From Theobroma cacao (Eukaryota; Streptophyta; Magnoliopsida; Malvales; Malvaceae): 64,000 nt of DNA. The translations under genes were made by a program, and so were the position numbers. The stretch spans positions 25,036,325-25,100,324 of the forward strand of contig NC_030858.1 of NCBI RefSeq assembly GCF_000208745.1. The letters are read 5' to 3'. The notes under the pieces were generated by a model that worked only from the letters and a program-made list of their open reading frames with translations, made no database searches and was not told the DNA's origin. This document shows positions 1 through 64,000 of this stretch, in pieces (position 1 is the first letter of the stretch; every line of letters starts with the position of its first letter).

Positions 1-655
1 TTTTTAACTTTTTGACTTTTTCTTCTTAATTTTCCACCACAAATATTCTGGTATTTATTCAATCCTACCACAATTAAAATCCCTTGGTCTTGACAAGTGC
101 TGGGGTAAAAAATTTACCGATTTGCCTCGAGGTGAAAAAATTACGATTTTACCCCTATACTCCGAAATGTATCGGAATCACATTATTTCTACTTTTCAAC
201 CTCAAATAACACTAATATTGATCAATATTAACCAAATGTGGCAAAAATTATTTTATAAAAATTCCCGTTTAGTCCTCTAGTGGTAAAATTACCATTTTGC
301 CCTTGTGCTCCAAAAATACCGGGAATCATAATTTTTTACTGCTAAACATCATTTTATACTCCAATAATCATAATTATATTTCATATAATTATTCTTGGTC
401 AAATGTGATCAAATCTTGGCTAAAAATCTCCATTTTATCATCAAATGGTAAAATGACCGTTTTGTCCCTAATCGATCAATTTTCCTGATGGGCTCCAAAC
501 TGGACCTTGAACTCCAAATCACTATTCTAAGCCATTCTGTGGGTTTTATAATTTTAAATTCCTCTTAGAATTTCTATTTGAACTAGTTCAAGGCTCGATT
601 TAACTTAGTTGTACCACTCGGTACAATACTGTCTTTTAATCTAGCTTGATAGGGT
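1..655. repeat. LTR fragment related to the solo LTR at 8060-11002
   Basis: AT-rich non-coding sequence that aligns by eye with the last ~500 bp of the solo LTR at 8060-11002. Shared pieces include the repeated 'taccgattttgcc'-like blocks and the stretch 'tatttgaactagttc' followed by a 'gtacaata' block. It stops near 655, where the copia-I downstream ORF begins abruptly. It is probably the terminal part of a related large LTR that inserted into, or recombined with, copia-I; the rest lies left of the window. The superfamily is not proven; the look is Ty3/Gypsy. Confidence 0.6.
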
Positions 656-659
656 CTCA

Positions 660-2406
660 TAGAAGCAGGTGCTGGCTTAGACTTTTCTGCCAATCTGGTG
701 GACTTCCTTCTCTTGAGGAATGTTGCTTTTGTGGCCATTGTTTTCTTTCCTTTGGTGGGTGGTTTTGTCTCTGGTTTTGGTCTTACAATGAGTTTTTGTT
801 TCCCTTTTCTAGATTTTACTTTCATTCTGGAGGATGATGCAAATTCTGCTTGCTGAGCTTTTCCCTTAACTGCTTCTTTCTCAACTTGTTCCTCCTAAAC
901 CATTTGATGGAACAATCCCATGATTGAAACCTCTTCAGAATGTGGAGGAGATGGTTGAGGTTTTGGTTAAGATTGGGGTTTGGTGGGGGTGTTTTCTTGA
1001 TCAGATTCAAGTACTTCAGTACCTTGATCAGATCTATCCTTATCCTGTAGCTCAAGAGAGAGTGATTTTCTTGGCTGTTCCTCTTCTGGCTCATGACTTT
1101 CAACTTGAACACCATAATTTGTACCATGAGAAGCAGATCCTTATGCTTGCAAAGCTGAATCCTCAACGCCTTGCTGTGCTAGTGCAACACTTGGTGTTTC
1201 AGAGAAATCTGCAGTAGCAGATTCTGATGGCTTTTCTTTCCCCTTCAGTTCATTTTTCAGTGTAGTAACTTTCTCTTCAATCTTCTGCAATCTAGCTCCT
1301 TGATCAGTGAGCTTTTCATCTATCCTTATCAATAGATTAAAAATCATTTCACTAGAAAATTATGAGGATGGTGCCTAGGTTGGTGCTGGTATTGCAGAGA
1401 CTTTGGGTGTTTTAGTAAATTTCTCTCCTTCCAGTTTATAACCCATTTTAGGTAGACTACCTAAGTAGATAGCCTGGTATCTACTCTTCACCATATCAAG
1501 TTCATATCTTTTTGCCCAGACACCCTTTTTTTGCACTAAAGATGTGATCACATTTCCATAAGGCAGATTGCATGCTCATCTCATCTTTTCAATCATGAAT
1601 CTGTCTACATTCAGAGCAACCCCATTAAAAACATGTTCCATCAGCCAAAGATCTTGAAGGCTGATGTAGCTTAAACTCTCACTTCTACCATGGATATTAG
1701 CTGCAACAAAATAGTGTAGAATTCTTATTTGGGGACTAGTTATCAAACCAGCATTGCTCTTTGATGAGTATTTCTCTTTTCTCCCAGTGATGATTTCCCA
1801 CAATGAGGATGGGTCATATTTCTCTGGGAATTCAAACTCTCCCACCTCACATTCAACTTTTAACAAATTTCCAAGATCATCAGCAGTAACCACAAACTCT
1901 TTACCATTCAAAAACACATTTAATCCATTTTCAATGTAATCGTCAGAATCATCTAGGTCTTCTTCTCCTAAAGCTATACTAGCATAAAATTCTTTCACTA
2001 AGCTAGCACTATAGGATCTATTCTTAAATGTGCTATACTCCTTCAGTTTCAAATCATCAAAATAATCTGACAAGCTGGTTTGAATTTCTAGATTTTCACT
2101 AAAACTTTCCCAATCAATGTATTTTTCGCAGGTAATGGGGGCATTCTCAATTTTCTTAAACCTTTCTTCATGCATTCTATTTCTGAATTTGGAAGAAGAA
2201 GTAGTACCTTTCTTGGGCATAGTATCCTTGTTCTTATTTTTCACTGATCTATGCTTCTTTTCTTTCTATTTTCCAAATTTCTCAATCGTTGAAGCAGACA
2301 CAAATTTCTATTTCTTCTTCTGCATTTCAACTTCAGACCCTTCTACCAGTGGCCTTTTTCCCTTCTTCTTTTCAATGATTTCCCCACTTTGAGAGGTCTT
2401 TGCCAT
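660..2406 (-). pseudogene. Copia-I extra ORF after pol ('putative plant transposon protein' type), decayed
   Basis: A second reading frame downstream of pol, beginning MAKTSQSG at 2406. It has a Lys-rich N-terminus, then a globular domain around 2180-1576 (motifs FKKIENAPITCEKYIDWES, LNVFLNGKEFVVTADDLG, SLQDLWLMEHVFNG, FMIEKMR). A probable coiled coil follows (INLLIRIDEKL-like, ~1340-1210), then a Ser/Pro/Lys-rich tail (KPPTKGKKTMATKATFLKRR) near 750. It is colinear with the copia-IV ORF at 45730-47703. The globular part resembles the plant domain annotated as 'putative plant transposon protein'; its function is unknown. Sireviruses may carry an env-like or other ORF in this position. Internal stops are present, for example after the KKK run near 2310. 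The C-terminus is cut by the LTR fragment. Confidence 0.65.
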
Positions 2407-2713
2407 TTCGATTCTTAAGATTTTTGGCTGGGGCTCGAGGGTTTTGGTTTTGTGTGAGTTGGTTTCAAAGGCAAGAATGTAGAGAGAATGGGTTTCAGTT
2501 TTAGATGATCAAGTTTCAGGGAAGAGAAAATGTAGAAAAAGAAGTTGTCAGTTGTATTAATTTCCCTTAAAAAATCATTCGCCTCCCCCTTAAAAATTTT
2601 AAAATTCTCTCTAAATTTTGGTTATTCTCCTAGGCAGTTTTTCTTTTCCTCTTTATTGCCCTGTACACATTATTTTATTCTTTCTTCATTTATTTAAGAC
2701 TAACAGAGCACTT

Positions 2714-2745
2714 TTAACTGACTAAAATTCACCTTAGTCGACTAA
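2714..2745. promoter_or_regulatory. Paired 12-bp palindromes between pol and the extra ORF (copia-I)
   Basis: TTAACTGACTAA (2714-2725) and TTAGTCGACTAA (2734-2745), 20 bp apart start to start. They lie ~310 bp upstream of the extra ORF and ~40 bp after the pol stop. The same pair recurs in the element's LTRs and at the same place in copia-IV (48031-48061). A regulatory role is inferred, not shown. Confidence 0.45.
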
Positions 2746-2782
2746 ATGCATTTTGTTTTATGAGCATAAACCAAGATTTTTC

Positions 2783-5700
2783 TCACAATTCCTGTAGACT
2801 AATCATACCTAAATTCCTTCTAATTTCGTAAAATCTATCTTCATTTAGGGGTATGGTAAAAATATCTGCTAATTGATGCAAAGTATTCACAAATTCAATC
2901 TTGATATCACTTTTCACTACATGATCTTTAACAAAATGGTGCCTAATCTCAATGTGCTTTGTCCTAGAAAGTTGCACAGGATTTTTAGATATATTGATTG
3001 CACTTGTGTTATCACAGAAGATTGGTACATTATGAACTTTAATTCCAAAATCTCTTAGTTGTTGTTTGATCCATAAAATCTGAGCACAACAACTACCTAG
3101 AGAAATATACTCTGCTTCAGCTGTTGAAAGTGCCACAAAGTTCTGTTTCTTACTTGACCAGGATACTAGCATACTTCCTAGAAATTGGCATGTTCCACTA
3201 GTACTTTTTCTATCAATTTTGCTCCCTGCAAAGTCTGCATTCGAATAGCCTACAAGATCAAATGATGATTCTTTAGAATACCATAATTCTAAGGTTTGTG
3301 TTTTTAAGAGGTATTTAAAAATTCTCTTAACAGCTGTTAAGTGTGATTCTTTAGGCTATGACTAAAATCTAGCCCACAAACACACACTAAACTGGATATC
3401 TGGTCTGCTTGCTGTTAAGTAGAGAAGTGGTCCGATCATACCTCTATAGAGCTTTTGATGAATACTTTTTCTTTTCTCATCAGTATCAAGTTTGGTGGAT
3501 GGACTCATTGGTGTGGAGATTGGTTTTAGCTTTAGCATATCGAACTTTTTGAGCATATCTTGAGTGTATCTTTCTTGGTTAATAAAGATTCCTTCCTCAC
3601 TTTGCTTAATTTGAAGACCAAAAAAGTACTTCAACTCTCCCATCATGCTCATCTCAAATTCACCCTGCATTTCTTTATTAAAGTTCTTGCATAAAGCCTC
3701 ATTAGTTGCACCAAATTCAATGTCATCCACATATATTTGAACAATAATTAAATCATTCATGTATCTTTTAATAAATAAGGTTGTATCAATGCTGCCTCTA
3801 ACATAAACTTTTTCAATTAGAAATTTTGAAAGCCTCTCATACCAAGCTCTAGCAGCTTGTTTCAATCTATACAAGGCTTTATAAAGTTTGTAAACATGGT
3901 CTAATTTTTCAAAATCTTCAAAACCTGGTGGCTGTTCAACATACAATTTCTCTTGAATGAATCCATTTAGAAATACACTCTTTACATCCATTTGGTACAA
4001 CTTAAAATTCATGAAACACGCAAAAGCTAACAACAACCTTATGGCCTCAATCCTAGCAACGGGTGCAAAGGTTTCCTCATAGTCTATTCCTTATTCTTGA
4101 TTGTACCCTTGTGCTACTAACCTAGCTTTATTTCTAACTACATTTCCTTGCTCATCTACCTTATTTCTAAACACCCATTTTGTGCCAATAATAGGGTGAT
4201 TTGAAGGTCTAGGTACTAGTGACCATACACGATTTCTTTTGAACTGGTTAGGTTCCTCTTCCATGGCTTTTATCCATTTTTCCTCATTTTTAACTTTTTC
4301 AAAGTTTTTAGGCTCAATTTGTGATATGGAGGCTGAAAATTCACAAGTCTCTCTAGTTGCTCTTCTAGTTCTAACTCCTTGTGAAATGTCACCTATTATT
4401 TGATCTTATGGACGGTCTCTTACAAATCTCCAACTCCTTGGAAGGTCATTATGCCGATTTTTTATTCTTTGCAAATCTTCTAAAGATGGAGTTTCATTTG
4501 CTCTTCTAGGTGAGCTTTCTTTACTATTCTTATTGTTCTCTAGGCTCATTTCTTCTATTTGTTTTTCTAGGATTTCTACATCATCATCATCATCATCAAC
4601 ATGAATTTCCTTTAGTCAAGAATTGGACTCATCAAAAACTACATGGATCGATTCTTCAACATTTAAAGTCCTTTTGTTAAAAATCCTATAAGCCTTTGAG
4701 TTTAATGTATATCCTAAAAATTTAGCCTCATCACTTTTTGCATCAAACTTTCCTAAGGGCTGTTTTCCATTTTTCAATACAAAACATTTACTACCAAAAC
4801 TCCTAAGGTGAGAAATATTTGGTTTCCTACCCTTGTAAAGTTCATATGGTGTCTTAGATATCATGGGTCTTATTGAGACTCTATTAAGTATATAAGCTGC
4901 TGTGTTCACTGCCTCAGCCCAAAAATATTTTGGTAGGTTATTCTCACATAGCATAGTCCTAGCAATTTCCTTTAAGGTTCGGTTTTTCCTCTCTACAACT
5001 CCATTTTACTGAGGTGTTCTAGGTGCAGAGAAATTGTGATCCAACCCTTTTTCATTGTAAAATTTCTCAAATTCATTACTTTCAAATTCTCCTCCATGAT
5101 CACTCCTTATGCTAAACTAGTTATGCTTATTAGACCAAATATATCAATGTGTAACAATTCAAGAGGTTTAGATGTTGACACAACTTTCTTAGCTTTAAAG
5201 GATGTTCTAACTTGTTTTCCTAGTTGGCAAGCATCACATATTTTATCATTTTCAAATTTTTTGTCCAGCAGCCCAACAACTAAGCTCTTTTTAATCAATT
5301 TTGATATAATATGCATGCTTACATGTCTTAATCTCCTGTGCCATAACCAGCTATCATTTTCATCATTTGCAACAAGACATGTTTCACTATTTATTTCAAG
5401 ATCCTCAAGAAAAACAACATACATATTCTTCAATCTCTTTCCTATAAATGAGACTTTGTTTGCACCTATGTCTATTACTTCACACTTATTTGAATCAAAA
5501 CATACTTTAAATCCTTTGTCACATAATTGACTTATGCTCAATAAATTATGCTTCAAACCCTTAACTAACAACACATAACTGATTTGAGTTTGGGAGTTCT
5601 TACCAATTGTACCTATCCCATGAATTCTACCTTTTGAATCATCATCAAAGGATACGGTACCTCCTTTCCTCTTGTCTAGCTGAGCCAATAAAATTTTATC

Positions 5701-7444
5701 TCCAGTCACATGTCGTGAACAGCCACTGTCCATGTACCAAGGCTACTTCTTCTTGAGTTGAGCTTTTGAACATGTCTCCTTTAAGTGCAGCTCAACCTAC
5801 AAAACAGATTTCAGTTTTTCTTTATAGGTACCCATGTTTTGATGGGTCCTTGAGTGTTAGTGGCAATATAGGATCCTTTGGAACCCAAATTTTTCTAACT
5901 TTCTGCAGGTTACTTTTCTTGAAGCAATCATATGATAAATGTCCATGTTTTCCACAACTATAACATCTAGATGATGCAAAAGCAGAATTCTTCTTGTGGT
6001 ATCCATTTCCTTTTGAAGTTTCATTTTTTAAACATGTGAGAGCTGTGTTTTCATCATGTGTTTTTTATAAAGCTTCTAATTTATTTTCCAGCTCTAGCTT
6101 TAAAATTTCAAAATTTGTTTTTGAGTGTTCTAACTCAATTTGCAGAAAATTTCTTTGCTCAAAAACAAAATTGAACTCTTGTCTCACTTTTTCCAAATCA
6201 TTTTCAAGAGACGTAGCCTTTTTCTTTAGATTCTTATATTTTGAAAAAGGTTTTTCAAATTCATCATAAAAGCTGTCATACTAATCTTGTAAATCATCAA
6301 TGAAAATATCACAGGGCGATGAGGATACCTCGGTTTCCTCATCTTGTGCCATCAGACAGAGGTTTGCTCTTTCCTCAGATTTTTCATCTTCAGCTTTAGA
6401 GCTTGATGTGTCATTATCTGACCATGCAGCTGACACCATTGCTTTCTTGGATTTCTTGTTTTTCTTTGGAGTCTCATATTTCAGCAATGGACACTCGAAC
6501 TTGAAGTGGCCAGGTTTCTTGCACTCGTAGCAGATCAACTCCTCCTTTTTATTGGAGTCATTTTTGTTTTTGATTTTCCATGAAATACCTTGATCTTTTC
6601 TAAACCCTCTTCTAGCTAGTCTTCGGTTTCTTCTACCCATAAGCTTTCTGAATTTTCTTGCAACCAGAGCTAACTCTTCATCATCATCACATGACAACTT
6701 TTCTAGCTCTTCTTCAAGGATGTTGGCTTTAAGTGCAATGCTCTTTCTCTTTTCCTTTGCTTCCCTCCTATCTTCTTCTTCTTCCTTTTTAAGCTTCAGC
6801 TTATGAGTAAGGAGAGAACCACAAATCTCATCAAAGGTAATGACATTTAGGTCTTTGGCCTCTCGGATTGCAGTCACTTTAGGCTTCCAATTTTTTGGTA
6901 GGCTTCTAAGAAGTCTTTTAACTATTTCATGCCCGGGTATTGGTTTGCCTAACTGACTCAATTTATTTGTGATGTTTGTAAATCTATCTAGCATGCTGGT
7001 GATGTTTTCACCAGGCTCCATTTTGAACATTTCATAGTTATGTGTCAAGAGGGCTATTTTGGACTCATTGACTTGAGAAGTCCTTTCATGGATTATTCTA
7101 AGTTTATCCCATACTTGCTTAGCTATTGTACAGCTTGAGACTTTATTGAATTCAGTGGGGGTCAAGGCACAATGCAATGTATTGATGGCCTTAAAATTTG
7201 TTTGGACTTTCTTAATTTCAACCTCGGTCCATTTAGACCTTGGCTTAGGCATCAACTCATTAGTTACAACATTCAAAGTAGAGGGAATAAAGGGTCCATC
7301 AGTTATGATATCTCACATTTCATAATCTATAGCTCTAATGTAAATTGACATCTTAGTGCTCCAATAAGAATAATTAGAGCCATCAAACAGAGGTGGTCTA
7401 TTTGTTGATTGTCCTTCAGCAACTATGAATTTTTGGAAAGCCAT
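2783..7444 (-). pseudogene. Copia-I gag-pol polyprotein, broken
   Basis: Reads from MAFQKFIV at 7444. Gag is of the UBN2/copia type, with a CCHC knuckle CYECKKPGHFKFEC near 6530. The aspartic protease motif DSGCSRHVTGD is at ~5733. The integrase zinc region (LWHRRLRHVSMH, ICDACQLGKQVRTS) is near 5370-5200, reverse transcriptase at ~4250-3400 (VQIYVDDIEFGATNE, the catalytic YVDD box), and RNase H near 3160-2783 (STAEAEYISLG). Stops include a Trp-to-stop change early in gag (YEM*DII). About 150 bp of integrase between the first catalytic Asp (HIDIFGL) and the SIRSDHGGE block is missing compared with copia-IV. Translation ends MISLQEL at 2783. No intact product is expected. Confidence 0.85.
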
Positions 7445-7488
7445 TTGGATCCTCCCAAAGGGTGTTAAACTTTAAAAACAGGGAACTA

Positions 7489-7500
7489 GCTCTGATACCA
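7489..7500 (-). other. Primer-binding site of copia-I
   Basis: On the minus strand this reads TGGTATCAGAGC, the usual complement of the plant initiator Met-tRNA 3' end. It is two bases inside the 5' LTR end at 7503, as expected for copia elements. Confidence 0.85.
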
Positions 7501-8059
7501 CTTGTTAGTCCCAATAATATGTGCTAAGGGTGTGTGACTAGCACAATTTGGCTTTTTCAAATATCGTCTCAAAGTCTAGATAAGGGTGAGACAAATGAAG
7601 GAAAGAAAACGAAACAAAACAGAGTAAAAAGGACAGCACAATTTAGAGTGGTTCGGTCCAAGAGCTTCATCCACTACCTTGATTATCCAACCAAGGATTT
7701 TTCAAACAATCCACTATGAACCGGTGAAATTCCCAAGCTTTCACCAAGCTTTACAATGGCTTTTACAAAGCTCAGCCAAAACTTTTTACACTAGTTTTTC
7801 ACAAGCTAAACTAAAACCTAACACCTAACTTTTGAAGGCTAAGTTAGAACGTTAACACTTTCAAGCAATCCTAGCTTGAAACAATCACTTAGAGTGACTC
7901 CCCCACTCTAAGAATATAAGAAGAGAAGTAGAAAAAAGTACCTATGATCACAAGTTGATTTAAATGGTACAAGGTTGAGTGCAGAATACAAATACAAAGG
8001 ATGGGCGTTTAAGTGTAGTGAGGTGGAGAGAAAATTTTCTAGTTTTTCAGCTCTTAATG

Positions 8060-11002
8060 TGTCACGACCCGGAACCTCCCTCAGTCCCATGACAACCGCC
8101 ACGAAGTCTCGGTAAACCTTCATTACCCGGTATATCCATCGAAACCTCGCAAGGCTCTTGCATCAGTTTTCCACCTCCCTTGTGAGCAATAGTTACTAAA
8201 TATCGAGTTTTAAGAGAATAGAAACTATTTTAAATCGAAAACAATCAAAATAAAATTTTCGCCACACAGGGGTATTTTGGTCATTTTTATCAAAAAAATT
8301 TCGAAACCTGATAAAATACAACGTATGGTAGAAAATATCCACTGCCGATTTAAAATAAATTTTTGTAATCTAAATCATCCATTTAGAATGAAAAGTTGGC
8401 TAACTAGACTAAATAAAAATATTTGATAATATATTTCATTTTCTTATAAAACAATTTTCATATAACTATACATAAATAATATTGGTAGCGTGAGAACAAA
8501 ATAAATTCATACATACTATAATTTACAAAGTTATAATGTACAATAATAATTACAATGACAAGTGGCCCACAATTACACTAAGTGTTAGTGATAGTAACCT
8601 ACTGTTTGTGAGATAGAGATGTCAATTGGAATCCTCGACAAAATAAGGTATCTACAAGCTATCACAGGCCTGAAATATTTGGAAAGGAGGTGGGTGAGAT
8701 TTTGCAATCCCAATGAGTAAACAGACATTATCATAAATATCTAAAAGCAAGTAAAATGGAAGCAAGTTCAAACAACAAATCACAAACCATTTCATAATGT
8801 TTTCTATTTATTTCTTAAACCATAAAATATTTGTAATTTACCAAAACAGTTGTTAAGGCTTATGTCTTTTATTAAAAACAAGGCTCAAGCCAAAACTAAT
8901 CCTTGGGGATACCTTGGCCGAGGCATCTCACCGAGTCTGCCAAGGTTGTTATGATATTTACATGTGAAACACATTTTTATTTTTAAAACAAGTCGTTCTT
9001 TGGCGTTGGCTGAGTTACACATTCACGTGGGGGTTCGACGTGAAGTGAGCTCTAATACTACCCCGGGAGTTACCCTCCTCACCTCTACAACTGGAGTAAC
9101 TATGTAACCGGGTTTATCGTGCCCCTCTAATAGGCAGTCCACGGAAACCCCCCACTGCAGTGACTAAACCCACCAATTTTAATAAAATTTCGACAGTATA
9201 ACGTGGCTTTTATTTATTTACCCAGCCTGCATAATAAAAACAACTTACATAAATTCTCAATGCAATTTATCAAATATAGCCACTTATACTCATATTTCAT
9301 AAGCCATTCATAGGAAAATATATATTTCAAAATAATTGTCAGCCTCCAATTACTCAATTTCATAATCAACACAATATATTTTTATTTGTCACATTTATTT
9401 CTAAAACATCAAAAATCTTGTTTTAATCTCGTTTTCATTTCATAAAATACATAAAGAGCATTTAAAAATAAACTCTAGATAATTTACAATAATAATAAGT
9501 TTACTCACCGTTTGTACAAATTAACTGATTTTTAGGTGCCTCGATCACTGTTCGTCGGGTATTACTTCCTTGCCTTTATCGGAAGGCTCTCCTAAACACA
9601 TTACAAAATTTACACAATTCACCACATTGATGCTAAATCACTATATAATTGACTTAAATCCTATACTAATGCATGGTATGAAATGCAATAGCCTAAAATG
9701 GCTTAAACGCGGTATTAACCTATTTTTGGCACTTTACCCGATAAATTGCTAACACGTTCCATTTTAGCTCTAAATTGTCCCATTTTCTCTCCAACATTTC
9801 TAACCATTAAATATCAGCCAATAACCTTCTAAAATCACCAAAATCAGCTCACTTTCCTTCTTGAAAAATTCGGTCAAAAATGGGACATTAACTCGGTAAA
9901 TGTTTCACTTTGTTTTTCTATCACATTTAACCATTTTTCATCATTTTCTCTTCATTTCTCTTGGAATAAAAATCAGTTAATCATCATTGTACATCAATGC
10001 ATATTCAGCCAAGGGTGGGTATTGTGAAAATTTCATGCTTTCTTTCCCAATTTAATTTCTATACAGATTTAACTAACTAAAACTACCAATTTAACTAAAA
10101 ATCAAAACCTAAAAATTTCAAATTCCTCCCCCATGAATTTCGGCCAGCCCTTGGATTCACTTTTTGATCTCTCTCCTCAAGCATGCTAAATGGAAACAAA
10201 GTCATAGGAAAGGTAGAAATCAAGCTAAAGTCAAAAAATCTTACCGTTAGACGCGTAAACGGGCGAAAAACGCGATTTCCCCTCTGAATTTTCTAGTTTT
10301 CCTTTGTTTTTCTCTTTTCTTCCTTTCCTCTCTATTTTCTCTCTTGTTCTTTCCTTATGGCCGGCCAGCACTTAATATGGGGTTTAAATGGGCTGACTTT
10401 TCATTAAAAAAATATTAACTCATAAAAAAATGCCATGTGTCACTTTCTCGTTGGTTCGTTTTTAAAATTTCATCCTTTAAACTTCAATTTTTCACCACTT
10501 AACATACCATAGTTATTCATACCAAAAATAAATAAATCCTATGATTTGACAAGTTTTGGGTGGTGAAAATTACGATTTTTACTCCGAAACGATAAAATTA
10601 TCGTTTTGCCCCTATATTTTGAAAATTATCGAAATTGAAAATTTTCACTTCCTATCATTAAATTATACTCCAAATAGTTAATCTTGATCAAAAATTTCAC
10701 TCCATGATCAAATTATTATCTTAGGTGGCAAAATGACAATTTTAACCCTGAACATCAAAATTTCCAATTTTACCCCAAATGCAGCCTCGAACTCTGAACA
10801 ATCATTTTTAGTCATTCCTGGACTACATAATATTAAATTTCATCCTACGATTCCTATTTGAACTAGTTCGAGGTTAAATCAACTCAAGTGTACCGTTAGG
10901 TACAATACCGGGTTTCGTCTATTCTGAAGTCTTTCCTAGCGTAATAACATGCTACTTAGTGCATGTATGTCATGACATGTGTTTATAGGGTCGGGTTTTA
11001 CA
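8060..11002. mobile_element. Solo LTR, 2943 bp, TSD TAATG
   Basis: Starts TGTCACGACCC at 8060 and ends GGGTCGGGTTTTACA at 11002, with TG...CA termini. It is flanked by exact 5-bp repeats TAATG (8055-8059 and 11003-11007) and interrupts the copia-I LTR: the flanks rejoin to match the copia-IV LTR at ~53480-53510. No gag, pol, PBS or polypurine tract is seen inside, and the first and last ~600 bp do not repeat each other. A solo LTR left by LTR-LTR recombination is therefore the simplest reading. The start resembles large Ty3/Gypsy LTRs of eudicots (recalled, not searched). A short ORF near 9570 is not credible. Confidence 0.8.
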
Positions 11003-11187
11003 TAATGACTCAAATCTCTTTCAAAACTTCCAAGAACTTGTTTCCAACTGTTGGAAGACCCTTTTATACTTGGAGAAACATCTTTGATGAGAGTTTGACA
11101 GTTTTCTAGCCGTTGGAGACAGTTGGGAGTCGGTTATAGCCGTTATTCTGTCTTTTAGTGCAGATTTCAAACTTACAGGCAGAATGC

Positions 11188-11390
11188 TCTTAGTCGACTA
11201 ACTGATATCTTGGTTGACTAAGTCGTCTTTGTTTTCTGCTCCTTGTGTTTGGCAGTCCTGGCAGTGCACACTTAGTTGACTAACTCATATCTTGGTCGAC
11301 TAAGTTGGTTCTGTCTTGAAGTCCAGATTTTAGCAGTAGCTTCTTAGTCGACTAACCCATTTCTTGGTCGACTAAGTTGGTTCTGTTTCT
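11188..11390. promoter_or_regulatory. Tandem paired palindromes in copia-I LTR (U3 side)
   Basis: Three tandem units of ~75 bp. Each holds two palindrome-like boxes (TTAGTCGACTAA and TTGGTCGACTAAG forms) about 20 bp apart, followed by a 'gttggttctgt' stretch. SalI-like GTCGAC cores recur in the LTRs of copia-II and IV. Sirevirus LTRs are known to contain conserved palindromic repeats; a transcription-factor function here is inference. Confidence 0.55.
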
Positions 11391-11638
11391 TAATATTCTT
11401 CAGCCCATCATTTCTCCAATTTAAATTTTAGTCAACCAACATTCTTCAATATTTAACCAAAGACTTTCCTTTTAGTTGATCAATCATTTTTCTTCATTTT
11501 CATGATTCTTGATATATACATTCAAAAGGTTGATTCATTATTTCCATATGACTTTTTGTCCTGCACACTTAAATAGAAATGTTAGACACAAATGAAATGG
11601 GAATGTTTTATTATCATCAAAAACTAATGGAGCCAATA

Positions 11639-14600
11639 GTCTTGAATGTATCTTTCTTGGTTTAAAAAGATGCCATCCTTGCATTGCTTGATTTGGAGGC
11701 CAAGAAAGAATTTCAATTCGTCCATCATGCTCATTTCAAATTCACCCTGCATTTCTTTAGCAAAGTTCTTGCACAAGTCCTCATTAGTAGCACCAAATAC
11801 AATATCATCTACATAAATTTGAACAACAATTAAATCATTCATGCATTTCTTAATAAATAATGTTGTGTCAATGCTCCCTCCACTATAGCTTTTCTCAACT
11901 AAAAACCTAGAGAGTCTTTCATACCAAGCTCTTGGAACTTGTTTTAGTCCATACAAGGCCTTATGAAGTTTGAATACATAATCTGGTTTTTCAAAGTCCT
12001 CAAATCTGAGGGGTTGCTCAACATAGACTTCTTCTTGAATGAAGCCATTTAAAAATGCACTTTTTACATTCATTTGGAATAATTTGAAGTTCATGAAACA
12101 CACAAATGCAAGCAATAATCTAATGGTTTCCATCCTAGCAACAAGGGCAAATGTTTCATCATAGTTAATGCCTTCCTCTTGATTATACCCTTGAGCCACT
12201 AACCTAGCTTTATTCCTAATAACATTTCCTTGCTCATTTACCTCATTTCTAAACACCCATTTTGTGCCTACAATGGGATGATTTAATGGCCTAAAAACTA
12301 GTGTCCATACTTGGTTTCTCTCAAATTGATCAAGCTCTTCTTGCATGGCCAAAATCCAACTTTCTTCTTTTTCTGCTTCTTCAAAGCTTTTAGGCTCAAT
12401 TTGTGATATGAAAGCTGTGAATTCACATGTTTCTCTAGCTCCTCTCCTAGTTTTGACTCTTTGAGAACTATCACCTATGATTTGCTCTTATGGATAATCC
12501 TTGATATACCTCTAGCTCTTTGAAAGATCATTGTGTTGATTTTCAGTCCTTTGCAAGGTTTCAAAGGGTGGAGGTTCTGTTTCTCTTCCTAGGGAATTTT
12601 CTTCACTGTTTTTCTTGTCATCTAAGCTCATTTCTTCCATTTGTCTTTCAAGGTCATCTGTATCATCTTCATCAACAAGAATTTCCTTTTTTCAAGGTAT
12701 TGGATTCATCAAAAACTACATGGATAGACTCCTCAACGGTTAAAGATCTTTTATTAAAGACTCTATAAGCTTTTGAGTTCAATGCATATCCTAAAAATAT
12801 AGCCTCATTACTCTTAGGATCAAACTTTCCTAGAGGATGTTTTTCATTGTTCAACACAAAGCATTTGTAGCCAAAGCTTCTAAGGTGAAAGATATTTGGT
12901 TTTCTACCTTTGTATAGTTCATTTGGGGTTTTTGATATCATAGCCCTTATTGAGACTCTATTAAGGATGTAAGCTGTTGTGTTTACAGCTTCTACCCAAA
13001 AGTACTTTGGAAAATTGTTTTCACAAAGCATAGTTTGAGCCATTTCTTTTAAGGTTCGATTTTTCCTTTCAAGTACCCCATTTTGTTGAGGTGTTCTAGG
13101 TGAAGAAATATTGTGATCCAGCCCCTTTTCATTATAGATATTTTCAAACTCATCTCCCTCAAACTCACCTCCCTGATCACTCCTAACACTAACTATGACA
13201 AGTCCTTTTTCATTTTCAACCTTCCTACAATGATTTATAAATGCAAATAGAGCATCATTCTTATAAGCAATAAAGTAAACCTAAGTATACCTAGAATAGT
13301 CATCCACTATCACAAAGCCATAAGATTTGCCTCCTAAGCTGGTTGTATTAATTAGACCAAATAAATCAATCTGCAGCAGTTCAAAGGGTCTAGAGGTGGA
13401 GACAATCTTCTTGCTTTTGAAGGATGTTCTTACTTGTTTACCTAGTTGGCATGCATCACAAATTTGATCATCCTTAAATTTAAGCTTAGGCAATCCTATA
13501 ACTGATTTTTTCTTATCAATTTTGAAATGGTATGCATGCTCACATGTCCAAGTCTCCTATGCCATAACCGGCCATCATTTTCAACATTTGCAATAAGACA
13601 TATTTCACAATTAATCTCAAGATCTTCAAGAAATATAACATACATATTTTTTATTCTTTTTCCTATGAATGAAACTTTGTTAGTACTTATGTCTATCACT
13701 TCACGTTTATTTGAGTCAAAGCATACCTTAAAACCTTTATCACACAATTGGCTGATACTTAATAAATTGTGTTTCAATCCTTTAAATAGTAACACATGAC
13801 TAATTTGAGTTTGAGAGTTCTTACCAACCGTTCCTATGCCATGAATTCTACCTTTTGAATCATCACCAAAGGATAAGATACCTCCCTTTTTTCTTATCCA
13901 GCTAAGCAAACAACATTTTGTTTCCAGTCATGTGCCTTGAGCAACCACTGTCCATGTACCAAGGCTGCTTCTCTTTTAGTTGAGCTCTTGAACATGTGTC
14001 TTTTAGGTTTGGCTCAGCCTGCAAACAAATTTTCAATTTTTCTTCATACGTACTCATACCTTGATGGGTCCTTGAAGGTTAGCTGCAACATAGGATCCTT
14101 TTAGAACCCAAATTTTTCTTCTTCTTTTTTTGCATGCTTCCTTTTTTATGGTAGTCATAGGATAAATGACCAACTCTATCACAAATATAACATCTAGATG
14201 ATACCTTATCAGAATTTTTCTTGAAGTATGTATTTTTGAAGTTTCTTTTCTCATATTCTTAAGAGCAGCATTTTCTTCAATTGCTTTTTGTAAAGCTTCA
14301 GTTCTATTTTCTAATTCCAATTTTTGAGTCTTAAAATCAGTTTTTGAATGTTCTAGTTCTGTTTGAATAATGTTTCTAATCTTGTCTAAATCTACTTCAA
14401 GAGATGCAGTCTTTTTTTTTTAAAGTTTTGTATTTTGAAGTAAGTTTTTCAAATTCATCATAAAGACATTCATACGCTTCTTGAAGTTCATCAATAGAAA
14501 TATCAAAAGGGGTTGATGATACCTCGGATTCATAATGCCTTGCCATCAGGCATAAAATTTCTCTTTCTTCAACTTTTTATTCTTCATCATCAGAACTTGA

Positions 14601-15637
14601 AGTATCACTATCTGACCAAGTTGAACCACCATTGCCTTCTTTGATTTTTTGTTTTTCTTTGGCGGTTCTTCCTTTAGCAAGCGGCATTCTGACTTGAAAT
14701 GTCCTGGCTTCTTTCATTCAAAGCATATAAGCTCTTCCTTTTTGTTGGACTCATTTTTATTTTTGATTCTCCATGAAGAGCCTTGATCTCTTTTATACCC
14801 TCTCTTAGCTAATCTCTGGTTTCTTTGGCCCATAAGCTTTTCGAACCTTCTTGTAACCATAGCTAGTTTCTCATCATCATCACAAGATAGACTATCCAAT
14901 TCTTATTCAAGGATGCTCCCTTTTAAAGCAATGCTTTTCTTCTTTTCTTTAGCTTATTTCCTGTCTTCTTCTTCTTCTTCCTTAAGTTCCAACTCGTGAG
15001 TGAGAAAAGACCCACAAATTTCATCAAGGGTTATGACATTTAAGTCCTTGGCTTCACAAATGGCAGTCACCTTTGGCATCCAATTTTTAAGCAGGTTTCT
15101 AAGAAGTCTTTTGAGAATTTCATGTTCAGGAATTGGTTTCCCTAGTTGACTGAGTTTATTTGTGATGTTTGTGAACCTATCTAGCATGCTGGTGATATCT
15201 TCACCCGGTTCCATCTTAAACATCTCATAGTTGTGGGTTAAGAGAGCTATTTTGGACTCATTGACTTGTGAAGTCCTTTCATGAATAATCCTAAGTTTGT
15301 CCCACACTTGTTTAGCTGTGGTACAACTTCACACTTTCTTGAATTTGGTGGGAGTTAAAGCACAATACAGTGTATTGATTACCTTAAAATTTGTTTGGAC
15401 TCTTTTGGTTTCAACTTCGATCCACTCAAACCTTGGCTTAGGAATTGTCTCATTGGTCACTACGTTTAAGGTTAAGGGAATGAAGGGTCCATCAATAATG
15501 ACATCCCACATCTCATTGTCTATTACCCTTATATATATTGATATTCTAGTACTCCAATAAGGGTAATTTGAGCCATCAAACAGAGGTGGTCTGTTTGTTG
15601 ATTGTCCCTAAGCAACTACTGATTTTTTAAGAGCCAT
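11639..15637 (-). pseudogene. Copia-II gag-pol polyprotein, truncated and broken
   Basis: Begins MALKKSVV at 15637. The gag core (RIIHERTSQVNESKIALLT; EPGEDITSMLDRFTNI) lies at ~15300-14950, with a zinc-knuckle remnant CFECKKPGHF near 14715. Protease, pre-integrase (LWHRRLGHVSMHTI, ~13580) and integrase (DACQLGKQVRTSFK; LLQIDLFGLI) follow at ~13900-12680. Reverse transcriptase runs from 12352 (YVDDIVFGATNEDLC at ~11820). There are stops and frameshifts in gag and at the protease (A*LDKKKG near 13905). The frame is lost at 11639 where the copia-I LTR begins. No functional product is expected. Confidence 0.85.
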
Positions 15638-15680
15638 TAGGATCTCCCTCAAGATGTTAAGTCTTGACAAAGAGGGATAG

Positions 15681-15692
15681 ACTCTAATACCA
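15681..15692 (-). other. Primer-binding site of copia-II
   Basis: Minus strand TGGTATTAGAGT, the Met-tRNA complement with two transitions relative to TGGTATCAGAGC. It lies two bases from the LTR end at 15695. Confidence 0.75.
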
Positions 15693-15694
15693 CT

Positions 15695-16857
15695 TGATGG
15701 TCCCAAGTCAATGTGCTAAAGGGGGGTGAATAGCACTTTATAGTGGTTGAAGATCCATAATGACTACTTCGATGGAAGATGAGAGATGATTTAACAAAGA
15801 ATGAAAGTGAAACAAAAACAGAGCAAACAATACTCAACAATTTATAGTGGTTCAATCAAAGACCTACATCCACTACCTTGATTGTTCAACCAAAGATTTT
15901 CGAAATCAACTCACTAAAAACAGTGAAATTCTCAATCTCCCACCAAGCTTTACAATGGCTTTTAGCAGGCTCAGCCACAACCTTATACAATGGTTTTTCC
16001 TAGGATCAACCAAAACCCAAACTAACTTTTCTAAGCTAAGTTAGAACCTATACACCTAATCAAGCAATCCAAACTTGAATAAATTCTCTTAAAGTGTCCT
16101 GGACACTCTAACTATACAAAGAGAAGAGAAATAAAGGTGTACCTATGATCATTAACTTGATCTAAGTGGTACAAAGTGAAGTGCTTGAATCTTTTACAAG
16201 GATAAGAGTGAAGTGTAAAAAGTATGCTAAAGGTTTTTACAATTTTTTAGCTCTTTTTGATCTTGGAAGCACCAAATCTTGTTCTTAGCTATTGGGAAGG
16301 GTTTTTATAATTGAAAAAACAACTCTGATGGGTGTTTGATAGACTCTAACAGCTGGAAATAGTTTGGAATTGGTTTTAGCCGTTAATCTATCTTCTAGCT
16401 TCAAATTCAAATTTTCAAGCAGAGAGCTCTTAGTCGACTAATATACTTCTTAGTCGATTAAGTTGGTTCTGTCTTCTGATCCCAGTTTCAGGCAGTAAGC
16501 CCTTAGTCGACTAACGATTCCTCTTAGTCGATTAAGTGGGTTCTGTTTTTGAACTCAGCTTCGCAATAAGCATTTAGTCGACTAACAATATCTCTTAGTC
16601 AATTAAGTTGATTCTGTTTTTGAACCCGCCAACTCCATTTTTGAATTTTAGTTGACTAACTCCCATCTTTATCCGACTAAGTGGCTTCTGTTTTGTGACT
16701 TTTATTGTAACTCCTTAACCTCATGAGATTTGATATTTACTTTTTAATGATTATTTTACTATTACCATACATTTTTCAACCTGCACACTCCAGTAGCATT
16801 GTTAGATATAAATGAATGGGAATGTTTTATTATCATCAAAAACTAATTGAGCCAACA
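15695..16857 (-). repeat. 5' LTR of copia-II
   Basis: Plus-strand termini TGATGGTCCC (15695) and GAGCCAACA (16857), 1163 bp. It aligns with the copia-I and IV LTRs but is clearly diverged. The first bases beyond it, CAACA, are predicted to recur at the missing left end of the element. Confidence 0.8.
16428..16690. promoter_or_regulatory. Tandem paired palindromes in copia-II LTR
   Basis: Four units of two boxes each, e.g. CTTAGTCGACTAA with a partner CTTAGTCGATTAAG about 20 bp on. They are arranged as in copia-I; the second box of each pair is drifting from GTCGAC to GTCGAT or GTCAAT. Confidence 0.5.
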
Positions 16858-19800
16858 CAACATATATTTGAACTACAATCAAATTAGTTTCATTTTTCTT
16901 AATGAAAAAATTATTATCTACACTCCCTCTAGAGTATCGTTTTTCAATTAAAAATTTTGAAAGTCTTTTCAATTAAAAATTTTGAAAGTCTTTCTTACCA
17001 AGCTCAAAGAGCTTGTTTCAAACAATGTAAGGCTTTATGTAGTTTACACACATGATCAATTTTTATCAAAGACCGCAAAACCAATGAGTTGTTCAACATA
17101 CACTTCTTCTTGTATAAAACCATTTAGAAATGCACTTTTGACATCCATTTGAAACAATTTAAAATTCATGTAACAAGCATAAGCAAGCAAGAGTCTGATT
17201 GCTTCTAATCTAGCTACGGGTGTAAAGGTTTCATTATAATCAATATATTCTTCTCGGTTGTAGCCTTAAGTAATGAACCTTACTTTGTTCCTTACTTCAT
17301 CTTGTTTTAAATACCTATTTTGTACCAACAATTGGATGGTTGGTTGGCCTTAGAGCTAAGGTCCAAATCTTGTTCCTTTCAAATTAACCACGTTCATCTT
17401 ACATGGCAATCATCCAACTTTTTTCCTTTTCAACTTCCTCGAAGTTCTTTGGTTCCACTTATGATATGAGTGCAACATATTCACAAGTTTTTGTTAAACC
17501 TCTTCTTGTTTTAACACCTTTTGAGGGATTACCAATGATTTGTTTTTAAGGATGATTTCTTACAAACCTCTAGCTTCTAGGAAGATCGTTGTGCTGTTCT
17601 TCAGTTCTTTGCGAGTCTTTTAGTGGTGGTTCTTCCTCATTTTTCTCCTTTGAGCTCTCTCCATTATTTTCTTTGTTATCCAAGCTCATCTTCTCCATTT
17701 TCTGCTTAATGTCATTTGCACCATCATCATCAAACATTACCTTTCTTTGTGCAACATTAGTCTCATCGAACACAATATGAATTGACTCTTTTATAACTAG
17801 AGTTCTTTTGTTAGACACTCTATAAGCTTTAGAGTTCAATGAATATCTTAAGAAAATGGCCTTTTCATTCCTAACATCAAATTTTCCCAAGGTGTGTTTT
17901 ACACAAAACATTTGCGGCCAAGACTCCTTAAGTGAGAAATGTTTTGTTTTCTTCCTTTGTAAAGCTCATAAAGGGTTTTAGAAATCATGGCCCTAATGGA
18001 AACTTTATTCAAAATATAAGCTGCAGTATTCATAGATTCAGGCCAAAAATACTTTGGCAAGTTATTTTCATAAAGCATTACTCTTGCCATTTCTTTTAAA
18101 GTTCTGTTTTTCCTTTCAACAACTCCATTTTGTGATGGAGTTTTAGGAGCAAAAAAAGTGTTGGTCAAAACCATTCTTATTGCAAATGATTTCAAAATCA
18201 TCACTTTCAAACTCACCACCATGGTCACTTCTAACACTAACAATAGTAAGCCTTTTCTCATTTTGCACTCTCTTACAATGTTTAACAAAAGTAGTCAATG
18301 CATCATCTTTGTGAGCAAGAAAATATACCCATGTATATCTAGAGTAATAATTTACAATAATAAAGCCATATGACTTGCCTTGTAAACTAGCAACAGTGAT
18401 TGGTTCAAACAAATCAACATGCAATAGTTCAAGTGGTTTAGAAATTGATATGATTTTCTTAAATTGAAATGAACTTTTAACTTGTTTCCCAAATTGACAT
18501 GCATCACAAACCTTGTCATTTTCAAAGGATAACTTTGGAAGTCCAATGACTTGGTCCTTTCTTAAAAGTTTTAAAATAGTGTGCATGCTAGCATGTCCTG
18601 ATCTTCTATGCCACAACCAACTATCACATACATCATTGGCCATAAGACATGATTCACAGTTAGGCACAATTTCATTAAGAAAGATAACATACATGTGCTT
18701 AATTCTTTTGCCAATGTATGCAACTTTGTTAATGTCAACATTAATTACTTGACATCCATGGGATTCAAAACAAACTCTAAACCCTTTATCACAAAGCTAA
18801 CTAATGCTAAATAGGTTATGTCTTAAACCTTGGCTAATAAAACATGCTTGACTTGAGTTTAAGAAGTGCTACCAATGGTTTTAATTCCTTGGATAATACC
18901 TTTAAAGTCATCACCAAAGGAAACACTACCACTTTTCTTCCTATCAAGCTTTGAAAATAGTTTCTCATTGTCAGTCATGTGTCTTAAGCAACCATTGTCC
19001 AAATACCAAGGTTGTCTTTCTTTTGGTTGAGCTTCAACATATTGATCTTTTTGCTCTTGCTCAACCTACAAAACAAATTTTCAGTTTTTCTTTAGAGGTA
19101 CCCATACTTTAATGGGTCCTTGGGGTTTAACAATCACATGAGATCCTTTAGGTACCCAAAACAATTTGGTTTTAGGAAGATTTCTACGATTATGATAACA
19201 ATCATAAAACATATGACCTTTCTTACCACACACATAACAATGACATAAGGATGCATTAAGTGTCTTTCTAAAGTTTGCATTTCTTTTAGGTTTTTCTTCA
19301 CTTTTTAATTTTAATTTTGAGCTTTCTTCCATTAAAATTTTAAATGCAACATTTTCATCTCCTACTCTTTGTAATTCTAAACTTTTTCTTTTTAATTCTA
19401 ACTTCAAGAGTTCAAAGTCAGTTTTGAATGCTCGAGTTTTGTTTGAAATATGTTTCTTTGATCAACAATGCAATTAAAATCATACTTGATTTTTTTAGTT
19501 CATCACCAATGCCACAACTTTCTTTCTCAAAGCTTTATATTTCAATGCAATTTTTTCAAATTTAGCATATAAGCTATTATATTCATCTTGGAGTTCGTCA
19601 TAGGAAATATCATAAGAATTAAATGTTACCTCAAATTCTTTTTCTTTTGCCATCAAGCAAAATTTTACTTTTTCTTCCATTTTTTTATTTTTCTTCCTCT
19701 AAGCTTAAGGAGTCACTATTAGACCATGTTGCTGCCACCATTGCTCTATTTGGTTTCTTCATCTTCTTTGAAGATTCTTCCTTGAGTAGTGGCCATTTAT

Positions 19801-20746
19801 ACCTGAAATGTCTAGGCTTTTTGCATTCAAAACAAACTATTTCATTCTTCTTGTTCAGGTCACTTTTGGCATTGTTCTTCTATAAAGGATCTTGATTCTT
19901 CTTGAAATTCTTTCTTCCAAATCTTTTAGGTTTTTGCCCCATGAGCTTTTTAAATCTTCTAGCCATCATTACCAACTCCTCGTCATCATCACTGGAGATG
20001 TTTTCCAATGTTTCATAAAGTGTGGAGATTTTCAAGGCTCGATTCTTTTTTTTATCTTTAGCTTCTCTCTTTTCTTCCTCTTCTTGTTTCTTTAACTCAA
20101 GTTCATACGTGATAAGAGAGCCAAAATTTTCATCAATAATGATTGTATTCAAATCCTTGGCTTCATGAATGATAGTAACTATAGGCTTTTAACTTTTTAG
20201 GAGGCATCTAAGTAATCTCCTTTCTAACTCATGTTCAGGAATAGTTTTTCCAAGTTGATTGAGCTTATTTGTAATGTTGGTAAACTTATCAAACATGGTA
20301 GAGATATTTTCACCCAATTCTATTTTGAACATTTCATAATTATGGGTGAATAAGAAAATTTTGGACTTCTTAACTTGAGAAGTCCCTTCATGGATGACTT
20401 TAAGTGTTTCCCAAATCTCTTTGACTATGGTACAATTAGAGATTTTATTGAATTCAATAAGAGCCAACGCATAATTAAGAATGTTGATAGCTTTGAAATT
20501 AGTTTGAACTTTTTAAACTTTAACTTTAGTCCACTTTGCTCTTGGTTTGGGAATTCTTTATCCCATGACAAAACTAGGTGATGTAGGGATATAAGGTTCT
20601 CTCGTAATCACATCCCACATCTTATCATCAAGAGCTCTAATGTAGATAAACATCCCAATATTCTAATAGGCATAATTTGATCTTTCAAATGAAAAAAGCC
20701 TATTTGTAGATTGTCCGTAAGTAACAACAAACTTTTGTAAAGCCAT
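16858..20746 (-). pseudogene. Copia-III gag-pol polyprotein, truncated and broken
   Basis: Begins at an ATG at 20746. Gag spans ~20470-19880 (SKIFLFTHNYEMFKIELGEN). A second zinc knuckle, CYVCGKKGHMFYDCYH, lies near 19260 and is followed by FWVPKGSHVIV and GPIKVWVP, an arrangement typical of Sirevirus gag. A protease remnant is near 18970. Pre-integrase (LWHRRSGHASMHTI) and integrase (LLHVDLFEPI; VRSDHGGEFESDDF; NGVVERKNRTLKEMAR) occupy ~18694-17900. The RT start near 17400 is cut at 16858 just before YVDD. The Asp, Asp and Glu of the integrase DDE triad are visible but in different frames, so the gene is dead. Confidence 0.85.
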
Positions 20747-20790
20747 TTGGATCTCCCTTATGAAAATTAAGCCTTAATTTTGAGAGTTTG

Positions 20791-20802
20791 GTTCTGATAC
20801 CA
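20791..20802 (-). other. Primer-binding site of copia-III
   Basis: Minus strand TGGTATCAGAAC, one change from the canonical Met-tRNA complement. It lies two bases inside the LTR boundary at 20805. Confidence 0.8.
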
Positions 20803-20804
20803 CT

Positions 20805-22163
20805 TGTCGATCCCTAAGGAGTGTTAGAGGGGGTGAATAGCACTTCTAAAAATTATTTTGAAGTCAACTCTTATGCTTAAAACTCTTTGTAAGATAAAGG
20901 GAAAGATTAAAACTTGTTAAGGTTAGAAGACACCAAGTAAAAAAAAGGTAAAAAGAAGTGGACAATACATAAGTATTTATTGTGGTTCGGTCCCCTTGAC
21001 CTACATCCACTGTCTTGATCTCCCAGTCAAAAATTTTTAACCTAACTTCACTATACCAGTGGAATTAACCTCTTCCACCAATCTTTTACAAGGTGAGCTT
21101 ACAACCCAAGCTCTAATCCCTTACAAATACCTTTAGAATGTTTCCACACTTTAATTAACCAAAAAAAGAGAACAAAAAGAAGTACATGTGATCACCCTTA
21201 CTGATCTAAAATGAATACAAACAAGCTTAAACACTTTTATAAGAATAGGAGTGAAAAATAGTAGTATAAAAGTAGGTTCTTTGTCTTTTTTGCTTAATAT
21301 GTGATCTTGGTAGCGTTTCTCTTACTTCTTTAATCGTTAGAGCTTCAATTTATACTTGGGAATCAAATTTTGCTATTAAAGACAATTTCTAGCCGTTGGG
21401 AACAACTCTGATGCCATTATATTTGTTATTTTGTCCTCTAGCATTTAAATTTAAATAGACAAACAGTGTTTCGTTAACTGGTTAAAGCCAAGCTTTAACA
21501 GATGAGGCCTTCTTTGACTTACACTATTTGACAGTTTTGTTCACAATGTTAACCGATCAAAAGAGGCTCTAACCAATTAAGAACTCTCTGTTTTCAAAGT
21601 TTTCTATCCAATAGACTTTCTTTAATTAGTTAACCTTCCTTTTAATTGATTGAAACTTCACTTCCTTCAACCTTAATCGATTAAAATCAACTTTAATCAA
21701 TTAGAAAATCTTTGAATTTGAATTTCTCCATTTTGTCTCCCTCCAATGATCAAACTTATTTCAAATTTACATTTTGGCACTTAAAGTTACTAAGGTCTTG
21801 TGCTCTAACCGATTAGCCTAATTCCTTAACCAATTAGCATGCCTCTGTTTTCAGCTTCCAACATATTCTTAATCAGTTAAGCCTGGTGCTAACTGATTAA
21901 GGCTTTTCTATCTTGTTTTTACCTAGCGCCCAGCTATGCCTTAACTGGTTAAGGCTCCACATTAATCAATTAATGAGGTTCTATTTTCACTTACCCTTTT
22001 CTTCTTTCTCACTTTGACTGATTAACCTATCTCTTAAGTGAACTTGCCTTTAATTAACATTTTTATTAAGGGAGTTAACTTTATCCTGCACACTTAAATA
22101 GTGACGCTAGACATTAATGAATAATGAATGTTTTGTTATCATTAAAAACATATGGAGTCAACA
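20805..22163 (-). repeat. 5' LTR of copia-III
   Basis: Plus-strand termini TGTCGATCCC (20805) and GAGTCAACA (22163), 1359 bp. The tail ('ggaatgttttattatcatcaaaa'-like) matches the other copia LTRs with changes. The next five bases, AATGT, are the predicted target duplication. Confidence 0.8.
21475..21990. promoter_or_regulatory. Paired palindromes in copia-III LTR with a different core
   Basis: At least six pairs of boxes such as TTAACCGATTAG, TTAATCGATTAA, TTAATCAGTTAAG and TTAACTGGTTAAG, again ~20 bp apart within pairs and often followed by 'ctctgttttcag'. The layout equals that of copia-I, II and IV, but the core is mostly ATCGAT/ACCGAT/AACTGGTT instead of GTCGAC. Confidence 0.5.
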
Positions 22164-23646
22164 AATGTTTCTTTGTCATTTTTCTTGGTATGCATATTTC
22201 ATATTTTTCTAAGTGTTCATGTTTGCATGCAATACAACCATTTTTAGACATAAATCTCATAGAACCAAAATTTAAATACCACAATAAAGAATTCAACTCT
22301 ATATTATTAGTAGAAATCATATTTATTTCATTAATGCTAAACTTGTCTATGCCATATCATTTTCCTACAAATAGGTCACCCTTGGATACTATTATATTGT
22401 CTAATTCTATTACAATTTTAAATGCTTTCTTTGCAAGCAAACTAGTAGAAACTAAATTCTTCTAAATTTTAGGAGCATGGAATACATTAAGTAATGTCAG
22501 CTTTTTGCAGAAGTAAAATTCAACTCGACAGTTCATTTTCCTTCAACTTTAACTGTAACATGATTTCCCATCAAAATATCTTCTAATTTATTAACTTCCA
22601 TGTAAGTCTTAAAAAGTTTCTGTCATTAAATACATAAATTGTAGCACCAAAATCTAGCAACCAATCTTACTTTTATTGGAACCAACAGTCATATTCAATT
22701 CTTTTACCATTCCAATATTCATAGTAAAAACCATGGCAACTAATTCCTTGATAACCTCTTCCACTTCGTTTGCCTATTCAGGATTTTTAAAACCAAATTC
22801 TTTCTTGCCTTCCTTAATCTACCCTCACTAATCATATGGCATTTCTTTCCACAATGGAAACAATTTATATTTTTCTTATCTTTTTTCTTAAAGGCCTATC
22901 TTGAAACCTTCAATGCAAATGACTTGGATTACATAGAATTGTTAGAGTTCTAATTCTTTCCAAAATTATTGAATTTTCACTCACAAGATTCACATTAGAA
23001 TCAGAGGACTGAAATAGTGCATCGGGTGCACAAGCTTCACATTCTATTTACATCTGAGTCATGAATTGTTTTACTGATATAGAATTAACATAATATAAAA
23101 ATTTCTTTCCATAATTATTTTAAGATTGGAGCAGTTTAGAAAGAATTGCACTTATTTGTAACGCATCAAGAACCTTAACCTTAAGGTCTTTTAGTTTTGA
23201 AACCAAAGCTAGTAGTTCATGTACTTGATCCATGATAAGTAGATTGCTACTTATCTTAAACTCAAAATATTTTGAAGACAAAAATTTGTCAGTACCTCGT
23301 TTTTCATTCCTGTAAATAGTCTCCAAGGCTACCCAAATTTCCTTTAGAGCCTTTAGATTAGAATAAAGGTCACATAAATGATCTGTCAAAGTGTTTATGA
23401 TATGTCCACGATATATCAAATCATCTTTTTTACATTTTTTTCCTTTTTGCCTTTTGTGCATCAAAATCTTCGTTAAATGGTTCTAGACGTGCAGTAAGAT
23501 TGGATCCAAAACATAATAAATCTTCAAGGCTATAGCAAAAACACCATCTTAACCCTCTAGCGAGTGAAATTGGTTTCTTCAAATCGGTCAAGTTTGATGA
23601 ATTCTTCATTCATGAATTGAAATCTCGAATTTGGATTAGACTCCAT
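22164..23646 (-). pseudogene. Copia-0 gag and start of pol, heavily decayed
   Basis: Starts MESNPNSRFQFMNEEF at 23646. UBN2-type gag pieces follow (EIWVALETIYRNEKRGTDKF; SSKYFEFKISSNLLIMDQV, ~23340-23200), then a degenerate zinc knuckle NCFHCGKKCHMI near 22860. A protease/pre-integrase part (LNVFHAPKI, NLVSTSLLAKKAF; LWYLNFGSMRFMSKNGCIAC, CEIC-like) lies near 22490-22180. Many stops and frameshifts. It is truncated at 22164 by the copia-III LTR. Confidence 0.75.
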
Positions 23647-23666
23647 TAATAATGACTCTTTAAAAT

Positions 23667-24066
23667 TGTTAGAAAAATAGTATAAGAAAATAGGAGAAAA
23701 ACTTGAGGCATGTTGTAACACACTGCCTTTAAAAAGTTATTGCCTACTATAGGGATTTACAGATAAACAAGCCTATTGCAGAATGCTTTTGAAAGATGAA
23801 GTTTGTCTTGAAAGCACGTTCCTTCTATAGACACTAAAAAGTTGTTTATTATTATTTCAACAGATGTGTCTATTGATGTGTCTATTATGTTTCAACAGAC
23901 ATGTCTTGTTAAGTTTTAATAGATGTGTCTACTGAACCATTTTCAATACTTGTTTTTGTTGAAAACATTTCTGGTTATTCAAAGAGTTATGTTTTAATCT
24001 GAATAGTTACATCTTGAATAATTATCTTCCAATGTGAGACTCTCAAATATTACTAACTATCCAACA
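23667..24066 (-). repeat. 5' LTR of copia-0
   Basis: 400 bp with plus-strand termini TGTTAG (23667) and CCAACA (24066). On the minus strand it starts TGTTGGATAG and soon reads GAGTCTCACATTGG, a common start of copia LTRs. No clear PBS follows it. Confidence 0.65.
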
Positions 24067-27000
24067 TATCCTCCAAAGAAGATTTCAAATCTACATCACA
24101 CGAATCACTTTAAGAAGATGTTGGGTTAGTACTCCCTTTTATGCTCTCATTATCACCACCTTCATTGCTCCATTCACTGCTGTTTATTGTACATTCATTC
24201 CCAATATCTTTGAGAAAAAGTTGATGATGCATTCAGTTTTGGGGATGGCAATAGGTATCCTTTAACTAGATACCCACTAGCACCTTTTAACTAGATACCC
24301 ATAGGCATCCGATCTGATTATATAGGGTTTGAGTCATTTATTCAAGTTTGGGACAGGTACAAGTAGAAATTTTACTATCCATTTCAGGTTTGAATAGGGT
24401 ATGAGTATCACCCCTTAAATACCTAATACCTACCTAAACAATACAATTGGATAGCCAAAAGCTTTGCTAATTTAACCAAATCCATATTCTAATATTATAT
24501 AAAAAAGAATTATATTTTTCCCACTTAATTAAAGATATATATTGTTTTGTTTTTGTCTCTAACCCTAACATATTCTTCTCTTTTCTTTTTTTTCTACAGC
24601 CTCTCTTTTATTCTCCTTCGATTTTTTCTTTCCATCCTCCATCAGCTTCTCCTCTTACTATGTTCTTCTCCTTCCTTTTGTTTCTTTCCATCCTTAATCA
24701 CTTCTACTTTCAATGTTTTCTCCTCTTTCTTTTTTTTCAAAATTTTGTTTCTTTCTATTCCTAGTGCTGCTTCTTCTCTCTCTACTTTCTATAAAATCTT
24801 TTCTTTTTTCTTTTTATTCTTCCTTTTCTTCTTTCTTTCTTTCTCTTACGTCTCAATAAGGTATCACACCTAGTACAATTTTTTTTTTTACTTTTTAAAT
24901 TTTAAGTAAACATACAAAAAAAATCTTGGAATTTAAAATTTGTTTTTTCAAAAATTGTGATTTGACTGTTGGTTGCAATTATTTGTGAGTTTGGGCATTG
25001 AGTGTGATACTGGCAAGGAAAGGAGAAAAAGATTGAGGGTTGAGAAAGAAAAAAGAATTTGGAAGTAATAAACGGGTATTTAACATGTTCGAATCTTTGA
25101 CCTATAATTTTAAAGTATTAGTGTACAGATTCGAGTAATATTTTTAAATTTATTTAAATAATTATAGGGTTCAGATATCTTATAATTTAATAGGGTTAAA
25201 GGTTGAGTACTTAAAAAGTAGCAAGTACTCTACTTGTTAACATCCCTATCCCTTCAACAACTCCATTAATTTATTTTACATCGGAAGTAAAACAAGCTGA
25301 AGACATTCTGTTAAGCTCACAACTGATAATCTGAGGAGAAACATATTCACTCATATCAGGATTCAAGTGTTTCTTTTACCTACTATGCTCACTATTTTCT
25401 CTATCAGGATCCTATTTCCCTTTTAAGGCATTTCCCACCAGATTTAGTAAATGCAATACCATTTTCATGAGATAGTTTATGGTGGGGAGTAAGCCGTTGC
25501 TTTCGAGGACGTTTATAGCCATTTGGAAAAATGGATGTTGGAATTTGATTTCTATGGACATATGATATAGAGATTTCCATCCCGGGTTTCCAAAACATCT
25601 ACATGCTTACTAGATGCCAAATTCATCAATGGACCTTGGTATATCAAACTGCTAACCTTTTTGAACTACTTCCCCATGTTTCCTTTGTAAACCCATAAAA
25701 CAGGCATAATGGGCAAGTGCCTTAAATGCATCTACATACTCATGAGGATAAGGACGGCATTGGAACTTCCCATAAGTACCTCACTCAATCATCAAAGTCA
25801 ACTACCTTAGCCAGGATTCCACCTAACCTTTCCAAGCACGTAAGTTATCAGCATCAGCTGCAACAATATCAACCTACAATTAGTCTTTGTAGCTTTCGAA
25901 GGGCGTATAAGGCACAAACAAAGCACTCCACACTCTATTCAGTTGAATCTCCTCACAAATGTTGTTACCATATTGGAACTGCTCCATCATGACTTGAAGG
26001 GTGCTTGTGGACACATTATACCTATCATTCATGCATGGATAAGTAGGTGTAATTATTGGCATATGATGAGTTCTATCACGAGGATTTTTACGAGGATCCC
26101 ATTTAAAAAATCCAAATTCATCTTCTTCAATTGCATAAAGCATAATTGGGTTTGGCCAACAGCACTACTTATAGACCTCAAAAAATCATGAAACAAGCAT
26201 ATCAGGAATTGCGTAAGGATAAAGCTGGCAAACTTGAGCTACAAGAAGAGCCAAAATTAACACCACCAAGAAATCCAGACACATTGGAATAAACACTAGG
26301 CCTTTTAGCTTAGAACTTCAAACATAGAAGTGTTGTGCAAAAATGCTCAACATTTGAAACTACTTTCAAAATTTGATCTACAGCCTGATGCCCATTAAGA
26401 ATTCAAACAGTAGGCTCATCAACATTGTAAAATACCAACACATCAGAGACATCAACATCTTGGGGCACAACCAAAAGACAAATTCTTGCGTAAAGAAGGT
26501 CGATTGATATTCCATCAAACTTAAGCTTCAGTACAGGGACACGAGCATCTAGAACTAGTTGTAACCCTATAACTTCTTCCTTTTCTGCCAAGGAGTTGTG
26601 CAATACAAAGAAGAAATCATGCTCTTGGTTCACATAGGATGTTCGCACACATAAAGCGTCTATGTTAAAACCAAGTCCATATACCCCAAGCCGACAAGAG
26701 CAAAAAAAATAAAAATAACTACATTTGCATATTCTACCATCTGATCTTTGTAACCCCTCAAAGGAGTAATCAAATTTGTTACAATATCTTGAATTCGACT
26801 GAGAACTTCTCTCTTTGCAGGTTCTTCTTTGCTCTCATAAACCCTAGCTTCCATAAAAAACATTTTCAATTCTCGGCTTGTTTGTATATCAACTTTGGTG
26901 GGACCTTGGGCTGATTTGATCGTGTGGAGGAGGTTGCAATCAACCAAGGTGAAGGAACCAACTGCCACCGACCAATGCTAGTGAAGGAATCGACCAAACT

Positions 27001-27443
27001 GGGACCAACCATAATCAGTCGGTTATAAGGTCAGTTGTGCAACAGAGTGATGCGAGGCAGGCAGGCTTGGGGACGAGGTGTGACTGGTGCGACAAGGGGG
27101 AATGAAGATTTGGGAGTTAAGGTTGCAACAGGTGCGGGGCAAGAGTTATAGGGAATTAATGAGGAAGGGTAAATATGTAGTTCCCTCTATATATAAATAT
27201 AATTTATAAAAAGGTCGATTATTTTTTCGATGTCGAGAGAAAAGGTTACCTGCAGACGACCAAACCGAACAACCATGGTAGCTACCACCCTCAGCTGACA
27301 TCACAATCAACGTCCCATGTGATTTTGGCCGACCGGTGCTCAATCATAATGGGACCTACCATTGATATCGGCTTTGTTACACCGTCTTGCTTCACTGGGG
27401 CTGCCAGTGACGGTGGCGAGCCACTGAATCCCTCTGAGCTCAT
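24067..27443 (-). pseudogene. Nuclear poly(A) polymerase retro-pseudogene, interrupted and truncated
   Basis: Minus-strand similarity to plant nuclear poly(A) polymerase (PAPS), which adds poly(A) to pre-mRNA. In order: N-terminus MSSEGFSGSPPSL and GVTKPISMVGP (27443-27340); YESKEEPAKRE and LRGYKDQMVE (~26840-26740); the nucleotidyltransferase region VPVLKLKFDGISIDLLYA (~26530); MPIITPTYPCMNDRYNVSTS (~26050); the C-terminal RNA-binding region MFWKPGMEIS and PNGYKRPRKQRL (~25600-25500); tail pieces INSSEWSNEGGDNES (~24190). Coding blocks run on without recognisable introns, although plant PAPS genes have several, which suggests a retrocopy. There are many stops; the catalytic region near 26670 is broken (LT*TLCV). 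Sequence without similarity lies at ~26960-27340 and ~24241-25254. The 3' end is cut by copia-0. Confidence 0.8.
24241..25254. repeat. AT-rich insertion-like block inside the pseudogene
   Basis: About 1 kb that interrupts the poly(A) polymerase similarity. The ends read GGGGATGGCAATAGG (left) and, reverse-complemented, GGGATAGGGATGTTAAC (right), resembling hAT-type MITE ends, but no convincing 8-bp duplication was found. It contains a long pyrimidine tract (24545-24850, mainly TTCTT/TTTCT) that gives a spurious ORF. Confidence 0.4.
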
Positions 27444-28321
27444 CGTCCATCTCTTTATCTATCACTTAACCGCAAAAAAGAAAATCTTATTCTAAATGGA
27501 AAATTATAAAAGTGATCTTGATTCTTTAACGGCTCAACAGCAAAAACTTGAACTTTGGACGAAAAACCAAAAACAAAAATGATCAAGCAAAATCTAAGAA
27601 CAGAAATTGAAGGAAAATTCTTTTAAGAAGGAAAACAAAGACCCAAAATTTGAAGAAAACAGAAGATAGTAGATTACATTATACGATTATACCGTATCAT
27701 ATTACAACAAAAATAATCATATCGTTATTAAAGCTTTATTTTATGTGAAGGTGCAATAATTTTCAACTTGCAAAAATATTTTGTACCAAACATGTTTTAT
27801 GTTTTCATGTTTTAAATACAAGCATGCAGGCAAGGATGGCAAATAAATTGTCAAATTCTGAGACAAAAAGGTTTCTAAATTGCCACTAGTCAAAGCATCA
27901 GCAAGCAATTTCCCGGCATTGGGGTTTGCCTATGGACAACGTTTCATCAGAAAAAGAAAAGGGAACAAAAGGAGAGGCTTTGGGATTGCCAGAAAGCTCC
28001 AAAGTGCTAAGAATATAGTCCTGCGGGTCTTTTGGGGTTGGAAGTTCTGCTAAAGGGAACTTTCAAGCTTAGAGCTGAAGCCTAAGAAGAAGATGAAGAA
28101 GAACTCCATCATTATCAACTCAGCAAAAATAATTGCCTTCAACGCACATCTCATGGCAGAAATCAGTGCATTGCTTTCTCTCATTTCCAGCCCTCATTGC
28201 CCAGTTGTAAAGTACAACAACAACAGCAGATGAGCATAATTTTCCTGTTGATAATTCTAACATGTACACCTTACAGACTGGATACATACAATGAAGGTAA
28301 CCTTACATCTTAAAATGTATT
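27444..28321. other. Intergenic, no gene recognised
   Basis: Lies between the 5' end of the poly(A) polymerase pseudogene and the stop codon of the plastid-protein gene. It contains AT-rich sequence and, at its right end, presumably the 3' UTR of the latter gene. No coding or repeat structure was recognised. Confidence 0.5.
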
Positions 28322-31300
28322 TTAAACAGAAGGAGCAGATCTTAGAACCCTCTCCAGTTTCTCAGCCTTGACATAATCTTTTTCGGTGAGAGGCCCTGCA
28401 GGAAATGGGGTAATTTCCACTGTAAGGTGGGGAGTAGGAAGCTCATCAAACAGAGCTCTAACATTATTGCAGCACACACTTTCCCCATGAGCACTCTCCC
28501 TCCTGATTTGACAACCCTGCAAACAATTGACAGTTTCTAAAACATGTGATTCCAAGCCACCTCCAAAATATGGACATAAAACTGAATAACAAGAAAAAGG
28601 TACTGATAAATCTGCTGTTCTATTACCTTGTGGGAAGTGGCATCAGTAAAATGATCATCATCTGACAGTAGGAATGCAACTGCTTTTAGTAGTCGCCGCC
28701 CTTCTGATTTGGAAGGAACCCTGTAGTTCCTTTTAAGTGTACCTTTTGTGGTTGGATGCCATTTACTGACCAATTTTCTCTTGTCAGCTGCTTCCTTGTC
28801 TACAAGCAGAACAGAGCTAGAATTATTCCTTGCAAGGAAAGCAATGCACTGATTTGAGATTATATTAGCAACAAAAATGACAACAGAAGTAAGCAAATAA
28901 TAATGACCTGGTTTTATAAATCTTCAAGAATTAAAGCACTAAAAGCCCCAAATCAATAATTCAGTTACACAGAATGATTGCATGTAGATTACAAAAGATA
29001 CATAAATACAGCTAGGGATACAATAAAAGATCCATACAACGAATTGGAATTAGAATATGGTATTACAATTAGACTACATATGAAATTACATTGTGCATTA
29101 ACTGTTGAATATTCAGTATTTCATTCTGCAAGAGGGAAAGACAAGAACAATTAAAGTAGATCCTATCAGGAATAAATCCAAACAATGCCCTTCAGTTTAC
29201 TTCCCTCACTAACTATAAAGTTCGTCCTTCAGAGAATATGTTTGTTACCAAAAATTTAGAACTAAGCTATAAATAACACAACATAAGAATTAAGACCTCA
29301 TCGATAGACCATGAAGAAATTCAACAGGAGAAAGCTCTAAGCTATTTTCCTGAAAACAATAACAAATTTATTTTTAAAAACAAAAATCTACACAATAAAA
29401 ATTTTTATAGAGTCAGTGCTCCAAATAGTTTTAAGCACACGACACTTTGACGATTTAACCCCACTTATAAGTTCCTCAGGAATTATAGAAACTTAATTAC
29501 TGCCAAGTGCCTTTAACCCCACTTATATTAGTTCACAACTCAAAGCAAATAAGGCATGGGATTGGAAACCTTTTATCTATTACAAAAATAACTCGTTATG
29601 AGATGCCTGCTCACTGAGAAATTAACTACAAAGATAAGCTTATCTTCTTTGTAGCTTGAAGTGGAATAGAACTCAGGCAGCCTTGAAGTTCGTTAAGTTT
29701 TGCGATACCTTTCACAACTGCAAACACAAAGCAGAGTCTAACATATAAAATCAAGTTAACACCTATCTATTCTAAATGATTCCCCTATCAGCCACCTAGG
29801 AAGTACAGTTATGGCAGGACACAGCAATAAAACCAATATTCTTTTATATATATATTTTGGGTAAAAAATTCAATGTGAATGTAAATATTGATACTTTTTT
29901 CATTCAAATATAATCAATTTCTTCACAAGGCGCTCTTGTCATTCAAAATTCAATAAAACAAAAATTTATGTGAAAAATATAACAAGGGTAAAGTAGATAT
30001 GCAATGGAAAGGCCATGGATCAATGACCATATAACATATTATTATCTTTTCTGGGGTTCAAAATCTTGATTTTATTGATGGGTTGATCTGGGTTTTTCCC
30101 TCTGATTGTTGATTCCAAATTTGAGAAAGAAAATGTGAAAAAAAACCCTCAACCGAGTGTCCAGACGTGTCTTGACCATGTTCGATTTTTATCTTTTTTT
30201 ACTGTCCCCACATGTCCGACACGTTTCCGCCTTGTCAGAGGCATGCCTTTGTCAGACACCTGTTCGACACTGGTTTGCAGGGGTACATGGCATGTCTGTG
30301 CTTCATGGTCAGCCACAATATGGTCTAAAATATCTAGCATTTATAATGGCTAAGTATGTATCTGTAATTGGCTATTGGGGCACAAGAATAAGCGTGTACA
30401 ACCTTTCATTTTCAATGCACTTAGAAACAACAAGACAATGACAACAAATGAAGCCTTTTCACACATTTGTAAACAAAATTTAATTACTAACTCTTTCTGC
30501 AAGTTTATAGTTATTAGCATTCCTTCTCTACCTTTATGACGGACCATGAAAAAAATGGACTTAAAGCTGAACTCCTTAGTGTTATGATAAGAAATCTTTG
30601 GTGCATTGATGAAGAATGGTGGAACAGTGTGTTATATTAATCTAAAAATGGTTGTCCTACTGTGTTCAGCAAAACATTGTTTTTTATTTTTCCCATACGC
30701 AGCTATTATCCAAAAATTATTACCATTAAATTTCATATCTTGAACATTAAAACAAGTTGAACAATTAACTTGATATCTTAATAATACATTCTCAATAAAT
30801 AAATAAAAAAAAAGATAACAATAAAAGCTTCTGATAACTTCTACCAACAATTTCACCACACACAAAATATTCAGCCAAAAATTCTTCATAAATATGTTTA
30901 ACCAATTGCACAGAGATCTTAATAATGAACTCTCTCAAATCTCCAAGTGAGTTATATACAATCAATCTGGCTATTTCTTTCACAATAAACTCAGCCTATC
31001 ATGACATTTTTTTTTTCATTCAACTTTCATATCCCAAATGTTAAGAAATTAAACAATTTTATCTATATGTTGATCTTACATTTCCAAATCTTATCAACAT
31101 CCCTGAGAGAGGAAATGAAGAAAATGGAGTGTCAATGGAAAAAAGAGATCGGACAAAGAAAGACCAAAAACCTGGTTTCCCTTGTATATTCTCCAACCAC
31201 TTAGAGAACCCCAAATCACCAGACTCACCAATAGTACCACCACTCTCCAGACCTAACCAAAAAATAATAATAACAAATAATCAAAACCCAAAAGGAATCA

Positions 31301-31640
31301 GCATTTGAGAAACAATGAAGACTCAATCATGATAAATAAATGTGTAACCTGAGACAAGTGGGTTAGCCTGAGATCCAGCTAAACCAGCCTTCAATAGTGC
31401 ATAGTAAATGCAAAGCCTGCCAGCCCACAGCACTGGAGCCTCAAGCAGGGAAGCACATATTCCAGTAGCATTCCTTGGTGACAGCTTGAGTAACGTTTTG
31501 CTGGTGGGTTGAGTATTAAAAATTGGGAAAAGGGTTTTGGGAAGTAAAAAGGAGGGTTTTAGAGGGTTTAAGTTGGTGTGAATTTTGGAGTGGAAAGTCG
31601 ATGATGAAATGAAGCTGCTTTGTACAAGAGAGAGTAGCAT
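28322..31640 (-). CDS. Conserved plant protein, probably plastid-targeted; four exons
   Basis: Reconstructed as exons 31640-31349, 31252-31172, 28799-28627 and 28516-28322: 741 nt, 246 residues, with GT..AG introns and matching phases (1, 1, 0). The N-terminus (MLLSLVQSSFISSSTFHSK..., Ser/Thr/Pro/Leu-rich, few acidic residues) looks like a chloroplast transit peptide. A hydrophobic stretch follows (APVLWAGRLCIYYALLKAGL), then a basic segment (KWHPTTKGTLKRNYRVPSK) and a C-terminal part with RRESAHGESVCCNN and PTPHLTVEITPFPAGPLTE, ending RVLRSAPSV. The start chosen is the first ATG giving a transit-like N-terminus. I do not recognise a named family. The frame is open throughout, so the gene appears intact. 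The second intron is long (2.37 kb) and holds a possible alternative terminal exon. Confidence 0.8.
29626..29717 (-). other. Possible alternative last exon of the plastid-protein gene
   Basis: Within intron 2, a TTTGCAG acceptor at 29718-29724 is followed by an open frame in the right phase for exon 2. It would add VVKGIAKLNELQGCLSS and about 13 more residues, ending at a TAG at 29626. This would give a short isoform lacking exons 3 and 4. Based on splice-site and phase fit only. Confidence 0.25.
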
Positions 31641-32301
31641 TTCTGAATTTCTTGGCTGGGTTTTTGCCTTTGAACTGCTCAATGGAAAGGAGAGAGAGAG
31701 ATTGCTTTGCTGATTGCTATCCAGGTAGTGTGATGCAATTTCAAAGCTAGAAAAGATGTCGTTTTTCCGTTTGTTTCTGGTTTTTCTACGAAAGATGCAG
31801 CAGCGGATATTGGGTTTTCATAGTTGATGACTTGATCAAGAGAAATAAGAGGATAGATGGAGGAATTGGTTATTAGTTTGGATTTATCGTAGGGAAGAAA
31901 GGAATGGAAATGGAGGCATTTAGGCATATGGAATGGAGGAAGTGGAACCCACTGTAGATATATTGCGGGCTTTGCCAAATGTCGTCGACTGCCTGGTGAA
32001 ATTGACTCTCCTCTTTCCATCTTATCCCAATCCCATAATAATATCGGGGGAGAATTTTTTTAGCTCTTAAAGTAACATATTTTTATAAATAACTTTTGAA
32101 ATAATTTTAACTGTTTTTAATCATCAAAATAGATTTTGAAATAAAAATATCTTTAATGAGTCATCTTCGTTAGCATGCATTCTAAAAACAGGTAAAAAAT
32201 AAAAAAATAAATATATAAAGAATTTTACGAACATCTATTTTTGTACAAAAACATCTTCTTTTTTTTTTTGCGAAGGTTGAATAAAATGTTTGAAATCCTT
32301 A
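31641..32301. other. Upstream region of the plastid-protein gene
   Basis: Contains the presumed 5' UTR and promoter of the minus-strand gene (31641-~32040), then AT-rich sequence to 32301. An open frame at 31679-32020 is not supported by any similarity. No specific promoter element was assigned. Confidence 0.4.
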
Positions 32302-32482
32302 GCTGCGAGGCAAAAAAGGAGAAGCTTAAAAGAGAAAAGAGCCTCTGGTGGCACGAAGTAAACGTGCACTGTCACTACTTTAGTTGATGAGTTGTCGAGC
32401 CCTGAGTTGATGGACGAAGGGGACGACCATGATCAAGGCAGTGAATAGCCGGTAAGGACAGTTCTAACGGTTTTGTGTTCTC
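32302..32482 (+). repeat. Displaced copy of an internal segment of the Ulp1 gene
   Basis: 181 bp nearly identical to 35161-35341, which lies in the middle of the DUF1985/Ulp1 gene (shared 'agagcctctggtggcacgaa', 'gttgatgagttgtcgagcc'). Same orientation, isolated 1 kb left of the element head. It points to rearrangement or gene-fragment shuffling in the MULE. Confidence 0.7.
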
Positions 32483-32644
32483 GATCCAAACGAGGAATCG
32501 GTTGTGATGAATGGAAAGCTTGGCTAATAATGTGAAATCAGAAATCCTTGATACGGTGATGAATTGAAGGGAGAAAAATGTGAATCCAAAGCAGGAAATG
32601 GTCCTGCTATAACAAGCCATATGTGAGACGGCTGTGGCAAGGTA

Positions 32645-33110
32645 GAGTTTAAAGTTTGTGAAACGTCATGTTGGGAATGTGTGACACGCTAGCGTTCACA
32701 GTTGGTGAGACGTCATGGAGAGAATCTGTGACACGTCAAAGTTAAAAGTTGGTGACACGTCATAGTGGGAATCCGAGACACGCCAGCGTTCAGAGTTAGT
32801 GAGACGCCATGGAGGGAATTTATGACACACCAAAGTTCAGAGTTGGTGACACGGCATGGAGGGAATCTGTGACACGCCAGTGTTCAGAGTTCATGAGAGG
32901 CCATGGAGGGATTCTGTGACATGCCAGAGTTAAGAGTTGGTGACACGCCATGGAGGGAAGCTGTGACACTCCAGAGTTCAAAGTTGGTGACACGCCATGT
33001 TTAGAGTGTGTGACACGACATTGCTTGAAAAGCTGACACGCCATGGTCATAGTTTAGAGTGTGTGACAAGGCATTGCTTGAACAGCTGACACGTCATGGT
33101 TTGAAATAGA
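32645..33110. repeat. Tandem repeat class alpha (GTGACACGCCA)
   Basis: Degenerate array of ~28-30-bp half units, two per ~58-bp unit, each beginning GTGACACGCCA or GTGACACGTCA and continuing with 'tggagggaat' or 'gagttcagagttg'. It lies immediately left of the head of MULE copy A. A reverse-strand open frame here (~33050-32820) only reflects the repeat. Confidence 0.7.
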
Positions 33111-33589
33111 GAGAGGAAAAAAAAAGTGGGCAGTTAACGTGGCAATCATGGTAATCGTTTGGACTTCCACTAAATTAATTCCCCTTACTGAAACAAATAA
33201 ATAAGAATATTATAAGGCCATTTTTCATTTTAAACAGTTATTTTTCAGAATTTCTAACGTCTGTGTGATTCATTTCTCATTTTCACCGATACCGGAATGT
33301 TCGAGAAGGCTCTTTGTAAGCATAACGACACCACAACACCAGCAACAATTTCGGCTATGAGTGAAGAGGTCAGTGAGTCTCAAATTAAAACATTCTCGTG
33401 TTCGTTAATTTTTTACTTTTTTGCTGGGTTTGTTTGATATGTTCGTGTTTTTTGTTTTCTTTTGCAAATGTTGAGACTGTGTTTTCTTACTAGTTTGATG
33501 GTTTTTGGGGTTAAGTAGTAGTGGTTTTAGGGGTTTGGGTGTTTACCGTGTCACGCCATTATTATTATAGTTAGTTATTGGCGTGGCGT

Positions 33590-33870
33590 GTCAGCGTTAG
33601 CGTGTGACAACATTTGACTCGATATGCATGGCGTGTGACAACATTTGACTTGATATGCATGGAGTGTCACAACATTTGATTTGATATGCATGGCGTGTGA
33701 CAACATTTTACTTGATATGCATGGTGTGTCACAGCATTTACTTGATATGCATGGCATGTCATAACATTTTACTTGTTATGCATGGCGTGTCACAACATTT
33801 TGCTTGCTATGCATGGCGTGTCACAATATTTTGCTTGTTATGCATGGTGTTTCACAACATTTATTCCTTA
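33590..33870 (+). repeat. 31-bp tandem array 1 (GCATGGCGTGTCACAAC)
   Basis: About 8-9 copies of a 31-bp unit whose core is TGCATGGCGTGTCACAACA, the rest being T-rich (CATTTTACTTGTTA). It is preceded by a conserved ~120-bp flank that also precedes arrays 2 and 3. It sits between the putative first exon (ending MSEE at ~33368) and the next coding block of copy A, hence probably intronic. Confidence 0.8.
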
Positions 33871-36179
33871 TTTATGTCTTCAGTATACCTTGTTGCACAT
33901 TACGGCTTAACTCACTGGTGCATGTGTGCCATGTTTTACAGATTTAACGTAGACAGTATGAGGATCTTAACAGTTTACTGATCATGTCGAGGGAGAAGTG
34001 GGTGATCAACGTCACAATTAACACCCACTGTAAGTGGTCGCAGCTGCATTACATCACAAAGACTCTCCAACAAAAGGGGGAGTACGATGCAGTTAAGCGT
34101 ACGTGCTTCGAAATGCTCTTGGACGTCTATCCACAAGGGTACTTTTGCGTCGGTCTCTTGCACAGCATCATGATTCGCCGGATCACTAAGAGCCAATCAA
34201 TGGACCACGAGCTATGATTTGCCATTAGTAAGAGCAAGGCGCTGCTATCAAAGTAAGAGTTTTGCCTTATCACCGAGCTGAAGTTTGGTCCAATGCTTGA
34301 TGTGTTCAGACGATCGTACAAGGTTACTGCGGACGAAATTCATGCCAGATACTAGAACGGGCAGGAGAGCGTTAAGCTGCAGGCTTTGCTTGATACGTTC
34401 CGCGGGGGCAACTTCCAACGACCAAGAGACGCGACCAAGATGGCACTCGTCTTGATCGCGAATAACATTTTATTTGGTCAAGACTACTGTAGACGGGTGA
34501 CGCCTTGGTTACTGTCATTGGTGGAGGACATCGACGCTTGGAATGTCTTCCCATGAGGGCACTATGTTTGGAAGCTGACCTTGGACTACCTTTTGAAGGG
34601 GTTCGAAAGTGCCTGACTCAAGCATGACAAAGAAAACTCGGTTACGCTACAACATTTACAGATTCGCATGGGTGATACAGATAATATCACGTAACATTTT
34701 TCAGTTTCTTTTAGAAAAAATAATTTATGGCTGCACTCGTTTATGACTTACAGTCTGATAATGGTTACATTTGACTTGCAGTTCTGGGTAATGGAGGCAA
34801 TTTCGACCCTTTGAAAAATAGTTGCCCCTTCTGGTCCGAAGGACAATGTCTACCCACAAATGTACAAATGAGATTGCAATCAGAAGCCAAAAGACTTCTA
34901 CAAGGCATTTCAGAAGTTAGAGTCATCTAAGCATGTGAGTGAACAGCTGCTAATATTTGCTTTGTAATTGTATAATAATTTTCCCTACTCGATAATCATA
35001 ACATTTTATTTGTTTATTTACAGTTGTAGGCACTGGAGACATTGGAACCCACCACAGATGAGGCCCTCCGAGAGTATTTTGTGGACCTTGATGTCTCGTT
35101 ATCGAAGGGTCACGGGTACGTGCCAATAGGGCACATGGAGGATCGGTTGGATTGGAGCTTAGGTGCAAGGCAAAAATGAGAAGCTTGAAAGGGAAAAGAG
35201 CCTCTGGTGGCACGAAGCGGATGCCCACCGCCGCTGCTTTAGTTGATGAGTTGTCGAGCCTTGAGTTGATGGACGAAGGGGACGACCATGGTCAAAGCAG
35301 TGAATAGCCGATAAGGACAGTTCTAACGGTTTTGTGTTCTCTAATTCCATATGTGATTATTGAATAACATATCTGTGTTTGAAGTTGGACCATGCGACGG
35401 CAGCTCCAGAATCACCCACCGATCCTCCTCAAACTCACAGTGGAAACGACCCGTTGATAAGATCGGTTCTAATGGTTTATGTTCTACATTTCCACATATG
35501 TTTATCGAGTAACAAGGTAATTTCTGTTATTACAGTTTACGAAAGCGACGATAGGTCCTCAAGCACCTATCGGTCCAATTCCATCACAGACTGCTAACGA
35601 GCCGCCGATAAGGATATTAAAGTTGTAACAATTAATGTTCAACAATTCCATACATGATTATTGAATAACATAGTTATATTTGTTATTGCAGTTTACGGAA
35701 GCGACGACAGGTCGTCAAGCACAGATCGGTCTGGCTCCACCACAGACTGCTAACAAGCCATCGGTAAGGATATTAAAGTTGTAACGGTTAATGTTCAACA
35801 ATTCCATATATGATTATTGAATAACACAGTTATATATGTTATTGTAGTTGACCCAGTCGAGAGGAGTCAATGATGGAGCAGTACTACTCGCTAGCTCCGA
35901 CGGATCATGCGCAAGCATGAAAAAAGGATGTTAGAGCTGAAGGCTTCACTTCAGTCATTGACTCTAGCAATGCAAACGCTTGAGGACCGTATCGTTGCTT
36001 GGATTCTTGATGGCCTTAAATCACAAGTATGTTTCTATCTTCGCTTGTATTTTGGTGGTTTATGTTTAGCAACTGCTTAGATTGTGTTTTCTTGCTGGTT
36101 TGATGGTTTTTGGGATTAAGTGGTAGTGGTTTAATTGGTTTTTGGTGATTAGTGAGTCAGGACATTTGTATTATAGTTA

Positions 36180-36520
36180 GTTATTGACGTGTCAACATTA
36201 GCGTGTGACAACATTTGACTTGATATGCATGGCGTGTCGAAACATTTTACTTGTTATGCATGGCGTGTCATAACGTTTAACTTGTTATGCATGGCGTGTC
36301 AGAACATTTTGCTTGTTATTCTTGGCGTGTCACAACATTTTGCTTGTTATGCATGGCGTGTCACAACGTTTAACTTGTTATCCATGGCGTGTCACAACGT
36401 TTAACTGTTATCCATAACGTGCCACAATGTTTTACTTGTTATGCATGGTGTGTCACAACATTTTACTTGTTACTTGTTATGCATGGCGTGTCACAACATT
36501 TTACAACATTTTATGGTTTG
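36180..36520 (+). repeat. 31-bp tandem array 2
   Basis: About ten copies of the same 31-bp unit as array 1, with the same upstream flank (36060-36180 resembles 33475-33590). It lies between coding blocks ending near 36025 and starting at 36563, so it is inside an intron of the Ulp1 gene. This intron-like segment appears to have been copied together with its array. Confidence 0.8.
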
Positions 36521-38043
36521 TGGCATTTTATGAGCTAACTAACGATTTTTCCCATTTTGTAGGGCGGTCCATCTCACGGTGCTAGTTTAGAGCACGATGA
36601 TGCTGATGATGGGCAGCATCATGAACTTAGTGTTCACATTGATGATGACGTTCTTGGTGCTGACGGAGAGCACGTAACTCATGTCGATGACATCGTCGAT
36701 GAAGCTATGGCAGTGGATGTCACCCTTTAATCAGATGATGTTGAAAGAGAGCATGTTCATTTGCCCGAGTCCATTATCAATGCATTTGCTGGAAGGGAAG
36801 GGGACCCTGACTCAGTCGTGGCTGAAGAAGAGCATCTTCCTTTGGCCGATGCATTCTTCGAGGCAACAGCAGGAGCTATCGTTCTTTATCATCAGAGCAC
36901 TCCTGATGCAGTTGAGACGCGATCATCATCACCAAAGTCATATGCTGTCCATCATGGTGCAATAGAAATTTCAGATCCAACTGAGCGAGCATGGCTGAAA
37001 ATGACGAGAAAATACATGGCAAGCCCGTACGTCGACCCTTTAGTGAACCGTCGAGATGTGAAGGATACAATCGTAGAAGCCTACGAAGCTTTCAAGAAAG
37101 ACGGGTTCGCGAGGTAAGCTCATAAGTAACATTGCAAATATTATTTTTTAATGAAACATTAATCCACCAAGACTTATGAAATTCATTATGTTACATATGT
37201 AGGCGTAACGTTGACTCTTAGGGGATCAAGGGGCTAACTTTTTCATAACCTTAGAGGATCCCAATGAGGAAATGCCAAGTGAACATATCGACGTGTGCCT
37301 CAGCCTACTCTGCAAGGGAATGACAGGACCGAAGTCGAAGCTGTACACTACCCATGCATGCGTGGTTGACACGACATTCTTCGTAAGTTTATTTGAAAAT
37401 TGTTCAATCCTATAAATACTAAGTTTTTATTGCATGAAGTGTAAGCTAATGTTTACACGTTTCACAGGACAACATCCATATGCTACACACGAAATTTGCA
37501 TTGTGGTTTCCAACAGAAGATGCCTAGGCCACAATGCAAATTTCAAATGAGTTGCGGGGGTACGTGGAGGCTGAAAGGCCGACATACGGTAAAAAATGAG
37601 AAGATGTGGATTTCATCCTCGCGCCTTGCAACGTTGGTGGGCATTGGGTGGTTGCGAAGATCGACTTGGTGAGGTGGACGATCAAGGTGCTAGACTCCGT
37701 AAGAACTTCGGATGCTAAGGATAATGGAGTTCGTGCGGGTCAAATGACACCCTTGACGACAATGATGCCAATCATCTGCGACCAAGCCGGTTATTTCAAC
37801 AACAGATGTCGGAAGAGACGGGATTTGATGCCAATACCATTGGATATTCATTTGCCAAAAGCTAAAGTGCATCAACAGAATGATAGTGTCAGCTGCAGTA
37901 TGTTCATGATAGGGTACATGGACCATATTTTATAATCGGAACAGATCAGAGTTAAGTAGAATATGATTGCAAAAATGCATCGGTAATACGCTCTAGAAAT
38001 TTTTTCCAACAGTTGTGAGAGCAAACCCTGAACATATCGGCCC

Positions 38044-38260
38044 TTGTTTGTACATTTTTTTTTATATAGAATTATTTTTATACAATTAATTTTATACACA
38101 ATTTTTTTGTATACACAATTTATTTTATACAATTCATTGTATACAGAATTAATTCTTTTTGTATACACAATATATTTTATACAATTATTTTTATACACAA
38201 TTAATTTGATACCAAGAATTTTTTTTTCTTTTGTTTACACAATATATTTAATTTGATAAA
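38044..38260. repeat. AT-rich tandem repeat (TTTTATACACAATT)
   Basis: Irregular repeats of TTTTATACAATT/TATACACAATT immediately after the Ulp1 gene end. Open frames here on both strands are repeat artefacts. Confidence 0.7.
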
Positions 38261-38269
38261 CAGTCGTAA

Positions 38270-38700
38270 AAAGTCAGTGTGTGACGCCATAAATCTGCTA
38301 CTAGTCAGTGTGTCCCCACATACATCTGCTTTTACTTAGCGTATCACCCCATATATCTGTAATAAGTTAATGTGTCACGTCATAAATCCACTAACACTCA
38401 GTGCGTCAGCCTATAAATTTGCTTCCACTCAGCGTGTCAGAATAATTGGGCCAGCAGTGTCACGTCTTAAATCTGCAGATACTCAACGTGTGACTCTAGA
38501 AATCTGCTTCCACTCGACGTGTCATAACAATTGGGCCATCTCGTGTCACCCCACGATATTGCACCAAGTCTGGTGTGTCATGCCATAAATCTGCTTACAC
38601 TCAGCTTGTCACGACTGTGACACGGCAAGATTCAGAATTTATGACACGCCACTTTTAGAATATATGACACGATTGTGACACACCATTGCTTGAACGGTTG
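38270..38700. repeat. Tandem repeat class beta (GTGTCAC...ATAAATCTGC)
   Basis: Roughly ten imperfect ~30-35-bp units with CAGCGTGTCACGCCATA followed by AATCTGCTTCCACT. At its right end (38610-38700) units switch to the alpha type (GTGACACGCCA). It lies just left of the head of MULE copy B. Confidence 0.7.
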
Positions 38701-39414
38701 ATACGCCATGGTAATCGTTTGGACTTCCACTGAATTTAAAAAAAAATCGACAGTTAACGTGGTAACCGTTTAGACTTCCACTGAATTAATTTATAAATGA
38801 AACGAATAAATGAGAATATTATAAGGCCATTTTTCATTTTAAACACTTATTTGTCAAAATTCCTAACGTCTGTGTGATTCATTTCTCATTTTCATCGGTA
38901 CCGGAGTGTTCGACAAGGCTCTTTGCAAGCGTAACGACACCACAGCAATAACAACAATGTCAGCTATGAGTGAAGAGGTAAGTAAGTCTTAAATTAAAAG
39001 ATTCTTTGGACCATTTGAAATCCATCTCCCGAAACTCTTTGTCCCTCCATACACCTCATCACCCAATAAAGGAATTCCCATGTACTTTGCATGAGCACGA
39101 ATCTACTTCACAAGCATGACAAAGAAACAGATTATGAACATAAATTAGAATGTCATGAGTTCTTGTAGTTGACAATTACTTAGCTCGAATCTATGGAAAA
39201 ACAAAAAAGTTACACCTGTATTCGTTAATTTTTTACTTTTTTGCTGAGTTTGTTTGATATGTTCGTGTTTTTTGTATGTTTTGTTTTGCAAATGTTTAGA
39301 CTGGGTTTTCTTGCTGGTTGGATGGATGGTTTTTGGGGTTAAGTCGTAGTGGTTTTACTAGTTTTTGGTGTTTATCGTGTCACGACATTGTTATTATAGT
39401 TAGTTATTGGCGTG

Positions 39415-39745
39415 TCAGTGTGACAACATTTCATTTGATATGCATGGCGTGTGACAACATTTGGCTTGTTATGCATGGCGTGTCACAACATTTTACTTGT
39501 TATGCATGGCGTGTCACAAAATTTTACTTGTTATTCATGGCGTATCACAACATTTGACTTGATATGCATGGCGTGTCAGAATATTTTACTTGTTATGCAT
39601 GGCGTATCACAACATTTAACTTGTTATGCATGACGTGTCAGAACATTTTGCTTGTTATCCTTGGCGTGTCACAACATTTTGCTTGTTATGCATGGCGTGT
39701 CACAACATTTTGCTTGTTATGCATGGCGTGTCACAACATTTATTC
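39415..39745 (+). repeat. 31-bp tandem array 3
   Basis: About ten units of the 31-bp repeat (core starts 39441, 39472, 39503: exactly 31 bp apart). Same orientation as arrays 1 and 2. The long open frames across it exist because 31 is not a multiple of 3, so three units make one 31-codon cycle. Confidence 0.85.
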
Positions 39746-39856
39746 TTTATTTATTTCTTCAGTATACCTTGTTGCACATTATGGCTTAACTCACTGGTGC
39801 ATGTGTGCCATGTTTTGCAAATCCAACGCAGACAGTATGAAGATCTTGACGATTTA

Positions 39857-40453
39857 CCTCTCCAAGAGACGGGGGTTTACATGCAGTGAAGCATACAAAC
39901 TTCGAAATGCTCTTGGAGGTCTATCCACAAGCTTCATCTATCAAACTTTGACCTTGCTTGCACGATTGAGTTGTTTGTAGCCCAGTACAGTTTTCTTAGT
40001 ACCTCAAGGGAAGCATACATGGGTTTTTCAACCCTCTGCATGAAGTTTGGAAACTCACTTGGTTTTAGGGATCGAGGCATCTCAACTGATGCTCTTATCT
40101 TTGCAAAATCAACAGTCATAGAGTGAAGAGTTGCCAATTCTAGGCTGGACCTCGAATCATGGACCTAGAATTGGCAACTCTTCACTATATGGCTGTTGAT
40201 TTTGCAAAGACAGGAGCACTAGCCAAGATGCCTCGATCCCTGAAACCAAGAGAGTTTTCAGACTTCATGCAGAGGGTTGACAAACCCATGTGTGTTTCCC
40301 TTGAGGTGCTAGGAAAATTGTACTGGGCTACAATCAACTTAACCTTGCAAGAAAGGTCAAAGTTTGATAGACGAAGCTTGTGGATAGACGTCCATGAGCA
40401 TTCTGAAGCACGTACGCTTCACTGCATTGTACTCCCCTATCTCTTGGAGAGTC
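39857..40453. repeat. 600-bp inverted repeat with RDR-gene fragment in both arms
   Basis: Arms 39857-40144 and 40164-40453 (about 290 bp each, ~85-90% identical by eye) around a 19-bp loop. Inner part: an RNA-dependent RNA polymerase-like fragment, read on the plus strand at 40159-40375 (LELATLHYMAVDFAKTGA, MPRSLKPREFSDFMQRV, LEVLGKLYWATI) and on the minus strand at 40137-39934 (VDFAKIRASVEMPRSLKP). The pattern VDF.KTG...P..LKP..FPDFM is characteristic of the C-terminal part of plant RDR proteins. Outer part: ~75 bp of the MULE's own exon (copy A 34065-34138), direct on the left and inverted on the right. A read-through transcript would form a long double-stranded stem. Confidence 0.8.
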
Positions 40454-41092
40454 CTTATGATGTAATGCAGCTGCGACCACTTACAATGGGTTTTAATATT
40501 GAGTATGGATAAGCATCTGAGAGCCGAAATCCCCCAAATAGCAATTATAATATTAGGTTAGTTTATTTTTCTTATAACAAGTGTTACTTTTTTAAAACTT
40601 CCCTTAATTTTATTAATTTTGTGCCGTGTCACCAACAAGACTGCAACAATTTGGCATGTCATGCCAAGTCTGCATGCACTCAGCGTGTCACCACAATTGG
40701 CCCTTGCCATGTCACTCGCCAAGATTGCAAGAAGTTAGCGTGTCACGCCATAAGTCGACTAACCGATATTGGTGAAATTTAATTACTCATGAAATAGAAA
40801 GGAATTTCATTGTAAGAACATAAACGGTTAAATCAAATGAAATAGAAAAGAATTAAATCAAATCATTAATTGTTTAAAACAAGTGGTAATAAAATGTGAC
40901 AAATGGGGTAATAGTATAGGGACTTTGCAAGTCTATTCAATGTTCAAAACTACGGACAAAATGAAATGAATACTCAAATAATATATCTACAAAATTAATA
41001 AAAAAAAATAAAGACTCATCTACAGGAGAAAACTAACAAACACTGTGTTAATATCAAAGTCTTCATCCACAACTTCCTCTGGTATTATCAAA
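40454..41092. other. Non-coding MULE sequence with short beta-type repeats
   Basis: 40454-40491 continues the inverted copy of the MULE exon. 40620-40760 carries about four class beta units (GTGTCACGCCATAA forms). The remainder is AT-rich. No coding feature. Confidence 0.5.
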
Positions 41093-41213
41093 GTCTTCGG
41101 CCCACTTAAATGGGTTTATCTCTTAATATTGGTAGACATTCCATGCTTGTTGTTCCTTCATAAGATTTGTCTACCAATATTAAGAGATAAACCCATTTGA
41201 GTGGGCCGAAGCC
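41093..41213. ncRNA. Near-perfect 46-bp-arm foldback, candidate hairpin RNA
   Basis: Arms 41093-41138 and 41168-41213 pair with only about two mismatches around a 29-nt loop. The central shared block reads TTTATCTCTTAATATTGG. The size (~120 nt) and the long perfect stem resemble a young miRNA or siRNA hairpin, or a tiny MITE. It lies just beyond the 3' end of the minus-strand transposase gene. Expression is unknown. Confidence 0.5.
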
Positions 41214-41284
41214 TATGATAAGACCAAAGGAAATTGTGAATGAATGTATGTGAGAAAGGTATTGCACATGGGTTACAAATTTAG

Positions 41285-43879
41285 TTAGGTGGACAAGCTG
41301 TTTTCATCCACAACACACCCTACATTTTCAGACATTGTCCTTCGTATTGGACAATTGTTGCGTATGTGACCGACTTGTTTACAACTTGAACATGCTTTGG
41401 GTCTGCGCACTCGTGGAGGCACCGATTGACTTGGAGATGGTGCCGGATTTATGGATGGAACTGCAAATAGGGATGGGTAATTTTGTCTGTTATGCCCGTA
41501 CCTCTTGAATTGCGAACATCTCCTTGCTCGACTGCCTTCACCAGTTGATGGAATCCTTCTCCTCCTAGGTCTCCCGCTTGGCCTCGCTAAGGTGATGGCA
41601 AGACGACAATTTGTTTCACATAAGGAGGGATGTCTCACTCACTAGGATGCCCTACCGGCCTAATGGATCCCAAATAACCCTCCACCAAAACAGTTGTCTT
41701 GTAGTAGTCAGCGCAAAATTCAATGGCTTCACGTTTGCATTTATTGAAAATTACAATAAACTCAATCTTCAAGCACAATGTAAATGTTATGTCAATTAGG
41801 GTTCAAATAAGAAATAAAGATATTCTGACCTTATTGTTGCAATGGCATGGCTGCATGGCAGTAAATTTGTTTGGAACTCACAACATGAACACGTCTTCCT
41901 GGACAGGTTTACAAGTCCATCCATCCTCCCGTCTTTCACTTCGAACTCCACTCAATTGATAGGCTTAACTACAAAGCGATGTGCATCATTAAACTGTTTG
42001 CTCAACTGCCTAGCAACCCAAGGGCTGAGGGGCGTGGTCACCTTGATGGCCTCCTCGTACCAATCATGGAACCAATGCTGGAACATGTCTCTAATGAACT
42101 AGATCAAAACAGTGATTGGCATTTGTCTTGCATGCTTCGAGCATGAGTTAACACATTCCGCTATGTTGGATGTCATCATTTGGTATCGCCTTGCTGGTGA
42201 ATATGCACGTGTCGATCTTTCAAGCCCTTTTCTCATCAGGTCAGTGTGGGCTTTCATGTGAATATGCGTGAGCTAGTTCATATGTTTGTTGAAATCGGAA
42301 ACCTTATAGCAATCTCGTGCAAGGGTGCAAATCATACAAACGTCGTTGCGCTTGAACTTGTTTTAAAGTTTTTTTTCAAGTGGTAACCCCATGAACCATG
42401 GTCCACTTTTGGGTATGCATTTTAGATTGCTTTCTTAATGCCAAGATGCTGATCAGAAATGAACATAGTATTTTCAGAACAACCAACCGCATCACGCAGC
42501 TTGCTAAGAAACCACGTCCACGAGTCTTCATCCTCAACATGGCAGATGCCAAACGTAACTGGATATACGCACTCGTTCGTATCTTTACATACAAAGACAA
42601 ACAAAACACCTTTGAACCTGCCTTTCAGATGTGTCGCATCAATTGTAACCGTAGGATGCATTACATCCCTAAACCCCTGAATATAAGCCCCATATGATCA
42701 GAAACAATATTTAAATCTTTCTGCCTTATCAGTAGCTACTGCAGTCATTGTGCCAGGATTTTTTTGTTCCAACATATAAAAATACAAGAGTAGTAGTTGA
42801 AATGAATCCTCTAGTGGCTAGAAAACAAGCCTCTTCACATACTCCTTCGTTTGCCAAGCCTTACCATACAAGCATTCCAATCCCCATTGAATCCTCATCT
42901 CACAAATTATGTCCTTAGGTCTCAATGCTACTCCATTAGCTCAAAGCTTGTGTGACATAAGTTCACCAATTATCTTCACACTCGTAGTTGGAAATCGCCC
43001 TTGCAAACGATCAACAGTACAAGTGTGTTCTATGTGGAATGTCCGAACTTACTAATATTCTCCTCTGTCGGGTAACTTTGTTGCACGCACACTGAACTTG
43101 CATGCCTTGTCCTTGCAACCAACCTTATAACGACCTTTACATGACCTTTTCACTCTTATCGAAAACTTCTCTTTTATAACCAACATGTTCAAAGCTCGTT
43201 TCAACTCGACCTTCGACGAAAACATTCTTCCTTTGTATAAGCGATCATCGGCACATGTTGACTCCTCAATGGTAATTGTTTGGAAAGGGAACCTTTTTGC
43301 ACCTACAATTACCCATGTACGAGATATCCCTAAATTTTCCCTTTCCTGATCACTATCATCGAGCAATGTATCAAGGGAACGAATCCCGTTTTCACCAGCG
43401 ATGGGGTTATTATATATGGGGTCATCACACTAAACATCTCCTACATCAACACCTCCAACAGGTTCCGTTTCGCATTCAACATTATTGCAAATTGGAATGT
43501 CACTGTCATAAAGGCAATCATCGTCTGAACTGTCATCTTGCCATTGTTCAAACCCATCATTTGAAATGTGATCAAATCTATCTTCACTAGCAACGAACAA
43601 ATCCTCATTTCCTTTATCAAATGCAGTATTATCCTCCAACGTCGCAGTGTCACCCTCCAACCTCACATTGTTGTCCTCAAGTGTCGTATTCTCATTTGAT
43701 AATGGCAATACACACTTTACAGTTTCACCCGATCGTTGCATTTTTTTGACACAAACAAGTAATTGGTTTGATACACATCCTGATCGAAATTGTGCAACCA
43801 ACTGTTTTGTGAATGTCGTTTGTCTACCAGGTTGCACAAATTCTTGTGCATACCTTAATTGCCATTGTTATGGATTACG
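41285..43879 (-). pseudogene. mudrA-like MULE transposase, C-terminal and central part
   Basis: Continues (minus) the N-terminal part at 54030-54441 after the copia-IV insertion. From 43879: QPGRQTTFTKQLVAQF; an acidic linker; the MuDR N-terminal zinc region (LYKGRMFSSKVELKRAL; GRYKVGCKDKACKFSVRA, ~43250-43080); the MULE transposase core (MHPTVTIDATHLKGRFKG, YPVTFGICHVEDEDSWTW, MFISDQHLGIKKAI, ~42660-42420), with the first two Asp of the DDE set; WVARQLSKQFNDAH; a SWIM zinc finger (KTCSCCEF...LPCSHAIA, ~41890); and CCHC knuckles (CSQFKRYGHNRQNYP; CSSCKQVGHIRNNC) near the end at 41285. Multiple stops and frameshifts make it inactive. It would have cut and pasted the MULE. Confidence 0.8.
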
Positions 43880-44953
43880 TGTTGGTCCCGATAATATGTG
43901 CTAAATGGGGGGTGAATAGCCCAATTTGGCTCTTAACAATATTGGAAACTAATTTTCAGAACTTAAGAAAATAAAAACAGAGTATACGATGCACAGCAAT
44001 TTAGAGTGGTTCGGTCCAAGACCTATATCCACTACCTTAATTATCCAACCAAGGATTTTCCCACAAATCCACTAAGAATCAGTGAAATTCACAAGCTTTC
44101 ACTAAGCTTTACAATGGCTTTTACAAGGCTTAGCCAAAACCTTTTACACTAGTTTTTCACGGGCTCAACTAAAACCCAAAGTGGTTTTCCGAGGCTCAAC
44201 CACAACCTTTAACAATCAAGCTATCCCAAGCTTGAACAACCCTTTAGAGTGACTCCCTCACTCCAAGAATACAAGAGAAGTAGTAAAAGAAGGTACGTAT
44301 GATCATTGATTGATTTGAGTGGTACAAGATTGAGTGTTAAATACAAGTGCAAGGAGTAGGCGTTTAAGTGCAGACAAATGCAGTGAAGCTTTTCTAGTTT
44401 TTCAACTTTCTATAGCTCAAATTTTTTCAAGGCTTCTAAAAACTTGTTTCTAATTGTTGGAAGACCTTTTTATACTTGGAGATGCAACTCTGATGGCAAT
44501 TTAACAGTTTATGATCGTTGGAAATATTTGAAGATGAGTTATAGCCGTTAATCTGTCTTGTAGTGCTCTGGTTCAAATTGCAGACAGAGAGCTCTTAGTC
44601 GACTAACTTGGTCGATTAAGTTGGTTCTGTTTCTGGTTTGCAGATCATGGCAGAAAGCACTTAGTCAACTAACTTGATCGACTAAGTTGGTTCTATTTCT
44701 CAAACTCTTCAGCCCGTCATTCCTCCAATTTTGAAACTTGGTCAACTAATATTTTTCCTTGTTTCACCAATAAGCTTCCACTTTGTTAGATAGTTACATC
44801 TTGTTATTTTTATTCCTCTTTTTCTTTTGATATATTCTTTGACAGATTGATTTATTAATTTCATACATTAATTTTCCTGCACACTCAAGTAAAGATATTA
44901 GACATACATAAATGGGAATGTTTTATTATCATAAAAAACTGATAGAGCCAACA
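43880..44953 (-). repeat. 3' LTR of copia-IV
   Basis: Plus-strand termini TGTTGGTCCC and GAGCCAACA. It contains palindrome pairs at ~44593-44690 (CTTAGTCGACTAAC; GGTCGATTAAG; CTTAGTCAACTAAC; GATCGACTAAG). Confidence 0.93.
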
Positions 44954-44970
44954 ATCTCCCCCTTTTTGAT
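44954..44970 (-). other. Polypurine tract of copia-IV
   Basis: Minus strand ATCAAAAAGGGGGAGAT directly before the LTR start TGTTGGCTC. It is the expected primer site for plus-strand DNA synthesis. Confidence 0.85.
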
Positions 44971-45729
44971 GATAACAAAACATTCTTTGATTGATAGCAT
45001 AGTGTCCTTTTAGTCTTTTTAGTTTTTTGCAGAAAATGAGGATTGCTCCCCTTAAGTGTATGCATATTTTGCTTACTTTATTCCATCAAATTTTATTTTT
45101 TTCATATAGAAAATGAAGTTATACACATGTGCAGCAATATGAAGTGATTTGCAGCAAGTATTAGCAAATCATCATTAAACTTTCAGCAGTAAGTGTTGAT
45201 AGATTTTCATAAATGTTTCAGTAGTTGTCAACAATTTATTGATTTCAGATTTTGTCTACATCATTCATGTTTCAATTGATATACTATGCACCCCATCTAT
45301 ATCTATTTACAAACAAAAATCATTTATACTGCCATAACAAAAATCATTTATCAGCATCAATATCAGCATAGCATTAACAGATTTTGTTCATGACAGTAAA
45401 AATACCAAAATGACAAAATATCAGTAGACTTCAATTTGTAGCAGTTAAACAACATAGACATTTCAGCATTCACTTTTCACACACGACTATATAAACAACA
45501 GAGTTAACCTTAAGTGTTCACGTGGCACAAATAACAATTAATTAAAAATATTCTGAAATTGCCCCTGGACAATTTTGCTTCCTATCTCCTATTTTTCTAA
45601 GTTCCTACTCCTGATTTTGCTGTCTTTTCTTTCTTAGGTTCTTGGTTCCTCCACCCTGACATTTTTTTTTTAATTCTTGCACCCATTCTCTGGTTCCTGT
45701 ACCCATTCTACTCCCCCTTTTTGTCAGCA

Positions 45730-47703
45730 TCAAGGGAAAAGGCTTCTATCATCTGATGTGTTAGAGGGTGAAGATTCAGTGTCATAGAAAGGGTTTAGGG
45801 GAAAAGGAGAGGGCTCTCGGAGAGGTGATGACTGTTTAGAGGAAGGTTCTGATAAGGACTTGTCTAAGACAGAGATTGGATTCTGAGGAGAAGAGGCTGA
45901 AACTGGTTTGGATTTCTCTACCAACCTAGAAGACCTTTTTCTCTTGAGAAAAGCTGTCTTGGTTGCCATAGTCTTCTTGCCTTTGGTTGGTGGTTTTGCC
46001 TCAGTTGGTGGTGCTGCAGTGGCTTTGGCTTTTTTCGCTTTTGCCTTTACTCTAGTAGTTGATGTAGGTTTCTTTCCTTTTCCTACATCTTCACCATCAT
46101 TTTGAGTTTTTGTTCTGGCAGTGTCTTTTTTAGCTTGTCCCTCCTTAACCATTTGGTGGAAGATATCCATGATGGAAACTTCCTCTGAATTTGGAGGAAA
46201 GGTCTGTTGTTTCTTTGTTTTTGAACCAACCACTTCTGTCCCTTGTTTTGAATCATTTTTGCTTTGAGGTTCAAGAGATGATGTCTTGGCTAGCTTATGA
46301 ACCCCTTGAGGAGAGTCCTCAGTTTGCAGAACAGGACTGGTAGACTTGTAGGTGGAACCTTCAACTTGAAAGCCAGAACTTTCAATATGAGGAGCAGATT
46401 TTTCTACTGGCTCAGTTAAACCTTCAGCTCCTTGCTGTGCTGGTGCAGTGCTAGATGTTACAGTGTTGTCTACAGCCACAAGTTCAAATGGAATGCTTTC
46501 TTTCTCCTTCAGCTTGTTTTCCAACTCAGTGATTTTCTCTTCAATTTTCTATATCTTTTCTCCGTGGTCAGTCAACTTTCCATCAATCCTCATGAGCAAA
46601 TTAAAAATTACTTTATTTGAGAATCTAGATAGGGCTTATTCAGGTTGAGTAGGTAGGTTGTCTTCTTTTCTTGGACTAATCTTGGGGGTCTTAATGAATC
46701 TTTCCCCATCAAGTATATACCCCATTTTAACCAAGCTCCCATAATAAATAGCTTGATCTCTGGTTTTTACCAGGTCCATATCGTACTTCTTTGCCCATAT
46801 TCCCTTCTTCTGCACAAGGAATGTAATTACATTCCCATACGACATATTAACCTTATCAAGTTTGTAGGCACTTCTCATTTTTTCAATCATAAATCTTTCC
46901 AGATTCAGAGGTAGCTCGTTGAAGGCTTGCTCCATCAGCTAGAGGTCTTTGAGGCTAATGTGGCTAAGGCTTCCACTTCTACCTTGAATGTTGGCTACTA
47001 TAAAATAGTGTAAAATCCTAATCTGAGGACTAATTATCAGACTTAAAATGTTTTTTGAAGAATATTTTTCTTTTCTTCCAATGATGATCTCCCACAATAA
47101 TGATGGATCATATTTTTCAAGGAGCTCATACTCTCCTTATTTGCATTCTATTTCCAGCAGGTTTCCTAAATCTTCAGCAGTCATAACAAATTATTTTCCA
47201 TTCAGATAAACATTCAAACCATCTTCATCATAATCATCAGAATCTATTAATTCCTTTCTTTTCAAAGCAATACTAGAATAGAATTCTTTAACCAGACTTG
47301 GACTATAAGATCTATTCTAAAAGGTGTTGTAACCTTTTAGTTTTAGTTCATCAAAATACTCAAATAAACTAGTTTGGATTTCTATATTTTCCTTAAAACT
47401 CTTCCAATCAATAAATTTTTCATAGGAGATTGGTGCATTCTCGATATTTTTGAACCTATATTCATGCAACTTATCCTTAAACTTCGAAGAAGAAGAACTG
47501 GTACCTTTGTGGAGTGAGGGTTCTGTTTTTTTCTTCTTGTTAGTTTTCTGCTTCTTTTCTCTTAGTTTCTCAGATATTTCTTTGACTGAAGTAGGCATGC
47601 TTTTCTGTTTCTTCTTCAAACTTTCTATTCCTGTTCCTTCCTCTATTGGCTTTTTTCATTTCTTTTTCTCTGATATCTTTTTACTCTGAAATGTTTTAGC
47701 CAT
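45730..47703 (-). pseudogene. Copia-IV extra ORF after pol, decayed
   Basis: Starts MAKTFQSKKISEKKK at 47703 (stop soon after, K*KK). The Lys-rich region continues to KGTSSSSSKFKDKLHEY. A globular domain follows (FKNIENAPISYEKFIDWKS; LNVYLNGK; LEIECK; SLLWEIIIGRKEKYSS; IRILHYFIVANIQGRSGS; LMEQAFNELPLNLERFMIEK) down to ~46640. Next is a coiled-coil-like stretch (LLMRIDGKLTDHGEKI, KIEEKITELENKLKEKE), then a Ser/Thr/Lys-rich tail with TRVKAKAKKAKATAAPPTEA, ending RSLFP at 45730. Five or so stops. It is colinear with 660-2406 in copia-I. The shared domain is of the 'putative plant transposon protein' type; whether it is env-like, accessory or captured is not known. Confidence 0.7.
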
Positions 47704-48030
47704 ATTGGTTCTAGAAATTTCTGAGGGTTTGAGTCGGTTTCAAAGGCAAATAGGAAGATTTAGGTTTTTGTTTTTAGAACAACGGGTTTCAAGGGAGAGG
47801 AAAGAAGAGGTAGTCAGCAGTTATAACTAAGAAAAACTGCTCACATTCCCTTAAGTACTGCCCTACTTTTATTTCTTCATAATTTTAAATTTCCCTCTAA
47901 AATTTTGGTTATTTACCTTTGGCAGTATTTCTTCATTCTTTTTGCACCCTGTAAACCAAATTTTTACCACATTTTACTCTTCTTTCTCTAAACTGACTGA
48001 GTCTTATTATTTAATGTTGTCAGACCACTC

Positions 48031-48061
48031 TTAGTTGACTAAGATTTCCTTAGTCGACTGA
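48031..48061. promoter_or_regulatory. Paired palindromes between pol and the extra ORF (copia-IV)
   Basis: TTAGTTGACTAA (48031-48042) and TTAGTCGACTGA (48050-48061), in the same position and spacing as in copia-I (2714-2745) and matching the LTR boxes. They lie ~330 bp upstream of the extra ORF. Possible internal promoter element; function inferred. Confidence 0.45.
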
Positions 48062-48098
48062 ATGCACTCTGTTTTCTATGTGAGAGCCAAAGGTTTTC

Positions 48099-51000
48099 CT
48101 ACAATTCCTTCATACTAATCATCCCTAAATTTCTTCTAATTTTACAAAATTTATCTTCATTCAAAGGTTTGGTAAAAATGTTTGCTAATTAATGTAAAGT
48201 GTTCACAAATTCTATCTTAATATCATTTTTCACTACATGGTCTCTAATAAAATGATGTCTTATTTCAATGTGCTTTGTCCTAGAGTGCTGCACAGGGTTT
48301 TTTGATATCTTGATTGCACTTGTGTTATCACAATATATTGGTACATTATGCGTAATTATTCCATAGTCTTTTAATTGTTGCTTGATCCAAAGGATTTGTG
48401 CACAGCAACTACCTAATGATACATATTCAGCCTCTGCTGTAGATAATGCCACTGAGTTTTGCTTTTTGCTGGACCAAGACACAAGCATGCTTCCTAAAAA
48501 TTGGCACGTTCCACTAGTGCTTTTCCTATCAGTTCTGTTACCAACAAAGTCAGCAACTGAATATCTAACTAAGCTAAGAGTTGAGTCTCTAGAGTACCAT
48601 ATTCCTAGTCCTTGAGTGTCTATGAGGTATCTAAAAATTCTCTTAACAATTGTTAGGTGTGTTTCTTTAGGTTGTGACTGAAATTTAGCACACAAGCACA
48701 CACTAAACTAAATATCTGGTCTACTTGCTGTTAAGTAGAGAAGAGAGCCGATCATACCTATATAGAGCTTTTGATCTACATCTTTACCTTTTTCATCTAA
48801 GTCGAGTTTGGTGGATGGACTCATTGGTGTGGAAATTGATTTCAACTTCAGCATATCAAATTTCTTGAGCATATCATGGGTGTATCTTTCTTGGTTGATG
48901 AAGATTCCTTCCTCACTTTGTTTGATTTGAAGACTAAGGAAGTAACTCAACTCTCCCATCATGCTCATCTCAAATTCACCTTGCATTTTCTTAGCAAAGT
49001 TCTTGCATAAAGCCTCATTAGTTGCACTAAATACAATGTCATCCACATATATTTGCACAATAATTAAATCATTTAGATATCTCTTAATAAACAATGTAGT
49101 ATCGATGCTACCTCTATCATACCCTTTTTCAACTAGAAATTTTGAAAGCCTCTCATACCAAGCTCTAGGAGCTTGTTTCAATCCATACAAGGCTTTATGA
49201 AGTTTGAAAACATGATCAGATTTTTCAAAGTCTTCAAAACCAGGTGGTTGTTCTACATATACTTCCTCTTGAATTAATCCATTTAAGAATGCACTTTTTA
49301 CATCCATTTGGAACAATTTAAAATTCATGGAACATGCAAAAGCTAGCAACAACCTTATGGCTTCTATCCTAGCAACAGGAGCAAAGGTTTCATCATAATC
49401 TATTCCTTCCTCTTGATTATATCCTTTTGCAACCAGCCCAACTTTATTTCTAACTACATTTCCTTGCTCATATATCTTATTTCTAAATACCCATTTTGTT
49501 CCAACAATAGGGTGATTTAAAGGTCTAGGTACCAATGACCATACATAACTCCTTGTGAATTGATCAAGTTCTTCTTGCATGGCCATTATCGAACTTTCCT
49601 CTTTTTCAGCTTCTTCAAAGTTTCTAGGTTCAATTTGAGATATAAAAGCTGAAAACTCACAAGTTTCTCTAGTTGCTTTCCTAGTTTTAACTCCTTGTGA
49701 AATGTCACCTATTATTTGGTCTTATGGGTGATCTCTTACAAATCTCCAACTCCTTGGTAGATCATCATGCTGATTTTCTACTCTTTGCATATTTTCTAGA
49801 GGTGGAGTTTCATTTTCTCTTCTAGGTGAGCTTTCTTCATTATTTTTGTTGTTTTCTAAGCTCATTTCCTCCATTTATTTTCTAGGACTTCTACATCATC
49901 ATCATCATCATGAACTTTTTTTTGTAAAGCATTTGACTCATCAAAAACTACATGGATTGATTTTTCAAAGGTTAAGGTCCTTTTGTTAAAAACCCTATAG
50001 GCCTTTGAGTTTAATGCATATCCTAAAAATATTGCTTCATCACTCTTTGCATCAAACCTCCCTAGGAGTTGTTTTCCATTTTTAATACAAAGCACTTACA
50101 ACCAAAGCTCTTAAGGTGAGAAATATTTGGCTTCCTACCTTTATAAAGTTCATATGGAGTCTTTGAAATCAAGGGTCTTATTGAGACTCTATTAAGAATA
50201 TAAGCTGCTATATTTACTGCCTCAACCCAAAGATATTTAGGTAGGTTGTTCTCACATAGCATGGTCCTAGCCATTTCTTTTAAGGTTCGATTTTTCCCCT
50301 CTACAACTCCATTTTGCCGGGGTGTTCTAGGTGCAGAAAAATTGTGATCCAACCCTTTTTCATTGCAAAATTTTTCGAACTCATCATTTTCAAATTTTCC
50401 TCCATGATCACTTCTTATGCTAACTATGGCTAGTCTTTTTTCATTTTCTACTTTCTTCCAATGACTTAAGAATGCTTGAAGAGCATCATTCTTATGAGCA
50501 AGAAAATACACCCAAGTATAATTAGAATAGTCATCAACTATTACAAAGCCATAAGATTCTCCTCCTAAACTAGTTGTGCTTATTGGACCAAATAGATCAA
50601 TGTGTAACAATTCAAGAGGTCTAGATGTTGACACTATCTTTTTGGTCTTAAAGGATGTTCTAACTTGTTTTCCTAGTTGGCAAGCATCACATATTCTGTC
50701 ATTTTCAAATTGTAAATCCGGCAACCCAACTGCTAAACTCTTTCTAATCAATTTTGACATAGTATGCAAACTTACATGTCTAATCTTCTATGCCATAACC
50801 AGTTATTATTTTCAGCATTTACAACAACACATACTTCATTATTTACTTCAAGATCTTCGAGAAAAATCACATACATATTCTTTAATCTTTTTCCTATAAA
50901 TGAGATTTTATTTGTACTCACATCTATCACTTCACACTTAGTTGAATCAAAACATACTCTAAATCCTTTATCACATAATTGACTAATACTTAGTAAATTA

Positions 51001-52897
51001 TGCTTTAAGCCTTTAACCAACAACACATGATTGATTTGAGTCTGGAAATTCTTACTAACCGTACCTATACCATGGATTCTACCTTTTGAATCATCTCCAA
51101 AGGATACGGTTCCTCATTTTCTCTTATCTAGCTGAGCAAACAGCATTTCATGTCCTGTCATGTGTCGTGAACAGCCACTATCCAAGTACCAAGGCTGTTT
51201 CTTCTTGAGTTGAGCTCTAAAACATGCCTTCTTTAAGTCCAGCTCAACCTACAAAACAGAATTTCTATTTTTCTTTATAGGTACCCATACTTTGATGGGT
51301 CCTTAAGTGTTAGTTGCAACAAAGGATCCCTTAGGAACCCAGATTTTCTTAACTTTCTACATTATTCTTTTCTTAAAACAATCATATGATAAATGACCAT
51401 ATTTACCACAATTATAACATCTAGGTAATGATTTAGCTGAATTTTTATTGTGGTATACATATCTTTTTGAAGATTCATTTTTCAAACATTTAAAAGCTGT
51501 GTTTCATCAAGAATTATTTGCAAAGCTTCGGACTTGTTTTCCAGCTCTTGTTTTAAAACCTCAAAGTCTGTTTTTGAGTGTTCTAACTCAACTTGCAAAA
51601 TATTTCTTTGTTAAAAAACAGAAGTAAATTCTTGTTTGATTTATTCCAAATCATTTTCAAGTAATGCAGCCTTTTTCTTTAATGATTTGTATTTTGAAAA
51701 AAGTTTTTCAAATTCATCATAAAGGCACTCATACTCATCTTGTAAATCATCATAAGAATTAATGCAGGGGGATGAGGATACCTCTGTTTCATCCTCTTGT
51801 GCCATTAAACAGATGTTTGCTCTTTTCTCATATTTTTCATCATCAGTTTCAGAGTTTGATGTGTTACTATCTGACCATGCAGTTGCCACCATTACTTTCT
51901 TGGATTTCTTATTTTTCTTAGGAGTTTCATATTTCAGCAATGGACACTCGGACTTGAAGTGACCAGGTTTCTTGCATTCGTAGCAGATGAGGTCCTCTTT
52001 TTTGTTGGAGTTAATTTTGTTTTTGTTTTTCCATGAGGTACCTTGGTCTTTCCTGAAACCTCTTCTAGTTAGCCTTCGGTTTCTTCTGCTCATTAGCTTT
52101 CTGAATTTTCTTGCAACCAGAGTTAATTCTTCATCATCATCACAGGAAAGCTCTTCCAGCTCTTCTTCAAGGATGTTGGCTTTAAGTGCAATACTATTTT
52201 TCTTTTCCTTTGCTTCCCTTCAGTCTTCTTCTTCTTCTTCCTTAAGCTCCAGCTCATGAGTAAGAAGAGAACCGCAAATCTCATCAAGTGTGATGATGTT
52301 CAGATCTTTAGCCTCTCTAATGGCAGTCACTTTTGGCTTCTAGTTTTTTGGTAAACTCCTAAGCAATTTCTTAACTAATTCATGTTCAAGGATAAGCTTG
52401 CCTAGCTGACTTAATTTATTTGTGATGTTTGTAAACCTATCAAACATGCTGATGATGTCTTCACCAGGCTCCATTTTGAACATTTCATAAATATGTGTTA
52501 AGAGAGCAACTTTAGACTCTTTTACTTGAGAAGTCTTTTCATGGATTATTCTAAGTTTTTCCCACACTTGTTTAGTTGTTGTACAGCTTGAGACTTTGTT
52601 AAATTCAGTGGGGGTTAATGCACAATGCAATGTATTGATAGCCTTAAAGTTTATTTGAACTTTCTTAGTTTCAGCCTCAGTCCATTCAGACCTTGGCTTG
52701 GGCATCAACTCATTTGTCACTACATTCACGGTTGAGGGCATAAAAGGTCCATCAGTTATGATATCCCACATTTCATAGTCTATAGCCATAATATAGATTG
52801 ACATTCTTGTGCTCCAATAAGGGTAATTAGAGCCATCAAATAGAGGTGGTCTGTTTGTTGATTGTCCCTTAGCAACTATGGTTTTTTGTTGAGCCAT
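48099..52897 (-). pseudogene. Copia-IV gag-pol polyprotein, nearly complete but broken
   Basis: Gag begins MAQQKTIVAKGQSTNRPPLF at 52897, with DYEMWDIITDGPFMPS. The zinc knuckle CYECKKPGHFKSEC is near 51980; a second knuckle region near 51410 has lost residues. A protease remnant is near 51170. Pre-integrase and integrase lie at 50830-50060 (LWHRRLDM; ICDACQLGKQVRTSFK; LLHIDLFGPIS; SIRSDHGGKFEND; NGVVEGKNRTLKEM: the D, D, E set is visible). RT occupies 49586-48708 (FLNGLIQEEVYVEQPPGFED; VQIYVDDIVFSATNEAL) and RNase H 48701-48189 (STAEAEYVSLGSCCAQ), ending near 48099 (MISMKEL). Stops and frameshifts separate the blocks. RT alone is open over 292 residues. Confidence 0.9.
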
Positions 52898-52941
52898 TTG
52901 GATCCTCCCAAAGGATGTTAAGCCTTAAAAACAGCGAACTA

Positions 52942-52953
52942 GCTTTGATACTA
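52942..52953 (-). other. Primer-binding site of copia-IV (mutated)
   Basis: Minus strand TAGTATCAAAGC in place of TGGTATCAGAGC: two G-to-A changes. Two bases from the LTR at 52956. Confidence 0.8.
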
Positions 52954-52955
52954 AT

Positions 52956-54029
52956 TGTTGGTCCCGATAATATGTGCTAGAGGGGGGGTGAATAACACAA
53001 TTTGGCTCTTAACAATATTGAAAACTAATTTTCAGAACTTAAGAAAATAAAAATAGGGTATAAGATGCACAACAATTTAGAGTGGTTTGGTCCAAGACTT
53101 ACATCCACTACCTTGATTATCCAACTAAGGATTTTCTCACAAATCCACTAAGAGCCGGTGAAATTCACAAGCTTTCACCAAGCTTTACAATGGCTTTTGC
53201 AAGGCTCAGCCAAAACCTTTTACACTAGTTTTTGATGGGCTCAACTAAAACCCAAAGTGGTTTTATAAGGCTCAACCACAACCTTCAACAATTAAGCTAT
53301 CCCAAGCTTGAACAACCCCTTAGAGTGACTCCCTCACTCTAAGAATACAAGAGAAGCAGCAAAAGAAGGTAGCTATGATCATTGGTTGATCTGAGTGGTA
53401 CAAGATTGAGTGCTAAATACAAATGCAAGGAATAGGTGTTTAAGTGCAGACAAGTGCAGTGAAGCTTTTCTGGTTTTTCAACTTTTTATAGCTCAAATCT
53501 CTTTCAAAGCTTCTAAAAACTTGTTTCTAATTGTTGGAAAACCCTTTTATACTTGGAGATGCAACTCTGATGGCAGTTTGGCAGTTTATGGCAGTTGAAA
53601 ATAGTTGAGGATGAGTTTTAGCCGTTAATCTGTCTTGTAGTGCTTTGGTTTAAATTGTAGACAGAGAGCTCTTAGTCGACTAACTTGGTCAATTAAGTTG
53701 GTTCTGTTTTTGGTTTACAGATATTGGTGGAGAGCCCTTAATCAATTGACTTGATCGACTAAGTTGGTTATGTTTCTCAAACTCTTCAGCCCACCGTTCC
53801 TCTAATTTGAAACTTGGTCAATCAATATTCTTCCTTGTTTCACCAATAAGCTTCTTCCTTGTTAGATAGTTACATCTTGTTATTTTTATTCCTCTTTTTC
53901 TTTTGATATACTCTTTGAAAGATTGATTTATTAATTTCATACATTAATTTTCTTGCACACTCAAGTAAAGATATTAGACACACATAAATGGGAATGTTTT
54001 ATTATCATCAAAAACTAATGGAGCCAACA
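52956..54029 (-). repeat. 5' LTR of copia-IV
   Basis: Same length (1074 bp) and ends as the partner LTR at 43880-44953. Palindrome boxes lie at ~53670-53770. The right end is followed by the target duplication TTACG. Confidence 0.93.
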
Positions 54030-54441
54030 TTACGGACCGAATGCTATGGTATATATGGACTGAATGCTGTGGTATATGTGAAGCATTGTAAATCTCATTT
54101 TGATTGAGATGATTACCATGTTGTCCAACTTCTTCATGTGACATAACATTTGTTTGGCATCCCTTAATGCTGACATACACAGCCGGAACATTCCTCTATT
54201 CTAGCAGAACTAATGCAATATCCTCATTGTCCTTGATAATTGGCTGTGATATCTCTCTGGGTGTACTGATCAATGCATGTAACTCAATCTCCTCAATTTC
54301 TGAGTTTACCCCAACAACATCTTTAACTACCTTCATCAAGCTTGCAAACGATGAATCACTCCTAACCCTCCGCATTCGTGACTCACCACCCTTATAAATG
54401 CCATCTACCCACTGACCACCGTGTCTTATCACAAGTCGCAC
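54030..54441 (-). pseudogene. mudrA-like MULE transposase, N-terminal part
   Basis: Minus-strand coding MRLVIRHGGQWVDGIYKGGE (54441) and LMKVVKDVVGVNSEIEEIEL, then after one stop (LLE*RNVPAVYVSIKG) to HSVHIYHSIRS at the copia-IV insertion point. The start resembles the N-terminal domain that precedes the MuDR zinc region in plant MULE proteins. It continues at 43879 across the insertion. A possible 3' splice site (tttcag) at ~54454 suggests an upstream exon. Confidence 0.7.
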
Positions 54442-54529
54442 AATTGAAACCCCACTGAAATTTTGAAAAAAAAAATTTTGTCAATCATTTTACACAATAC
54501 ATGCCGTTATAAAAAATTTATCAGTCATG

Positions 54530-54800
54530 TTGTTACACGCTATGCATATAGCGTAAAATGTGGTAACACGCCATGCATATAACATAACATAAAATGTGGT
54601 AACACGCCATGCATATAACGTAAAATGTCGTAACACGCCATGCATTTAACGAAAAATGTGGTAACACGCCATGCATATAACATAAAATATGGTAACACGC
54701 CATGCATATAACATAAAATATGGTAACACGCCATGCATATAACGTTAAATGTTGTAACACGCCATGCATTTAACCAATGTCGTGACACGCTAAAATAACG
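54530..54800 (-). repeat. 31-bp tandem array 4, inverted
   Basis: About eight units of 31 bp (cores at 54602 and 54633) reading GTAACACGCCATGCATATAA on the plus strand, which is the reverse complement of arrays 1-3 (TGCATGGCGTGTTAC). It lies upstream of the transposase N-terminus. With array 3 it brackets the MULE copy B/transposase region in inverted orientation. Confidence 0.8.
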
Positions 54801-55352
54801 CTAACACATGTTATAGATGCATGGCATGTGACCACTCTGCGTAATGTTTCTAATCCATCTTCTAATTTACACCAAATGTTTCAAAAATTTAAGTGTGTTG
54901 CAGTAATAAACCCAATAACAGGCACCTTGATGTCATCTCTGCTATAGGGTCTGCTAATCTACAACAATATGGCCAGATGCCGAGAGATAGACCACAGCCC
55001 GATGACGATGGTGCTCAACAAAAAGTTGACAGAGCTCATACAGTTCAGAGATCTGAGAGAGCTAACGACGATGGTGCTCAACAGTGACTTGCCAGAGTTG
55101 AGACGGTTCAGAGAGTTGAGAGAGAAAGATGATCGAGCTCAAACAGCTGAGCATTTATTTTTATTTTTTTCTATTTTCTTTCTGGAGGGAGGGAGATAGC
55201 TCAAACAGTTGAGCATTTATTTTAAACGATGTTTTTAAGGGCATTTTGGTCTACTCATGCTTCTTTTTGGCTAGAAACAGATAACTTTATATAAGTGGTT
55301 ATTTTTGAAATCATCTTATCACGAGATTCTTTTCTCACAATTTTCTCTAATA
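54801..55352. other. MULE-zone right flank with short duplications
   Basis: No gene recognised. 'gacgatggtgctcaaca' occurs at 55004 and 55068 and 'gctcaaacagctgagcattt' at about 55137 and 55198, i.e. ~61-64-bp imperfect duplications. 55260-55350 has a MULE-end-like 'gtggttatttttgaaat' stretch, but no matching inverted repeat could be fixed at the left. Confidence 0.4.
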
Positions 55353-55360
55353 TATGAGTT

Positions 55361-55916
55361 ATACCTATCAAAATGGGCTTGATCCATTGGGTTGGTCATT
55401 TTTTATAAAATATGGAATAGACTAAGCTTAAAAATTTAAGTTCATATTAAAACCGGACTTAAATGGGCTAGCCCACCAAATCAAAAGGCTGGGGTGGGCT
55501 GGGACGGGTCAGTCCTATGGACCAAAAAAATTAATAATTTTAATTAAGTTAATAATTTTATATATTTAACTATATAAAATTAATAATTTAATTACCAATA
55601 ATATTACTTATTTTATATATTTCAATATGTTTAATCTTTACTTATCAAATTAATAATTTTAATTTATGAATTAAATCATAAAATTATTTTATTAATAAAA
55701 AATTTATTAAGTAAAATTATAAAAATAAATTTTTTTTAAAAAATAAATTTTTTTAAAAAAATAAATTGACCCAACCCAATCCATGAGCTAATAAAAGATG
55801 GACTGGATTGAAATTTTGATAGTCCATATAAAAAATAACTAATCAGACCCAATTCATATTTTCTTAACCCACAAAGACTTAAACCGGACTGAACCAGCCC
55901 ATATTGACAGCTCTAA
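55361..55916. mobile_element. hAT-type MITE, 556 bp, TSD TATGAGTT
   Basis: Flanked by exact 8-bp repeats TATGAGTT (55353-55360 and 55917-55924). Inner ends CCTATCAAAATGGGCTTG (left) and, reverse-complemented, GAGCTGTCAATATGGGCTGG (right) are imperfect inverted repeats of the type seen in hAT MITEs. The interior is AT-rich and non-coding. Confidence 0.8.
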
Positions 55917-55924
55917 TATGAGTT

Positions 55925-56549
55925 CTTTGCCTTGTTTTTCATCAAACCTACCCAGCTGAGCCAAAGCTCAATGGGTGACTTCTGCTTCGACTCCAAACCT
56001 CCTAGCTTATGATTGATTACATAAAAATGTTCAACAACAAGTACAGCTAATACCTACCTATCTCATTCAAGACTCGGTATTCCTTATTTAAGATAAAGAA
56101 TACATTTATATGATTTAGAAGGATCCAACTTGGCAGCTTTCTCAAGTTCCATCAAATCTTTACTACCTCGTACATTTGTGCTTTATACTCTGAAGATAAG
56201 GGGCATTTAAAAATTTCTATCATTTTAGAATCACATCTACGCCAGGAGACCTTGCCATTCTTTCAATGCAAGCAATACTGGAAGCAAAAGCAATATTTCT
56301 GCAAAGCAGGTAAGACAACCACAGGGCCAGATATCCCAAAGGAACAAAATTCTCAAGGTTATATCTTACCCAGTTAAATTTCCCTTTACAATTTACATAC
56401 ACACCGATTAAATGATTACATATATAAAATAAAATCTTATTTCTATAACTATCAAGTCCAAAGGCCTAACGCTAGGCATCCTTGATTTCCAGATGCTAGG
56501 TAAGACTAACCTAAATCACGATCAAAGTACAAACCATGGTTTAACTAGT
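55925..56549. other. Downstream flank of HUB2
   Basis: Non-coding; presumably includes the HUB2 3' UTR (minus strand) near 56549-56200. No polyadenylation signal was assigned with confidence. Confidence 0.5.
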
Positions 56550-59500
56550 TCATATGTTTACAAACCGAACGTCATTCTGACCAAATGCAGTTCCACAGCC
56601 AGGGCACTTCCGATGGCGTATTTCTAAATTTCTCTGTATACATGGATTGCAAAAGAGATGATAGCATTTCACAATTACAACCTGCCAAATATAAAGCATG
56701 CAGACATCCATCAGTGCAATCCAAAGCAGATAGAAGAGGTGAAACACAATATACAAATAGTAATGATGAGTTTGGATTATAGAAGGAAACAGGTCAGCAA
56801 AGCATGCTCACCTCCTTTGGCCGGTCAAAACACACACCACATTTCAGAATATTCTTGCAATTTTTTATTTCATCCTGGAGCTTCTGTATTGCAGTCTCTC
56901 CAGTTTCAGAAGTCAACTCAGCAACCATGCTATTCAACTCCATGAGCTCTTCCTCAAGTTTCTTCCTCTGGCTTCTGGGTTTTACAAAACCCCATTTAGT
57001 CAGAGAGAGAAATTTAATTTGCAGGAAAGCTAGACAAATAATTTTAAGGATGAAGGGGAAAAGTACGTCTTTGGGAAGGAATTAAGGTAAAATGTCTAAA
57101 GTCTTGAGGGACAAATTATATTCTTAGCAAAGCCTAAGAAGAAGTGTTCCAGTATAAATGCAGTACGGGCATAGGTCAAAGCATTGTTATTGTAGCAATT
57201 GTTGACCATCATTATGACAAGCCTGACCCCACGTCTTTCTTAGAAGCTAATACCAGTCCACATTATATGATAATAAATACAAAGCAGAGCATTGCTGCTG
57301 TGACATACAACATACCTACATACCTATACTCTTTTTCCTTCAAATTCCACCAAAATACAATACAGCTGGGTAAGACATAAAACTATAAACCTGGGAAACC
57401 ATCAAGAAAAGGAGAAAAGAAAACCCACCGTTCCTTATCCAACTTCACTTGAAATTCATCCACCTTCCGCTGGACCTGCTCATAATCCTTGTCAGAAGAC
57501 GTTACAGCAGATTTAAGCCACTTTAACTCCTTCTCAGCATCTGCCAATTCCCACTTAGCAGTTTCAAGGCTAATCATAAAATGTCTGTCCTCTTGGGTAG
57601 ATTTAATAGCTTCTGTAAGACAAACTTTCATCTGCAAGGTTTAAACTATATGTTGATAAAATAATATAGACAAGCAAATGCATTCAGAGGGCAAATTTTA
57701 CGAAACAAGTTTTAGCAACAGAATACTAACTAAATTTACCTGCTCCTCACTGTGTGCAATCCTCATTTTTACAGATTTAATTGATGAATTGACCTGCTCA
57801 AGTTGCCTTGCTAATGTTTGCTTCTCAGTGAGAAAGAAACTCTGTGCCTGCTTTGTCTTTACACTCTCAGAGACAAGCTGCAACGATCACAATTATAAAG
57901 AAGTGGCCAAAGCATCAGACAACATAATTTAACTACTTGACAATGTAAAAGTTAAAAAAGAATACAGTCAAAGAATCAAGGTATATAACCATGCAACAGA
58001 CCTACCCACATGGGTTAGTCCAGTTGATGAGGAGAGGAGCTCCTTTCCGTGTCAGCCAGGGCTTGATCCTTGTAGGGAGCACTCCAAAAGTACAATCCTG
58101 AATGTACCGGACTGATGTGGGGGAGTGCGCCCTTAAGATCACCCAGGGAGGGGATTAGACCCAGGCAAAGCCTGAAGATACCCCTGACAGTATTACCAAA
58201 AAAAAAAAAAAAGAAGACACTATGCAACGGACCTTAATATTGTAGTCATCCCTCTCAGTCATCTGCTGCAACAGATGCTGGTTCTGTGTCTGCATATCTT
58301 CATATGCCTGGCCAATGGTCTGGAAAAAATAAAAAGATTTTTCATCATGGGGACAAAGAAGTGGCAGAAAATGGAAAGAGTAATAACCAACAAAAAGGCA
58401 GCTCCAGCAATTCAGTAAAAATTATTGAAGGGTGGCAAAAACAGAAAATGAATTTTTCCCAAGGGAAAGGAATTGAGAAGACACCTCAATTTCAGAAATG
58501 TATGCCTCTGACTCTAGATCTTTACTTTTAATAGCCTCCTTGAGCTCCAAAACATCCCTGTGGATTTAGTGACCACATAAAATAGTTAGATAACACTCTA
58601 AATAAAGTTTAGGGAAATGAAAGTAAACAAATCAATGAAAACAAAAACCAAATAAAAAAAGGTTAAATTAAATAACTCCACCACCTGTTACTTATGTAAA
58701 ACACAAAAAATTCACCCTAAAGATGGAGAAACCATTTAGATCATACTGTCTGTAGAGTTTGTACTGTTTAGGAAAGTATAACATGTTTTTAATGTCCGGT
58801 TTCATAGATGCATCTCTTAAGGTTAAGAGGATAAGGAACATGAATTAACCAATTGCAGCAGTCTGAAATGATGGCATAGATTTGGTTTAAATAAGACTTC
58901 ATCTCCCCAGATTTAAAAGATGCTCAGTGGCCACACAATTTAAACTAAAGCATAAGCCATTGAAGAAGAGCTAACCATAACGTTCTACTCTCTTAATGAA
59001 TTAAATAAATAAACTCCCAACAAAAAAACAAAGAAACTAATTAGCCACAATTTATTTAGAACTTCTTTTCTGTCAAATCATTTCCATTGAAAACCAAGTA
59101 ACATCCATGTGACACCACCTAGAAACAAACATTAAACTGGAAAAGAACAAACCTCTCAGATGCATCCAATTTAGCTCGTAACTCAGCTATTTCAGCTTCA
59201 GCAACAGAAAGCCTTTCTTGACAAGCAGCCTCAGCCTCATTAGCAGCTTTCACTCTCAGTTCTAGACTATGTTCATCCAAAGCATTTTTCAACACTTCAG
59301 CTTGTGAATGAGCTCTATTTTCTGCTTCTCTTATTTCCATCACATCTCTGAAATTTAAGTTGGGAAACCAAATTTATTAGAGATAAAAAAAATTTTTTTA
59401 AAAATCCATAACCAGCTAAAAGGTAGAAGCAATAGAGAAAAGAAACATAGATTCCTAAATTATATAATACATCTGTGAATGAAATGACAAAGAAGAAAGC

Positions 59501-62500
59501 ATAACAAATCATTAATAGATTAAGTAGTTCAAACCATATAAGACTTCCCAGCTCAACATCTAAGAGAAGCCAACTAAACCACTGAACTTCAAATTCACAA
59601 TCACTTCAGCTTTTACCTTTGCATGCAAAGAAACAAGGAACTGGACATGAGTGCAGCAACAAATGAAACAAAACAAACTTGCAGACATGCAACTTTTACC
59701 ATTTTGGGATTAAAACATTCAAATTCAACTTTAAACATTTTAAAGTTTCAGCTTTGCAAGGGCGTTACTATGTCTTAGGCACAATTAGAAGTCACACAGA
59801 TATCCTGTTCCTTTATTAGTGAACGAAGTCATTAAGCTTCTGAATATCAAGAGAATAAATGATAGGCTTGTTTCACTTCAAGTATGATAGACCACAGAAA
59901 ATGCACAAAGTAGTAATGATGTAGGATAGAATTTAAACAAAAAGCAAGTCAGGCAAAGATATTACAAAAGATTCTACAGCTTGCATGGATGGAATTAAAA
60001 AAGAAAATAATTCTTTTTGTTATTCCCTTTTCGCTTTTTTTATGTGTGTGCATGTGTTTCGAGAAAGTCTCCTTATATTAACATACCTATTGTCATAGCC
60101 TTCTTGGCCATACATGTCCAAGAAGATTTGCAGCTCCAATTTTTCCTTCTGCAATTTCTCAATCTGCATCAAGAGAATATTCTTCAGCAATGAGTATCAG
60201 TCAAGTCATATGCATAAGAGTTTTGCAGATATTATAGTTTGAATAGTTTTGCCTATGAATGTGCACCATAAGGGACAAAATCAGAAACTATGAAGAAAGA
60301 CAAAGCAAAATCCTCATAGTTCAAAATTCATACTCACCAGACCCTTAAGAGATTTGATTTCCACAATCTGTTCAGCACACTCCTCTGCCAAGCGCTTTCC
60401 TTGGTTTGTCTATTGGAAATTTTTAGACAAAAGTTTATGGATTAGAGATTGAAAAGACCTGGGCTGCCAATATGCTTAAATTTTAGACAAGGGGAACCCA
60501 ATAATATCCGGAAAACATCCAAAACTCGAATATTATAACTATTTTTCTTTATTCTATTCAATAAATTTACAGAAATACAAACCCATTTTATGAAGGATCA
60601 CAATTTCTTCAAACTTATTGCTTAATAACCAAATAAAACTTAAGGCTCCATTTGTTTCGCAGAAATTGACTTGCAGAAAACAGAACATTTTCTTGAAATA
60701 TTAATATTCTGTTTTTTGTAAGAGATTGTGAAAAATATTTTTTGTTGTTTAGATAACACTTTGAAAAATATTTTCAACTTGCAAATTTAGTGTTATTATT
60801 AAGTTATCTCAACACCAATAATTCCAAAACATGTAGAAATCTTAACGCTATCTACAAAATGGGTTATCCATATATAATCCCAACTCCAATATCTCAATAT
60901 TTTTTACATCACCATGACGACACCCAATCCAATAGGAAAAAGTAATTTGAACAACAAATTAATCCAAAAACCAAGTCAAGCAAAATCCATAATAATCTAT
61001 CTCAGTTTTTTCTTCTTTTCCTAATAATTTCTATATTTGTGTAAAATTGTTAATATATGACTTCCAAGAGTCAATTTCGCTAAAACAAATGGAGCCTTAA
61101 ATCAAGCAGGTACCTGAAATTGATTGAAGAATAAAATATCAAAGACTACATGGCTGTGTAAATCACACAGACACTCACTTAAAGATCAAATATGATTATT
61201 CTATCAAACTATAAAGTTCCACCACTTGGTACAAAAGTAACCCAACATTTCATCTCAAGTTATTGAACATAATCGCAAGAATATGAAAAACAACAACTTA
61301 TGTGCTTTTCATCTATATATGGCTACTTTCAAATTTTTATTCCCCACAAAAGAAAAAATAAGGATGAGATAAAACCTTATCACTTAACACATCTTTTAGC
61401 GTTTGGGCTTCTTCACGCAAGGAAATCGCTTCATGTGCAGTCTCCTTCCAGCGGTTCAATTGAGCTTCCATCATTCCCATTTCCTTGGACAGTGCTGACG
61501 CCATTACACGAAATTCTGCTTTAATATCGTTTCTCCCTGAGAAAAGGTAACATTTCAATAATCCAGAAGATCCACCGTGTCCCACTTTAAACTTAAACAT
61601 AAAAGATGTATTATTCCAATGTATTAACTTTACCTGCATCCTGGATAGCTTCTTCCATTTTAATTTCAAGATCATTTCTTTCTATGATACACTTCTGGAG
61701 CTGCAACTCCAGCTCTTCAATTCTAGAATCAGCATTATCAATTATATTCCTAGCAGCATCTGCTGACTCAGCTTTTAAATTGAGTTCCTTCTCCCTCCTC
61801 ATGACAAGAAACCTGTCAGTCTGAAATTATACTTTCAAAACAGACCAAAGGTACTCAAACATTTAAAGCATGTGAAAAAGTAAAACATGCAGCTTAACCT
61901 GCAGAGCATCAGTCAGTGCTTTGTATTGTTCCACTTCAGCATTCCAATGCTGGAGCTGATCACTTAACAACGTGTACAGTCGAGAGGATTGTACGAATTT
62001 TTCATCCTTCAGCTCATTCTAAGAGAATAAAGTCTTATAAGTTAAGTTACTGGAACACATAGTGTTGTTCAAACAGGCGTTTGAACTAACAAGAAAATCA
62101 ACTTTTAGAGGTCAACAATCCAAGCAAACCTGAAGATCTTGCTGTTGTTCTGAATAGTGTAGGATCTCTTCCCGCGCATCTTGAAGTTCAGAAAGCCGAT
62201 CTGCTGCCAATATCTGCAACACTTGTTTAGTAACATATCCTACAAGATTAGTCAAACAAAGGAAGAGAGGTTGAGAAAAACCCTATTATGTAAATCAATA
62301 CCTTTGTCTCCTCAATGGAATCCTTTATCTCCCGAAAGCCCATTATCTTATCTGCAGGCTTTTCTGGTGACAAGCTACCATTCACTGCAAATGGAGTTGA
62401 TGCATGCATCCCAGATGCTAAATTCTTCTGCATTTTAAGACTGACTAGTTTTCTTCTGCTCTCTTCTAGTTCAGCCATTATTTCTTCCAGCTCACCTTTC

Positions 62501-63773
62501 AGTATTGATTAAAAATTTACAACTTCAATAAACAATCAAGAGAAGACACAAAAGAACAAACAGACAATTTTGGTGCTGGCTAAAAATCAGCCAGGTTGCC
62601 AGCATACAGTGATTCTGTTGGTATCAAATTTGCTATTGAGAATTGCATGTGTAAGTGTTTGGAAGTGATTGCATGCATCTATATCCAATTAATAGTGTAT
62701 AAAAAGCAAGTATCCCCTAAAAGAACTAGCGCAGAGACCTCGAAGACGTTTAATCTCAGATTGATCAGTTGAATGGCTGCTTATATATGTTTGAATCCTA
62801 TCAGCATATTCTTTATGCTTCAAGTGTAGAGTGTCAATCACCTCTCGCAAATTTTTAGCCTCCTCTTTAAAGATATCATCAATCTTGGAAAGCTGCATGA
62901 TGTTGTCTGAAAAATGCAATATTTAATGATAATCAATATAAAACTTTAGGCAGAAGTACTAAACAGTGAAGAAATAGCAGAAAAAATAATGGAAAACATA
63001 TGAGGAATGAAAATTACTAAAAAAAACAGAAATAGTGATATCATCCAACCTTCAACATATAATTTTCCCTGCAAAGCAAGAGCCATGCTCTCAGTTTTCA
63101 CCCTTTCAGCAGCGATGGTATCCTCCAGAGATTTTATCAACTCACTAGTGAATGAATGACGAGAAGATAGGACTTTTTCAACATAATTTACAATCGCATC
63201 ATCACCAATACTGTCAATCGAATCTGTTTCCAGAAGCCTGCAAAGAAACATCTCCTCGACGGGGCATGATGGAACAGAACCTAAAGAGTAGCTCAAGTTA
63301 ATCTATTTTAAATATGAGAGGAATTACGCTTGACTGTAGTAATAATTTAAAAGACTTAGGACTACCTCTCCCAACTCCCAAAAACAGACAAAAACAAATG
63401 TTAAGAAAACAATTAAAGTCCTGATTCAAACCTCGAGAAGTGTCTGCACGGTCCAAGCTTTCTAAAGCATTATGGCCTCCTCCAGCTTGTACACCAAGCA
63501 GGATCAAATCATCAACCAACTATACAGCAGAATAACACCACAGCATTAAAAAAAATACAAATGATGATGATCATAAATATATAGCAGTAAAAGAGTGCCA
63601 CACAAAAGTACCTGATTCCAAAGTTGATTCACACTTATCAACGTATCATCATAAGAGGCTTGCTTGTCTTCTAATTCTTTAATCGTGATTTCAAGACAAA
63701 GCAACTCATTTTTCCGATTTTCTAATTGCTGGACAAGTTTTTGATTTTGATACTGGAGAACTGCTGCGTCAAC
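56550..63773 (-). CDS. HUB2: HUB2: E3 ubiquitin ligase BRE1-like 2 (5' end off window)
   Basis: Eighteen exons fit by splice sites and phase: 63773-63612, 63519-63432, 63280-63050, 62906-62739, 62495-62302, 62213-62130, 62018-61899, 61820-61634, 61536-61376, 60409-60338, 60163-60087, 59347-59153, 58557-58485, 58319-58233, 57877-57740, 57631-57429, 56974-56812, 56681-56550. Together they give 2535 nt (844 residues plus stop), open throughout. Plant HUB2 is ~880-900 residues, so only a first exon of ~50 residues is missing. Most of the protein is coiled coil (LELRVKAANEAEAACQERLS region). The last ~55 residues form a C3HC4 RING (CGVCFDRPKE, VKCYHLFCNPCIQ, HRKCPGC) split by the last intron. With HUB1 it mono-ubiquitinates histone H2B in the nucleus during transcription. 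It appears functional. Confidence 0.93.
58004..58221 (+). mobile_element. tRNA-derived SINE in a HUB2 intron
   Basis: 218 bp beginning near CACATGGGTTAGTCCAGTTG (box A-like) with a box B-like GGGCTTGATCC ~45 bp on, and ending in A15 before a G. Flanked by 13-bp duplications ATGCAACAGACCT (57991-58003) and ATGCAACGGACCT (58222-58234). The right copy overlaps the 5' splice site of the HUB2 exon ending at 58233. Confidence 0.8.
60644..61096. mobile_element. MITE in a HUB2 intron, 453 bp, flanked by TTAA
   Basis: Terminal inverted repeats GGCTCCATTTGTTTCGCAG / GGCTCCATTTGTTTTAGCG, continuing as AAATTGACT, ~28 bp long. TTAA is on each side (60640-60643 and 61097-61100). Non-coding AT-rich interior. 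TTAA or a 3-bp TAA/TTA duplication cannot be told apart, so the superfamily (PIF/Harbinger-like or other) is open. Confidence 0.75.
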
Positions 63774-63875
63774 CTAGAGAAAAAAAAAATCCCTTTATAT
63801 CAAGTGAAATTTATAAGAGAAACATACCAAATCCACAATTGCACACACACAAATGAAATCAAATATTGATTTTCT

Positions 63876-63996
63876 TGACATGTTCACCAACCTTACACAT
63901 TAGGGTGTATATAGCAATATCATAGTGATACTAACGCGGCAGATAAAAAATCAAAGCATTTGCTTGACATGTTCACCAACCTCACACGTTAGGTTG
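63876..63996. repeat. Short 86-bp-period duplication near right edge
   Basis: CTTGACATGTTCACCAACC followed by 't.acac.ttagg' occurs twice (~63876 and ~63962) in the intron upstream of the first visible HUB2 exon. Confidence 0.6.
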
Positions 63997-64000
63997 TGTG

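What the first reader, a model, noticed from the sequence alone, without database searches (positions are those of the whole stretch)
39857..40453. Transposon-borne hairpin carrying an RNA-dependent RNA polymerase fragment
Seen: two ~290-bp arms in inverted orientation around a 19-bp loop. The inner two-thirds encode an RDR-like segment (VDFAKTG, MPRSLKPREF, DFMQRV, GKLYWAT); the outer part is the MULE's own exon. Known: MULEs capture host gene fragments (Pack-MULEs), and inverted repeats such as Mu killer make siRNAs that silence MULEs. RDR enzymes are central to transposon silencing. Inference: transcription from the MULE head would give a long dsRNA processed to siRNAs that match a host RDR mRNA, a possible anti-silencing device. 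The MULE-exon portion would at the same time target the MULE. I know of no described case of this arrangement.
Basis: partly seen in the sequence, partly recalled or inferred. Interest (0 to 1): 0.88.

Follow-up and report, generated by a model that had tools for sequence, protein, structure and literature searches.

The report
Mobile hairpin copied from gene RDR2
A cacao jumping gene carries, as a long fold-back hairpin, a piece of the plant's own RDR2 gene, which makes the RNAs that silence jumping genes; the hairpin sits at several places in the genome, so the element may be able to silence its silencer, but no small-RNA evidence has been seen yet.

Summary
The hairpin is real: arms 39858-40144 and 40164-40451, 87-88% complementary, 19-nt loop, folding far better than shuffles. 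The donor is RDR2, the polymerase of RNA-directed DNA methylation (RdDM). The outer 74 bp of each arm come from an exon of the element's own DUF1985/Ulp1 gene. DUF1985 also occurs in VANC, the anti-silencing protein of Arabidopsis VANDAL MULEs. The window is Theobroma cacao or a close relative.

New: the hairpin is multicopy. Eleven T. cacao protein models carry it (one is this locus); six seem to lie in one assembly; ten show at least part of both arms. P0018 repeats the order DUF1985-Ulp1 gene, second gene head, hairpin. The hairpin probably formed once and spread with the element.

Best explanation: transcription from the duplicated head gives an RDR2-independent dsRNA whose siRNAs match host RDR2. 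Fold and copies are shown; transcription, siRNAs and knock-down are inferred. The window copy looks decayed; the arms show neither coding selection nor co-evolution. Closest precedent: rice miR820, in CACTA transposons, targets the RdDM gene OsDRM2. New variant of a known kind.

The parts
39858..40144 (+). left arm of the inverted repeat (on + strand: element exon in sense, then RDR2 in antisense)
40145..40163 (.). 19-nt loop
40164..40451 (+). right arm (RDR2 in sense, then element exon in antisense)
40165..40365 (+). RDR2-derived piece, sense; 52 of 67 residues identical to Hibiscus RDR 898-964 (P0011), 51 of 67 to Gossypium (P0015)
39943..40143 (-). the same RDR2 piece in the other arm; its sense strand is minus
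   Evidence: PF05183 E 2.8e-9; extent inferred
39858..39931 (+). piece of the element's DUF1985-gene exon (matches 34063-34137, 84%)
40377..40497 (-). longer inverted piece of the same exon (reverse complement of 34017-34137, 89%)
38674..39857 (+). duplicated 5' head of the DUF1985/Ulp1 gene, upstream of the hairpin: 38674-39005 matches 33062-33396 (80%), 39218-39857 matches 33398-33978 (78%); ATG at 38957 and GT donor at 38978 read by eye; the first head's AG acceptor (CAG/ATT) is changed here (CAAAT), the next AG is at 39830-39831
39418..39741 (+). 31-bp tandem repeat, 10.5 copies, in the presumed first intron; related arrays at 33600-33862 and 36201-36504, inverted at 54527-54774
33062..34700 (+). 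first gene head and DUF1985 coding region (has in-frame stops; PF09331 partial over 34356-34553, E 5.9e-4, below curated cut-off)
37600..37935 (+). Ulp1 protease (C48) part of the same gene
   Evidence: PF02902 E 1.3e-14
41285..43867 (-). MULE transposase pieces in several frames, convergent with the Ulp1 gene: DBD_Tnp_Mut 43052-43429, MULE 42422-42697, SWIM 41796-41951, zinc-finger matches below cut-off 41285-41638
43880..54029 (-). copia-type LTR retrotransposon inserted at the upstream edge of the transposase frames; LTRs 43880-44953 and 52956-54029 (91% identical), target duplication TTACG at 43875-43879 and 54030-54034. That the MULE goes on beyond it is inferred from the inverted 31-bp array
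41062..41244 (.). second hairpin near the transposase 3' end (77-nt arms, 91% complementary, 29-nt loop), with no sequence match to the first in the window self-comparison

Best explanation
A MULE in the Theobroma lineage has a gene with a DUF1985 domain (also found in VANC anti-silencing proteins) and a Ulp1 domain, convergent with a transposase. It captured about 200 bp from the end of the RdRP domain of RDR2, in antisense, next to an exon of a duplicated head of its own gene. An inverted duplication then made a ~290-bp-stem hairpin. Several copies exist, at least two of them with the element's own flanks (shown by gene models). Transcribed from the duplicated head, the hairpin would fold on itself without needing RDR2, be diced, and give small RNAs against host RDR2 mRNA, weakening RdDM when the element is active; the outer 74 bp would also feed back on the element's own gene (inferred). 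This window's copy looks like an old, decayed member; younger copies would be the active ones (inferred).
For: Fold. RDR2 identity: the four significant PDB matches are RDRs, two of them named RDR2; of 261 hits the best six (P0011-P0016) are Hibiscus and Gossypium proteins at 90-91% over 97% of the piece, and every numbered RDR name visible among the 120 rows listed is RDR2; one row is named QDE-1. The piece starts ~80 residues downstream of the catalytic DLDGD (catalytic role recalled), so it cannot encode an enzyme. Multicopy: 10 of 10 hits and P0018 are T. cacao; 10 of these 11 show sequence from both arms, P0003 only an inner stub of one. P0018 repeats DUF1985, Ulp1, second head and both arms; P0003 runs from the hairpin into the same flank and transposase-tail antisense as window 40472-40555 and 41407-41565. 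The capture junction RSK(F/I)DR-x-SLWID is shared by the window, P0001 and P0018. Hairpin siRNAs need no RDR2: Mu killer silencing is unimpeded in mop1, the maize RDR2 homologue mutant (PMC8224964, passages). RDR2 loss compromises re-silencing of VANDAL21 (PMC10398659, passages). No sign of coding selection: 19 of 22 changed RDR2-part codons nonsynonymous.
Against: No small-RNA, transcript or host RDR2 nucleotide data could be consulted, the genome search did not complete, and no promoter scan was run. The first head's splice acceptor is altered in the second head. Arms differ by 37 substitutions and 1 indel; only 107 of 194 21-nt windows of the RDR2 part have 2 or fewer mismatches between arms. 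The window's right arm is only 52 of 67 residues identical to Hibiscus RDR2. Peptide-level test over 9 loci: arms of one copy are no more complementary than arms of different copies (p 0.32), so nothing indicates that pairing is maintained by selection. The window copy has stops in its DUF1985 frame and an LTR element at the edge of its transposase. Spread of the hairpin could be hitch-hiking. Copy evidence rests on gene predictions; absence from other species was not tested with DNA.
Confidence: 0.42

Rival explanations
1. Passenger: the MULE captured an RDR2 piece by chance, an aberrant gap repair folded it back, and copies spread by hitch-hiking. Chromatin silencing keeps it untranscribed; it has no effect on RDR2.
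For: Arms drift as non-coding DNA; no within-copy co-evolution; the window copy looks dead. MULEs commonly capture gene fragments (PMC10004981 passages).
Against: The captured gene is one whose loss would help the element; sequence of both arms is seen in 10 of 11 models; a gene head with ATG and splice donor lies directly upstream. None of these excludes hitch-hiking.
Confidence: 0.36
2. Mu-killer-like self-silencer: the element-exon part of the stem makes small RNAs that shut down the DUF1985/Ulp1 gene, so the hairpin serves the host or limits the element; the RDR2 part is incidental.
For: Outer 74 bp of each arm match the element's own exon. Mu killer is a rearranged MuDR whose hairpin yields 21-22-nt RNAs that silence mudrA (PMC8224964 passages).
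Against: Only about a quarter of the stem is element sequence. Its arm identity is 82% over all 74 columns against 88% for the RDR2 part, though 87% against 88% inside the ungapped core, so this is weak. An element carrying its own silencer should spread poorly (argument, not tested).
Confidence: 0.12
3. Young MIR gene: the hairpin is, or is becoming, a microRNA locus by the inverted-duplication route and tunes RDR2 to the benefit of the host.
For: [quoted passage not shown]
Against: No Rfam match at gathering score over 36000-44000 (a new MIR family would not be in Rfam); stem still ~290 bp, typical of siRNA rather than miRNA precursors (recalled); multicopy and TE-borne.
Confidence: 0.07
4. 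Protein: the frames encode a short RDR2-like peptide or chimeric protein, as the public gene models claim.
For: Open frames in the RDR2 part of both arms; 10 T. cacao gene models, six of them named RNA-dependent RNA polymerase by NCBI.
Against: The piece lies beyond the DLDGD motif; arms differ by mostly nonsynonymous changes, 0.86 against a simulated neutral mean of 0.74; 8 of the 10 models join antisense and sense arms in one reading frame.
Confidence: 0.03

Closest known systems
miR820 in rice CACTA transposons, targeting OsDRM2 (PMC3459959, passages)
   Same: DNA transposon carries a stem-loop similar to a host RdDM gene; five copies reported; small RNA acts against a silencing component
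   Different: Other superfamily, other target (RDR2 makes the dsRNA; DRM2 methylates), a coding piece here against a stem similar to an intron there; long stem here; miRNA expression reported there, nothing of the kind shown here
Mu killer (Muk) of maize (PMC8224964, passages)
   Same: Rearranged MULE whose transcript forms a hairpin; includes the element's own gene
   Different: Muk targets the element itself; here about three quarters of the stem are a host silencing gene, and the hairpin is multicopy
VANDAL elements with VANC (PMC5735166 and PMC10398659, passages)
   Same: MULE with a DUF1985 gene besides a transposase, and tandem repeats in non-coding parts; VANC counters silencing and RdDM re-silences
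   Different: VANC also has DUF287, here Ulp1 instead; anti-silencing by the protein untested here; no hairpin against RDR2 in the passages read
Pack-MULEs (PMC10004981, passages)
   Same: MULE carrying a host gene fragment
   Different: Here the element also carries transposase and Ulp1 genes (that Pack-MULEs lack them is recalled), and the fragment is folded back
MIR genes by inverted duplication of the target gene (PMC10004981, passages)
   Same: Inverted duplication of part of the future target
   Different: Mobile and multicopy, with a long stem; no miRNA shown

Membership tests
Mutator-like element (MULE) | MULE/MuDR transposase domains | tested here: met
   PF03108 E 4.1e-12, PF10551 E 4.4e-14, PF04434 E 2.1e-8
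Mutator-like element (MULE) | terminal inverted repeats | tested here: inconclusive
   No convincing pair between 31.5-32.7 kb and 54.8-56.0 kb, only a gappy, A/T-rich alignment, and none in the wider comparison; that some MULEs lack them is recalled
Mutator-like element (MULE) | 9-bp target site duplication (length recalled) | not tested
   Element ends not defined
VANDAL/VANC-type MULE | DUF1985 domain gene besides the transposase | tested here: met
   P0018 PF09331 38.3 bits, cut-off 35.1; window piece E 5.9e-4, below cut-off
VANDAL/VANC-type MULE | DUF287 domain in the same protein | tested here: not met
   P0018, one gene model, shows DUF1985, a C48 peptidase below cut-off and RdRP, no DUF287 at E 0.1
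[quoted passage not shown]
   31-bp arrays at four places and a 47-bp array at 32644-32999 are present; binding untestable here
VANDAL/VANC-type MULE | sequence-specific loss of methylation | not testable with these tools
   needs plants
miR820-like TE-borne silencer of a silencing gene | stem-loop similar to an RdDM gene inside a TE | tested here: met
miR820-like TE-borne silencer of a silencing gene | multicopy within the TE family | tested here: met
   11 T. cacao protein models including the window's own; P0018, P0003 and P0001 also carry the element's flanks
miR820-like TE-borne silencer of a silencing gene | small RNA produced and target reduced | not testable with these tools
   no small-RNA data
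Mu killer-like hairpin | inverted duplication of the element's own gene | tested here: met
   outer 74 bp of each arm; a minority of the stem
Mu killer-like hairpin | hairpin small RNAs silence the element | not testable with these tools
   no small-RNA data
RDR2 (donor) | closer to RDR2 than to RDR1/RDR6 | tested here: met
   Best hits are Hibiscus and Gossypium RDRs at 90-91% (P0011 has the Pfam PH_RDR2 domain); every numbered name among the 120 of 261 rows listed is RDR2. No direct RDR1/RDR6 alignment was made

The most novel reading that the evidence does not exclude
A MULE family in cacao carries two anti-silencing devices at once, a VANC-like DUF1985 protein and a heritable RNAi hairpin against RDR2. 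The hairpin bypasses RDR2 and lowers it whenever the element is transcribed, and hairpin-bearing copies out-multiplied hairpin-less ones.
Probability: 0.15. Interest if true: 0.92.

Novelty: new variant of a known kind. Interest (0 to 1): 0.7.

Why it matters
RDR2 makes the double-stranded RNA that feeds plant transposon silencing. A transposon that carries and spreads a hairpin against it would show transposons using RNAi against RNAi, as miR820/DRM2 suggests in rice, but here against the RNA-making step and in a family that also has a VANC-type domain gene. It is testable at once with cacao small-RNA and transcript reads. It also suggests that several cacao gene models named RNA-dependent RNA polymerase are hairpin fragments of a transposon.

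Tried and rejected
Protein-coding reading rejected: piece lies beyond the catalytic motif and shows no coding selection. Co-evolution or gene conversion of arms tested at peptide level over 54 positions in 9 loci (8 of the 11 proteins plus the window; P0001, P0002 and P0003 were left out because their antisense stretch is missing or too different): not found. Spliced-cDNA origin of the left arm considered (the 33979-34062 gap): by eye no GT..AG ends, so taken as a deletion. Rfam: no match over 36000-44000 at gathering scores. TIR search gave only a gappy, A/T-rich alignment. Papers: ten library searches. Six bear on an RDR2-derived transposon hairpin (one search listed 15 of 26 papers), one on cacao MULEs, three on precedents (one search listed 10 of 513). 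In those listings no title or abstract start describes a transposon hairpin derived from RDR2. That covers only the open-licence library and those terms; passages, not whole texts, were read of six papers.

Not obtained: cacao genome DNA, cacao RDR2 coding sequence, small-RNA data.

Full report
OBSERVATION. The repeat finder gives arms 39881-40144 and 40164-40427 at 88%, with an outer continuation 39858-39881/40428-40451 at 83%; a gapped alignment gives arms of 287 and 288 nt with a single 1-nt indel and a 19-nt loop. Folded as RNA the stretch reaches -454.9 kcal/mol against -170.9 +/- 6.7 for 20 shuffles. Arms differ by 37 substitutions, 26 of them transitions; 14 of the 37 are G-U pairs in the + transcript, leaving paired runs of up to 52.

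DONOR. The right-arm frame matches RdRP PF05183 at the end of the domain (518-580 of 582, E 1.5e-9), the left-arm frame likewise (514-580, E 2.8e-9). In the PDB four chains match at E about 2e-16 to 3e-16: 7w82/7w84 (RNA-dependent RNA polymerase; 800-856 and 907-963) and 7eu0/7roz (RNA-dependent RNA polymerase 2; 909-971); the other eight rows, E 0.64 or more, are LRP6 chance matches. That these are maize and Arabidopsis RDR2 is my recollection; the table gives no species. A 69-residue piece searched against full-length proteins gave 261 hits, 120 listed; the best are Hibiscus (91%) and Gossypium (90%) RDRs, every numbered name visible is RDR2, and one row is called QDE-1. Identity of the window's own right arm is lower: 52 of 67 to Hibiscus, 51 of 67 to Gossypium. 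The piece begins about 80 residues after DLDGD. So the donor is RDR2 of a mallow-family plant. RDR1 and RDR6 were not aligned directly.

ELEMENT. The window holds a MULE: DBD_Tnp_Mut, MULE, SWIM and zinc-finger matches below cut-off on the minus strand (41285-43867), convergent with a plus-strand gene that ends in a Ulp1 domain (37600-37935, E 1.3e-14) and has a DUF1985 region around 34356-34553 (E 5.9e-4, below cut-off in the window; above cut-off in the relative P0018). A second copy of this gene's head lies at 38674-39857 (78-80% identical) with an ATG at 38957 and a GT donor at 38978; the acceptor used in the first head is altered, another AG is at 39830-39831 (read by eye; no promoter scan was run). 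The hairpin follows at once. The outer part of both arms is from the next exon of that gene: 39858-39931 matches 34063-34137 and 40377-40497 is the reverse complement of 34017-34137. So on the + strand one reads: element exon sense, RDR2 antisense, loop, RDR2 sense, element exon antisense. A copia-type element with 1075-bp LTRs at 91% identity and target duplication TTACG lies at 43880-54029, at the upstream edge of the transposase frames. An inverted 31-bp array beyond it, 54527-54774, suggests that the MULE continues there. Arms at 87-88% and LTRs at 91% agree with a hairpin older than that insertion, if rates are alike.

COPIES. The right-arm frame found 10 proteins, all T. cacao (10 of 11 candidates passed E 1e-3). 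Eight of the ten (P0001, P0004-P0010) join an antisense-arm peptide (MGLSTLCMKSGNSLGFRD or alike) to a sense-arm peptide, P0008 in the reverse order, so they are gene models drawn over hairpins. P0003 shows the sense arm and an inner stub of the other. An eleventh, P0018 (TCM_038703, 805 aa), covers in order DUF1985, the Ulp1 region, the second head with its 31-bp repeat frame, the antisense arm and the sense arm, aligning to window 33939-40392. P0003 goes on to 40472-40555 and 41407-41565, that is, into the transposase tail; its loop reads in the opposite orientation, as if the loop had flipped; P0001 shares the 40469-40558 flank. P0010 joins the hairpin to an NB-ARC domain. P0002 is the window's own locus or allele: its first exon is the right arm and the rest matches 56104-56624. 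So 10 of 11 models show sequence of both arms; P0002 shows one, but its locus here has both. The RDR2/element junction (RSK(F/I)DR, one residue, SLWID) is shared by the window, P0001 and P0018, which argues for a single capture. All this rests on gene predictions, so it is a lower bound for cacao and says little about other species.

MECHANISM. Shown: hairpin, donor, element context, several copies. From literature passages: Mu killer silencing is unimpeded in a mop1 (RDR2 homologue) mutant (PMC8224964) and MITE stems can be diced without RDR2 (PMC10004981); RDR2 mutation compromises re-silencing of VANDAL21 (PMC10398659); VANC proteins contain DUF1985 and VANC21 binds motifs that form tandem repeats (both PMC5735166). 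Inferred: transcription of the hairpin from the duplicated head, siRNAs against RDR2, benefit to the element. The outer part would at the same time target the element's own gene, a built-in brake or simply a cost.

AGAINST. The frames evolve without coding constraint (26 of 29 changed codons nonsynonymous over the core; RDR2 part 19 of 22, simulated neutral mean 0.74), which fits a non-coding role but equally a dead passenger. Within-copy arms are no more complementary than between-copy arms (mean minimum mismatches 2.0 against 2.2, permutation p 0.32; 8 proteins plus the window, 54 positions, a weak test from peptides). The window copy looks decayed. No nucleotide comparison with cacao RDR2 and no small-RNA data were available, and the own-genome search did not complete (12 tries).

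VERDICT. Real and more interesting than first described, because the donor is RDR2 itself and the hairpin is multicopy; but the functional claim is untested, and rice miR820/OsDRM2 (PMC3459959, passages) is a precedent for the idea. New variant of a known kind.

Noticed in passing
window 41062-41244: A second hairpin (77-nt arms, 91% complementary, 29-nt loop) at the 3' end of the transposase gene; origin unknown.
   Followed up: partly
window 43880-54029: Copia-type LTR retrotransposon, LTRs 91% identical, 5-bp target duplication TTACG; related stretches at 1.1-8.1, 11.6-16.5 and 17.0-20.8 kb.
   Followed up: partly
window 39418-39741, 36201-36504, 33600-33862, 54527-54774: 31-bp tandem arrays (GTGTCACAACATTTTACTTGTTATGCATGGC type) at four places in the element, the last inverted; they resemble in layout the tandem repeats that VANC proteins bind.
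   Followed up: partly
window 40159-40305 and 56104-56624: A public T. cacao gene model (P0002, named RNA-dependent RNA polymerase) joins the right hairpin arm to exons 16 kb away across the LTR element; it differs from the window at two residues (YA for CV), where it equals the left arm.
   Followed up: partly
protein P0010 (T. cacao, NB-ARC - like 10): Both hairpin arms precede an NB-ARC domain in one gene model: a hairpin copy next to or inside a resistance-type gene.
   Followed up: no
protein P0003 (T. cacao TCM_019665): Loop orientation is reversed relative to the window while the right flank is the same, as if the loop flipped by recombination between the arms.
   Followed up: no
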